NCBI GenBank assembly: GCA_022478985.1
Contig: JAKSZP010015905.1
Span: 62,001 to 126,000 of the forward strand
Length of the DNA stretch: 64,000 nt
Reading direction: 5' to 3'
Source: Massospora cicadina
Taxonomy: Eukaryota; Entomophthoromycota; Entomophthoromycetes; Entomophthorales; Entomophthoraceae
Each line of letters begins with the position of its first letter. Position 1 is the first letter of the stretch. Below the pieces are notes generated by a model, which was not told where the DNA came from, ran no database searches, and saw nothing but the letters and a program-made list of their open reading frames with translations. Shown here piece after piece: positions 1 through 64,000 of the stretch. The translations under genes were made by a program, and so were the position numbers.

Positions 1-163
1 GAAGTTCCTTCAAACAATTACTGCACAGTATCCTTCACTTTTTGATAGGTAACGGAACTCTTAAGAGGATAGCAAGTAGATTGGACGGTGCTTCCAACAT
101 CCAGAGTGGAAAATAGTAATTTGGCTTTATGCCAATCTTAAGCTCCTTCTACTCTAACTCAAA

Positions 164-346
164 TCATGTAAAGAATATATGGATGTTCCCATTGCAATCA
201 AATGGAGGCAGCTTGTTGATACAAAATTCTTGCAGAAACTCCTTCTTCCACATAAGCACATTGTCCAGGGCAAGCTTGAGCTCTGCATATTCAACAGTTG
301 CAGTGTGTTGAGATGATTCCTTAGTAAAGCAAACCAGATACAACAT
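164..346 (-). pseudogene. Ty3-type gag N-terminal remnant
   Basis: About 60 codons read leftwards from an ATG at 346 to a stop at 164. The segment INKLPPFDCNGNIHIFF resembles the gag of the Ty3 element at 52865-59395, where the matching stretch reads DKLPPFNHNENIYRFF. The piece lies just inside a primer-binding-like site and an LTR, where gag should begin. Downstream gag and pol would lie beyond the left edge of the window. Gag forms the particle of LTR retrotransposons. The frame breaks after 164, so I treat it as a dead fragment. The match is by eye. Confidence 0.55.
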
Positions 347-400
347 GACTAGCGACTGAGGAACTCTTATCAGTCTATATGATTGATCAATGGGCCCCCT

Positions 401-414
401 GTAGTGAGCACCAC
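401..414 (-). other. Putative primer-binding site of minus-strand Ty3 element
   Basis: On the minus strand the LTR end ...GTAACA is followed by GTGGTGCTCACTAC. The same core TGCTCACTAC follows LTR ends at 19107, 53411 and 60091. That position and recurrence suit a tRNA primer-binding site. The tRNA was not identified. Confidence 0.55.
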
Positions 415-906
415 TGTTACAAAATTGGCATTTTTGTTGAGATACGCCATAATCAATATTGCACAGGGTTCGACTCACTGAGCAATAGGACCAATGATAT
501 GAGGATCGTTGCCCTTGAAACAACAGAAATAAACTCATTTAGTAAATATGGAGCACTTGCTCCCACTATACTCTTTTTATTTAATATAAAAACTACAGCG
601 GGTCCTCGCTTTTCCGCTCACTCTAAAATATTATCAACCTCTCCTTCTTGATCATCTCATCTCGCTTGTATCATAGTGACTTTGGATGATACCACCTTCA
701 TGGCTTAGTAATTCACTTCGCCGTATCTCATTGGTTCTGCCAATTCTTCATTTATTAATTTCCCAATCCCCTAATTCGAGGCGATTTCCCTAACAACTCA
801 ATATTGCCTCATTTTGGGGCGCTTAAATTACTATAACTCATTATAAACCTGGCGGAGTCCATCCATTCCGGCTTAATGACTTAGGGATTACCATCCAGTC
901 ATATTA
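415..906 (-). repeat. LTR (minus strand) of Ty3 family G2
   Basis: The reverse complement of this 492-bp stretch aligns along its length with the two LTRs at 52865-53407 and 58845-59395. Shared blocks include AACCAATGAGATAC, GCTCCATAT and TTGCTCAGTGAGT. Its outer end reads ATTC then TAATATGACTGG, against TGATATGACTGG in the 3' LTR at 58845, so the terminal TG has decayed to TA. It is the 5' LTR of an element running off the left edge, and it abuts a plus-strand integrase fragment at 907. Confidence 0.75.
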
Positions 907-1640
907 GAATTGTGACATACTCTTATCAGACAATGGCACGAATTTTATCTCTTCTATAGTGCAGAAATTAACTTCTCTGCTGGGTATAAAGCACCTTTTC
1001 ACAACACCATATCACCCGGCCATCAATGACGCAGTAGAGTGTGCTAATGGCACCTTAATTTCTATTCTAAGAAAGTTGGCCGCTTCTGATCCTGTGCATT
1101 AAAATGATTTTCTCCCTAGCGCCTTGTTGGCATATCGAGTTAGCTACAACAGAATATTTAAGATGTCCCCATTCCAAGCCCTATATGGCATGAGCCACTG
1201 TTGCCTTCCAGCCTTCACCATATCCTCGAATCAGCTAATCTAAACAATGTAGAGCTTACCCTTTGATACTTACCTGATGAGATCATACATCTCCAAGCTA
1301 TGGTTAATGAATCTATAAAAACTACTAATTTTAAAGAATGAGTTTAAGCTAATGAGCGCTGACCTACGCTTTACTGAATATTCTTTATGAGATTTAGTCT
1401 TATTCTACCACCATCAACCTGGGGGTAGGAAGCACAAACTTGCCACTAATTGGTCTGGCCCTTATCAGGTAGTACACCACAGGGGGCCCAAATACTCTAT
1501 TGCTGCTACTAATAATGTTAATGTATTTAATCGCATCCATAGCCATTTCTGCGCAAGTACCATCCCCATCAACAAAATCTTGAGGGGGGTGTTGTTGGGA
1601 TTCGATCTGCTCCCATTCAGCCCAGTTCAAATTTCCCTAC
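907..1640 (+). pseudogene. Ty3-type integrase C-terminal half, decayed
   Basis: Translation in plus frames gives the second half of a Ty3 integrase core: LLSDNGTNF (second catalytic Asp, near 925-950), TPYHPAINDAVE (catalytic Glu near 1037), then a stretch ending SPFQALYG near 1190. Farther on, NWSGPYQVV (around 1450) and FNRIHSHF look like the C-terminal GPF/Y-type module. Integrase inserts retrotransposon cDNA. Everything upstream is missing because the minus-strand LTR at 415-906 abuts it, so the fragment was probably cut by that insertion. Several stops are present. Confidence 0.75.
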
Positions 1641-1984
1641 CTCTGACACCTCTCCAAAAATTCCCCTAACCTTATTGGAACACTATTCTCTGTAATCTAA
1701 AAAATTTGTCAAAAGCAAGCCTGCCATTGACTCCCCACCTGCTCAAAGTCAGGGTACTGAAGATCTTACTGGTGGAGGGCATCATTACCCTGAAAGAAAT
1801 CAGATGAAGGCACATCATATAAATATTTGCTCCTTTCAACTAAACAAAGATACGTTTTTTACCTCCAGTTCATTCTTTTTTTCATCTAATTCTAGGGCCT
1901 CTTTTTAGCAAGCACTTCTCTGGCCATCAGCTTCTTTTTTTTAGTACTAGTGGTGCCCAACCCAAAAGGGGGAGCCACCACGCA
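1641..1984. other. Unassigned AT-rich stretch
   Basis: Lies between the integrase fragment and copy A. It probably holds the 3' part of the truncated Ty3 element. I see no LTR boundary, coding motif or RNA gene in it. Confidence 0.3.
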
Positions 1985-3150
1985 TCTTTATTTACAAATG
2001 GGCCAAACAAAGGGATTATCATAAATTAAAAAAATTCCTAATATAGCCCCTAGGTTATCAGCCTAGGAAGCCATATCAGATGGCGAGGAGGCTTTGGGAA
2101 AACTTTTGTCCGGCGCCCGCTTTAGCTGGCAGACCATAGCAGACAGCATTGAGGTGGGAGCATCAGTGGCATGGGGCTTAAGGTGGTATAGTTGGGGTTT
2201 ATCTTCATTTATGAGGCTAGCGGTGTCCATCGCTTTAATGTATTGAACAAATTGATGCACAGCAAAAACAATGAGAGCTAGCACACAAGTAAATGATTTG
2301 ATGCGCCGGTGGGTTTTGGGATAGTTGGGGTCAAAAAGAGAAGTTTTTGTGCATTAATGCAAGTGCAGCTCATACCAAAAGCAAGCTCCTCAATTTTGTA
2401 CTTCACATCTTCCTCAAAATCATGAGGAAAATTGGGGATAGGAATACCCTCGACAAGGGTTCCATTGCCCCATGGAGTTGCTGGCAGAGGAGGGTGTTGG
2501 ACGGGGCAGCTTAAGCTACAATTGCCTTTTCATTATTAAATAATATATAAATGGGACACCCATTTTTTGGATGAAAATGATAGGAACGCGATTTGGGAGG
2601 GTCAACAAAGAACTCCTCCAAAGGAAAATCAGATTTCATGTGGCATGGCCATCCATCCTCCTCAATCCATTCAAGAGCCTTAAATATTGGATTCAGCCAG
2701 CGCTGGGCCAGCCACCAGAATTGGGGCTGTGGCTGGAGCTGATTGGTCATGTGCTGTTGACCATGGCAGCTCAGCTATAACTGGTTCAGCCATCAACTCA
2801 GGATTCTGTAATCTGGTTGAATTTTCAAAATTTTTTGATTTTTTCAAATTTTGATTGACCGCCACTTTGGAAGCAGCACCAGAATTCCCTGACGTTGGGG
2901 GCAGGAGGATCAAGCCCCATTCAAAAATTGGGGCGAGGCAGCTTCCAGGGCAGCACCTGAGCCCTGAGCGACAGATGCAGTGGAAGCGGCAATCATGGGG
3001 CACTTGCGCTTTGAGTGGCCAAGCTCAAAGCACAAGGGGCAAATGGCGCAGTCATTTTTGACGCGCGCCCAGAATGGGTGATCAGGGGAAGATCTGATCA
3101 CAGTGTGGGGGTCTGGCCATTGGCATCACGATTGCTGGTTTTATTATAAT
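1985..3150 (-). mobile_element. ORF1-only LINE-related element, copy A (partial)
   Basis: Minus-strand fragment related to copies B, C and D. It codes DHPFWARVKNDCAICPLC at 3025-3080 and an intact CX2CX4HX4C zinc knuckle (CPLCFELGHSKRKC, 3000-3041). Much farther downstream, PHATDAPTSMLSAMVCQL near 2150-2190 matches PHHMDASTPLLSAL of copy B. The N-terminal half present in B-D is not visible, so the copy is 5'-truncated, near the LTR at 3372. The shared 3' tail motif of the other copies is also absent, so the 3' boundary is uncertain; a TAAATAAAGATG stretch near 1988 may mark it. Both ends are approximate. Confidence 0.6.
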
Positions 3151-3371
3151 AGGCCCTCATCACCTAACCCTAAGCTTACAGCAATTCACCCGCCCCTATG
3201 TCTAGGATCCTTGGCTCTTCCCCGCTATTGACTCTCTGCAGGGCAAATCATTTCATCCATTTGGTATGCTTCCAGAGGGACAACTATCCTCAGCTACCCT
3301 ATCCTGACAGTAATTTATTAGTAAATACAGAATTTATCGCTCTACTATTGGGAGCATGTTAGGCGTCTATA

Positions 3372-3990
3372 CTAATTTGGGGTGGGGAGTAAAGGTGCCT
3401 TGCAAATATCTATGAAAAATAGGTGGACATTTATTATTCACAGGTGTGCCAATAAAATGTACAGTGTAGTTTCTCAAGGGCTTCCAATGGCCTCTGAGTC
3501 TTCAGAATTGGACACAGTGGAAGACTCATCCACCTTGACTTGGGGGTTTTGCCAGTGTTTGAGGGCGCTAAACTTTTCCCAATCTTTCATGGGTTATCTT
3601 ATCCACAAAACATCTTGATGGTTGCATCCACAAAAGAATTAAAATTTTCACCCAAGGATTGTTTATTCAATTAAACATAATGATTTTCTCCCTTTCATGG
3701 ATTTGATTGAGATCCACTGATTTGTTTGCAGACCTCACATCATATGGTTTCAATATTGTCCAAGTATGCCTTTGTGGATTTGGCAATGATGTAGGGAGGG
3801 GGTGCCAACTAACCTAGGGTGGGGTGAGCTTAGTCTAGGAGGGCAGAAGCCACCTATCTCATCCAGGTTGTGCCTCAAGTCTGCTATCATTCCATTTTAT
3901 AGTGCCTAAAAGACAATACCTTTATCTGATTGGGAGGATGTTTATCCTGACCAACCTGATGGCTGCAGTGGGTGCCTTGCATTACCCTTA
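3372..3990 (-). repeat. 3' LTR of chromovirus G3
   Basis: Shares ordered blocks with 11442-12090, including TTGGGGTTTTTGCCAG-type sequence near 3540, GAACTTAGTCTAGG-type sequence near 3830 and GTACCTCAAGTC-type sequence near 3870. The two copies are clearly homologous but much diverged. It is placed as the 3' LTR because the chromodomain and integrase end lies next to it on the minus strand. The right boundary is approximate. Confidence 0.6.
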
Positions 3991-4099
3991 CTTAAAAGAA
4001 CAGGGTCTATTCCCCCTTTCATACCTGCATCTATGTGTGATTATTGTATGGTTAAGAGAGTTTGATGTCTGCAATACCAGTAGGCTTGAGAGGGGAGAG

Positions 4100-5250
4100 T
4101 GCATGTGCTTTGGGGTTCCAAGCATGGAAGTACTCAATTGACTCATGGCAGTTTGTGCAGTCCTGAGCAGGGATCCAGCTTTCTCATGCTCTAGGTACCC
4201 TTTCCATACCTTCAATATCAATTGCTCACTTGAATCTCTGAGCATCTCAGAACTCCTCCTCTTAAAATTCTGGTACCCCTTCTATCAGTACAAGTTTGAC
4301 CTCTATCAGTTTCTTACCTTTGATTGAAGACATCATGGAAGCATGGAATGCTGTATGGATTTTACATTGAGGGGGAGCTCCACGTGGAAAAACCCATTTA
4401 GCAAAACCTTACTGATGTGGAATGGCCCAGCTTTTTTACATGACAGCTTCCAAAAAAGAACCTTGAGGTGGGGATTCTTTATGTCCACCATCACAAGGTC
4501 ACCTACCTGGTATATTAAAAATCAATAGTGTTTCCAATTAGAAAATTGCTTGACGTCCTTAGCTGTTTTGGTAAGCTGCTTTTGAACCTGTTGGTGTATT
4601 TTTTGATGCGCATTAAAGATATGACCACTGCTGAAATGTTGTAGTGTATCTGTAGGACAATAGCAAAAGTGGGGTTATAGAGAAGATTGGCGTACATTGG
4701 TGACATCTCCACCAGCAAGTGGATGAAATTTATTTTATGCAAACTGGGTTAGTGGGATGTCAGCTGCTTAAATAATCTTGAAACCAGTGGCATAGCAATG
4801 GAGGTATTGCTTAAGAATGGTTGGTCCGTTCAGCTTGTCCATCTGAATGTGAGTGGTACGCTGATAACCTACAAAGTTTTAATTCAATGCCTCTCATAGG
4901 GCGTCCCAGAAATCTGAGGTGAACTGCGGGCCTCTGTAACTTTTATCCTATTGCAGTACTCCAAACAGGGTGAAAATTAAAAACCTAATAACTAAACCAT
5001 GTCCTCATCTGTGGTTGTTGTCAAGCAGGGGTCAATATGGAATACCCTGTGAACTGGTATACAACCATCATGATTGAGTCAAATCCCTGGGAGTTTGTCA
5101 GGCTCACAATGAAGTCCACCAATGCTGGCGTCCAGGGTCCTGCCACTTGTTGGAATGGATGCAGATTTTGTTCTGGCCCTTTCTGTATAGCTTCAATTGT
5201 GCATAGATAAAGCAGAGTTCCACCCATGTGGAAACGTTTTTTGTTACCTG
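4100..5250 (-). pseudogene. Integrase with GPF module and chromodomain (G3)
   Basis: Read leftwards: VDFIVSLTNSQGFDSIMMVV (near 5060-5120) is the integrase core start. YRGPQFTSDFWDAL (near 4890-4930) matches the DRGPQFTS motif of chromovirus integrases, but the catalytic Asp is Tyr. A later TTHIQMDKLNGPT has lost the catalytic Glu of the TDGQTER-type motif. KLSCKKAGPFHISKV (near 4420-4470) is the GPF/Y module. LILKVWKGYLEHEKA (near 4180-4230) resembles a chromodomain core (YLVKWKGY type), which in this family binds histone marks to steer integration. Stops and the lost catalytic residues show it is dead. Confidence 0.75.
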
Positions 5251-6010
5251 TTCCAATTGTATGCTCGCTTTATCAAGTTGATACACTTATTAATGCGGGG
5301 TGGTTCAGGGCTGGCAGCTCATGATGTTCTCTTATGACATGTGATCTTAATTTTGGTAGCCAGATATTATTGCAGAAGTAAATTACCCCTGTTTTTTGGG
5401 TTTACCATCTAGAGGCCTTTACCTGATAACATTTTGTCCCTCAGGGCCTGTACTTAAGGGATACTGATTATTTATTTAATATGGCATCTAGGTGGGAGGT
5501 CATGGCATTTTCAATTGGGGTCAGTATGGGTTTTGATCTAGGTGGAGACTTTGGGTCAGTGTTTGGTTTTATTTTGGGATTGATAGGTGGAGTTTTGATA
5601 ATGAGGGGGATGTAATAGTTGCGATGGTAACTGCCACTGCTAGGAGTTCCACTAGGACTTTTTCCAGGGAGTCACCATTTATCAGTTCTTCATCTTCCAC
5701 AAGATTGGGTATAATGGATGGGCTTCTGCTCAAGGTATCCAGTAGTATGTTAGTTAGGCCTTGTACAAACTTGTATTTGAAGTCAAAGTTGAGGAGCTAA
5801 CATTGAGTACTGATTTGGCAATGTGCCAGCTTCTGTGGTTTGTGATAACATGCTTTTAACTTGTGATCTGTGCGTACTGTCTCTGTGTATTTCACTCCTT
5901 ATAAAATATCGCCAGTGCATCAACCAGGCGATAGTGGCCAGACCTTTGTTGTAGATCGCCCACAAGAATTTGGTGCTTGTGAACTTTTAGAGAGATAAGC
6001 CACCAGGTGT
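5250..6010 (-). pseudogene. RNase H region of G3 pol
   Basis: The minus strand reads ATIAWLMHWRYF followed by about 50 residues that include a segment like the VxTDH-containing linker, then a stretch ending near 5700 in a DFKYKFVQGLTN-type motif. This matches the WRHYL...DFxIxYRPGxxN pattern at the C-terminal side of Ty3-type RNase H. RNase H degrades the RNA strand of the RNA-DNA hybrid during reverse transcription. It lies between reverse transcriptase and integrase in the expected order. Frames are interrupted. Confidence 0.6.
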
Positions 6011-6379
6011 TTGCATCCATTGTGCTCCTGTAGCAGAACTGCCCCTGAAGTTGTTCCAGAGGCATAAAATACTACTATGAATGGCTTGCCTTTTTAGCAT
6101 GGTGCAGGATGGGCGTGATGATAGAGTCTTCTTTTATGGTGTTAAAAGCCTGCTGAGATTATTCTATCTAGACAAATGGCACGTTATTGCTCATTAGAGT
6201 ATTAGGATGAGGTCAGTTTTAAGATTGGTGAGGAGAACTTTTCATTTATCATGACCAAGACTAAGAAGCTTCAGAATTTCTTCTTGGTGGTAGGGGTTGA
6301 CCACTACTTTATTGCTTTTAAATACAAGTGATAATGGTGTTCCATCTTTAAATATAAGGTTCCCTTAAGAATTGGACTT

Positions 6380-6960
6380 TGTCCTTGAAAAATTTGCATT
6401 TCAAAAGCTTTTCATGCAGGACTGCTCTCTGTATGGCGACGGCCACTGCTACCAAGTCCTTTTTGTGTTTTTCCAGTGTAGGAAGTGGACCAAAATGTTA
6501 TTGATGTATGTCAATGCACGAGTAAAGTGGAGTTATTTCAGCTTATGATCAATCACTATATCAAATATGGGCTGGAGCCTTTTGAGGCCAAATGGCATGA
6601 CCTTAAACTTGTAGAAATCATGTTATGTTATGATGGCTGTTAGCTATTCTTGACTTTCTTTCAATTGAACCTAATGTAAAGCATTCACTAGATCCATCTT
6701 TCTAAAGCCCTTAGACTTTGCAATTTCTTGTGATATCGCAGCCTTGAGTCTAATGGGTATGGATAGGAACTGTAACTTTGCTTAGGTGGCTCAGATCTAC
6801 ACATGGCCGCAGATGCTGCCTGGTCTATGGGAAAACGCCACTGAGATGATACTAGGGACGTTTTCTTAATTACCTATCACTTTATTAGCTTATTGTCAAT
6901 CCAGATTTTTAAGACTTGGTCCTTGACCATGAGGGTAGGGACAGATGGAGAAGTTAATCT
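6380..6960 (-). pseudogene. Reverse transcriptase of chromovirus G3
   Basis: The minus strand shows the ordered Ty3 RT motifs: SPSVPTLMVKDQVLKIWID near 6900-6955 (SPSASPVLFVKKKDG type), KMDLVNALH at 6680-6703 (the catalytic KLDLRxAYH motif, Asp kept), FKVMPFGLKR at 6578-6606 (FLVMPFGL motif), and YINNILV at 6489-6508, where YLDDILV is expected. Both catalytic aspartates of the YxDD box are therefore Asn. Asp to Asn is a G-to-A change, in keeping with the transition-rich decay seen elsewhere. Stops occur between motifs. Confidence 0.8.
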
Positions 6961-7189
6961 AGATGAGGTCCACCGTCAGGAGAAAGTTTAGGTCAAACTC
7001 AGAGTTGGGTTGTAGGCTATTGGTCCCATTTATGTCAAAGATCTCTTTATAGGACTCAAGTATTTAGTCTTGTGGTCAATTTGTCTACCACATTGGAGGA
7101 TGAGTGTTCCATGGTGGCCACTACTGAAATTCCTTCAGTCATGGCAGAGAGCAGAATAAACTTGCCTAAGTGTTCGCAGCATATGAAGG

Positions 7190-7361
7190 CAATAATGTTT
7201 TTCCCAAGGTTGATAGGCATCAACTGTTGGCGCCACCAACCCACATATAGGACCATGGGGTTGAGTAGGTTAGGAATCCTCAAAAAGTTGGCATTGAAGT
7301 GATACCCATGGGCTGAGAAGTGTAGCAGCCCACATAGGGGCAGTGTGATTACACAGGCCTG
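7190..7361 (-). pseudogene. Protease C-terminal part of G3, distal to insert
   Basis: Minus-strand frame with QACVITLPLCGLLHFSAH and, farther on, GWWRQQLMPINLGKNIIAF. This matches the C-terminal half of chromovirus aspartic proteases, which carries a GWLRxHNPxIDW-type motif. The active-site part lies about 1 kb away at 8332-8470. The intervening palindromic element lies between two copies of a QAC-encoding 9-mer, so the original frame ran ...VLITQAC-VITLPL... The protease would have cut the Gag-Pol polyprotein. Confidence 0.65.
7353..7361. repeat. Target-site duplication (left) of palindromic element
   Basis: ACAGGCCTG on the plus strand pairs with GCAGGCTTG at 8332-8340. As minus-strand codons the two are CAG GCC TGT and CAA GCC TGC, both Gln-Ala-Cys. 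They differ by two transitions. A 9-bp duplication suits Mutator-like transposition. Confidence 0.65.
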
Positions 7362-8331
7362 CATTTTTTTGGTTGCATCATGTTTTTCAGGTTTTGATGA
7401 TTGATTCATTTGTATGTTTGTGCGCTGAATCCAAAAATGACTTAGTTTTTTTCCATCACATCAGAATTTTTGCAAATCTCAATTTGCCAAATGTAGTAAA
7501 AAGTAATCGAGGTGGGTCGACCTTGGGACAAATATACCACACCGAGAATGTTTTCTAGCCAGTACAGGTTTCGAACTCAAAACCTGCACTAGGGGTGGAA
7601 GCAGTTTTAGCCGCTCGGCTAACCACCCTTTTTGCCAAATGTAGCATATTTAAAAAATATCACAAATATGAGACTTAATGGATGAATGAGATAGGTTTGT
7701 TTCATATAGAACATATTAATTGCGGATTATAATATATATAATATAATAGAATATAGAATATAGAAATATAAAAAATAAAAAACTCATGAGATTAGTCTTT
7801 GTGCCGATGTTTTTTAGACCAGCCAAATGTGGTATATATTGAACAAAATCACAAATATATGATGCACTGTCAGATTTAAATACATATGAAATGCTGCCAT
7901 CAGTCAGCTTTTATGATGAAAACAAATCGTTGACATCATAAACCAGCAGATGGCAGCACTTTCTATGTAATTAAATCTATCAGTACATCTTATATTTGTG
8001 ATTTTTTATATATAATACATTTGGATGGCCTAAAAAGATGTCTTCACAACTACTAAAATTGTGTGTAGTTTTTTATTTTCAATATTTCTATATTTCTATA
8101 TTCTGTTATGTTATTTCTATTATTTGTCACAAAACCATACGCTTTATATGAAACAAACCTATTTTACTCTGTCATTAAGTCTCATATTTATGATATATTT
8201 TGACATAATCATTTGACAAATTGCGATTTGCAAAAAATTCTGACATGATGGAAAAAACTAAGGTCATTTTTGGATTCAGCACACAAACATACATAGGAAT
8301 CAATCATTAAAAATTACAAAACAGAACCATC
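7362..8331. mobile_element. Palindromic MULE-like non-autonomous element
   Basis: The stretch folds back on itself. The left arm (7362 to about 7920, including a SINE) is the reverse complement of the right arm (about 7945-8331) through many long blocks, for example TGTTTGTGCGCTGAATCC at 7406 against GGATTCAGCACACAAACA at 8271, ATGAGACTTAATG against CATTAAGTCTCAT, and CTGCCATCAGTCAG against CAGCAGATGGCAG. The centre is TTTATGATG, a 15-nt spacer, CATCATAAA (about 7913-7945). Arms are about 400 bp without the SINE, and there is no coding frame. The long inverted repeats and the 9-bp target duplication fit a Mutator-like foldback element. The superfamily call is inference. Confidence 0.75.
7497..7630 (-). 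mobile_element. tRNA-derived SINE, copy 1
   Basis: 134-bp minus-strand insertion flanked by a perfect 14-nt target duplication, TTTGCCAAATGTAG (7483-7496 and 7631-7644). From its 5' end the minus strand reads GGTGGTTAGCCGAGCGG (pol III box A, consensus TRGCNNAGYGG) and GAGTTCGAAACC (box B), about 35 bp apart as in a tRNA. A tRNA-unrelated body follows, containing GTGTGGTATATTTGTCCC and GACCCACCTCGATTA, and it ends TACTTTTTA. The element sits in the left arm of the palindrome; the right arm lacks it, so the empty site is visible. A sister copy is at 47246-47382. Confidence 0.85.
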
Positions 8332-8340
8332 GCAGGCTTG
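8332..8340. repeat. Target-site duplication (right) of palindromic element
   Basis: GCAGGCTTG, partner of ACAGGCCTG at 7353-7361. It marks the right edge of the palindromic insertion in the G3 protease. Confidence 0.6.
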
Positions 8341-8470
8341 TGTTATCAGTACTTGTGAGTCCCTCATGACCAGGGCTCCCTAGTAACCGGTAGATTTAAA
8401 AGTCTGGGCCACATTGAAGTTAAAAAAAGTTGCCGGAGGTGCTAGTATCCATAAAGGCGTTTTTGAAGCA
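8332..8470 (-). pseudogene. Protease active-site part of G3
   Basis: The minus strand around 8430-8465 reads AFMDTSTSGNFFNFNVAQ, which matches the aspartic-protease motif ALxDTGASxNFI. The catalytic Asp is kept, but the DTGA tetrad has become DTST. The frame then runs to VLITQAC at the edge of the palindromic insertion and resumes at 7361. A stop lies between, so the gene is dead independently of the insertion. Confidence 0.6.
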
Positions 8471-9959
8471 CATCTTAAACCAACTGTGGTAGCTATGGTA
8501 AATTATAAATAAGCACAATCAAATTTATTAAGCCTTTAATGGCTTATATGCCAAAGTTTGCATATATACTTTCAGCTAACTTATCATGATCCTGGGACTT
8601 GTTGAGGAACTGGGATGGAATTGCTGCCTCTCTGTGTATTTTGAGTCCTGGCTATAATTAAGCTCTCTGGTGCTAGTAACACAAGATTCCACCAATTTTC
8701 CCAGAGGAAGTAGTATTACACTCTCAATAAGTGTGTGAGCTTTATTTAAAAGGAATAACGAAACCACGACTAAAACTTAATTTTATAAAGTTTTATTAAT
8801 ATAATATTTAGGGTAAAAAGCGAACCCTATCAAAATATCGCCACCTAATAAAGAAAGTAACATGGGGCTAAAAACGAGAGGTGCCAGAGAATTTGGCATA
8901 AGCAGAAGATATCTGGATTAGAAATATGACGTCTTGGCCTATCATAATTCTCAAGAGTCTTTTTACCACGACTTGACTTGATTTCATGTGTTGGGTTGAT
9001 AGTAGGTACAATGAATATATGAAGTAAGGATTTAATATTTAATCCAATAAGTCCTCTTAAATATTTTATCTTTTAAAACCACCTTCAGGTCCGTAAAAGG
9101 GGTGGTTTCTGCTTAGGGATCTAATTAAATTAAACTTGGTTTGCGGGGAAACCTCTGAAGGAGTCCACGGATTCTCCTGATGGTTGGCATAACCATTTTG
9201 GCAACAGCTAGACTACTTGGCTGAGGGATATGAGTAGACTTACTACTCTTATCAGGTTCATTCTGCTGAGAGTTGGAAGGGCAGGATATAGAGATATTTT
9301 CGCAGAAATTTGACTCCAGAATATTTTAACCAATTTTCTGCTCATCCAATTGTCTGACATATGTAGGACATCTAGACCATAGTGGGGTTAGATGGGTCCA
9401 TCAATGGGTTCATATGGTTGAGGTTTTTGGTGATCAGATTTTTGATGGCGTTCCTCCTTGACCTGTTTCCCCGTCTCAGGTTAATATTGATACACCATCA
9501 GGACCTCCAAGTTTACTGGGATGAAGAAGGTGCTAGGGTTCAATTGGATATTTCACTTGGGTGGTCTGCAAGTTTAGCCCTTGGGGGTCAGGATGTGCCA
9601 CCATGATCTTGGGGTTATAATGCTGTTGATTGAGGTACATACTTGATTGTGTAAGACACATGTTGTCCTTAAAGAAGTCAGAGCGTTGTACATAGGTCGT
9701 AGGAGGGTGGACGCTAACTTGTAGACTCCACTGTACTGGGGCAGAGTGAGGGCATAGGGAGCGAGAGCAAGAATTGCCAGTAAATATGTGGTGTTAACAC
9801 AGCAATCTTTTTCTATGGTATTGGCTCAGACATGATTGGCTATTTGGTATCATCCATTGTCTTTGGTGTCAGTAGTTCTTCTCTCGTCATCAATTAGAAT
9901 AAAGAAACCCTCATTAGGAGTGATGAAGTTGGTCTGGTAGGGCGGAAGTATGGTTTCTT
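8471..9959 (-). other. G3 internal region between gag and protease
   Basis: AT-rich, frame-broken sequence that should hold the end of gag and the start of the protease. I see no further motif I can name in it. Confidence 0.3.
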
Positions 9960-10421
9960 TGGGGTCAATTTTCTGTTGCATCTGTATCCAAGTTGAGCAT
10001 TGATCTTTTGGACCAGTTTGTATGCTGCCTCAGGAGTCTGAGGTTCATGGTCTCATGCCACGTGTGAGCCTACTTTCTGATTAAGGGAAGCCTGGAATAC
10101 AGCAATGACAATATCTTCTAGAATTTGGAGGGAATCACCTAGCTGCTGGAAAGCCATGATGTGTCATCCAGGCTCAAGGCAAGATCCTGTCAGTGAATAA
10201 GGAAAAAATAGTTGAGGCCTTAATGATGGGGTAGCTATCATTGTTGAGCCAATTATAAAAAAGAAGGTGGGGCTTCTCTTATCTGAGAGTTCTGGTATAA
10301 AAGGGTGTGGGCCCACATTTTCCACTTCACCTTGCATGGCATTGAGTAGATCTACAAATTGCTGTTCTTTTGAGGACACCTTAGCTTCCATTAAGGTGGC
10401 CTGCAGTTTGAGCTTGACCAT
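9960..10421 (-). pseudogene. Gag remnant of chromovirus G3
   Basis: An 85-codon minus-strand frame (10164-10421) starts MVKLKLQATLMEAKVSS. After one stop it continues with AFQQLGDSLQILEDIV and then TPEAAYKLVQKINAQLGY (to about 9960). The helical, charged make-up and the place upstream of the protease and inside the right LTR suggest Gag. I see no zinc knuckle; the expected region (about 8700-9800) is too broken. The family call rests mainly on position. Confidence 0.45.
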
Positions 10422-11441
10422 GACTCCTAACGCCTAATGGGCTACCTCATCTGAGGGACAAGAGGTAGTCCCTATCACTGTCACATTGCATGCTTGGGTG
10501 CTCAAGGTGGGTGATTGAGTGTGCTGACCAGGCAAGAAGTACTTGTTTGATGGCTTAAATCAGTGTGACCCATAACCAACACGACAAGAGGGTGTGCATA
10601 AGGCTATATATGCTTCTTTAGGCTGTAGATTGTTTCAAATTTTAACAGGTCTCAATTCTTCAAAATAATAGAGGCACAAGTGTTTGAATTACTATGTCAG
10701 ACATTCAAATGTGGCAGTGAAAGAATTGTATTCCATTAGGGGTACTCTGATACCTATGATAGCATCCATAATCCACATGGCATTGCTGTTCTTAGGATTT
10801 TCTATTAAGAATAATTAAGGGACAAATAGGGAAGAATTAATCAATGAACTATATTCCTGCTTTAAATACCAAGCTGAAAATTGGCGGCAATATTTTCCAT
10901 TCTTTTTGCGAGGAAGAGAACTACTTGTATTTGTTGGTGGAAGCTGTCTGCAATTATTGGTGGAAGTCATATTGAAAGTTAGGGTTGGCCTTGAGGTGCA
11001 GTTGATAGCAGGGCATAATTGCTAGCATGTCTTTAATTTAATTTTTTCATCACTATCATTTTTGATCTCCCAATCTGATGTAGGATTTTCTATGGTCTGA
11101 TTTTGGCTAAAGATGATTAGATTATAATTTTTAGGTTGTGCAGTTTAAAAAGGGCTTTGTAAAAATTTATACTCATGGGCGGGTGATTAGTGCTTCTTTT
11201 CATTAGGGGTGTTCCTTGGTTCTCATTGAGGGATGATAGTACCAAGAACACTAGAGAAATGGCCATATACAATACTGAGATCTATGATTGTGCCCCATCA
11301 CAGGTTGTGACAATTTTGTTGATGAGGACAAAATCTTTTAAACATAAATTATACTAAAAACTTATAATCTAGAATATAATTGTGAATTAGAAAAAATGAT
11401 ACGAAATAACCCAGCACTTACTTTTGGCAGAGTTACAAACA

Positions 11442-12090
11442 TTATACTAATGTGAGGGGAGGTGGAGGGGAATATTAGAATATCTATGAAAATAGGTAGC
11501 AATCAACCATTTTTCAGGGGCGCTAAGAACTTGTCCAGTGTAGTTTAATTTGGTTTCCATAGTTTCTGGGTCTTTGGATTTGGACTCAGAGGATGACTTA
11601 TATGGCGCCTCAACTTGGGGTTTTTGCCAGCTTTTGAGGGGCCTAAACCCTTTGTTCCAAACTCTTCTGGGGCTGTCTAGTCCACGAAAGTTTTCTCAAT
11701 TGTCATATCCATGAAATAATGAATGTATCTGCCTTATATAATATTTCACCTAATTAAGCATAACAATTCCGCCAAATTTATAGATTAAATTGTTATCCAT
11801 TAATTTGTTTGCAAATCTCACGGAAAAAGCTCTCAGTTTTGTCCAGATATGACTTGGTAGATTTGGTGATAATGTTGGGAGGGGAGTTCCTGCTAATATA
11901 GGGTTGTGGTGAACTTAGTCTAGGGAGGCAGCGGCCACCCATCATTAATTAGTGGTGTACCTCAAGTCCACTATATTTTACGGCAGTAGTGTTTAGGCAT
12001 TCTTTTTCCCTTGATCAGAAAGGATGTAACATACTATCCATCCAGATGTCTATAGCATGGAACCTTATTGCAGTGGTGGTATTATTCTCC
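11442..12090 (-). repeat. 5' LTR of chromovirus G3
   Basis: Partner of 3372-3990 (see that entry). Matching blocks run in the same order, including CTTGGGGTTTTTGCCAGC near 11615 and GAACTTAGTCTAGGGAGG near 11912. The inner edge, near TGTGAGGGG at 11451, should carry the primer-binding site to its left, but I could not recognise one. Confidence 0.55.
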
Positions 12091-12861
12091 TCTGAGGACC
12101 CGCTTTAAATGGTCTTTAAATAACTGCAAACCTTGATAAGGTTTTGCATTTACCTTTTCACAAATTTATAAGATTAACTGATTTATTATTGTAACTAGTA
12201 TCTTGGATCTGATGGATGATTTTTGGAATCTCTAAATTTTTCCCATATCAGGCTCTACCATTATATCATCCCTCATATGGGACAATGCTATCTGTGATGC
12301 CTTCTTCTACCGTTTCTTTAGTAGACTACCTGCATTTTTCAGAGACTCCTAAGGCTCCTAAGTAATCTCCTCTGTGGGATAACCTGCCCACCTATCTAAG
12401 CACTTTATCTATATGAGATGTTTGAATATTTGAATGGTGTCTTCAACCTTTTTATTTGGGGAGAGAACCATTATCCAGAGGGTATGGTGCTTTAGAGATT
12501 TCTGTTGGTGTCAGAAAAATTGAGTTTGTGTCAATTTAGACATGAATTATACTTCAGATGAGGCTGATGATGATTGATGAGGACTACCACCTGATGAATC
12601 CTTTGGCCCATCTATTTTTTATAGATACAAAAGGAACAATCAAATTTGGATCTCTCTCACCAAGTACAAAAGGATTCCATTTAGCCACAAACCAATAATA
12701 ATGTTTATCGAGGATTAAATAAGATTTATCAATCAAAAGATTAATATCATCACTAAAAGACCATAACTCTAAACTATATAGATATTCTATTATTAAAATA
12801 AATAAAGTACGCTTTACTATATCTTGTCAATTTAAGAATATTGCCATAGTGCGCTTTCCTA
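12091..12861. other. Unassigned AT-rich stretch between two LTR elements
   Basis: About 770 bp between the G3 LTR and the G1 LTR. I see no ORF of note, tRNA-like box, inverted repeat or similarity to other parts of the window. Confidence 0.35.
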
Positions 12862-13024
12862 TGTGGGGATTTTATATGACCACAGTTCCAGATTGATATT
12901 GAATAAGCTTTATTTTATCTATTAAGTGGTTCGATTATATAATTTAGCTTATACCTTAAGCTTTGTATGATTGTTTATTTACAATTAGTATTTCAGCAAT
13001 ACTAAAAAATTGAATAATTATTTA

Positions 13025-13290
13025 TAATTTAATCAATGACCACTGCCTCCCAAGTTCAATCCAAGTAGATGAACTTTGGGTAGGGGATGATTTTTTTGTG
13101 TTGGCGTTGTGCACCAATGCCCCAAACCAAGATAGAGAATAGCAAGGCAGTCCATGGAGTTCCTGGCCTATCATATTCTGCGCATGGAGGTTTTTCAGGG
13201 TTTACCATCCTTTCCCATTAATTTGAATCCTCTTCATTGGTGCAGTATCATCCCCAGGTTGAGCTCACCTTTAATAAAATTAAAAATTAA
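13025..13290 (+). mobile_element. Short element with LINE-like 3' tail (tentative)
   Basis: This ~265-bp segment interrupts the homology between the two G1 LTRs. Its right end reads CATCCCCAGGTTGAGCTCAC followed by CTTTAATAAAATT. That resembles the shared tail of the LINEs and ORF1-only elements (CCATCCCCTGGCTGGCTTAC then CTCAAATAAAATT in copy B). It may be a 5'-truncated LINE or SINE-like copy. The left boundary is approximate and I could not fix a target duplication. Confidence 0.4.
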
Positions 13291-13373
13291 TTCAAATTTA
13301 TGGAGGATGTGAATCTGATGATAGTTATAATTATAATTTAGTTTAGGATGTTGTCAACAACATCATAAATAGT

Positions 13374-13388
13374 AAGTTGTCTCATAAG
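13374..13388. repeat. Target-site duplication of LINE-1 (left)
   Basis: AAGTTGTCTCATAAG, identical to 18601-18615. The uninterrupted sister LTR carries the single site at 35100-35114 as AAGTTGACTCATAAT, which confirms the insertion point. Confidence 0.95.
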
Positions 13389-13468
13389 GCTTTTCTTTCT
13401 CATAACAATCACTTTAGTTACTATGATTCAATTTGAACAGCAAATTTGGATAATCACACACAGGAAAG

Positions 13469-14827
13469 ATGGGCAACTTTAATAACAAAAATAATACAAC
13501 ATGGGCGAGTGTTACAGCAAGTGGTGCGCTTAACGGTGCAACTAAGGGCAAGAAACGCCCTGGAGGGGGACCAGGAACCCAAGCCATAAAAAAATCGCAA
13601 ACTCAGACACCATCTGGGTTTATGGTATTTACTGTAAAGCACGCGCAATACATGTACATTCAATTCAACCAACCTTTGTCAAAGGTGGAACACAGGATCA
13701 GACTCTTCCTTGGGGATGAGTCACCGACCCTGTAGGAGAAAACATGTGAGGCACAGCCCTCACTTTTCCCTCATGTAGTGTACGTAGCCACCAACAACAT
13801 GGGCCGTGGCTGGATCAATATTTGTTTTGAAACAGATGATGAAGCCGATGCCAAAGCAAAAATCTGCGTGGAAATTGCCCTCCATGAGGGCAAAAAAACT
13901 GTGCGCACCGCGTGCACCAGATGGAACAAAGCGAAAACTTTGCTCTTCTCCTTTGACTCACTCCCCACCAACCTTCTTCATAAGGTAATTGAGGAGGAGC
14001 TCTGCAAAGGTCTCGTGGCCTATGGAGAAATCCAGCAACTCAAATTACAGCGAATTTCGCTTAATGCCCAACCTGTGCATGGGCAAAGCTATCGCTGTAA
14101 TCAACCCCTTCCTGGAAGTGGAAGAGGATTTATCCAGAATTCCCCGCGCAGCAGAATTTCACTTCGCAGATGGGGGCCAGTCAGCTGCATTCTGAGTTAC
14201 ACTGGAACGCGCACCACCCATTTGCAACCACTGTGGCTCACTGGGCCACAAGGAACATGCATGCCCTGTAAAAGAGGGCTTAATGGAAAATGATTTTTGT
14301 GAAGAAGCTATGGATGAAGATAATGAAAACTTCGCCAAAATGACTGATGGCCACCACCCATCCACTGGGGTGAAGATGAACTATACTCCATCATGGACCC
14401 AGTTACAAGTAAACAGCGTAAAGCAGCACAAAAAGCCCACAAGAGAGCAGCGGCTGAAGCGGTGGCACACGCGGAATCCGCCATTAACCACGGAAAAATT
14501 TGGGAGGATATTTCAGATATTCACTGAACCAACCAATCAGAACAATATGCCCAGGTCAAAAATTTTCACAGTAACCAGACTTAGCCACAAAGCGTCATCA
14601 GTCATGCACATACTGAGGAACAATGCAACCGCAATTTGGGTGAAAATGTGGTGCACAATGCAACAAAGTTGAACCTCAAAAATATAAAATCCAATCAACA
14701 ACCCGCATCAAATCAACATGAGACCTGTGCAGGAAAAGTTGATGCAAATGCAAAAAACTTCAATTCCCTTGAATCATTGGGTCAGATCAAGGGAACCAAC
14801 AATGGCAGTGAAAGAGTTGGAGTATAG
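13469..14827 (+). pseudogene. LINE-1 ORF1: Gag-like RNA-binding protein
   Basis: The reading starts at ATG 13469, 80 bp inside the element, and ends at a stop at 14825-14827, with at least two frame changes. It holds a segment with FETDDEADAKAKICVEIALH, then MPNLCMGKAIAVINPF in another frame, and an intact CX2CX4HX4C zinc knuckle (CNHCGSLGHKEHAC, 14224-14265). LINE ORF1 proteins coat the element RNA in the ribonucleoprotein. LINE-2 ORF1 (25976-27317) is a clear homologue: GWLDLGFKTKEEADEAAKV aligns with GWINICFETDDEADAKAKI. The rest is charged and alanine/lysine-rich. ORF2 follows after two bases. Confidence 0.85.
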
Positions 14828-14829
14828 AT

Positions 14830-17800
14830 GTGGAGCATGGCCAAAATGAGCCGTGGTGGGATAGGGCCAGAGGGTCCTCCCAACTGCTCCTGAGGCGCCG
14901 CGGGCACCTTAGTGTCAATAGGGACGTTAAACATAGCGGGAGCCAGGGCTCTTATGTCCCAAGCCAAAAAGCTGGCATTCCTGCAAAAACTCTTGTATAT
15001 ATCTTGGCCATCCAAGAAACCCACTGCCTACAAGGGGAAGAAGAATCCTGGTCAACCAGGGTCGCACCATCACAATCAGTATGGACGTCTCACTGTGGGG
15101 TGATAGTCCAAAACAACAAAAAATTTAAAATTACAAATTCATCATCACACTTGCATGGTCGAGTCCTGGTAGCAACAATCACATGTCAAGATGAAGTAAT
15201 TTTGTTAGCATGTGTCTATGCACCGTGCACTGCAACTGAGAGAAAACAATTTTTTGAAAAAATTTCTACTCTCACCCTCCCACCAGATATCATCATGTTA
15301 GGCGATTTCAACTGCTGGGATAACCCCAATACAGATCGATGGCCTAATCCCAGGGGATACCCACCTGGACACATTGAATATCGCACAATGAAGGCATCTC
15401 TTGGCTTACAGGATGCTCTTCCCCCCAATTCACCAATCCTTCCCCACATGATGAGACCCAACATATGCAAGGGACTGCTCATATCGATGAGTCATATTGA
15501 CCACATCCTCATCCCACAATCCCACCACTCAAGAATCTCCAAATTTACAACAAAAAAGATCAATTTTTCTGAACACTGATTAGTTACAGTGCAGTTAGCA
15601 ACAACCCAATCCCACACACAGGTGTCGTCTTGGAGAAAGCTTCACCCAGGAAATATAAAATTTCCTGAGATATCTGACTGGGTTGAAAACAAGGCTACAA
15701 ACCCAGAATTCACAGCTCCATTCACTTCGGATCCATTGGAACATGGGAAAATTTCAAAAAAGATTTAATTAACAAAACTTGACATATTGCATCATGCAAG
15801 TACACCGCGGACACAGTCACAATCAAGCGTACCTTGGCAGAACTAGACCACCTGGAAATAAATACTCTGAGATCTGGCTATAGCCCTAATTGGGGACACA
15901 AATGGGCAGAAATTTTAGCCTGACTTAACAATATCATCTTCCAACACCAACACAGAATCAAAGTATCAAACAAAGGTAAGTTCATAAAGGAAGGCGAAAC
16001 CTGTTTGACATACTTTTTCCACCAATTCCACTCCCGCAGAAACCAGCCCGCGTGCACACAGGTCTGCAAGACCAATGGCACCATGGCAACTGACCCTGAG
16101 GAGGTCAAGGCGGAAGTTCACTGCTATTACACCGAATCATATCGTGATATGGCAACAGATCCACTAAGATTAAAGAATTTATTCAAACTGCCAAGATACA
16201 AAGTACACCACCAAATTACAATATACTATCCCTTATTACATGGGAAAAGCTTTGGGAAACAATTCGCGGTGCACGACTTAGAAAATGCCCAGGGCCTGAT
16301 GGGATACCCTACAAATTTTACTAAATGTTTTCAACAAATTGCCCCCCTCCTATTGGTGTCAATGAACCAGAGTTTGTTGGAAACACGCCTATTACCAGGA
16401 GGCCATGAATCCTACATTATAGCCTTGTATAAAAAGGGTGACAAGTTGAACCTGGCCAACTGGCGCCCAATTGCACTCTCCAACACTGACACAAAAATTC
16501 TAACAAAAATTTTAGCAGCTAGATTAGGCGCAATTGCATCTGACGTCCTATCACCCAACCAGTTTGGGTTTATACCAGGGCGTTCAATCTGGAACAACAT
16601 TCACCCTGTTGCAAACATTTGCCAATCCAAAGCAACTGGTGCCCTGGTCTTCTTGGATCAGGAAAAGGCGTATGACCGTGTTAGCTGGCCATACCTAAAA
16701 GAATATCTACATGCCTTCAAACTCCCACCAAGATTCATAAAATGGGCGATGCTCCTAACAGAATCTGCAACCATGGCTGTATGCGGCCCTGGATTCCTAA
16801 CAAACAATATCAAACCACACAGAGGGCTCAAACAAGGGGATCCCCTCAGCCCACTGCTATACAATTTCAGCTTTGACCCGCTCCTCCAAGTAACTGACTC
16901 ACGTCTCATGGGGATAACCGCACAAGGACAACCAACAGTCAAGATACTGACCTTTGCAGATGACTACGTAGCAGGTATAGCAAACAATGAAGATGCCCGA
17001 CAGCTGGAACACACTTTAGAGGAATACTCCAAGGTGAGCAATGCATCGCTCAACAAAAGGAAGACAGAAATCATCTTTTTAGGCAAATACACAAACGATT
17101 TGCCACAACATCAGAACCTCACACCAACACTCGAAGAAAAAACCCAATTATTTTACCATTTGCAACATCTCCCACCACCACTCCTGTCCGCCACCTTGGA
17201 ATCTAGCTATAATGAGGGGGATATGCTAATGAGACAATGGAAAGTAACTTGTTACAACGGGTATCCAAACGCGTAGCCTCCCTCAAGGGGAGAACCCCGG
17301 GACTAACAGGATGAGTTACAGTTGCTAACTCGCTCATCCTCCTAATACTGTGGTACCAGGCCCATGCGATAGCCTTCTCACCTACCTTTATAACCTCAAT
17401 TCGCGCGCTTATCCAGGGCTGGCTGTGGCCTGGCTCTCACCCTCCTATACGGATGGAAACACTATTTGGCCCACGCTTAAGCGGAGGCATGGGACTAATA
17501 GATTTTGAGAGCCATGCCAATCACATCCTAGGTACCTGGATATAGGAAATCCTTGCTCCAGACCTCCCGCAACAACATTGGTCCAGAGCAGCAAGGACTA
17601 ACTTTGCACAGGCGCTCAAATTAACCAACCCACATAGTCCACCCAGACTACTTTCATACCTTTCCAAGCACCCTACTGCAACAGGTCCGCATGGAACCTC
17701 CCCTCAATTCAAACATATCCTCTGAACTATCCGCCGTATGGGATGGACCATAGAGAACATGGGTACTATACAGGGAAGGGGACGACCCAGCCCCCAATTC

Positions 17801-18424
17801 AAATTAAGAAACCCAGAAAACCACCCCCAGAGGGATATTCTCGCAATAACCCCAAGCATAGCTAGGATAGAATACCTAGATATGCTGGACATTCCCTATG
17901 ATTTAATCACACAGAAAGCAATATGGAAAATGACACACCACCCACTCCTACAGCCAAGGGTAAGAGCAAACGCCTGGCGCTGTTTGAGAAGGACCTATAG
18001 GACGGCGGACCGCTCCAACTCCCTCCACAAAACATGTGCAGTATGTGGAGGGGAGGGATCCCTACATCACCGCCTAGAAACATGCCCCCCAACCAAAGCT
18101 ATATGGCAGGAAGTCGCACGCCTGCTCAAGATTCAAAACGAACAGGAATTCTCGATATCAAAAAGTATCTTCATGCTCCAGATCAAGTCACCAATCCCAT
18201 CTACCCTCCGCTCCCTAATAATACCCATTGCAATGTGAACAATACACACAATTGCATTAGATGCGTTCAAGGGCACGGTCCCAACCATTCATGGGATTAA
18301 CAACAGATTCCATGTCCACTTACTAGAGCACTTCCAAGCCTGGCTCTATGGATATATGAGACCAAGACAAAAAGCGCTCATAGAATCATGGTTCCCACTC
18401 CTTTCCTTCACACCTGCTCCATAG
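14830..18424 (+). pseudogene. LINE-1 ORF2: APE endonuclease, reverse transcriptase
   Basis: Starts at ATG 14830 in a +1-shifted arrangement. APE endonuclease motifs in order: GTLNIAGARAL, QETHC (near 15015), YAPC (15216), GDFNCW (15301-15318), SHIDHIL (15488), and SEH at 15571-15579 where SDH is usual. RT motifs: KKGDKLNLANWRPIAL (16430), NQFGFIPGRSIW (16558), DQEKAYDRVSW (16657), GLKQGDPLSPLLYNF (16828), FADD (16952-16963, catalytic, intact), then SNASLNKRKTEI. A CX2C...H...C motif (CAVCGGEG...HHRLETC, 18035-18088) lies near the C-terminus, with TERM near 18422. Frames break at about 15580, 15770 and 17275. The enzyme nicks target DNA and primes cDNA there. Confidence 0.92.
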
Positions 18425-18532
18425 CAGGGGAAAGCCCCTCGGAGTAGTGCACCAACCCCTCATACCTGCCACTCCCTCTGGCAACAGGGGTAACTTGAGT
18501 ACCCTGGGGTGCCCAATTTTTATATTTGTTAG

Positions 18533-18600
18533 TTATTCTCTTAGTTTCACATATATTCGGTAATGTCTGTCCCCTGGTCAGCTTACCTCAGTTAAATAAA
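18533..18600 (+). promoter_or_regulatory. LINE-1 3' tail, shared recognition-type end
   Basis: Contains GGTAATGTCTGTCCCCTGGT, then CAGCTTACCTCAG and TTAAATAAA. The same block closes LINE-2 and ORF1-only copies B, C and D. In LINEs the 3' end is where the reverse transcriptase begins. AATAAA here may double as the polyadenylation signal. Confidence 0.8.
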
Positions 18601-18615
18601 AAGTTGTCTCATAAG
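18601..18615. repeat. Target-site duplication of LINE-1 (right)
   Basis: AAGTTGTCTCATAAG, a 15/15 match to 13374-13388. It directly follows the AAATAAA end of the element. Confidence 0.95.
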
Positions 18616-19102
18616 TGGGCACTTACAAATGAAAAATTAATCAGTTGTAGTATCCTGTGTAATAGCTGATTAAAATGCGCTTAATCACTTTTTTATATAA
18701 AAATCAGCTGGTATTATTCCTATTTTGAACCAATACCTGTTTTTGTCAGCTAGATGTGCTGAGATAGTGTGATCACCATGATTGCTATATCACATGTCTT
18801 TTAATACTCTCGCCTATAAATTATCCCTAAGATTAATAATAAACTTGACCCTAGATTTGTAGCTAATTGTGTTTGTCTGATTACAGTTGAAGTTATCAAG
18901 AATCCATTTATCTTTCTAAGTGTCAATTTCCAGAGTGAGATCAAAATCACTTATATATCAGATTCTCCAGAGTAAGACTGAGGTTATCAGGTTAAGAACT
19001 TGACTTAGCTAGTTGTTGTCATACATTAAGCAGTGTATATATTAATCATATAATTACAAGTTAAGCGAACTTGTGCACCAGTATAACACTGAGGTTTTTA
19101 CA
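18616..19102 (+). repeat. 5' LTR of G1, right part
   Basis: Continues the LTR after LINE-1 and aligns with 35115-35600: ATCAGTTGTAGT, GCTATATTACATGTCT-type sequence, CAGAGTGAG.CAAAATCACTTA and a common end TTTTTACA. It is followed by TTATGTGCTCACTACAGG, the primer-binding-like site. Confidence 0.8.
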
Positions 19103-19125
19103 TTATGTGCTCACTACAGGGGTTG
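19103..19125 (+). other. Putative primer-binding site of G1
   Basis: TTATGTGCTCACTACAGGGG directly follows the LTR end ACA. Its core TGCTCACTACA is shared with 401-414 (minus strand), 53408-53421 and 60088-60102, so these families seem to use the same primer tRNA. Confidence 0.55.
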
Positions 19126-19799
19126 AGCTTTACCAAAATCCAGAACACCAAAATTACTAAATTAATATGGAGCATATAACTAATTGAGAGGAGGTATCTC
19201 AGGCCACCAGCCAGGGTAACAATATACACTTAGAGGCTGATATTTTGGTTGATTCTAAATATATTCACTATCAAATATTGGAGTAAATGAGATGGAAGTT
19301 ACTATTTATGAGACTACCTTATAGAAAATACAAAAATTTTGGCTGAAGTGAGAAGAATCTTATTTAGAGGATTCCAATTTTTTTCTACCAATAATTTGGA
19401 TTGGAGTTGTGGGCTTTTCCACCATACAACAAATCAAGAGGAGCGAAGACAATAAGACAGTAATTTTTACATTTTAATACATTGGATATCAAAGTATATT
19501 AAAATTATTAGCAATATCAGAGAATATGTAATGAAGATCATATACTCTATGACTAAGAACATGCCAATGATAAAGGCAAGAAAGCAGGCAGTAATCGCCA
19601 ATCTGGTCACATATATTCATAATAGTAACGCCCAGAAGCAAACTTTGACGCGGCAATATGACACTAGTTTTAACAAATTTGCGTAGGTTTAGATCAATAT
19701 CTCAACGCGTTCAACCTTTGAAAACCCTAATCAACTAATTTTATGTCTGAGTTAGATATAAAACATTAAAGTATCATTGAAGAAATCATCAATCATATT

Positions 19800-22480
19800 G
19801 GATTTAATAATCAAAGGAAGAATGATGTGGAAAAACATTGTTAAATGATGGAAGATAGTATTGCCAAATTAATCTGGGCTTGAGCTGCCACTGACCCAAT
19901 GGTAGCTGAAAATACTGAGACTCACACCTTTATCCTCGATTTAGTAAATGGAGATGAAAAATCATGAGTCCTGTCAATGATATTATGTGACAATTTAAAT
20001 GCTTAAGGAAAATATGAAAGGAGAAATCAATAAAAATTTGTACCAAGTTGGAAATTGTCAACAAAATCTGCGTTGGAATTGGTAACCAATTTTAGGTTGG
20101 ATTTGCTATGAATGAAAGATCAATTTGGATGATGAGATGTTATATATGAGAAAGAAAACTACAAACTTTTAAAATCATTTATCTGATATATGGAAGAGAG
20201 AAGCCTTACTCTGAAAGGAAGTTGAGACATTAAAATGGCTTTAAAGAGTGAGATGGTAAAGAATCATCAACTCCAGGAAGATGACCGGAAATTTAAGACC
20301 TGGGAGAATAAAGTCCTTAAAGCAATTAGATGATATTACTGGAATAGAAGTGTAAATGTAAATGGGAGGAATACCATGATGAAGAATTTTTTAAAGAATA
20401 ATTGGAAAATATGGAAGCTGAAAGTAACACTGAGAGTACAATTCAACCTATTTGGAAGATTCAACAGTTATTGAAGCCCTTCCAAAAATGTCCCTGCGAG
20501 AATTTATGATTGGCTCACTTATTGAACATATTCCTGTTTTGATAATTGGGAAGAGTTTTGGCCAATAAATCCTTGATTATGCTATGTGTCTTATAGTATT
20601 TCCTAACCGTTTGGAAGCTCACAAAGCTAAGTAATAGTAATTAACTCTTTTAGTGTCTTCTTTAATAAAATTTACCTCTCTGATCAGGAACTCTCCAGAC
20701 ACAGGTAATATGACAAGCTCCCCTGAATGCTTGTCTACACTTCTTAATATGAAGATCAAATTAAGGTAAAATATATAAGATGAAAATAGGAATATATGGA
20801 AATATGATGTTTTTATTTTATGCCAGGCACTGGTATTTTATATCTCTAGATCATCTCCTGGCCATACTCATCTATTATATGAGTTCACTAAAACCATGCC
20901 AATCCGCTATGGATTATGGTAGTGGTTATTACAATATCCTCAAGTTAATTTGGCCCTTGAATTAACTAAATTACAAACATTTAAGCCCAAATGGAGGCAT
21001 TACTGCTCTCATAATTAGGAAGATTACTAAGCTTAATTTTAGCACCTCAGTGGTGTATATTTTCCTCTAAACCAGCCCTATTACGTTTCATCATACAGCT
21101 GATGAAATACAATAAATGGGGAAAACATATAGAGTTTGAGTAATGATGCGCCCCTAATTGGGATGTCAGAAGTCCTTTCAATAGTACTAGAAACTTCCTA
21201 TTCAGGACGTCCATGTGCAAGTAGTATCATGCCAATTACAAGGATTGACATACATAAAAAATAGAACTCATTAATCATTTTTGCATTTGATTTAAAAATG
21301 CAATTAGGTTTGTGCCATAAAAACACTTGGTTCACCCAAGTGGATCCCATAATTGGCCATAATATAATTATATCATAGCTATTATTAGCTACAATAATCA
21401 GGACAATCTAAGTACAATTGAGGCAGTTTTGGGATGAATCTAGTTATGAAAATAAATCAGGAAGGATCAAAGAATCCATCAATGTGAGTAATCTATCAGC
21501 ATTGATGGTTTTCGCAAAGGGTTTTTTTTAAGTCATCCATCAAAATCTAACAGATCCCAAAAGCTACTCTATTATCAGCTTTTACCAATTCAGGGTACAG
21601 CCCAAATTATTGCTGAGGACTAGAGAACACGCCTAAACTACCTATCTTCTATGAGATAACATGACTGCCTTCTTTAATTATTTTGAGATGACTATGTATG
21701 GCTATAAAAGCTGTCAGAAAGCTAATACCATTGTTAATTGTTTCGGTACTGAATGTTAGATATAATTTTACCATCTCTTTTTGAGAAAAACTGGAGTTAT
21801 AAAGAGGCGAAGGAGGCCATAATGAATGAATTTGGGAGTCCAGGGCATATGGCTGCTTTAAAACAAGTTTATATGGGCATTTAATTTAAAAATGATGAAA
21901 TTGTGGGTCCGTTCACCAATCATTTATACCAGTAAAGTCAGATTCTTACTGGTGCTATTGCAATGAGAATATTTTACGGTTGAATTGCTATTCAGAATGT
22001 GTTATAAACATATTGTGATCTTCGCCATGAAATGGCTTCAACTCTCACCAACAAGCATACCATTTCACAAATGGTAGAATTCTTAAAGGTGTTAGCAGCA
22101 AATTTTGACGCGCCATATTAAAATTTAGAACTGAATAACCAAATGACTAACAATAAGAGTTTGGGCTGAATTTCAGATAAACCAGAGAATATGGAAATCA
22201 AAGAAATTAGGATAAACCATTTGCTGGATTCAGACCAGCAAATAAGCCCTGATTGACTTTTATCAAATGTGGACAGCCTGGACACTTTACAATTACTGTG
22301 GACAAAGATGGTCTAAAGTTCAAAAAACTTGGTGCAACCAAAGGAGAAGAATGAGACTCTTGAGGTGCTGAAAAAAGTTCATGTATTTTAGACGCAGAAC
22401 AGTCTAGAGCTTCATACAAACAAGTTTCTATAATAAACTTTTTGATTTAAGACACATCGGTATTAGTTGCAGATAGTACT
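19800..22480 (+). pseudogene. Gag of G1, decayed
   Basis: The plus frame near 21800-22090 reads YKEAKEAIMNEFGSPGHMA, then VGPFTNHLYQ, TGAIAMRIFYG and MASTLTNKHTISQMVEFL, broken by single stops. That pattern of a helical capsid-like domain ahead of a zinc knuckle is typical of Ty3 Gag. Near 22255 FIKCGQPGHFTITV is a degenerate CCHC knuckle with two of its four ligands lost. The upstream part (19150-21780) has no readable motif but should hold the gag start. Protease follows about 350 bp on. Confidence 0.6.
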
Positions 22481-22839
22481 AAAAAAGCCTAAGTTAGAAC
22501 ACTTACATCAAGTGGTATACCAAGATGTGAACGCAGTAATCAGGTCAAAGTAAGGGGATCAAACCAAATAGTTTGAAAGAAGTAGTTTGCCTGTATCTAT
22601 AATTCATAGATAAGGTCTGAACAGCTGAAAATGAAGCTTAATTATTTATGCTGTTAAAAGACGTTATTGTATTGATTCTGATCGGTACTAATAGAGAATT
22701 GTTACCTGATATATCCATATAATTTGATCCACACTTTTGATTCAGTTAATAAATCCATTATACATGCATTGGATCATAGTTTTTTATTACTATTCCGAGT
22801 GTACATATACATGTATTATAGTAAACTGAGTAATCATCA

Positions 22840-23340
22840 AAGTAACTATTGACAGTGGAGCGCCAATCAATATAGTCTCTACTAAATTGGTCAAGAAATT
22901 GAAAGCTAATCCAGATTTGGAGCATCAAAACAGTATGAGACAGCTGGTCCTGACTCAACTACTTCTTGAAGGGCATATAATGCTTTGACCCTCTGGTTTA
23001 AATCCTTAGTCATGTCAGCACTGGAAATTGTTCTAGATAACCAGAGTTATGACATTCTTATCTGCACTGACTTCATGCATAAGTATGGGATAAAGTGTGA
23101 TCTTTAGGAAGATACTCTGTCAATTCTCATCCAGATGAGGATTTTGATATACCAATGGAAAGGAAAAGCGCCCCACAGTAAGAGAAACGAGTTTTTAAAC
23201 TTGGTATACAAAGATGGAATCATACCTTTTGAATACCAATTAGTTGGTAAGAAGGCCCAAAATAACCAAAGTACATTAATGAAAATTGTGGAATATTTGT
23301 ATGAGCAAAGGATGATAAACCTATTCTGTAAGGAATGTTA
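22840..23340 (+). pseudogene. Aspartic protease and pol linker of G1
   Basis: VTIDSGAPINIVSTKLVKKL starts near 22843 and carries an intact DSGA active site. Farther along, ILICTDFMHKYGIKCDL (near 23055-23105) matches the ILLGxDFLxxY part of retroviral-type proteases. The reading then continues as a 68-codon frame (23135-23341). The homologous protease of G2 (55290-55694) has DIGA. Copy B interrupts the coding region about 380 bp later. Confidence 0.7.
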
Positions 23341-23701
23341 AAATCGTGGAAACCAGGCTAACATTGGAAATGCTGGAACAATTATATGTGGAGATCAAAG
23401 CTCCTTAGAAAAGTTCAAGGATTGAACCATGGGTAGCTCCAGGGATTAGAAACCTCAATCATAAGGAGGTTATATACTATTAGCTAATCTAGGAAATACT
23501 ACAATGGAATTCAAGCGTCATCAAGTAGTTGCATTTGCACAACTGAATCCAGTGTCATACATTTGTTCTTTCCATGAATTCAGAGAGTTCAATGAATTAG
23601 GGCACACAGAGAATCTGCCAGTAATATTCATACGGTATTTAAAAGAGACAATTAGCAGGTCTGATGGAAGATTAAAAAGAAGAAGTTCTGATTTTATAAA
23701 A

Positions 23702-23720
23702 AATATGAGTACTTATCTTT
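23702..23720. repeat. Probable target-site duplication of copy B (left)
   Basis: AATATGAGTACTTATCTTT resembles AATATGAGTTATCTTT at 25642-25657, differing by a 3-nt gap. It lies directly before the element start, CCACTCAACATCACTTTTT. Confidence 0.55.
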
Positions 23721-25641
23721 CCACTCAACATCACTTTTTAAGTGAATTTATTAGAAAGCATCTGTTAATTTTCCATCACCACCTACACCGTATCAGTTTT
23801 CCATTTATGTCAGCAGATATGCCATCTGCTGCCCCAGCGTGAGGCAGCAACGCTCCACCTGTAAGCGTTTTCCACCCAGCAGGCAAACGCATGTGAACTG
23901 GCTCATCCAGTCCTCCTAATGCATCAGGTCAATTTGTCCCTCCAAGGGACTTATTATTACACTTGGCGCGAGTCCACCCAACCCGTCCCCACCCACTTGC
24001 CCTACCCCAATTCAATATTTGCTTTTGCCTCTGAGTTAAATATAGGTGTCTCTTTCCATATGCTGACAAAGCAATAATTGAGCTGGCAACTTCTACGTTT
24101 TCACCAGTGGGATTTATTGACTTCCGCCCTTATAAGGGCTATTTTGATATTGGTTTTCCCACTAAAGAGGACGCAGCTGCTGCAGCAACTATGCCCTTGA
24201 TCTAAAAACACACCTAACATCACAACCTGTACACGCCTCCCCAGTGATACCATAATGGTGGTGACCTTTGCAAACCTTCCTTCGCACCTTCCTCCCTCAA
24301 ATACTCTATAAAGAATTGATGATGGGGCTATCCAAATATGGTACAAACCCCATCCTCCACTTCCTGGTCCCAAGCGGAGCTGAGAGGTTAGCGGCACCAT
24401 GGGCAATGGCCACCATTACCCACCACCAGTCAACCATAGCCCAGCACATCCCACCATGTGCCCATATCCCATATGCACCAGATCACTTCTTTTGGGCTCG
24501 TATAGACAATGGTTGCACCATTTTCCCCTCTGTCATGAGTTGGATCATTACAAAAAAACTGTAGCTACAATTTAAAACAAGCGGAATCCGCCAAGCTACA
24601 CATGAGGCTGCATAAACAGCATTTGAGTGGGGATTTTGGCTGCCACCACCACCTCCAGCTAAACGCTCAAAAATCAACAAAACCTTTGCAAACAAAGCCC
24701 AAGCCAGCTTAATTTCTCACAATATACCTAATCAGGAGCAGGCTTGGACCCATATTCAATCCAACCAATTTAATATCCCAAAACTTACTCAACCAAAACC
24801 TCGTCCTTCCAAATCAATCATGCTCAACCAAAATCCCTGGGACTTATTGGATGAATTAACTGAAGTTGGGGAAATTGTCCCACCTCCCGACTTTCTAATT
24901 AATTTGGAACCATATCTACTTTCAGATTTAGATGCCCCATTCCCACCCAAGAAATATGTTCCCAACCCCACTGCTACCCCATTCTTGAGTGACCATCAAC
25001 TTGCTGAGGCCGCTGTGGCCTCTCTGATAGCTGCCATCTCCGTGAGGCCATGGCATTATCTGTCACTGAATTTGATGAAGGGCTACATATAATCAATTAA
25101 CCTGCCAATTTCCCTGAGGTTGCAAAAGTGTAAATTGAACGATTAAGGGAAACTGCCACCTCTGCTATTAAGCAAGTTGTTGCACTAACAGAATTTCCCC
25201 CACCACACACATCACTGAAGCCAATATCACTAAATTTTCCCAGCTTCCCGATGCACGCATATAAGCTGAACACTATGTTTCCAAATTTCTGGATGCTGTG
25301 CTCCAGGCCCAGACTGCTACCAAAGAAACTAAAACTTTTCTATTTTTCCTCGACCCACATCACATGGATGCCTCAACCCCTTTGCTCTCAGCTTTGATCT
25401 GCCTCTTCATTTGTGAAGATGAAATTGATAATCTGCCTGATCCCCCCTCCCTCTCCCCCCTGCCATGGTGGGATAAGCGGTTCACAACTGCTACACCTGG
25501 TAGTTTAATTTTCCTTATTGTTTTGGTGTCTCGCCACTCATTTAGGGGCGTTTGGTTTGTGTTTTCTGTCATAATTTGTATTGGTAATGTCCATCCCCTG
25601 GCTGGCTTACCTCAAATAAAATTTAAAAAATTTAAATAATC
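23721..25641 (+). mobile_element. ORF1-only LINE-related element, copy B
   Basis: About 1,921 bp inserted in G1 pol. The 5' end (ATCTTTCCACTCAACATCAC) matches that of copy C (ATCTTTCCACTAAGAGTAAC) and resembles the LINE 5' ends. The 3' end carries GGTAATGTCCATCCCCTGGC, then TGGCTTACCTCAAATAAAAT, the tail shared with both LINEs. Between them is a single Gag-like ORF with no endonuclease or RT. Length agrees within four bases with copies C and D, which argues that this is the full unit and not a random truncation. Confidence 0.8.
23750..25560 (+). pseudogene. ORF1-only protein of copy B
   Basis: A broken ORF of roughly 600 codons. The N-terminal part has QFVPPRDLLLHLARVHP and a GFIDFRPYKGYFDIGF motif near 24110-24160. 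Next come a segment like LINE ORF1, then DHFFWARIDNGCTIF and a knuckle that has lost outer cysteines (near 24510-24560). The second half, unlike LINE ORF1, has NPWDLLDELTEVGEI (24830), HQLAEAA (25000), STPLLSALICLF (25375) and LPWWDKRF (25461), then a hydrophobic tail (GSLIFLIVLV). These motifs recur in copies C and D. The role is inferred: an RNA-packaging protein that rides on LINE machinery. Confidence 0.7.
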
Positions 25642-25880
25642 AATATGAGTTATCTTTTCACATGAAGACCACAATTTGGGATGTGCAAAGAACGTGGTAC
25701 ATTGAGTCAAGACTGGAGAATCTTGACTGATGAAGATGAGGCCCATTTAGAGGTCTTAAGCATCTGAGGCAGTGGTTGCTGAGGAAAATGATAAATTTCT
25801 AGAGCATGGAATGCTCGTTCCTTTTTCCAGTCTGTGGGAAAGTCTGATTTTAATAGTCAAGAAGAAAGAAGGTCAAGTAG
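25642..25880 (+). pseudogene. Start of G1 reverse transcriptase
   Basis: After copy B the G1 frame resumes and reaches SLWESLILIVKKKEGQV at about 25835-25880, the WASPVLIVKKKDG motif of Ty3 RTs. LINE-2 is inserted directly in the KKKEGQ codons; the RT continues at 31183. Confidence 0.7.
25862..25880. repeat. Target-site duplication of LINE-2 (left)
   Basis: AAGAAAGAAGGTCAAGTAG, a 19/19 match to 31164-31182. It encodes part of the RT motif VKKKEGQV. Confidence 0.97.
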
Positions 25881-25975
25881 AACTTTTCTCTCTCGTTGCA
25901 ATCAATTTTGCAACAAATTCAATTTGAGTCTAGGTAAAGTTTGATAATCTCACCAATGAGATTAGTTGGCGCCCA

Positions 25976-27317
25976 ATGTTAGGGAGCAGTTGGGTGAGTA
26001 GAGTTAAGGGCACAGGTGTTGGCCCCACGTCAACAAAAATTTGTAGATGCCCCAGCAAATCTGGCGGTATAGATAAAATTAATAAAAAACTGGCAGTTAC
26101 CATTTCCCCAAAAATTTTGGCTTGGCAAGCGCTGCAACCAGTTCATCAATACGCCGCACTCCCAACCACTATTGTCAGTGGAACATGGGGTGCATGTTTT
26201 CCTTGATATTCAGCAAACGGCGCTTTGGGAGATGTTCTGTGGAGATGTTACACACACATTTCCTGAACGCGGTGTACGTCGTACCCCACTCCATGCCACG
26301 TGGTTGGCTGGATCTTGGCTTCAAAACAAAGGAAGAGGCGGATGAAGCTGCAAAGGTGTGAGTAGTAGTAGACCTCCCAGATGGTCAACGGGTAGTCAAA
26401 ATGAAGCGCACCTATTGGACTAAATCAAACCAAAATTTTGTGACTTTTGACTTCCTATCTACTATGGTCAAGTGCACTGTGCTTGAGCACCACCTGAATG
26501 CTGGGCTCGCCATATATGGAGAAATACAATCCTTTGAATTGCAGTGCTTTATGCTGATGCCAAACCTGTGCACAGGTAAAGCAATTGCTATTCTCACCTC
26601 ATCTGTGGGGATAGCGGAGGATATAATTCAAATCCCTCACACCACTTTGGTCAAAATCATTGGGCAGAAGACCCATCCTTTCTGGGTCACTGTGGATAGC
26701 GCGCCTCCCATCTACACGTTCTGTCGCGCCTTTGGCTACAAGGCCCACATATGCCCCATCAAGGAGGGCATTACTCATCAAGAAATTCTCTCAGATGCAA
26801 TGGGTGGTGCAGAAGCCCATTATGAACTGGCACTAGACAATGATGAAGCCTTCCTATGAGGAGCGCAAGGCTGTTACATTCTAGTAAAGCCAGTGTCCCC
26901 ACAAGAGCAGAAGAAGGCCAAGCAGGCCCACAAGGCAGCAGCCAAGGAGGCGGCCTAGACTGTGTCCGCATTCCATCAGCCCAACTCCAGGAGGACATTG
27001 AGACTTTTGTGGTGGAAGCAGCTCGTGAATCTCTCAACCAATCAGATTGGGATGCCAAAGCTGATTGGGCCACCCAAGCTGAAATCCTAATGGACGAGGA
27101 AGTTTCACCCGATCAATTCATCCAAGCATCAATTGGGTCCAAGTTGCTCACTGGCAACCCTGCTAAAATCCCACCTCCAAGCGATGGTGCACCGCAAATG
27201 CGCACACTGCAAAAAGCTTGGCCCACAGTGGGAAAAAAGCAGAAGGCAAAAGCCAACGCGAACCCCACTGCTAAAGCTAACCATTCCAACATATACTCCA
27301 TAGCATCAGATACCTGA
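25976..27317 (+). pseudogene. LINE-2 ORF1: Gag-like protein
   Basis: I take the ATG at 25976, 95 bp from the 5' end as in LINE-1, and the stop at 27315-27317. At least three frames are used. MPRGWLDLGFKTKEEADEAA (near 26293-26355) is shared with LINE-1 ORF1 and matches the KGYFDLGF block of the ORF1-only family. MPNLCTGKAIAILTS (26560) and HPFWVTVDSAPPIYTFC (26672) follow. The zinc knuckle at 26710-26757 is degenerate (FCRAFGYKAHIC: first Cys and His lost). The C-terminal third is Ala/Lys/Gln-rich, with NQSDWDAKADWATQAEI, and probably binds RNA. ORF2 starts 75 bp downstream. Confidence 0.85.
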
Positions 27318-27392
27318 GGCGCCTACAAGCGCCATGAAGAAAAAGAGAAGGCTGAAGGGCTTAGGTGCCCTTCCCCTTGCATCTAAGGTGCA

Positions 27393-30300
27393 ATGGGGGG
27401 AGCCTTTACTTTAGGAACGTTGAACATCACGGGACCTAAGGCCTCATTGTCCTGGGCTAGGAAACTGAGTTTTTTACATAATAATTTACCCATGGACATC
27501 CTGGACATTCAGGAAACCCACTGTCTGCGCGGTGCTGAGGAATCATGGAATACCATGCTCCTCCCTTCCCTATCCTTTTGGTCTGAGCACTACGGGGTGC
27601 TGGTTTGAGTGAACAGTAATTTTAATCTATTTCATCAAATTTATACCTGAACGGCTACATCCTTGTTGTCACCTTTTCATGGGGTGAAGAAGTGCATGCT
27701 GTCATTAACATCTATGCCCCAACCTGTGCACAAGAATGTCAGAGTTTTTTGGTTGTCAATTCCCTTCCACTACATAATGACCTCTTTGTTGTTGGAGACA
27801 TGAACTGCTGGATGAACTCATCCACAGACCGCTGGCCCTCATCGACTACACCCCCACAGGGGCACATTGAACTTCACGTTCTCAAGGCCACCCTAGGGTT
27901 GTTCAATACCTTGCTGCGCCATGCTTCAATACTCACTAACATGTCGCGCCCCCACGTTTACAACGGCCAGTTAAGGTCCATGACCTGCATTGACCTTATC
28001 CTTGTGCCTTTTAAATTTCGAACCCAAAATTTTCACTTCACCATGACAAAAATCAATTTCTCTGACCATAGAATGGTGTTGATTTCCTTCCACCTTTCCT
28101 ACCCTGCAGCCCAGGCGCCAAAATGGTGCAAACTTCGCCCTGCCAACATTTCATCTCCTTGACTTTCCTCATGGGTAGAATATGTGACCTCAGCTCTGGA
28201 GTTTATTGCACCGTTATGTGCAGATCCAATTTCCACCTGGTCAACCTTCAAGGCGAGCACAATCTTCCAGGCTAGCCACCTCTCCTCCCATCACTCATGG
28301 GCTGCCTCGGTGATCATTTTGCGCACACTGGCAGAGTTGGACCACCTGGAGTCCAACGTCCCCGCTGCAGGATACAGCCTAGCTTGGGGTTACAAGTGGG
28401 CAGAAGTCGCTTCCCGCCTCAATGCACTGTTGAGACAACACAAGCACTGGGTTTGTGTTCAGTATAAAGCTAAACATATTACAGTGGGCAACACGTGCTC
28501 CGCTTTTTCCAAAAAAAATTTGCACTGCGCCAATGTTAGTCCTGCACACAGGTGCAAAGGCCAGACCACTCCATAGCAGATACACCGGCTGAAGTGGCGA
28601 TTAAGATACATAACTATTACTCTGAACTGTATTGATCCAATCCAATTCAGCTGGCCGAAGTGGCGAAATTTTTTGACTGAACCCACATCCGCACCATTTT
28701 CTGATACCCAGAGTTGATGAATTTGATTACTCAGGACAAACTCTGGTCCACCATTTGCGGTGCATCGTATAGGAAACGCCCAGGTCCAGATGGCATCCCT
28801 TGTGGGTTCTATAAGAAGTATTTCAAAGATATATCCACCTTACTAATTGCCTCTCTTAACTAATGCCTTCTGGAAACGTGCCTCCTGCCTGGTGGGCAAG
28901 AGGCCTTCACTATCACAATATACAAAAAAGGGGATAAGCTGGACTTGGCCAACTGGCGCCCCATTTCTCTTACTAACACAGACACAAAGCTTTAACTAAA
29001 ATCATGGCTAACCGTCTAGGGGTTGCTGCATCTTCTCTCATTTCCCCTGAACAATTTGGTTTCATACCTAAAAGGCCGATTTGGGACAATTACACACTGT
29101 AGCCAATGTCCGTCAATCCACGGCTTCTGGAGCACTTGTATTCTTAGACCAGCAGAAGTATTCTTAGACCAGCAGAAGGCCTATGATAGGGTAAACTGGG
29201 AATACCTCAGCGCCTGCCTCCACAAGTTCCGCCTCCCCCCTCGCTTCATCAATTGGGTGATGTTGCTAACGGAATCCGCCACAATGGCTGTGCGTGGCCC
29301 TGGCTTTCTCACTGACGTAGTTCTCCCTCAAAGGGGACTGTGTCAAGGGGACCCTCTTAGCCCATTCTTGTATAACTTCAGCCTTGACCCACCTCTTAAA
29401 AATGTGAATGGCCACCTAACTGATGTCCATGTGCAAGGCCAGGAACCAGTCAAGATTTTGGCATTTGATGATGATTGTGTGGTTGGGGTATCTAACAATC
29501 ATGATGCACGCGCGCTTCTAGATATTATCCAGGTTTACTCCAGGGTAAGTAACGCAGCACTCAACGCCTTCAAAACCGAAATTGTTCTCCTTGGTCAGTA
29601 TCAAGCATGCTGGGCCCCAGAACCCTGTTTCCTGCCCACCTCATCAGCTAGCGCCCGAGTTAGCTTGCCCTGCCCACCCCACACCGCCCCGTTTGTGCTC
29701 CCCTTTGTGCCAAGCCCCACCGTTGGCCCTGTCCGCCATCTGGGGGTGTGGCTGGAGGCATGAGGGTACGCCTCATCAGTGATGGAAAACCATATCCTAG
29801 ACAACATGACAAAACGCATAGCTTCCCTTAGAGCCCGTCAGACCTCCCTTACATGCAGGGTAGTGCTTGACAGCTCTATGCTCCTCTCTAAAGTTTGGTT
29901 TGGGGCCCACGCCATCGCTTTTCCCCCATGTTTCTTCAAGTCACTATACGCCCTTCTACAAGGGTGGCTTTGGTTGGGCCACCCACCACCAGTGCGCCTG
30001 AATGTCATGTTTGGCCCTCGAAATTGTGGTGGTATGGGTCTGCTCAACTTTGAGACACATGCCACCAAAATACTTGGAACCTGGATCGCACCCGTTACTA
30101 ACCCTACTATTCCAGCCCAACACTGGTCCTGCGCGGCCTGTTCCAACTTTTCCCACACCCTGGGCCTCACCAATCCTTTCCACACCCACTCTCTGTTGAA
30201 GTACCTTGCCTCACATCCTTCTGCAGCTGGCCTACATGGGACATCGCCCCACTTCAAAAGGATCCTCCTCTCCATGCAGAGCGCTGAGTGGAGAATTTTC

Positions 30301-30990
30301 ATCTGTGGGCGCACCACCCAGAGGGGGAGTCCCTCTCCTCTTTTCACCCAGGAAGTACAAGGACTTCCTATTCTGAACTGAGTTATACCCATACAACCCC
30401 TACCATGTCCAGGGTGGACTACCTGGACATGATGGACATCCCCTACCCCCTTGATACCAAGAAAGCCATTTGGAATTATGCCCACCACCCTCTTCTGCAG
30501 CCACATATTCGTTCCCATGTGTGGCGCTGATTGAGATGGGTATACCATACTGCGAACGCTCTAACGCTTAGCACTTATCCTATGTCATGTGTGGCCAGTA
30601 CAAAACGCTGGTTCACTGCCTGGAGAAGTGCCCTCCATCTAAAGTGATATGGCGTGAGGTGCACCGTCTGCTTCACCAGGATCAGGAACAGCCCTTTAGC
30701 CTGTCTAAAGACATGTTTGCTTTATCCATGGCCTCCCCTCTTCCGCCCTCCCTCTGTGCCTTGGTAGTCACAATCGCTATGTGGACTATCCACACGATCA
30801 TCTTGGATGCCATCTAAGGCTCCACCCCCACCCTCCAAGAAGCTGTACACCAGTTCTGGTTGCACTTAATGGGCCACTTTTAAGCGTGGATGTTTGGGTA
30901 CCTCCCACCATGGCGCTGCTAGTTGGTCTCATCCTGGTTCCCAGTTTGGTTCATTGTTTCAGACCCCTTCCTCCATACGTGCTCAATAGT
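27393..30990 (+). pseudogene. LINE-2 ORF2: APE endonuclease, reverse transcriptase
   Basis: Starts at ATG 27393 with the APE domain: LGTLNITGPKASL, QETHCL (27511), YAPTC (27713), GDMNCW (27796), TCIDLIL (27987), NFSDHRMV (28057; catalytic SDH intact, unlike LINE-1). RT: KKGDKLDLANWRPISL (28925), QFGFIPKRPIWDN (29050), QKAYDRVNW (29172), GLCQGDPLSPFLYNF (29335) and FDDD at 29464-29475 in place of FADD. A C-terminal cysteine motif ending HCLEKCPPSK lies at 30605-30640. The TAA at 30817 ends one frame, but homology to LINE-1 continues to about 30990. Several frameshifts and stops make it inactive. Confidence 0.92.
29138..29177 (+). repeat. 20-bp tandem duplication in LINE-2 RT
   Basis: GTATTCTTAGACCAGCAGAA occurs twice back to back (29138-29157 and 29158-29177). 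The unit encodes the start of the VFLDQ(Q/E)KAYDR catalytic motif. Twenty bases is not a multiple of three, so the duplication shifts the frame. LINE-1 has a single copy of this segment. Confidence 0.95.
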
Positions 30991-31094
30991 GGTGCAAGCC
31001 CCTGCACACGTGACCCCCCTCCTTCTCTTGGCGTTCCCGCTGGCAACAGGAGATAGCTTTTGCTTCTCTGGGGTGCCCTCCTCTTGCTGAAGTT

Positions 31095-31163
31095 TTGGTT
31101 CTCTTTTAATTGTTTTATTGGAAGTGTCTGTCCCCTGGTTGGCCTTCCCCAAATAAATAATAT
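31095..31163 (+). promoter_or_regulatory. LINE-2 3' tail, shared recognition-type end
   Basis: GGAAGTGTCTGTCCCCTGGT, then TGGCCTTCCCCAAATAAATA. It matches the LINE-1 and ORF1-only tails in order and position and includes an AATAAA. Confidence 0.8.
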
Positions 31164-31182
31164 AAGAAAGAAGGTCAAGTAG
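31164..31182. repeat. Target-site duplication of LINE-2 (right)
   Basis: AAGAAAGAAGGTCAAGTAG, identical to 25862-25880. The G1 RT frame continues from here. Confidence 0.97.
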
Positions 31183-31700
31183 CTTTAATTAATTACCATA
31201 TATATAACAAAATTATGAATAAGGATACATATCCCTTACTGAAGATTAACGAAGGATTGGCCACTAGGTGGGCTAATTTTCTTCTCAGCAATGGACTTAG
31301 TCTCTAGGTACTGGCATATTGATATGTGTCAGAAGACCAAGAAAAATGTGCGTAAATAACCGAATAGGTTCTATATGAGCCTACAAGGATTCCTCAAGGC
31401 TTATGAAATGCAACCATAACTTTCAGTGGGTGATGGGTATGTTTTGTCAGACTTAAAGTTATCTTACATCTTGAACTATTTAGATGATATCAACACGTTC
31501 AGTTAGAAATTTATTGACCTTCCACATCATTTTAGAAGAAGTATTTAAGAGGCTGCGTTTGATAATCTGAAGACCAAGCCGCAAAAACGTTATTTTTTGA
31601 AGGATGGTTTGAGATTTCTATGGTTTATTATTAAGACAATAGTTTAAACTACAGGCACAGAAGGTGGAGGCCATAGAACAGATGTCAATCCAAGGAGTGT
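31183..31700 (+). pseudogene. G1 reverse transcriptase, distal part
   Basis: FFSAMDLVSRYWHIDM (31284-31335) is the catalytic KLDLRSGYHQI block with its Asp kept. PRIPQGL and NATITF (near 31385-31425) match the PFGLxNAPxTF block. NYLDDINTFS (31474-31503) is the YxDD box with both aspartates intact, unlike G2 and G3. Stops between motifs make it non-functional. With 25642-25880 it forms one RT cut by LINE-2. Confidence 0.8.
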
Positions 31701-31879
31701 TCACGATATCCAGTTTTTTAGAAATGGTTGTCTATCATTGCTGAATCATTTGGGATTTCGTGAAGAAGGCTGATTAGTTATTTCACCTCCTGAAGGATCT
31801 GAAGAAAGGGTTTGTTTGGAATGAAGAGGCTCGGAATGCCTTTAATAAATCATTGAAGTACTGACAACAAGTCCTATCC

Positions 31880-32230
31880 TCAAGTATCTAAAATTAGAAA
31901 AACCATTCATAATCCAGTCAGACGGGCTGCTTCTGGTGAAGGGGCATACTCAGCCAAGTGGACTAACGTGGAGAAGAACATCCTATGGCTTACATTAGCT
32001 GCGTATTATCAAAGGATGAAAGAAATTATATGGTCACCAAGAATGATTTTCTTACAAGCATGATGCCTGTAAGCAGTTTCTCATATAATCATGGGATGCA
32101 TTTTAAGGTCATTACTAACCATGCCTCTCTCCAGTGGTTACAGATTTTGAAGAACTTGAGGGGAGATTGGCTCAGCGGGCCTTAAAAAGTACAGGCCTAC
32201 TAATCAAAATCAAATATTATGCTGGAGATA
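31880..32230 (+). pseudogene. G1 RNase H
   Basis: EKPFIIQSDG near 31895-31925 is the start of RNase H with its first Asp. In the 31985-32185 frame, KDERNYMVTKNDFLT is followed by GMHFKVITNHASLQWLQILK. This matches the ERNYSVTEWE...FxVxTDHxSLxWL pattern of Ty3 RNase H, with the Asp of TDH replaced by Asn. It lies between RT and integrase. Confidence 0.7.
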
Positions 32231-32429
32231 AAGTTTAAAGTTTCCCTCAAATTTTTCAGGTTGCCAGAACTTCTTGCTGTGCAAGATCATGCCAGTGACC
32301 TGTTTGATTAAATGATCTGAGGGGAGTTGAAGGATGACCAGTAGAAATACAAATTACGTTGCAAAAGGCCAGGATAAACGGAACAAGTAAATGGCAACTT
32401 GTAAAGTAATGTATTTATAAGAGCCTTTT

Positions 32430-33160
32430 GTTTCTGAAGCCATATAAGCAAACAGAAATTATTCAGGTCACGCACAAGTTATTGGCCATGGTGGGCTAAA
32501 GAAAATGTTTGGCATATTTTTAATATTACTATTAAAATAGTTAAATTATGATGTTGCAGATAATATATCCTGTTGCATGGAGTGTAAATTTCATAAAACT
32601 CACAAGAATGTGGCAGGATACTGATTGTTAGACCAGGTTTCACGCGGCATAAATTATCCATAGATGTAATGGGACCTCTGATAGTAAGTACTAAAGGAGT
32701 ACACTACATTATTGTCACATTCGATCACCTTATGAGGTGGGTTGCAACAATAGAATAGAGTTGAGCAACCACCATAAAAACTGAGAAGTTTATCTTGGAG
32801 CAGGTGACTTGTTAACATGGTTATCCACAAGTGATATTGATTGACAATAAACGAATTTCACCTCTTTTGTCTTTCCCTGAATGAATGAGCTGATGGAAAT
32901 TAAAGGGTGGTATCTGTTCCTTATTGGCCTAAAATGAATGGAGACATTTAATGAATGTATAGTATGCTGGTCGGAATGCTGAGGAAAATGGTCTCATGTA
33001 AAGCGTTTTTTGGGCATCTATCTATCCAGTAACTTTTTAATTACAATATCAGTTTTCACTGTCAACAGGAAAATGCCATTTGAGTTATTTATATGTCAAT
33101 AGACAGCGTTACCACTGATTCTATATTCAGTGGTTGAGCCTAAACAGGGATGAGCGTGGA
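32430..33160 (+). pseudogene. G1 integrase
   Basis: A cysteine/histidine cluster (CCMECKFHKTH, near 32572-32605) resembles the end of the HHCC zinc-binding domain. LSIDVMGPLIVSTKGVHYII (32646-32710) is the catalytic core start with Asp kept. ILIDNKRI near 32840 stands where TDNGxxF is expected. KMPFELF near 33070 matches the later SPFxLLYG block. Frames are broken throughout. Confidence 0.7.
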
Positions 33161-34805
33161 GAAGCACTGGTATCATCTTGCAAACTCATAGTCAATCTCT
33201 AGTCTCAAACTAATCTTACAACAATTTGATGTGGGTTCAAGATAAGAAAACTAATATTGAGATTTTAACTATTGTAAAAAAATTTTCCGTTTAAAACGTT
33301 TCATTTACTTTGATACACATTGCTTCAGTCGCTGATACAAGATGGATGCATTATGGTTGGAAACGGTTGTGAATTAATGAAGTTAGCAACTGATGCCTAT
33401 ATGAGCAAGAACCTTAACAATGATTTTATTATTATTTGAATACATGTAATTTCTTTAAAAGGAATTAAAAGATTAAAAAGAAAAAATATATGATATTGAA
33501 TAATCAAGAAAACATTATAATATGAAAAGGTAAGACAAAAAAGGAGAAAAATTAAACTTAGAGGAAAAAAGCAGGAAATTTTTTTTTATTTATTTTTGTT
33601 TTATTTGGGAGCTTCAGTTGTAAGGTATGAGCCCACCTTCATCGCCTCTGGAGAATAGGAGGTTTTATAACAAAAGTGGAGTATAGGCTGCTGAAGTCAA
33701 TCTGTAATTGATTGCTTGCAAGAGTAAATTTCTAGACAAAACTAAGTTCTCTTTATACAAGGAGAGTTTTGGAAAGTGTGATGAGAGGAAGTGAATTGAA
33801 TGTCTAGATTCACTAAATGAGATACTCTGGGTCAAGGGGTAAGCAGCAGTGAAGAAAAATGCAATTAGTGAATAAGTCCATATGATCCCTATATGGGCAC
33901 AGGTGCCAGAAGCAGTGTCTTAAGAGCTTGACAATGAGCCTCATCAAGTATGATGGAGATATGTGACATCATTGAGCAAACGATATGAGCAGTAGGTTGT
34001 CAGATCAGGCCACCAATTATAGACACTAAATGGAAGTATCACCAAGCAGTTCCTGCTGCAAAGTAGTCATGTAAACAACAAACTGCATCCTGGAGGCAAT
34101 GATAACATACGCCTTGAAAGAGAAAAGGAAAAGAGTGATGGAAGTTAAGTGAAGCATAAAGTCTGATTGCCCAAGTATGAAAAACTTGACCAGAAAAGAG
34201 TAGAGCATATATCGCGGTATCTTGACTAAGTACACAATAAACGTCATTGAATTTGAGAGAAATACCTAGGGCCTTTGATAATCTATCCTAAAGATCTTCA
34301 GGTGAAGTTCAAATTTTTAATTCATGAAATTCAATTCAGATGATAAAATAGTTGGATTATGAAATTAAAACTAAAAAAAGAACTATGGAAGTAAGTCTAA
34401 ATTGGAAAGGAACCATTGATCCATATTGGGAAGGATGAATTCTGTGGGTTTGAGAATTATAGTTGAGCTAAACATGGAAAGATCAGAATCCAGTAATTAA
34501 TTGGAATCTAACTCAGCAAAAGGAGAGAGAGGAAAGATTGACCAAGAATTAGTTGAAGCAGTTGCCATTCCTGCTTTTTCTTCAGGGATGAGGACCATTT
34601 TTGGTATTATTGAGAAAGATATCTGAATCAAATTGACTCATGGCGCTGGATCTGGCGGTGCTATATACGATTCTATTTCAGGCAGGTTCATAGCAACTCA
34701 AAAGAGGTTGGCGTCCATTTCATATAGACTGGCCGCATACCATCCATGGCAATAGTTAATAGAAAATTGGGACATATCTGTATGATCTGGTCAATTGGAG
34801 GGATG
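33161..34805 (+). other. G1 region between integrase and 3' LTR
   Basis: About 1.6 kb, longer than the matching interval in G2 (about 0.3 kb). I see no ORF above 75 codons. A T-rich run lies near 33580-33600. It could be an extra 3' region or a decayed insertion; I found no boundaries. A purine-rich GGAGGGATG (34798-34805) directly before the LTR is a plausible polypurine tract. Confidence 0.4.
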
Positions 34806-35600
34806 TGTGGGTATTTTTAATGACCACGTTATCTAGCTTAATCTTAGTTAAGCTTTAGCTTATTTAATAATTGGTTCATATATAATTTAGCTTATAATTT
34901 AAGCTGTGAGACGGTTTTTAATTACAATTGGTTTAGAAATAATAACTGATTAGTGATTAATTGCAACTATAAAGGATGTGATTCCACGATGAATCCCCCC
35001 TTGGGTTAGAACATCTAGTACTAAAAAAAGGATGTGATTTAAATGATAATTAAAATTATATTTTAATCAGAGATTGTTACCAATAACATGATAATTAGTA
35101 AGTTGACTCATAATATGTGCACTTACTCATGGAAATTGATCAGTTGTAGTGGCTATGTGACAGCTAGTTAAAATGGCGTTTATTCACGCTATTCTCTATG
35201 AAAATGAGCTGGGATTTTTCTTAATCTTGAACCAAAAGATGTTTTGTCAGCTAGGTGTTCTGAGATAATTGTGATCACCAAGATTGCTATATTACATGTC
35301 TACTAATGCTCCCCTGTATATGATCCAAAATCTTAATAATTATTCTGACCTTAGAATTGTATCTTGTTGTGTCTGTTTCCAATTGAAGTTATCACTAATT
35401 AATTTATCTTTATAAGTGTCATTTTCCAGAGTGAGGCCAAAATCACTTAATAATCACAAATTGCCAGAATAAGGCCAAAGTTGCTCAAGTTTAAGAATTC
35501 AACTGAGTTATTTGTCATCATAACCTAGCAGTATACATATAAATTAAATAAACACCAGTTAAGCGAAATTTTGCACCAGTAGAAACTCTGTGTTTTTACA
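34806..35600 (+). repeat. 3' LTR of G1
   Basis: Begins TGTGGGTATTTT and ends GTGTTTTTACA, 795 bp. It aligns with both parts of the 5' LTR and shows the empty LINE-1 site at 35100-35114. It lacks the 13025-13290 segment. Divergence from the 5' LTR is high, so the element is old. Confidence 0.8.
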
Positions 35601-36947
35601 CCATAATGATGAATCAAAAATTAGTAAGCCATCCTATGATAATTCAACTAATAATCATTTAGCTATCAAAGGAACTGGCAATGAATTCCAGTAAAATCCA
35701 AACTCAAAGCCTTCTTCTAGGTGTCCTTCCAAGGTTATCAGTTGAGATGCACCTTCATGAAGACAAATAAGCTCTGTGGAGGTGATTACTTCAAAGGGAG
35801 GAAACCATAAATGTGAAAAAATGGGTCCACTTTGACCAACAATAAATACCTTCTCAAAACGTGAGAGATTTACAATTAACAGCACTAGTGACCTTCACTC
35901 TTTCAGCCCATGATGATGCAAATTATCAATTCAACCAGCCAAAGTATCCCAAACTGAAAAACTCTACTTTAAAGACCCTAAAGCTGGAGGATGGGCTAAT
36001 CAAGAGCTTTCTGTCCAAGTCTCACTTAAACTAATGCACTTGTATACCACAGCTATATCCCCAGAACATTAGTAGGGTTCACCTAGAGCAAGTCATATCT
36101 TTGCCTATTTGTCCATCCTGCTCTCCACCACCAGCTGCATCTCTTAGGATAGCATCATATGGGACTTTAATGTCAATTTAGCCTTATTCCAGTAGCTTCA
36201 TCCTAAATTCCACGATTTTTTATGAGACTGCATCTAACTTTGGTCAAGAGAATTGTGCGGTCATTATGAACAGTAGAAGAGAAATAAAAAAAGCTACAGG
36301 CCAACTTGCCTAAAATTCTTATGGTTATGGTAGTTTATACATGCAAAATTTACTCAACAAAGTAAAGATGCTTCCCAAACCATAAACGAATTATTGTAAT
36401 AAGCTATGAATGACTTAATAGCCCAATTAACTAGCCAACAACAATTTTGAAAATTGGATTGATGACTTGACTGATTGGTGTTACCAGCTCAATGATGGGG
36501 CTGGATGCTCAATCTGCCACTGAATCTATAGTTTACAAAGGACTTAGAGGCCTTAGAACCCCCAAGGTTAAGACAGTCCACTGTGACTCCCTGAAGATCC
36601 TTCAAATATTTTGCAAATCTTAGATAAGATTATGAGACCCATATCTTGAACCTGGAACACCAATTGTGAGGGGTGGCTTGTAGTAGTTGGATGGACGTTA
36701 AAGAAAATTGTAATGTCAATTTAAATTGACTGCACTTTCTGATAAAGATGCCATCATTCAGCAAGCGTGTTCAGATATAATTTTCTAAGCATTAAGCCCA
36801 CCAAGCTACTTTGGACGCTAAGATCAATTAACTCATCTCTTGAATCTGGGAATTGGAAGTTCAGCAACAAAAGTTGTTGAAATTTCCGGCTTAGTTCATA
36901 TGGTCTGGTTCTTTGTTTTGGATTTAAGTCAGTTTAATAACGCCTAT
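35601..36947. other. Unassigned AT-rich stretch
   Basis: About 1.35 kb between the G1 3' LTR and an L4 LTR fragment. The longest open frame is 76 codons (35655-35885, minus). I see no retrotransposon motif, inverted repeat or pol III box. Confidence 0.3.
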
Positions 36948-37704
36948 TGTATGAAGACAATAGAACAGATATTGATAGTTGTTAATATAAGAACTCCTTA
37001 AAGATAAAAATTTGAGGATGTATTCTCCTGTTGTATACTTGTATAACGGCTTCTTACCCTGATCTTCCTGATCACAAGTAATTGCTTGACTTAATACAAC
37101 TGAAAAGTATTAAATACACAAGGCTTGTATATTTAAAACTACAAAGAAAATTATTGTGCTAAATTTTTTATATATAGTTTTAGAGATAATTTATAGGGTT
37201 CAATGTTAACCACACCTTTCCTATGACATGTCACCTCACATCGCCACTTAATAGTGAATCACAATGAAGAACTTCATAGGGTCTACAAGCTAAAGGCGTC
37301 CCAATGTAACCTAGCACAACCTTGTTGGAAATGTCTCACTAACACAACTAATTCAAGTCATCGTTTCCTCTGACGCGTCTAAAAATGTCTAAACCATAGT
37401 TTCTCTTGAGCAACAGTAGCATATACCAATGCAGTTTGTACAACTAATTTTACTTATTTTGATTGTAACATAATTAACATTAAAAGCTAATTTCAACTTG
37501 GCCTACAAAGCCCCTAATACTGCCCATCAAGTCAAAATAATTAAGTGGAACTGCTAGGCTGCATATCCTAAGTTTTGTTTGAAATTAACTTCTTTTTAGT
37601 CCTTAATTGTTGATATGTTCAACATGAGATATAAAAAATTTGACATATGCTAATTCTATTATTTCTTATATCAAGACACCCAGCGATTCAGGTCCAGTCA
37701 ACCA
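36948..37704 (+). repeat. L4 long-LTR, 3' portion
   Basis: Starts at TGTATGAAGACAATAG and aligns with 43508-44162 plus 46085-46209: ATTCTCCTGT, GCTTCTTA, GGGTTCAATGTTAACCACA (GGGCTCAATGTTAACCACA there), GTGGAACTGCTA, and the common end GATTCAGGTCCAGTCAACCA. The upstream 1.1 kb of the full LTR is missing or unrecognisable. It serves as the uninterrupted reference for the copy D insertion site. Confidence 0.75.
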
Positions 37705-38967
37705 TTAAACACTTTCACCGCCTTGACTGGATATAAGTGGAGGGTATCTTACATTCTTGATCACGATGTCCAGGCTCTTGCAATCCTCAAAGTACAATTG
37801 CTACCTCAATAGCCTTTCTGCCCAGGGTAGACTTGTCTTCAAAAGGCTCACTTCTAAACGGCAAACTATGGTCAACCCAGGCGTCCTGCCTCCACTTTCT
37901 CAGGTTGGTTAAACTAGTTATGCCTTGACGGTTATATAAGGTTCATCTTCCAGGCCAGCCGCAACTCAAGTGGAACAGAGTCAACCCAAGTCAGTCCCAT
38001 TGGTTTTGAGTACCTTCAGCAAACTTACCAATGGATTGAACACAATCCCCTTTGACCACCTCATTAACTCGTTGTGGTCCCATGGCCTCCCAAAACAAAG
38101 AAATTTTAATTTGTCATCAATTCTCATTATACAGTGGTTTTCTTCTCGACTTCCTTTTTCACTGCTTCAAATCTTCCTTTATATAGCCTTATCTCTTCCC
38201 TTTGCGCAGGTGTGTAGCTACTTTGGGTTTGGCCGATGACACAATGTCTGGACTCTTGGAAGCCTACAAGGCTTCTGCACATGCATCTGAACCCAGTATT
38301 GCTCCAGTCAGTCAGTTTGAAGCCAACTAGGCTCTACTATTTGCTCACTCAGTTGATAGGCTCTGGTATACTTCAACAACTGTTCACATTGACTTTCACG
38401 TTCCGTTGGGCCTCAATAATCATGCTTTGAAAGATTGTCATATCCTTTTTATCTACTGCTCTCTTTGCTAAAGCCTGTTAAAGAGCTTCCTGAAAGGTTT
38501 ATTGCTTATATGGCTCTACTTGGCGCTCGTGTTTGCTTCCCATTATCAGCCTTCCCACAAAGACTGTGCCTGACATATGCAGAGTGTTAGATGAAGCTTG
38601 CTCACAAATGTTTCAAGCAAAAGTGTTTCTTCCCCTGGTGTATCCTTGTTTAAAAAGCCTCCTTTCCAGTTGTATCTTTCTTTCTGATGCTTTCTCCCCT
38701 TAGTGTAACCTCTTACTCCTGTTCTAAAGTACATTTCATTATCTGCTTCCCCTGCTTTGATTGTCCTTCCTTAGTCGGCCAGGCCAAAGCGCCTGGTGCC
38801 AAGTATTCTTAGATTTAGCTCATCTTCAACAGGGTCTCAACAGTCGGATCATATGTGAGATTTGCATTAATCCCCCTCTCAAAGAAAGATCATCCAGCTC
38901 TGATGACGACAAAGCTTCCAAAAATATGAGTCAAAGTAGCTTATTACTTTATTGTTAAAGGTTTTTC

Positions 38968-39050
38968 ATGTTTCCATTTTTTCATTTTTTCATTATGTCT
39001 TTATTTTTTCTTATTTTTTCATTTTTTCATTTTGTTTTCATTTTTTATTC
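38968..39050 (+). repeat. T-rich low-complexity tract
   Basis: Repeated TTTTTTCATT and CATTTTTTC units, an imperfect microsatellite. Confidence 0.8.
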
Positions 39051-39849
39051 ATAAGATTTATTAGAGCTTACTAGATGGATATGAGAGGATTCCAAAGGAT
39101 TAAGAGTTTGCTTCAAAGTTTTCCAATGCTAGGACTTCCATTGATGAATGTGTCAATAGGCATGGCTATGTTCACTCCCTTCAAGCTTGGGGTATCTTCT
39201 GTAATACTCGTCCATTCAGTCAGGATATTTTCTATTATTTGCTACACATTGCTTAGTTACTACTTCAGTTGCTATAAGTATAACAACCTTCTTATGAGAG
39301 CAGGTCACCACATGTACATTCGTGGAGTTTTCATTGATGACACACTCTTCTCAAACAGGGGAGACTGGTGTATCTGGCACAATAGAACGTCCTTCTTCTA
39401 TCGTGTTTGCTCTTTTCCATCCTTCTGCAAGTTATCTAGGAGGACAACATTAATGATATAATAGTGGCATCTGGAGAAATAAAACCATTTACAATTGCAA
39501 TTGTAGCAAGTTATTTTGCTTAATGATCATAGTACCTTCATATATTCAGCTTGCTCAGTTTTAAAAGGCAGATCGCTGAAAGTCTTATTATTTTCAAAGA
39601 TGTTTCCTGCAGGTGCTGCAGGTCTTAATACTTTCCAGTATTGGGAGGGAATTAGTTCTGTGAATCAACGTAGATATTTAACTAACTCAGAAGTTGTGAG
39701 GCTTTTAATGAAAGTAGTCAATAAAGTGTTTGTCAAATTTGGTAGGGTTTCACTTCATGTAGCAATGCAACCTTGGCATAAAATTCAATATGGCCTTCAC
39801 ACCTAGGAGAACTTGAGCTTTGTGATAGAATTAATCCGCAAATTCATCA

Positions 39850-40430
39850 ATTGTTTCATCTGTGACAGTTGAGGTCTATCCTCAGCATCACATTGCCCTG
39901 ATCTTTGGTAAGACAGGGCAGGCTGTGTCTGTATGTATGGAGGAGGAGGGGGCGTTGGTTCTGGCAAGGACGCCTAAGGGGCCAGAGCTTGGAGTAGGCC
40001 AAGGAGCAAGATGGGCTTCCAAGTTGGAACAAAATGGAAAACGAGTAAAATGGGTAGTTTCGAGATTTGATTTGGATTCAAATTGAGAATGGAATGAAAC
40101 AGGTGCTTGGGAGTTTCGCGGTTCAATTGGGATTTAGAATGGAACTGGCGTGGAACCGTTGAGGATCGGAACTGGCATGGAACCATTGAGTAAAGATTCT
40201 GTGATCCTGCTGTAAAGTTTACACCAAACATCGTTCAAGTTGGCAATGGCACCATAAGCTTATATTATATTTTATTTTAGCTTTTAGCATGTGTATATAG
40301 GGAAGGGACTGGGAGCTAGAGGCTCCTCAGTTCTGTTTTCTATCAACTTGGCTAAATATTAAATAAAAGAACCCAAAATTCATATATTTATAATTTGGGT
40401 TTATTTTAAAGATATTGCCTAACTGCAGCC
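39850..40430 (+). other. GC-richer island with 27-bp repeat and TATA/AATAAA signals
   Basis: Purine-rich, less AT-biased stretch. GGAACTGGCGTGGAACCGTT (40141) recurs 27 bp on as GGAACTGGCATGGAACCATT (40168). Downstream are GTATATAGGGAAGGG (about 40293), GAGGCTCCTCAG and ATTAAATAAAAG (40357). That order of TATA-like box, short leader and polyadenylation signal resembles an LTR R/U5 region, but I found no partner copy in the window. Confidence 0.4.
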
Positions 40431-43126
40431 ATGTTTGGCTTAAATCAGCAAGAATTAAACTTTGAGAGTGAGCTTGGGAGGGCTATTGCCTCCCTCTATA
40501 CCTTGTCTTGGAGTCAAGGTATGTTGCTGGGATTAAGTATACTTGCAACTGTCTTCCAGGGGGTGCTTGTCCAATCTTGTAGCGCGCGCACCAGGAGAGT
40601 AATATCAGGAGTCCTGTCAGCCCTATGGTCTTTAACATGGATCCTGTTGCCCAACTCATTCGTGGCTCATTGGAAGGAGCCAGTGCGTTACATCATCTTT
40701 CTAAAAGCCAAAATTCTTGAATTTGGATATTATGGTTGAAATTCTTTCCAGACCTCCAAAGTTGCAAAAGTACAGCCTCTTTTACTTTGGCATAATCAGG
40801 GTTTTGTTCAAGGTGCAGAATAATTAGTTCAATACTCCAATCGTCCAAAAAATTGCTAATAGTGGTTTTTTTGTTGCAATCACTGACCCTGTACATGGAC
40901 ATTTTTAATCTTTTAATGTAATTAATAACTCTTTTGTTCTTCTCAAAAGCAGGCAGGTTTAAAGGGTTGTAATTATCATTCTCTCGCTCATAGTGATCGC
41001 AATTGCTTCTTTGCAGCTTGAACTGGGTATCTCAGTGCGCTGAGGCGCTGCACCACATTAGAGGAACTTTGGTTGGCTAAATCAACCATGTTGATAGGCA
41101 TCTATTGGCGTGGAGCAGCATCAGTTTCAGTAGCTACTTCTGAGACTTCATCCTTGTAGTATTCAGAAGTATTCCAAGTTAAATTATTCATGGCACACTG
41201 GCATTGACCATCATACAATCTTAAGGTTGATGATCAATTTTATTTTCCTAATTAATATGATATCTAAGTTTCAATCTCTATTTCGTGACTTCCTCATTTA
41301 GGCTGGCTGTTTGAACTTGCAGAATGGAACTCGCTTGATCTTTTTCCTAATTAGTTTTCTGCTTTTGTTCACTTCCCCATGGAGAGTATTGTTTGACTCG
41401 TTGATAAAGGTAACATCCTCATTGAGACTATTGATCTGGCAATTAAATTGTTTGACAGATTCTTAGATTTTTTATTCTCTGTCTGTTGGCCCTCTGCTTT
41501 TTTCACCTTTAGATATTTTTTTGTAAATCATCCTTTATCTGAGAAATTTAGGCTCTCAGTCATTAATACTGACCATAGAATTCACCATTATTGTTTAATT
41601 GTTCCTCTTGGTCTTTGTAACTAAGTCTCATGAATTCTGAAGCACTAGTAAAGGTCTGGTTTACTCTGTTGACCCAAGCTTAAGTGACTCCTCTTCCTCT
41701 AAGAAAATTTTAAATACAGAGCGTAATCTGTAATTTAGCTCTTACGCTAATTCTACAACTTGATCATTATACCAAGTGGTTAGGCTATAATATGCTTCCA
41801 AGCTAGAGCGGACAGCCAAAGTTATCTTCCAATTGCTTATTAGATATTTGGGACACTTGGCTGGAGTTGTGTAAAGTTCAACCAGCTTGGTGATGGCTGC
41901 ATGATGGTGGGCGATGGTCATTTGCAAGTTTCTGGGGGTAGAATGGATGAACTTGATTAAGTCTTTGGAGATGTTCTCTATCACATTTAAATTGTGTCTT
42001 GTTTGAGCTGCACACAATTGGTGGTGAGCTAGATATCTCTCCCACAGCATATCTTGTTGTTGGTGATAGAAAGGCTATGGTTGTCTGTAAACCTTACCAC
42101 ATCTAATAACCTCTTAATAGTTGATGTTATAGTCATTCAAGATCCTCATGAGAAATGGAGTCTTTGAGATAGGTGATAACTGGTACATTATTCCAGTTGA
42201 TCTGGGACACAGTAATCTAAATGTTCCTATTAGGTCTGGTAATTGTTCAAAATAATCAATAAGAATTGGGGATGTTCCCCTGCTCTGTAAAATCACCATC
42301 TGCCAGCCCAGCTGTAGCGCCGCTGTTGAAGTTTTGACCTACTTCAGATAGTCTGGTTCTTCATCTGGGATTAAACTTGGAGTTACTGTCAGATTCTGGT
42401 GGTTGACCTGAAAATAAACCCTTTGACAACCAACAGATTGGTTGATTATCCTTCCAATGCTCGAGCTAATACTTTAAATTCCTACCTTTAAGCTTATTAT
42501 ATCTACATGGCTTGGGCCAATTCTATCAAACTCAAAACAATATGAATATTCTATTGAAAGCTTAGGCTGAATATGCTTGCAGATTCAGGCTGATTGTTGC
42601 ACCCAAAAATCGGCAATTAGTCCCAATTACTTGGGACCAAAGATATTATCCAACATAAGAAATCATTCAGGATCAAACCATAGATAACGTCTAAAAAGTC
42701 CTATGGACAGATAGACGTTAAAGCATAATCAATTTCTCGCCCTAGGTCAAAATTTGTATGTTGATCCTCATAATTGGCATGATAGCACTTGTGCATGGAC
42801 CACCCAAATGGGGGTACCTAGTGCTATCAAGAGAGAGGCCTGCTGACATCCTGATTAGGGGTACATCATCTACTACAATTGATGCAGAAATTTCACAGAA
42901 GATGTATTTTGTCAGCAGTATGACGAAGTTCAAATCAAGAGGGTCCTAGGACAATTTTCATGTTCTTATTGCTTTTTTTGTCCTTGAAATCCTCCCATTT
43001 TTTGAGAGTATTTGCACTAATAAACCTAGCAATAGGTCTCAGTTTTATCATTTCAAAATCCTAACTGATGTGGAAATAATCTGTAGAAATTGCATGCTAA
43101 AATGTGGCCAGGAGGTGCACTAGAGT

Positions 43127-43134
43127 TATAAATA
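43127..43134 (+). promoter_or_regulatory. TATA box of L4 LTR copy 1
   Basis: TATAAATA followed by CCGGCGCCTGGCCTAATGA. The second copy keeps TATAAATA at 63551-63558 and CCTGGCCTAATGA after it. A CAAATAAATA polyadenylation-like signal follows about 35 bp downstream. Conservation in two diverged copies supports an LTR promoter. Confidence 0.6.
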
Positions 43135-44148
43135 CCGGCGCCTGGCCTAATGATTATTATCAAATAAATATCCTCTAATAAAGATCTATTTTATTTAAAT
43201 CTTTTTTCCAGTTTTTATCAGAATCATTTCTTTGAGATTTTTCAACAAGCTGGGAGAGCCAAATCCACAGCTTGTATATCTGCCTGCCTCAGAAGAAGTT
43301 CATGAATATGAAGGGAAGATTAAGCTTGAAATTGACTAGAAGAGTCGGGGCTATTCATATACGCCTAGTGAGTTTTTTGAACAGTGAAAATACCGTAAGC
43401 CACTGGCCATATCAAGGATAAATTGATGGAACTTCGTCCCAATTAAGCATGCAGGATTTTAATTATCAATTGAGCAATCCTTGGATTCTAATAGTTACAA
43501 ACGTCTTTTGTATGAGGATAATAGACCAAATGTTGATAGTTGATAAGATAAAAAAACTCCTTGAATATAAGACTCCAAGGCTTTATTCTCCTGTCTTTTA
43601 CTTCTAAAATGCTTCTTATCCCTGATTTTCTGATCAAAAGAAATAACTTGACTTAATAAAATTTGAAAAGTACAAAATGTAAAAAGCTTATATATCATAC
43701 TACCAAGAGATTATTATGCTAAAAGATTGTTTTTTATTTTCAAATTTTAGAGAGAATTTATAGGGCTCAATGTTAACCACAACTTTCCCATAACACCTCA
43801 TCTTGTATTGCCACTTAACAGTGAATCATGATGAAGAACTTCAGAGGGGCACAAATTATTGATAAGCGTCCCACTATGATCCATCTCAGCCTCCTAGACA
43901 TTGTCTCACTGATGCAATTACTTCAAGACAGCATTTCTGCTCATACAACTGAAAATAGCTAAACCATTGCTCCTCTCAAACAATGGTAGCACATACTAAG
44001 GCAGGTTATACCAATAAATAGTAATTAAAATGTAACTCGGTTAACACTATAAACTATTTTTGACGTGACCATTAAAGCCCTTGATCTTGGGCAATTAAGT
44101 TTAATATGATTATGTGGAACTGCTAAGCCGCAATCCTAAGTTTTATTT

Positions 44149-44162
44149 GTACTTAAAATATT
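44149..44162. repeat. Target-site duplication of copy D (left)
   Basis: GTACTTAAAATATT, an 11/14 match to GGACTAAAAACATT at 46085-46098. The uninterrupted L4 fragment near 37580-37600 shows a single copy of this segment. Confidence 0.55.
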
Positions 44163-46084
44163 CAATTTATTTGAGGTAAGCTAACCAGGGGACAGACATT
44201 ACCATATCCAAAAAACCAAAACTTAATGTAACTAATCAATTCAAACAAAACGCCCAAAAAGAGAAGATTAAATGATACTACCAAACGAAAACAGCCAACC
44301 AGGTGGGGCAGCGGAAGACCATATTTATTTGACCATAGTGGAAGGGGAGTGAGAATTGGGGGGCTCATCTTTGGCAGCAGCTTCCTCATTCCAGAGTAGG
44401 GCATGGGCCAAGGCGGAGAGCAAGGGCGTCAGGGCATTGGCGGAATGTGGTTCAATATCACTAAGTATTGGTATCTCATGGAAATTCCGCTAAAAATGGC
44501 GCTGATATACGTGGCTAAAGCTTTTTTGGCTTTAATGCGGGCATCTGGGAGTTAAATAAATGTGGTAAATTTGTTTCAGGTAATCTTTGCTTTAGGATTC
44601 CGTTCTACAGTTACCACGTTCTGGATAGTGTCGTTGGCATCTTTTTTTAATTAATTCATTGTATTCTTACTTTGTGGGGTGAGGGTTAAGGAGATAACAG
44701 GAGGGGAAATACCTCTTGTGAGCATTTTTTCTGATTTGGCATCAGCTTTGCGAAGGGGTGTCAATCTGGCGTGGCAGCTGCTTTGAATGCAAGATGGTGG
44801 TCACTGCAAGATGGTTCAGCATTTGGCTGTGGGGCATATAAATGAGGGGGTATTTAGCGTCCCATTACGAATTAACAAACTGCTCAATTTTTAGAGATGG
44901 TTCTTCTATGAAATTACCTGATTCGTCAATTTCAACCAACAACTTTCATGAGTTCTGATTGAAATGAAAGAGGAATCAGCATGTCTTATGATTTTATGAT
45001 TTGGTGGCAGCATGTGGGTAAACTGTTTTACAATCCTGTCCATGATTGGTGGCAGCATTTGTGTCTCTGGGCGGGGAAGGAACATTATTAGTTGTTGCAT
45101 ATTAATCTGTAATGGTAGGCTTTGGAGGAGGTGGTAGGATAGTACCTCATACCGCAAAAATCGTTGGGTTGGTAGCAGAATGGATTATGGTGGATGAGGG
45201 CGCAGAGCCATCAGAAGCCTCCAGGAATGGGCTTTTGCGTTTTGAGTAGTCCAACTCAAAACAGGATGGACAGATAGTCCATCCACCCTTGACGCATGCC
45301 CAGAATGGATGGTCAGGGGCAGATGGAGTGACAGCATGGGGAGGAATTGCCAAAGCAATTTTTGTTAAAATCATGGCTGATCATGGAAAATGCCCAAGAA
45401 CCAGCTTGTTGTGTTGTCCCATTTAGGACCACAAATTGTAGGATGTGATTAAAAACCCAGACTGCCAAACCTTCCATCAGATCCTGATGGAACAACGCAG
45501 GGATAAAGTATGATTAGGAAAACCAGCAAACTGGACCACCAAAGTGGTGTACGCTGGGAACCATGTCTGAGTGGTGGGAATAGGGTACCCTGGAAAATTA
45601 GGGGCACAGTTGCCACAGTGGCGGCATTAGCTTAACATGTGAAGCCTAAGTCAAAATACCCCTTGTAGGGGTGGAAGTCTATGAAGCTGGCAAGTTGAAT
45701 CACCACCTGAGCTATTTTGATTATTTGTTTATCATCATATGGGAATAAATTCTCATATTCGACCCAAAGTTCAAAATGCATATTGCTCCAGGGGAGCACC
45801 AGGGGACAACGAGGCACTGCATGGGTATGCACAAGATGGGTGTTGAGATTCTTGGGTGGATTGAACTGACCCAAGGTTTATTATGATTGGATGAACCAGT
45901 CTGAGCATGTTTTCCCACCAGATGGAAAATGCTAGGGGAGTTTCGCTGCTGCCCCACGCTGGAGCAGCCAGCAGAGAATCTGATGACATGAGGTAGAATC
46001 AGCAGTTGGAAGTTGAAATTTTACTTTGTTTGCTTTTTACTAAATTTTCTTGGAAAATTAATTGAGATGAAAGAAAAAACTTTT
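44163..46084 (-). mobile_element. ORF1-only LINE-related element, copy D
   Basis: A 1,922-bp minus-strand insertion in an L4 LTR. Its 3' end (left) carries on the minus strand GGTAATGTCTGTCCCCTGGT, then TAGCTTACCTCAAATAAATT, nearly identical to the LINE-1 and copy B tails. The host LTR resumes on both sides and the insertion site is confirmed by the fragment at 36948-37704. The length matches copies B and C. Confidence 0.82.
44330..45990 (-). pseudogene. ORF1-only protein of copy D
   Basis: Read leftwards from about 45989: SSDSLLAAPAWGSSETPLAF, GQFNPPKNLNTHLVHTH, LHFGLWVKY-like ELWVEYENLFPYDD, then ASFIDFHPYKGYFDLGF (near 45645-45700). HPFWACVKGGWTICPSC (near 45265-45310) precedes a knuckle reading CPSCFELDYSKRKS, where the His and last Cys are lost. 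The C-terminal domain shows PHSANALTPLLSAL (44400-44450) and a damaged PLP.W segment before a hydrophobic end. Frame changes are frequent. The order of motifs is the same as in B and C. Partner RT must come from elsewhere. Confidence 0.7.
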
Positions 46085-46209
46085 GGACTAAAAACATTTT
46101 TGGTCTTTGATCGCAAATAAGTTCACCATAAGATATAACAAATTAGCCATAAGCTAATATTGTTATTTTTTATATCAAATGTAACTGATGATTCAGGTCC
46201 AGTCAACCA
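46085..46209 (+). repeat. L4 long LTR copy 1, right part
   Basis: Resumes after copy D and ends GATTCAGGTCCAGTCAACCA, identical over 20 nt to 37685-37704. After that the two copies diverge, so I place the LTR end at CCA. Confidence 0.65.
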
Positions 46210-46887
46210 TTCAATAAATGGTATTTTAGAATATTCTCCAATCAGGCAGTTGAAAATAAACACATACATCAGGATCTCAGCTCTAAGGCTAACAGTGCCC
46301 TTATGGATAAATGGGTTCATAACTTACAAGATGATTTTGATATCCTCAAACAAGTTGATTGATCCTGGATAGCTGATCCTTTTGTGATAAAACCTTTAAA
46401 TATTGGACCTTATACCTAATCCATTCATATTCTAGATGAATCATTCAATTCCTAAAAGACCTTATGTAGATAAATATGCTATTTTAATGGAAAGTATTCA
46501 ACCCTACATTTTTATATATTAAAACGCTATAGAGTTAACCACAGATAGACAGAAAGTAGAGCAGAAAGTCTTTCTTGACTGTAATCCTTAAGGGATAACG
46601 ATGCCTTTCTTCAAAAAACAACTCTTGGAATCAAATAAAGGCGGCTCTCATTAAAAAATTTGTCAGCAACTTAACTCTTAATTATTAATAGGACTTTATG
46701 CGCCTTTGCCAGAAGAAATGAAAATCTTATAGTGAGTTTTTTACTGATTTCTTATGAGGCACAGGCTTTAACATTGTGTGGCAAGTATCCATGGACAATG
46801 CAATAGCTAAGTAGCGTCCGCATTTTTCCAGCCATAAGCTTGTGCTTAACTTCTGTAAATTTTCTCATTTAATGCACATGTTCTATG
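46210..46887. other. Unassigned AT-rich stretch
   Basis: About 680 bp between the L4 LTR and the next LTR element. No motif or repeat recognised. Confidence 0.3.
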
Positions 46888-48072
46888 TGTGTTTAAATAG
46901 ATGGTTGAATCTAAATAAATGAGTTGACAATAGTATAAAGACTATAGTCCTAGTTGAGATCTTCACAATCCAGTTGAGTATTGTCTTTACACTAGATAGT
47001 TGCTAACGCTCATCTTTCTATCCTTAAAAGTACGTAAAATTCCCAGATGTTAGATATCCTATCCCTTCAACTTTTCCTCTAGAGTTGGCAACTTCTAGAT
47101 CATTGGGATCTCCCTTCCTCTCATAACGCAGAAGCCTACAGAGAACTTGAAAGTAATATCTAGACAAAAGATAATTATCCCTCAACTCTAATCTCAAGTG
47201 TAAAATAAAAAGGTTTAAAAGTCAAAATATCTATGAGACTTATTTAAAAAGTAAATGAGGCGGGTCAACCTTGGAAAAATATACCACATTGAGTTTTTTA
47301 AGCATGTGCTTGTTTCAACCCTGTGTTTAATCAAAGCCCAACCCAGAATGGAGCAGGAACCACCCCACTATGCTATCACTCCTCTATGACACTTATTTAT
47401 TTTTCTCTATTTAATAAAAACCAAGTCAATTGATAGTCTAATCTAGCGCCCAATCTTCTGTTGGCACTCTTTTAGGAGTGTTACCAATTGCTGACATTTA
47501 GATCTCTGGAGTCATCCACAATGATGATTTTACTTCATCAATCTAGTCAGATTCTGCCACTGACTAAAACCTGAACCCTCTTGGGTTGAGTATGTGAAGG
47601 ACAAGCCCCTACATTTTTTCTCAATCCAGAAGAATATCCTTTATTAATCTAGCAACCCGCTTAGGCGATAAGTCCTTTTACCCATTAACATCATGGCGCA
47701 TTGCCTTAAAGGTTAACCCGCAAGTTGCTACCAAAGCGTTGTCAATGCCTAACAATCACCAATAAACTATTAGTTATTTAGCTGAAACCTCTGATCAACT
47801 CATACAATATAGTAAAAGTTATCATTAGTTAAATCTAATAGTTGAACCATATGTAAAACATTGTCAAGGCTCCTTTATAACGGAGCATCAGTAATTCAGT
47901 GAAATCAAATCCTGGTGGATTATTTAGTATTCAATTAGGAACTACAACCAACAATAGTTATCATATCCTACAAGAACTCTCGCATCTTCTATGGTAATTC
48001 ACCCCACTTAATACAGAAGATAAATTGATAATCAAAGAAGCTGGATTATATGGTCATATTGAAATCCCAACA
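46888..48072 (-). repeat. 3' LTR of L3, with nested SINE
   Basis: Aligns with 50196-51223 along its full length: TGACAATAGTAT.AAGACTAT, CTAGAGTT.GCAAC, TAACGCAGAAG, GCGTTGTCAATGCCTA. The SINE at 47246-47382 is missing from the partner. Confidence 0.85.
47246..47382 (-). mobile_element. tRNA-derived SINE, copy 2
   Basis: 137 bp between target repeats TCTATGAGACTTATTT (47230-47245) and TCTATGACACTTATTT (47383-47398), a 15/16 match. On the minus strand, GTGATAGCATAGTGGGG is box A and CAGGGTTGAAAC a decayed box B. The body contains CAATGTGGTATATTTTTCC and GACCCGCCTCATTTACTTTT, clearly that of SINE copy 1. The sister LTR at 50540-50585 has no insertion. It is more diverged in the tRNA part than copy 1. 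Confidence 0.82.
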
Positions 48073-48262
48073 CATCCCCCTACTTGTCCAAATTATTTTA
48101 TGAAAGATAAAATTTGGAAGTGGATGCCTCCTTAGCTGTGGTCATAATTCAGCCATCAAATTAATATGAATTCAGTAAAGTTCAGCCTTTTTCGTTACTT
48201 GATGCATCCCATGCCCATTCTTGGCAATGCAGTCCTCATCTCTTTTCCTACTCGCTGCCACC

Positions 48263-49800
48263 TCACTTGAGAAAAGTTTCTATGGTACCATGTGATAACA
48301 GTATTATTTTAGTCATACTCACCAATACTATGTTATGGAAAGCCTGTACTCCACCAGGATAGGCTATTTTGACTCCACGCCATTTAAGGATATTCTCAGT
48401 TGGATTCGCCAATTCTTGGTTCCTGTACTCCCCATGCTGGGCTCTCTGTTTTTGATCAGAATGGGTCTTCTGTCTCTCCTTTCTCATGGCCTTTATGGCG
48501 GACCCAGTTTCAACATGAGCTGTTTCTGCCAACAGATCCAGATATGATCCCTTAATTGCGTGAACTGGTATCAAAACGTTATCTTCATACAACTTCATTT
48601 AGATTGATTATTTTTAATCTTGGCGTTACATGCCTTTTCCGTTAATATTTGGAATAATCATCTTCATTTTCTGACTCCGCCCTTATAAAAGCATTTATAT
48701 TCAACATTCAAACTCTTTACAACGGATCCTCTTCTATGCCCTCTATGAATATATATGAAGTATCTACTCCATCAGGGAAGGTATCTGATAAAATGGTTTT
48801 AAAAGCAACTTTAGATTGTCTGCATCTAGACTTTTTAAAACCTTTCATGAATATTGAGCAGTTTAATCCTATTGAGTCAACACAAGATTCACTTTTCCTT
48901 TTGTCTTCTTCCCCCAACATTGGGCGGCAAGTTTTTCCAGTCACACCAAATTTCTGACAGTGGTTTTCTCTCTCTCTCCATTTGAATACATCGGTTTTCA
49001 TATTAAAACTTGACTCTGCTGATCAGCAAATTTCCTCATATTATTATTTTCAAATTCTGCCGCTGTCTGATCCTCATTGGCTAAATTTTTCTTAAAAATG
49101 ATTAGTTGCATCAAAATCTATGCCTAACATTTCATATATTCTACCATTTGCAGTGTGGAAGTCTGATTCGCCAGCGCCAAAACCATGGCGCAGTGCAGAT
49201 CTTTGTAGGGCCATGATACATTTTTTATTGTTATACATACGTTATAATCTGATAATACTTTTGCGCCACTAGGATTTTTGCTTCTTGGTAAAATTTTATC
49301 AGTAATAGTGGCTAATGTTTTCTTGCTTTTTTTGAGCTCCTTGAACTCCTGTTTAAAATTAGACATCTGTGCAGGACTACTAAGTTCAGTCATAATTGCT
49401 TCTTTATCGTCGCTGTATGTCCAATTATCCCTGTGGAGATGAAAAACACCAGTTTTGACAAATAGTGTTGCAGCAATTTATTGCAGTTAGTGTTTTTTCC
49501 AGTTGCCATATCCAACATCATCATTTCAAATAGGTGGAAAAATCTGGTCCATTATCCTGGTAAAACATGGATAAGTTCAGCATATTCTTAATTTCTTCCA
49601 TTGCTACTGTGGCAAAAGATTCCTGATTGGCAACTTGATAACAATAGGTGTGTTTTTGGGGGGTCACCTCTGAAATCGCAACAAAATCTCCAGCCATATT
49701 TCTCAGGGATTGTACTTTCCCAGCTGAACTTATATGTGGCTTATTTGTTGGCCCCATTAGTTTCCATCTGGGTGTAGTCATATTTGTGATTTTTGTGTTA
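48263..49800 (-). pseudogene. Gag-like internal frames of L3
   Basis: Four minus-strand frames of 86, 89, 94 and 111 codons (49521-49781, 49124-49393, 48717-49001, 48263-48598) run in series and probably derive from one ORF of about 500 codons. The first starts MTTPRWKLMGPTNKPHISS; the second is Lys/Ser-rich (FKQEFKELKKSKKTLATITD) and could form a coiled coil. CQKFGVTGKTCRP (third frame) faintly recalls a zinc knuckle but lacks ligands. I do not recognise the family; Gag is inferred from its position alone in an LTR element. Confidence 0.4.
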
Positions 49801-50195
49801 TTGTAAGCGTTTTAGGATCTCCTTTGTCCTCTTGTATCTAGTGATAATGTTCACTATTGCTTCCCTCTCAGTTTTCTGTAATAGTAACTCTTTAATTATC
49901 TCAGTCTCCTTCCATTTCAAGGAGCTGACTTTTCCATGAAGATTGTTAATGACATTTCTGACTTTTCAATTTCCTCCTTGGCTTTCATTTGCTCACCAAA
50001 TTGGTCAAATCAGTTTGTGATGCCAATTTCAGTGTTTCTTGTTAATGGTTCCAAAAAGGGTCCACAGCTTCTTAAGTTTGTTTCTGTACAAAATAGTACT
50101 GATAACATATTCTGTAATCTCTGTCCTGAAAGCTCAACTAGCGCTGTTTTGAGCACCAAATTTATATCTTTATTATCTACTGCACAGTTTCTATT

Positions 50196-51223
50196 TGTGC
50201 TTTGAATAGATTGCTGATATAAAATAAATGGGCTGACAATAGTATTAAGACTATTGTCTTAGTTAAGATCATCACAACCAAGTCGAGTTTTGCTTTAACG
50301 CTAGACAGGTGCAACGCTCTTCCTTCTATCCTTGAAGTTACTTGAAATCATCTGAATAAGTAAATTCTATCCCTACAACTTTTTCTCTAGAGTTAGCAAC
50401 TTTTGGATCATGGGTTTTTCCCTTCCTATCTTAACGCAGAAGTCTTTGGAAAAATTGAAAGCAACATCTAGACAAAGGATATCTATCCTTGAACTCTAAT
50501 CCCAAGAGAAAAATATACACTTTATACAAGTCACAATACTTTTTTGACTTTTTATACTGTTATGATAAATATAAATCAAAGACTTATATAGTTAATCTGG
50601 CGCATAACCCATCTGTTTGAGCCCAAATAGGAATGGCAGCTATCTCCAATAAATTAGCCCTCTAGAGTCATCCCTAATGACGTTTTTACATCTTTTTTCT
50701 AGTTATTTTCTACCACTAACTAGAACATGACCCCTCATGGGTTGTATTAAAAATTTTGTCCCAACTCCAACGCTCAACCCCAGCAGATTATACTCTTTAA
50801 GCTAGCAATCTGCTTAGGTAATGGGACCTTTTACTGATTAAAGCAGGTCACTTTACCTAAAAGGTTATCCTGCAATCTGTTACTAAAAGCGTTGTCAATG
50901 CCTATAAACTAACAATAAACCTTTAATTGATTGGTAACAAACTCCAATTAACTCATTTTTGATTTATGTAATTAACAATTTTTTAATCAATAATCAAACC
51001 ATATGTAAAGCATTTTCAGTTTTCTCCCCAATGGAACATCAGTAAACCAGTGGAATAAAATTCTGGCAGATTAGTTTTATCCCACTAAGAGCTCTAACCA
51101 ACAATTGTTATCACATCCTATGATTATTCTCACATCTTCTATAGTAATTCATACCTAGCGGTTAAAACGGATTAGTTTTTAATTGATTAAACTGGATTAT
51201 GTGGTCATACTAAAGTCCCAACA
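50196..51223 (-). repeat. 5' LTR of L3
   Basis: Uninterrupted partner of 46888-48072. The minus strand starts TGTTGGGACTTTAGTATGAC. No clear short target duplication flanks the element. Confidence 0.85.
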
Positions 51224-52864
51224 CCTTCCAAGGAATTTGAACACTTGTAAAATTACTCTATCAATATTAAGGAGGCTAACATCCAATTGCCTGAATCCAA
51301 AATGCGTCTCACCTCTTCTAGTAAGGGGTTGTGACCCCTTATTCTTACCATTGGAAAAAATATGAAGTCTGGGCTTAAATGTGATCCCTATTCCTATTAA
51401 AAGTTTTCTAATCATCAGGAGATTCAATGTTGTAAGAAGGAAGACGAGGTGGAAAAAGAGGCGTCATCCTATGTCATGAGGCACCCTACGCTGACATATC
51501 TACGCCTCAATAACTTTCTCAGAATCTGTCACCCTCAACTGTCATATTTTATCTGCTACAGTCAGCTTTAAAATTTCTGATAAACTTGCTAAAAATAGAT
51601 TATTTTTTCATTTTATTATGCCCTGGGTAAACCCACTGCTTTCCTCAACAGAAATATTATGTTAAGTGATTTTTATTCCACCCCTTACTTTAGCTCCAAT
51701 ATTAATTGTGTAGAAGTAATGGTTCACAAAGTAAAAGTCCTGATTATCAATTTTAGCGGTTATCCTATTAACATCATTTCCTCACGTTTGATGAAGCACA
51801 TTGAATTGCTCTTGATTGTAATCATACTTAGTAGAACTGCTAGACCCTCCTGCACCAGATTCCTTAAAGTAATCATTGTTAACCATCCAATTTGGGTCTT
51901 TAGTGGTATCAGCCCTAACGATTATCCTAGATAATGATAAATATGATTTACTTATTTTATACAGTTCCTAGTCAAGTTTGACACTAAAATTAGACATAGA
52001 GACCCGTATTTCTCCATACTGGGGTATCATTTTCCGCATATCATACACAATCTGAAAAAAGAGAAAACCCCAAAGTTGCCTGCTGGAATGTTCCAGTTCT
52101 AATAAACGACTGAAATATCAAGTAATATGACCCAAGTTAATCTACAACTTACACTGTCATTGCTCTTGAAGGAATGCCCATTCCTTAAATAAGGCCATCA
52201 TTACCCTTAAGATTATACCTTTGTGAAAATGAAGTTAAAAATATACCAAAGGATCAACTTTTCAAGATTTATGGAGAAGCCAATCCATCAATATGTGAGC
52301 CTCTGGATTACCATGAATGCTAATCCTGCATATAGTGGTCTCATTACCATATTGGTTGCCAATTTCATTGATATATTCATGACTGTAACTTGTAACCATC
52401 TTTTAACATATGTCTACACCTTAACAATCATTTAGGCTGAGTCTATCTCTGGTTGTAAATCCCTGCATAACCTATTACTTGATGAGTTTCCCATCATGGC
52501 CTGAGTGAAGGTACTATTTTGATTAACTTGCTATTAAACAGCACTAATTAGTAAAGTCCTTGATTGAATTATATGCTGATATCTATAAAGGTCTTGATGA
52601 CTTTGGGTTGATGAAAGGGGTCCAGCACAAGATGCAAACCAATGATTATCAGCTCACTTGGTCCAGGGACCTATTGGAAGTCCAAGGTTTATGTGGCCCA
52701 AGTGGCCTTGAAGTTAAAATACTATAAGACGCTGATCTTCTGCAATCTTCTCAAAGCCCATAGTCTATTCCTCGTTCTGTTGGTCTTTAATAATGTTGGA
52801 CAATTACAAGTCCTTTATTGTACTAAGAGTGAATTGTGTTTTGATATTAATAGAATCAAAATTC
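51224..52864 (+). pseudogene. Ty3-type pol remnant with protease trace
   Basis: The 51659-51934 frame reads NINCVEVMVHKVKVLIINFS followed by GYPINIISSRLMKHIEL. This aligns with the G2 protease (CIYCDIVVDKTQVHAIIDIG, then APVNIVSNMLVAKL), with the active-site Asp and Gly lost. A later 76-codon frame (52642-52872) is not recognised. It is the left flank into which G2 inserted. No LTR is visible for it here. Confidence 0.45.
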
Positions 52865-53407
52865 TGATATGATTGGACGATAATCCTGAAATAGCTATAC
52901 AGATTGGGGAGAATCCGCCAACCATGATACTAGTAACGATTTTGAGCGCCTTAAGTTGAGGCGATTTTGGATTATAAAAGGGTTATTATGACTTGCCTCC
53001 ATGTATGGCAATAAAGCGATGTTGACATTTGACAAATATTGAGTAAGATTGCCTCAAACTAAGGTGATAAAGAATTGAGAGTACCATACTCTTCTGGAAC
53101 CAATGAGATACAGCGGAACTGTATAATTAAGCTGAGAGAATGCTATTGTCAAAAGTTGCTGAGATATAAGTGAGATGTGACAATTGAAGGAGGAAGATTG
53201 TTAGTATTTTCAAGAGAGCTGAACAGCGAGTAACTGCTGTAATTATTAAAAAATAAAGTTTCATCTGGGGAAATAGCTCCATAGCTTATTAATTTTTAAG
53301 TGTGTCTGAGGACTGACAATCTTAGTATCATATGTCCAATCGCTCAGTGAGTTCAACCTTGTGAAAAATCACACAATGTATCTCAAAATTCCACCAAATT
53401 TATAACA
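52865..53407 (+). repeat. 5' LTR of G2
   Basis: Aligns with 58845-59395 through blocks such as GATTGGGGAGAATC, ACCATGATACTAGT, AATGAGATACAGCGGAACTG and GAGAGCTGAACAGC.AGTAAC. It ends ATAACA directly before the primer-binding-like site. Confidence 0.88.
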
Positions 53408-53421
53408 GTGGTGCTCACTAC
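53408..53421 (+). other. Putative primer-binding site of G2
   Basis: GTGGTGCTCACTAC follows the LTR end ATAACA. It is identical to the minus-strand site at 401-414. Confidence 0.6.
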
Positions 53422-53469
53422 AAGGGACCCATTGAACAACCACCAAAAACCAAAAACTCCTGATCTGCA

Positions 53470-54900
53470 TTATGGTCTTCACTAAAGGGGAATTATTCCA
53501 AACAGCTGTGCTGGATGAGACCACGGAACTCAAACTTTAGTGTTGACGCCGTGCTTAAAAATCAAGAGGAACTTCTTCAGGAGGGAAACAAAGTAATGAA
53601 TCAACTTTCAAGTGCGGCTAGTCAGCTGCAAATACTTGGAAAGTAGACAGACATCTTGCCAATCGACCAGATGATGCTACTTAATGTCTCTACTGCACAG
53701 AGAGGATGTTAACACCTACCTTTTACCCACCTCATCCCCATTGGGAAGCGAAAGAACAAGGGGTTGCTTGAAAAGGATCTTTTTATGACAGCAATGTGAC
53801 CAGCATGAGCCGCTCATATCATGATGGCTGCTTTGAGGATGACTAAGTTTTGACCCAACATAACCCCCAGGTAATGGAATTCCTACCCATGAAGAGCCCT
53901 ACATTACATCAATAGCAGCTGGGCCTTCTGAGCCAGCCCCTCTTTTTGAACCCAGTTATGGGCCACAAACAAACCCGCAGTACACTTCTAAGGCTTTCAG
54001 TTAAGAGCGGGAGAAGAATGTCTGCATTGACAAGCTACCCCCATTCAACCACAATGAAAACATCTACAGATTCTTCAAACAATCTGAATTTGTGGTGGAA
54101 GGAGCCTCCAAGTGGTGGAAGGCTAAAATTCTGATATCCGCCTTGGACGTCAGAAGTGCTGATCAGGTTACCTGCTACCTTCTCTGAAGATCCGTTACCT
54201 ACCACAAAGTGAAGTAAACCATGTTGCGGTTGTTTGGTGGTACTTCAAAGATGTTGCAGTGTAAAGCTAAGTTCCTGAACATTGGGTTCCAACGTAATGA
54301 TATCCTCACTGTGTTTGTGGATCAATTTATGACAAAAGCCCATGTTTTATTAGGAGTAGGCGTTCTAGCTGAAACTGACATGTGCATTGCAATGACCTCC
54401 GCCGTGAAGCCATACCATGAGCTTTACAATGTCATTTCTCCAATTTTAAGATGACGATGTCCCCTGCTCGAAAATGTTCAGATCTTGCACCATATATCCA
54501 CTAAATTCCCTCCGCCCAATAAAGAGCGGAAAACATACCGCTGCAGCTGGACCATCTTATTTGGGGAAATTCTTCTGTCCTTGTCAGATTCTGCCTAGTA
54601 ACCCTCAGCATTACTATATTCACACGCCTTGCCCCCAGCCAAGTTACCCTCAGCAGTTTGACTTCCGCTTTGGTCCTGCTAATGAAAATCATCAGCAACC
54701 TAACTACTGACCTAGACCTAATTATACCAAATGTCAGCAATTTTCTCACTGACATGGCCTTGGTTATGCCGAACATTAATAAAACTATTATCCTGGATCT
54801 TCTTATTAGAACCAAGGACGTGGACCTTATGGGGTGAATTGTTTTAAATGTGGTCATCCTGGTCATCTTGCCTGAAGTACCCCAACTGTCATGTACACTA
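53470..54900 (+). pseudogene. Gag of G2
   Basis: Broken frames include LPPFNHNENIYRFFKQ (54030), VVEGASKWWKAKILIS (54090) and, in the 54221-54454 frame, MLRLFGGTSKMLQCKAKFLN followed by a helical segment, all consistent with a capsid-type Gag. Near 54837 NCFKCGHPGHLA is a CCHC zinc knuckle with its first two Cys and His kept and the last ligand lost past a stop. The acidic-to-proline-rich stretch before the knuckle (54480-54830) is Tyr/Pro-rich. Protease follows at 55290. Confidence 0.65.
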
Positions 54901-55289
54901 TGTAAAGCAGGACTTATACTACCAGGGAAAATATGGAGCAGAGTAGAGATGGGACTCTCTACCTCCGCTATTCCAATCCCAGACGTCTCACCTGAACCAA
55001 TTGTAGCATTTCCAGATGATGTCCCTAAGACAACAGGATTTTATATCTGCAGCTGATTGGAGGAGTAAATGCACTGACATGGGTGAAAGCCAAGGCCCCA
55101 GCAGAAGAAGGACCATAAGGAGCAACCAAAGCCATACGCCTGCCAAATGTTTGACCAAGCTTATTCAGACAAGCTAGATTACTCCGCTAATGGTCCTTCT
55201 CAGAAAGGTGTAAACGTCGCCCTTCCGGTAGATGCTATTGTCAAAGAGTACCCCAATGTTGGTGAGGGGATTTTGTGCTTCCTTAGGAG

Positions 55290-55694
55290 ATGAACCCTTT
55301 AAATATCCATGTATTAAACAGTCAATATTCTTCTTATTCTGAATGTATCTACTGTGACATTGTTGTAGATAAAACCCAGGTACACGCTATAATAGATATA
55401 GGCGCTCCAGTCAACATAGTTTCCAATATGTTGGTGGCGAAACTGCCATTAAAATCTGATGTAGAACATCGTATGGTGTATGGAACCGCTGGAGCGGAAA
55501 ACTTGGTCTCTGAGGGTGCGTACAGTGCACTTCCATTGCGGTTTAGGTCAATTGTTGTGGTAGCCCCCAGCAATAGTGTTACCAAACATATATATGTCCT
55601 GTTAATTGTAACTGCTTTCATGCGACGCTATGGGGCTGTTGTTGATATGACTGAAGAGACCTTCGAAATTTTGGGGCAGCTGATTCCAATTTAA
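55290..55694 (+). pseudogene. Aspartic protease of G2
   Basis: A 134-codon open frame, the longest intact domain in G2. HAIIDIGAPVNIVSNMLVAK carries the active site as DIGA where DTGA or DSGA is normal. LPLRFRSIVVV and FMRRYGAVVDM follow as in Ty3 proteases. It would cleave the Gag-Pol polyprotein. G1 has the homologous domain with DSGA at 22843. Confidence 0.75.
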
Positions 55695-56269
55695 TTTACC
55701 TCCAGCGGAGTGCTGAAAGATCTAGTGCACATGTGGCATATTAACTCGTCATATAGTGATGGGGTGAATCTGTTTTGCTACCATTAACTAAAGGGCAAAA
55801 TCTGGGCCCTCCTCCAGAAGGTATATGATTATCAAGAGCTGCCGCTCAGAGCTGCTGGAGCTAAATTCATCCCTACAGACACAAAGTAATAGTAAACACT
55901 GAGTTAGAGGTGGAAGTGCTCGCTGGGCTTTATGGGGAAATCATTAGGCCTTATCAGCAGTCATGGTTTGAGCCCCATGTGGTCCAGGCATTGTTCTCCT
56001 GGGTCATGGGGAGATCAAGGTCTTGTTAGCGAATCTACAGCATGAGCCAATGAAAATCTGCTGACACTAAATAGTGGCATTTTTACGCTTGACCCCAGTG
56101 GAGGAGGTCCTCCAGGTTCATGAGTTTGGGTTTATGGATGAACCTGGTCTACCTTTTTAACCACAGCTCGGCATAATGGCAGTGGTATCGCACAAAAACT
56201 TTGTTGGGTTATTGGAAGAGCAGAAAGATCAGGCAACAGTTTTATTTGAAAATATAATGAGATCTTTGC

Positions 56270-56990
56270 CTTGACAAAACACGATTTATGGTGCGTGAAG
56301 GGAGTGGTCCATCAAGTGGATACTGGTGATCATCCCCCTATCAGATCTCGGCTGATATGCCAGTACAGGGCAGCTGAGGAAGTAGTAACCAAGAAGTTTG
56401 AAAAGATGCTCAAACAAGGGATGCTCAAACTATCAAAGATTTTATGGGCTTCGCCTGTTCTGATTGTCAAAAAGAAGGATGGAACAACTGGGTAGTAATA
56501 GACTACCAGAAGCTCAACAGCATTACCAAGAAGTATTCATACCCCTTGCCGAAAATTGATGGTGCCTTGAATTAAATGGTAGGAGCACGTTACTTCTCAC
56601 CTATGGATTTGATATCCAGTTTTTGGAAAATCAAGTTACCTGCAGCGGAACAGGAGATATGCCCATTATCACGTCTAAGGGGCTTTTCTAACTGACCCAT
56701 ATGCTAAGGGCTATGCAATGCCCCAGCTACACTTTAGCGGACCATGGACACCATTCTCAGCGACCTGAAGCTATTGTGCATCCTTATGTACCTTGACAAT
56801 ATTAATGCCTTTTTGTATGCATTCTCTGAGCATCTTACCCATCTGAAGGAGGTCTTCTGCAAACTTGTGGAGGCCAAATTAAAATAAATCCCATAAATTC
56901 CATTTTTAAGGACTAACTGGAGTATCTTGGGTTTGTGGTGGATGTGACTGGGCTGAGGCCCCAACCAGCCAAGGTGGAGCTATCTGAAAA
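56270..56990 (+). pseudogene. Reverse transcriptase of G2
   Basis: HQVDTGDHPPIRSRLI (56310), LWASPVLIVKKKDGTTG (56445-56494), DYQKLNSITKKYSYPLPKID (56501-56560 in another frame), YFSPMDLISSFWKIKL (56592-56640) and MYLDNINAF (56788-56814) are the standard Ty3 RT motifs in order. The YLDD box has become YLDN, an Asp-to-Asn change. One-base frame breaks and stops interrupt it. A PFGL-like block is not clear. Confidence 0.85.
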
Positions 56991-57179
56991 ATGACTACGC
57001 CAACCATTAACTGCAATATACAAATATTTTGGAGATGGTCAGCTACTACTGCCACTTTATACCCAATTTCAGTTGTGTTGTAGTTCCGCTGTTTAAGTTA
57101 TTGAACAAAGATGCCCCATTTGAATGGACAGAACGCTGCAATGCTCCTTTGATACAGTAAAATGGCGCTAATCAGTGCA

Positions 57180-57560
57180 CCACTGCTGCAGTAACCTAAT
57201 TTTGATAAGTTCATCGTCCAGATGGATGCATCCCTTTCCGCCGTTGAGGCGGTCCTACCCCAAAAGATGATGTAGGGGAGAAGCACCCAGTGGCGTACTA
57301 CAGGCAAAGACTGAATTGCCACAAACGTAATTACACTGTGACTGAGTGGGAGTGCTTAGTGGTAATATATGCATATAAGCAATTTAGGGTGTATTTGCAT
57401 GGAGTGAAGTTTAAAGTCGTAATAAATCATGCTTTGTTACGCTGGTTGCAGAATCTCAAAGAGCCTGAAGGGCATCTAGCCCGATGGGCTCTCAAACCTC
57501 AGGCTTTTGATAATAAGATTCTCCATTGACTGGAGCAAAACGCTAGAACGCAAAACTGCT
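57180..57560 (+). pseudogene. RNase H of G2
   Basis: KFIVQMDASLSAVEAVL (57210-57260) starts the domain with the first catalytic Asp. In the frame 57290-57529, YYRQRLNCHKRNYTVTEWEC carries the conserved Glu, and VVINHALLRWLQNLKEPEGH follows, with Asn where the Asp of TDH would be. The domain ends near FDNKILH, which matches the FDFxIxH end of Ty3 RNase H. Confidence 0.8.
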
Positions 57561-57719
57561 TGTTGAGAATGCCAACCATTGCTGCTATGGAAGATCTCAG
57601 TGACGTTATGTACAATAAAATGCTAGCGGAAAATAAGATGATAAAATGACCCAAGTCTTCAAGGATTTAGATGGAATAAGGGACAATAAGTTTCAGAAGA
57701 ACAGTAAATTGTAAAAGTA

Positions 57720-58560
57720 GATAGGGGACTTTACTATGAATTTCCCAAGGCATTCCGACCAACCCAATATTATTATGAGCACACACTGAGCTTTTGGACA
57801 TGGTGGAGTCTGTAAGACCCTGGAATTGTTATGACCTCAGTACTATTGGGAAATAATGAACTTCGACATGCTTAAAACTATTTCCTGCTGCCACCAATGC
57901 CAAGTGTAAAAGCCGTGCTGCCATAAGACCTTGTACCAGTAAGTAGAACCCCATTTTGTTTGGCATACAGTTTCCCTTGATATTTTTGGTCCTCTGCCAA
58001 CATGAGCGAACTGGTCTAAGTACATTCTGGTGGTGATCACCCACTTAACCAGGTGGTTGAAGCACAGGCAATATGGGATTTGGGGGCAGTCACAGTAACC
58101 AAGTTTGTAAAGGAATGTATTATCCAGTGACATGGCTGCCATCAGTTCATTCTTACCAAATAACAGAACGAACTTTACTTCACACATCCTTCCAAAGTTA
58201 AATGAGATGATGGGCATCCACGGGGTTCTGATGACCCCATACAACCCTGGGTCCAACTGGATGGTCGAATATGTTAATAAGACCTTAGTGAACATATTTT
58301 TAAAATTGGTAACAGATTGACCTTTCTGATTGGAGTTCCCTCCTTTCCACCACCATCTTTTCCTATAATATTAGCTACCACTCCGCCATGGGGAAGAGTC
58401 CATTTCAATTACTATATGGGTGATACCCAGCTGTTCCAGCATTGCTCTATTTGTGCATAGAAGCTATTGGTGGAATAGATCCCCACCGTTATTTGACTAA
58501 CCTTGCGGACATGTTGATCAAATTGCAAACCAAAAGCGTAACCCTTCAAATTAAACAAGA
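57720..58560 (+). pseudogene. Integrase of G2
   Basis: Zinc-binding region traces near 57790-57910 (CCHQCQV-like in one frame), then a VSLDIFGPLPT-like core start near 57970. In the frame 58132-58320, LPNNRTNFTSHILPKL stands where SDNGTNF is expected, so the second catalytic Asp is Asn. NPGSNWMVEYVNKTLVNIF keeps the catalytic Glu. MGKSPFQLLYG follows near 58388-58420. Multiple stops. Confidence 0.72.
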
Positions 58561-58844
58561 AAATCAAGAATCAGGCTGCTGATCAAGTATAGCATATTGG
58601 TTAGCTAAGCTCAATGAAGGGGATATGGGTCTGTTTCATGACAAACACAGGTTCAGTGAAAAAGCACAAATTGGCAAGCATTTGGATTAAGCCGTTTGAA
58701 GTCAATGAAAAATAGGTGTCAACGCCTACACTATTAAAAACCCCTAAAGCGGTTAGATCATTAACTGAGCGCATGCAAAGTTCCTCCAGCAGTATAAGCA
58801 ATAGGAGCCTTATTGACCAGTCAAATAGGGTAATAATGAGATTC

Positions 58845-59395
58845 TGATATGACTGGATAATAAGCCTGAAATAGCTATGGCAGATTGGGGAGAATCGGCT
58901 GACCATGATACTAGTTATAACTATTTGAGCACCTTGAGTTGTGGTGATTTTGGGTTGAGAAAAGGGTTATTATTGGATCGCCTTCAAATAGGGTAATAAG
59001 GCTATATTAGCATTTGACAAACAATAATTAAGAATGCCTCAAACAAAGGCGATAGAGAAAAGAGAATACCATACTCTGATGAAACTAATGAGATACAGCG
59101 GAACTGAATAGCTAAGCGGAGAAAAAGGTATTTTCCAAAGTCACTGAGATATAAGCGAGATGAGATAATTGACTGAGGAGAATTGTTAGTAGTTTTGAGA
59201 GAGCTGAACAGCAAGTAACTGCTGTAATTATTAAATAAATAAAGTTTTTTCCAGGGTAATAGCTCCATATCTTATTATATTTTTAAGTGTGTCCAAGGAC
59301 CAAAGATCTTTATATCATTTATTCTAATTGCTCAGTGGGTTTAACCCTATGCAAATTCCCCCAGCATGTTCAACAATTCCACCAAAATTATAACA
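58845..59395 (+). repeat. 3' LTR of G2
   Basis: Partner of 52865-53407, 551 bp. It ends ATTATAACA, then runs directly into AATAGCATCATCC, without the primer-binding motif, as expected of a 3' LTR. Confidence 0.88.
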
Positions 59396-60087
59396 AATAG
59401 CATCATCCAAAAAACCTGGGTCAATTCTCAGTGGAACTCCACTAATCAGGGTAATACTACCGCCCCCAATCTTTGTCTGAAACGCACTATAGATAGCAGC
59501 AGGGTTTTTTTAACATGTGGCCAAATAGGAGGTGTTGTTCTGAGGGTCCTCCCCATCCCCTCTCTAACTAATTCCAAACACCAACTCTTTGACTATCCCC
59601 TTTTATAGTCTTGAGGGGGTCTCACAAAAGTCAAATATTTTCTTGGCCAATGCTTGGGTGAAATTTAATAAACCCTTGCCTCATAGATTTATACTACTGA
59701 TACTAACTCTCCAGTGGTCATTCCATCAAAGTGAGGCAAGTCTTGATAACCCCAATAGGCTAAATCCCAATATTCCCAGATATGGACACTACTAAGCTAA
59801 TCTGAACTTTGTGACCAACTCTCTTTAAGATCCAATAATCTTAAAGACTAAGCATTGATATATGAAGTTGGTTTGCGGCTTGACCCCATTATTGAGACTA
59901 ATAAAAACCTATAAAAATCAAACTTTTGTTTTAGTTAAAGTTTTTATATTTTTTAATTATAAAGTAGTCAATAACCTCCTATTTAATATCCTAAAGTAGA
60001 GAACCAACTGATCCTGTGAATTATTTGTTGGAATTTAGGCGCAGAGTGCACCAGTGAGAATAACAACAGCCTAAAATTTTAACAAAT
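59396..60087 (+). repeat. Probable 5' LTR fragment of another Ty3 element
   Basis: The right end reads AAAATTTTAACA followed by AATGATGCTCACTACAGAGG, the LTR-end plus primer-binding arrangement of G1 and G2. I found no second copy, so the left boundary is unknown and could lie anywhere in this interval. An 80-codon frame at 59366-59608 is not recognised. Confidence 0.4.
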
Positions 60088-60360
60088 GATGCTCACTACA
60101 GAGGGTAGTATACCACAAATATCTATTAGAAATAGACTTTGGGGTGAATAACCTCACAAACTCCCAGCAGCTTCCAAATCCTGTCTAGATGCTTTAGTCC
60201 AGCAGCTATCCAGCACACTGTCTTGTCTTAAAACGCTCAAACATCACGTTTGCCAAGCCTTTCATGAGGCTTCATAATTATCTCCAAATCTCCTTTCAGA
60301 GACAAATTTACCCCAGGTGAGAGTAGCATCACTTTTTTCCTCTTTTTCTGTGTTAAATTC
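60088..60360 (+). other. Primer-binding-like site and short internal leader
   Basis: ATGATGCTCACTACA at 60088-60102, then about 260 bp of presumed gag leader up to the L4 LTR start at 60361. No coding motif seen. Confidence 0.35.
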
Positions 60361-60711
60361 TGGCAGTTGACTCGAAAATAATCCATTTGACAACCAACAG
60401 GTCGGGCCAATTATCCTCCTAATGCTTGAGCTAATACTCTAATTAGAGCCTATTGCAATAACATGGCTCAGGCCAATTATTGCAACGTGGATTTAATTAT
60501 ATTATCAAAAGCTTATTCTGAATAACTTGAACATTTAGGCTGATATTTTTCTGCAATAACATGGCTTGTACAATTATTGCAACATCAATTTAATTATAAA
60601 AAACTCAGGCCAAAATACACTTGCACGTTCAGGCTGACCTTTTCTGCAACTACTTGGCATGGGCCAATCAACTCAACATTAATTCAAATCAATTATTCTA
60701 TCAGCAGCCTA
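60361..60711 (+). repeat. L4 long LTR copy 2, left part
   Basis: Starts TGGCAGTTGACTCGAAAATA and aligns with 42397 on (TTTGACAACCAACAG, GCT.GAGCTAATACT, ACATGGCT..GGCCAATT). It contains two diverged repeats of a CATGGCT...ATTATTGCAAC unit. Copy C interrupts it at 60711. Confidence 0.72.
60694..60711. repeat. Target-site duplication of copy C (left)
   Basis: ATTCTATCAGCAGCCTAG against AATCTATTGGCAGCTTGG at 62637-62654, about 13/18, mostly transitions. The uninterrupted L4 copy has a single ATTCTATTGAAAGCTTAGG near 42545-42565. Confidence 0.6.
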
Positions 60712-60781
60712 GATCTTTCCACTAAGAGTAACTTTTGAGCGATTTTTAATCAAGTAAAAAGTAAAGTAAGTCAACCCATCT

Positions 60782-62548
60782 ATGACTACCTTCCCCATTT
60801 GCCTGTCAATGACCTTGGATTCTCTGCCGGCTTCTCCCATGTGGGGCAGCAGTGAAACCCCACCCAGTAATTTCCAATCAGTGAAAAAATACGCTCAGAC
60901 TAGTTTGGCAAGTCCCACCAAATCTTTGGGTCAATTTATTCCGCCCAAGGATCTCACCATCCACCTTGCACATGCCTAGGAAGTGACTCACAGCCCATTT
61001 GTTCTCCCCCACTCCCAGCTGCATTTTGGCCTTTGGGTCAAATATGGAAAATTATTCCCATATGCTGAGATAGCAATTATTGACCTATCCCAGGCGGTGA
61101 TGCTGCTAGCCAGTTTTATAGATTTCCGCCCCTATAAGGGGTACTTCAATCTAGGCTTCACTTATGAATCTGATGCCACCACTGCAGCCACCGTGCCCCT
61201 GGTTTTCCATGGCACCCCTATACCAACAACGTGCACCCAGCTCCCCATGGACACCACTATGGTGTTTCAATCTGTGGGGTTCCCACACACCTTCCCCCCA
61301 CGGTGCTCCATCAGGTGTTGATGAAAGGTTTGTCAACGTACAGATCCAACCCAATCTTTTAGTTTGTGGTCCCCAATGGGGCCACTCGCCTCGCTGGGCC
61401 TTGGGCATTTACCACAATTAGCCCAACTATTAACAAAATTTCTTTGTTGATTCCCCCCATGGCACCATTCCCTCTGCCCTTGACCACCCATTCTGGGCCC
61501 GTGTCAAGGGCGGATGGACTATCTGTCCATCTTGCTTCAAGTTGGATCACTCAAAGTGTAAATGCCCCTATCTCGCTACATCCTCTAGGACCTACGTTGC
61601 CTCCATTTAGCCCACAATACTCCACACACACCACTGCCTTTCAGGTATGTGGCACAATTCTTTCCCCCTCTCCCCAAAACCTGCAGCTGATGCAGCACCT
61701 GCAAATGCCAATCAGGACCCTCCCCATTCCAGTGCCACAGGTGCTTCAACCAATCAGGAGACATATTGAATAATGGTTTGGTCCCACTTTATTCTTCAAT
61801 TGACAGATACAACTCATAAATTCACCAAACCCGTTTTTCAATATGATTTGAACCCATGGACTGCATTGGATGAAATCAATGAAGTGGGAAATGTTATTGA
61901 AGACTTGGAAGTCCAAATCAAAGAATTTATACAGGTAAAGCGGCCCGTTCAGTTCCCTCAGCGTTTTTACAGCCCCCAGCTGGATTCCAATGTGTTCCGC
62001 CCTACCCACCAGCTCGCTGAAGCAGCAGCCAAGCACCCAGATAATGCTGACATCTTTGAGTTTGCTGCCAAGTCAATGGCAAAACTAGCTAAGGGTCTCC
62101 CTCCTCCCATTTTTTCCCCAATTCTGTCCCCATTGGGCAAACGTGACATCCTCATCCTCCACAAACAAACACCTGCACCATCCAGAAAGTGGCTGAAGCT
62201 TTGAAATACAAGCCAAAAGCCACCCATGCCACCGCTGCTTTGTTATCCCAGCTTCCTTCCATCTGCCTACACTTGGAACAATGCTTATCTAAGCACCTAG
62301 GTGCAAATTTTGCTTCAGGTAATTACCACAACCAACTGACTATCAGAAATGTCAACCCACATGTCTTTGATCACCCCACATCATTTCTCTCTGCCATATC
62401 ATGCACTCTTTCCTATGAGAAGGACCCCAATACCAAGGATGAGCCCCCAATCCCCTTTCCCCTTCTGCCATGGTGGGATAAATGGCTCATTGCTGTTCCA
62501 CCTGGTCAGTTGATTTATTGTTTTTTGTGTGTTTTGGCGCTTATTTAG
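60782..62548 (+). pseudogene. ORF1-only protein of copy C
   Basis: Read across frames from ATG 60782 to the stop at 62546. N-terminal: MWGSSETPPSNFQSVKKYA, LGQFIPPKDLTIHLAHA. Then LHFGLWVKYGKLFPYAEIAI and ASFIDFRPYKGYFNLGFTYE (near 61110-61170). FVVPNGATRLAGPWAF (61355) and HPFWARVKGGWTICPSC precede a perfect CX2CX4HX4C knuckle at 61524-61565 (CPSCFKLDHSKCKC). C-terminal half: LNPWTALDEINEVGNVI (61850), RPTHQLAEAAAKHP (61995), PLGKRDILILHKQT, DHPTSFLSAISCTL (62370), PLLPWWDKWLIAVPPGQLIY (62458) and a hydrophobic end. No endonuclease or RT. The first half resembles LINE ORF1; the second half has no match in either LINE. Confidence 0.78.
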
Positions 62549-62559
62549 GGCGTTTGGTT

Positions 62560-62636
62560 CATATTTTCAGTTCTCTTATCTAGTGTTTCTGTTTTGGTAA
62601 TGTTCATCCCCTGGTCATTTTACCTCTAATAAATTT
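62560..62636 (+). promoter_or_regulatory. Copy C 3' tail, shared LINE-type end
   Basis: TGGTAATGTTCATCCCCTGG then TCATTTTACCTCTAATAAAT. The same block closes LINE-1, LINE-2, B and D, only slightly altered here. Confidence 0.75.
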
Positions 62637-64000
62637 AAATCTATTGGCAGCTTGGGCCAAATACACTCGCACAGTTGTGCCAATTATCGCTTTACCAAAC
62701 CTTGGCAACTAGACCCAACTAATTGGGACCAATATTAAGAAATCAGCATAAGAAATAGTTTGGGATCAACCTGAAGATAATGTCTACGAATCACATGAAC
62801 AAATATACAAAAAGAATGTAATCCGTTTTCCTCCCTCCCTAGGGCAAATTCATATGTTGATCCTCATAATTGGCACAATAGAACTTGCACATGGACCGCT
62901 GGAATGGGAGTACCTAGTGCTATCCAGAGGACAGTTGACGTCCTGATTAGGGAGTTGTTTTTCAGCTGTATGACAAAACATGATTGACTGGTCAAAAATA
63001 CTTTCCCACCTATGGCAAATTTTGTATGTCAGTACACATAATAAGAACAATAGCAATTGCACATGGACTGCCCGAATGGGAGTACCTAGTGCTATCAAGA
63101 GGGCCATTTGAAATCCCAATTAGGGCGTCTTCATCAGCTGTATGACAAAAACATATTTTGAGCTGGTCCTAAAATAATTTTTGTTGTTGATACATGTAAC
63201 TAGCATGATAGCACTTGCACATGGACCAACTGAATGGGAGTACCTAGTGCTAGTTAGAGAGGCCTGCCATCGGCCTGATTAAGGGTACATCATTTTTTAA
63301 ATTGACCACGAAATTCCCCAGATTTCGAATTTTGTCAGAAGTATGATGAAACTCATTTTGAGATGATCCTAGGACCATTTTGCATGCTCATTATTGCGGT
63401 TTTTGTCCCTGAAATCCTCCTGAATATGAGATTATTTTGACATCAATAAACTTAGGAATAGGTTTTAGTCATATCAGTTCAAGGGATAGACTGAGGTGGA
63501 AAATAATCTGTGAGATTGCGTGCTTGAATGTGCATGAGATGTCCTAGAGGTATAAATACTGGAGCCTGGCCTAATGAATAGTTATCAAATAATCTAGTCT
63601 AATAAAAATCTATTTTATGTAATACTTCTCTCCAGTTTTTATTTTAAGTCGCTTTTGGAGAGTGTCAAGCAAGCTAAGATCTTGAGATCCACAGATTGAA
63701 AATTCGCCTGCCTTGGCTTAAGTTCCCAATTACAGAGGAAAAATCAAGCCCAAAAGTGGCCAGAAGAGTTGGGGCCATTAGAGGATGCCAAATGAGTTTC
63801 TGAACGGTAAAATACCTTAAGCCACTGGAAAAATTGAGGATCCTTAGGCCAAACTTCCACCCAATTAAGCGTAAAGGAATTAATTATCCAAGTGAGCGAT
63901 TCTCAGAATTTCACAGTCTATGAGGCTGTTATGGTTGAGGCAAAAGATTCCCTAAAACTAAAAATATTCTCCCCTGCCTCACACGCTTCATTCAAGACTT
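62637..64000 (+). repeat. L4 long LTR copy 2, right part (runs off window)
   Basis: Resumes after copy C and follows L4 copy 1 from about 42550 to at least 43620: TTGATCCTCATAATTGGCA, GGAGTACCTAGTGCTATC, TATAAATAC, CCTGGCCTAATGA, GAATTTTGTCAG. Past 63913 it still tracks the 43508-43620 block (TATTCTCC, ACGCTTC), so the LTR continues beyond the window. It contains three short diverged repeats of an ATGGAC..C.GAATGGGAGTACC unit (62890-63250). Confidence 0.72.
63551..63558 (+). promoter_or_regulatory. TATA box of L4 LTR copy 2
   Basis: TATAAATA, in the same context as 43127-43134, with CCTGGCCTAATGA about 13 bp downstream. Confidence 0.6.

Follow-up and report, generated by a model that had tools for sequence, protein, structure and literature searches.

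HAL1 elements derive from L1 and encode ORF1p only, and their coding capacity is reported to have lasted ∼29–44 Myr in the guinea pig (PMC3627910). According to a review they arose from L1 several times (PMC5753468), and both sources propose that ORF1p acts in cis, ORF2p being provided in trans (PMC3627910, PMC5753468). HeT-A is described as encoding no reverse transcriptase (RT), the enzyme being likely taken from other elements (PMC5537684). In stringent LINEs, the ORF2 protein is said to recognise a cognate stem-loop (PMC4176376), and internally deleted R2 elements as well as R2/R1 hybrids are presented as non-autonomous elements inserting into 28S genes (PMC3414825). Among titles and abstract openings of the open-licence part of PubMed Central, we recognised no ORF1-only family besides HAL1 and HeT-A. 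Such elements pose a question: why would a parasite that is unable to copy itself keep making a protein?

We analysed a stretch of 64,000 nucleotides from Massospora cicadina (contig JAKSZP010015905.1, positions 62,001 to 126,000, hereafter the window), in which three elements named B, C and D combine a LINE-like 3′ tail with a single ORF1-like frame, now decayed. In our reading, they belong to an old, diversified and coding lineage of non-autonomous non-LTR elements, which would have its own RNA-binding protein and borrow the RT of a LINE. We give this reading a probability of about three in four.

Elements of 1.92 kb in the window and in the genome

A sequence-only reading of the window had pointed to three insertions of ∼1.92 kb, and profile searches confirmed them as real elements (Table 1). 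Using nhmmer and a profile made from 28 genome copies (C itself among the 28), C was matched over 60711-62641, its ends being uncertain by a few bases and its own target-site duplication (TSD) weak. With the same profile, D was matched over 46082-44157 on the minus strand, and B in two parts, 23698-24553 and 25208-25629. Over 755 bp, C and D have 71.7% identity, and the other scored matches of the B family are 83 to 88% identical to B. As that reading had also stated, no match to an RT or to an APE-type endonuclease was found inside B, C or D. In the fourth, decayed copy, the shared tail was looked for and not found. LINE2, which has a 5′ end and an ORF1 of its own, starts 222 bp past B and is oriented like it.

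Table 1. Location of the elements and of their parts, in window coordinates unless a locus outside the window is named.
Feature	Position	Strand	Description
Element C	60708..62639	+	near-full-length ORF1-only retroelement; nhmmer match to profile columns 25-1957
Element B	23713..25641	+	near-full-length, second ORF1-only family
Element D	44157..46087	-	near-full-length, third ORF1-only family
Fourth copy	∼2066..3130	-	5′-truncated, decayed; nearest, by eye, to the L023 3′-flank family
Inferred single ORF of C, decayed	60809..62481	+	ATG at 60809, stop TAA at 62479-62481, ∼557 codons
RRM-like core of C (inferred)	61115..61450	+	limits approximate; homologous to LINE ORF1 (hhalign)
CCHC zinc knuckle of C	61524..61565	+	C-x2-C-x4-H-x4-C, from the frame translation
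Place of the 3′ hairpin in C	62596..62624	+	GGTAA...TTACC; the tail extends to ∼62639
3′ hairpin of B	25583..25611	+	
3′ hairpin of D	44175..44203	-	
LINE1	13425..18605	+	ORF1 with knuckle, APE-like frame, RT, shared tail
3′ hairpin of LINE1	18559..18587	+	GGTAA/TTACC
LINE2	25863..31169	+	second LINE type, same tail architecture
3′ hairpin of LINE2	31120..31148	+	GGAAG/CTTCC
SINE (∼290 bp)	L018:5356-5650	+	
SINE (∼290 bp)	L012, 3′ flank		
SINE (∼290 bp)	L037, 2407-2692	-	
SINE (∼290 bp)	L038, 3697-3990	+	

Copies were then collected from the whole assembly (1.47 Gb, 16,968 contigs). The C query gave 12,290 first-look candidates and the B query 8,416, and for each query the best 40 were scored. 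Full-length copies, defined by a start at position 45 or before and an end at most 33 positions from the last base, made up 29 of the best 40 for C (C included) and 39 of the best 40 for B (B included, two small extra B matches being excluded), shares that are biased upward because the scored 40 are the best matches. A start beyond position 300 was seen in 4 of the best 40 C matches and in none of the best 40 B matches; in the sole B match with a late start (C363), the 5′ part is one of the two small extra matches, so that this copy is interrupted, not truncated. A sample of random DNA was taken as nine stretches at fixed places in the first nine of 80 contigs chosen beforehand at random. These 82 kb yielded an almost complete copy of the LINE2 type, two SINEs, and a single ORF1-only copy, which runs off the end of its stretch.

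TSDs were scored in 30 copies against a null made of mispaired flanks. Scores exceeded the 95% null in 20 copies and the 99% null in 17; in these 17, the element measures 1911 to 1945 bp, with a median of 1922. Most copies passing the null have a TSD of ∼15–23 bp, and two alignments reach 29 and 34 bp. These TSDs of variable length, together with some 5′ truncation, are traits of LINE-type insertion. In the window, each of the three insertions had been described as bounded by target-site repeats: this stands for B, which scored 25 (99% null, 23.3), and is weak for C and D, which with 18 and 19 fall below the 99% null. D has an empty-site relative at 37240-37709, since its joined flanks align unbroken through the junction (69.5% over 492 columns). 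The joined flanks of C gave two separate pieces in the window, hence no clean empty site.

We then read 41 3′ junctions. The tail was reached in 39 of them (28 C copies including C, 4 divergent C-type copies, 6 B copies including B, and D), and unrelated DNA in the other two. None of the 41 continues into ORF2: in line with the sequence-only reading, the copies read do not run on into an APE/RT frame. Two sets of candidates for such a continuation were examined and rejected: four C matches ending at 1794-1817 all carry a divergent 3′UTR followed by the same tail, and the early-ending matches C5291 and C5983 stop in unrelated DNA without any LINE match. We found no sense-oriented LINE within 1.4–2 kb on the 3′ side of any of the 28 C copies; the 3′ flanks of L009 and L011 have LINE matches in opposite orientation. 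Sense LINE sequence lies downstream of 2 of the 6 B copies, B itself (LINE2) and L048. The latter, on contig C9251, has the endonuclease part of a LINE upstream and the RT part downstream in the same orientation, and the interrupted LINE frame resumes beyond the insertion. We read the LINE sequence following B as a neighbouring insertion, and that around L048 as the host of a nested one.

At 2 of the 28 C loci (L005 and L010), a LINE 3′ end is found directly 5′ of the ORF1-only copy. These LINEs were taken as separate insertions, the ORF1-only copy having landed at a LINE tail. The TSD of L005 scored 22, above the 95% null and below the 99% null.

The window contains other repeats. A long inverted repeat at 7381-8323 looks like a fold-back element (7652-8201 is 76% identical to its own reverse complement, and 7381-7493 is 87% identical to 8323-8210). 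A weak aspartyl protease-like frame lies at 55287-55694 on the plus strand (PF13650, E 0.0019, below the cut-off), perhaps from a decayed LTR element. Several dispersed repeats are ∼70–81% identical: 36939-37709 with 43500-44156 and 46097-46214 (the pair that gives the empty-site relative of D), 42387-42860 with 60351-60544 and 62640-62952 (flanking C, without a clean empty site), 52861-53407 with 58841-59395, and 18593-19102 with 35092-35600.

A single protein related to LINE ORF1

None of the 28 C copies and none of the 6 B copies has an intact frame, and the longest stop-to-stop frames of C itself are 144, 136 and 133 aa. The extent of the C frame was obtained by a column analysis of the 28 aligned copies. 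An ATG is present at column 123 in 79% of the copies and the stop at column 1795 in 100% of those ungapped there, and between them an open path of ∼557 codons runs in phase 2, then in phase 1 (the knuckle), then in phase 0. The earlier claim of one Gag-like CCHC protein per element is thereby retained for the inferred ORF, and does not hold for any window copy as it stands, none being intact. The majority phase of the C family shifts by one base at two C-tracts (columns ∼760 and ∼970-990) that vary greatly in length; D reads in one frame across both sites, and B copies shift phase at an A-run inside the knuckle. We take these shifts as homopolymer contractions; they may instead reflect programmed frameshifting.

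Decay of the CpG type is strong in this genome. In the C family, 114 of 329 TG/CA/CG columns have decayed both ways, compared to 12 of 428 control columns, and part of the stops seen in the copies is later damage. Two majority stops in the 6 B copies were considered as a sign of a dead master, and this was rejected: the two positions hold a mixture of TGA and CAA, which suggests that they were CGA codons before decay.

The first half of the protein had been said to resemble LINE ORF1, and the comparison of profiles agrees. Aligning 30 ORF1-only sequences with four LINE ORF1 sequences by hhalign, the N-half and knuckle matched LINE ORF1 over 190 columns with a probability of 97.6, an E-value of 4.4e-12 and a score of 85.7; a reversed control scored 15.4, and the maximum of 100 column shuffles was 25.2. 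The knuckle of C comes after an HPFW block, and aligned to the LINE knuckle. A direct profile search ranked LINE1 at the top (E 2.7e-7), followed by L027, a LINE1 relative (2e-5), and LINE2 (0.044); with hhalign against single sequences, LINE1 and LINE2 were about level.

The ORF1-only families also have a C-half in common. With its profile, no match was obtained up to an E-value of 10 in LINE1 and LINE2, none in the LINE of L027, none below E 0.2 in the third LINE (L035), and none up to E 1 in L044, a negative that covers five LINE copies and frames of at least 40–50 residues. A tree was built over 224 columns from the ORF1 of five LINEs and nine ORF1-only sequences. It gave the clan of ORF1-only sequences a support of 100/100 and a branch length of 2.0 substitutions per site, lengths being rough because the alignment includes pieced-together decayed copies. 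Judged from these comparisons, the families are neither simple halves of adjoining LINEs nor products of recent deletion in a LINE that we examined, and those sampled seem to descend from a single old lineage by splitting.

Predicted structures were weak. An AlphaFold2 model of the N-half, made for a relative, had a mean pLDDT of 61, with blocks at 80–86 solely in the RRM-like core. Its order of helices and strands would be compatible with an RRM, and the KGYFNLGF block of the core may be read as an RNP1-like strand. Foldseek of this model against the PDB gave no match at E 0.001, and Pfam detected no RRM in either half (the knuckle piece lay outside the scan). Profiles of Pfam and PDB matched the two halves weakly, the best being a Pfam E-value of 0.0059 in 2 of 18 C-half members, and 0.52 for the PDB. 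The model of the C-half (mean pLDDT 63) shows a helical fold in which two helices are long, and this half is probably private to the families and helical.

To what extent was the protein under selection? We compared the C copies with D, B, L012 and L023. An excess at the third codon position was found in all four comparisons for the N-half and for the knuckle, and in three of four for the C-half (L023, p 0.073). After removal of CpG-type columns, the N-half excess persisted in all four (p 0.0002 each) and the knuckle excess in three (L012 was marginal, p 0.059); the C-half excess was clear against D only (p 0.0008), with p-values of 0.26 for B, 0.12 for L012 and 0.17 for L023. Within the C family, again without CpG-type columns, third-position variation in the N-half was 0.171 compared to 0.143 and 0.114 at the other positions, and in the knuckle 0.217 compared to 0.108 and 0.112; the C-half had no such excess. 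This variation may include selection on the source elements or composition. Between families, the N-half excess (0.18–0.36) was larger than within the C family. The excess between families makes it very likely that the N-half was selected as a protein while the families diverged, and the corresponding signal suggests such selection on the C-half weakly.

Termini shared with LINEs and with a SINE

The three elements and the two LINEs of the window had been described as ending in the same tail. This proved correct, and the set of carriers is wider: one type of tail, ∼39 nt long, ends B, C, D, LINE1, LINE2, the LINE relatives found in flanks and the third LINE, and is also present on a SINE outside the window. 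The Tad1 clade is a clade of fungal LINEs. Among the LINEs considered here, LINE1 matched PF00078 (RT) at E 8e-34 and PF03372 at E 6.5e-5, just under the cut-off of the latter. Viral contigs were searched with the LINE RT, and none matched.

Folded one by one, 5 of 8 tails adopt the shared shape GGTAA-(inner stem)-TTACC, and the decayed tail of C does not (z -0.3). Folding energy alone is a weak argument, given z-scores ranging from -0.3 to -2.4. Over 43 tails, 83% of the cells pair, compared to 14–45% when the 3′ side is slid by 1–3 positions; 16 of 42 tails have a broken outermost stem pair. The stem GGAAG/CTTCC of LINE2 and of L009, a relative of LINE2, differs from that of LINE1 by changes on both sides of pairs 3 and 5. 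Changes on both sides also affect pair 5 in L014b, as well as pairs 1 and 3 in L018b. Covariation was looked for in the inner CCG/CGG stem as well and rejected, its variants being those that independent CpG decay gives. From the stem changes, the tail is predicted to form a hairpin with compensatory changes, a 3′ stem-loop common to the LINEs and to the ORF1-only elements. The stem of L035 is GGAAG/CTTCC, and a LINE2-like copy at L005 has GGTAA/TTACC, so that the LINE family does not settle the donor type.

At the other end, LINE1 begins with 34 nt (CTTTTCTTTC...) that are similar to the start of B, of D and of 3 among 5 C copies (p 0.0008–0.011), a comparison whose start points were set on a motif, which favours similarity. 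For the remaining two C copies, p-values were 0.055 and 0.066.

In two flanks, the SINE copies have the LINE hairpin tail and TSDs. Among 4,604 first-look candidates, the best 40 scored are 97–100% identical, which indicates that part of this family is young; two more copies, from the random stretches, are 87 and 91% identical. ARAGORN called no tRNA in two SINE-bearing loci, and the "tRNA-like head" of the SINE is therefore a reading by eye.

Origin and movement of the ORF1-only lineage

Could each family be a separate and fairly recent internal deletion of a LINE that kept ORF1 and the 3′ end, as in HAL1? The common tail, the similar 5′ end and the ORF1 homology are what such recurrence would leave, and HAL1s are reported to have arisen several times (PMC5753468). 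Yet the nine ORF1-only sequences are separated from the five LINE ORF1s in the tree (100/100), the C-half that the families share was not found in the five LINE copies checked, and a deletion junction into ORF2 was seen in 0 of 41 junctions, so that we hold this origin to be improbable. Alternatively, the elements could be partial kin of an autonomous LINE clade, the members of which that carry an ORF2 would be rare or extinct, or would have escaped sampling. A missing clade of this sort might explain the long branch, and scoring covers the best 40 candidates per query only; against it, the families come in units of 1.92 kb that have TSDs and constant ends, and ORF2 continuation was absent from all the junctions read. 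We find it rather unlikely.

The protein might also be a relic, if recent sources spread as long SINEs by means of the tail alone and the protein was needed by ancestors only. This would account for the 34 copies read without an intact frame, for the homopolymer phase shifts in C and B copies, and for a C-half constraint that fades in three of four comparisons once CpG-type columns are removed; a SINE with nothing but the tail does exist, with many copies 97–99% identical. What stands against it is the third-position excess of the N-half in every family comparison, together with the decay data: majority stops in the 6 B copies that are TGA/CAA mixtures pointing to CGA, and the both-way decay of C-family TG/CA/CG columns far above controls. 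A relic seems unlikely to us. As to a gag-only element of the LTR type (LARD or TR-GAG like), a Gag-like knuckle protein without pol is all that would recommend it. The self-comparison of the window revealed no direct repeats at the span ends, most null-passing copies have TSDs of ∼15–23 bp, with a LINE tail and some 5′ truncation, and the N-half is homologous to LINE ORF1; such an element has next to no chance of being the right answer.

We therefore come back to a coding lineage that borrows a LINE RT, and propose that it moves as follows. A source element would transcribe its RNA from a LINE-like 5′ end, and this RNA would be translated into one protein of ∼557 codons, made of a LINE-ORF1-like N-half and a private C-half. 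Presumably, this protein binds along the RNA that encodes it and coats it, and it may be needed in cis. The 3′ end of the RNA would be the hairpin tail of a resident LINE, and the ORF2 protein of that LINE would take up the tail and insert a copy of the RNA by target-primed reverse transcription. Copying in trans by a LINE RT, already put forward in the sequence-only reading, is the likeliest mechanism in view of the shared tail, the TSDs and some 5′ truncation. From the stem sequences, the donor would most likely be a LINE with a GGTAA/TTACC stem (LINE1, L005 type) rather than one with GGAAG/CTTCC (LINE2, L009, L035), and LINE1 is a candidate for the donor type.

On a broader scale, we lean slightly towards a picture in which a single LINE tail serves three tiers: the LINEs themselves, a long-lived lineage of coding parasites with at least four families (an ORF1 N-half joined to a private helical domain) that evolves apart from LINE ORF1 and is not re-derived by deletion, and a SINE, some copies of which are young. 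One genome would then offer a comparison of this tail accompanied by a protein (ORF1-only) and lacking one (SINE), among thousands of candidate copies, and the several families give family-level selection data for that comparison. If true, the repeat loads of large genomes can hide coding parasites annotated as LINE fragments or unknown repeats.

How do these elements compare with known systems? The name HAL1-like, given to them earlier, fits in part. Like HAL1, they are non-LTR elements with an ORF1 protein only and a coding capacity that was kept for long, and their mode of action would resemble that of HAL1 or HeT-A. Their LINE-like ends and homology to LINE ORF1 agree with the name. They differ in that their kin, among the local LINEs compared, have a knuckle ORF1 and a structured tail, and in that the families form one deep clan on a separate long branch, apart from local LINEs and with an extra C-half. 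With HeT-A, an element of Drosophila telomeres, they share the lack of an encoded RT, but they are dispersed, TSD-flanked insertions on many contigs with a LINE hairpin tail (telomeres were outside the comparison). R2 and R2/R1 deletion elements are likewise described as non-autonomous non-LTR derivatives (PMC3414825), whereas the present elements are dispersed and have a distinct protein of their own. As in stringent LINE/SINE pairs, donor and parasite appear to have a 3′ stem-loop in common; the difference is that here a coding parasite carries the tail, as well as a SINE.
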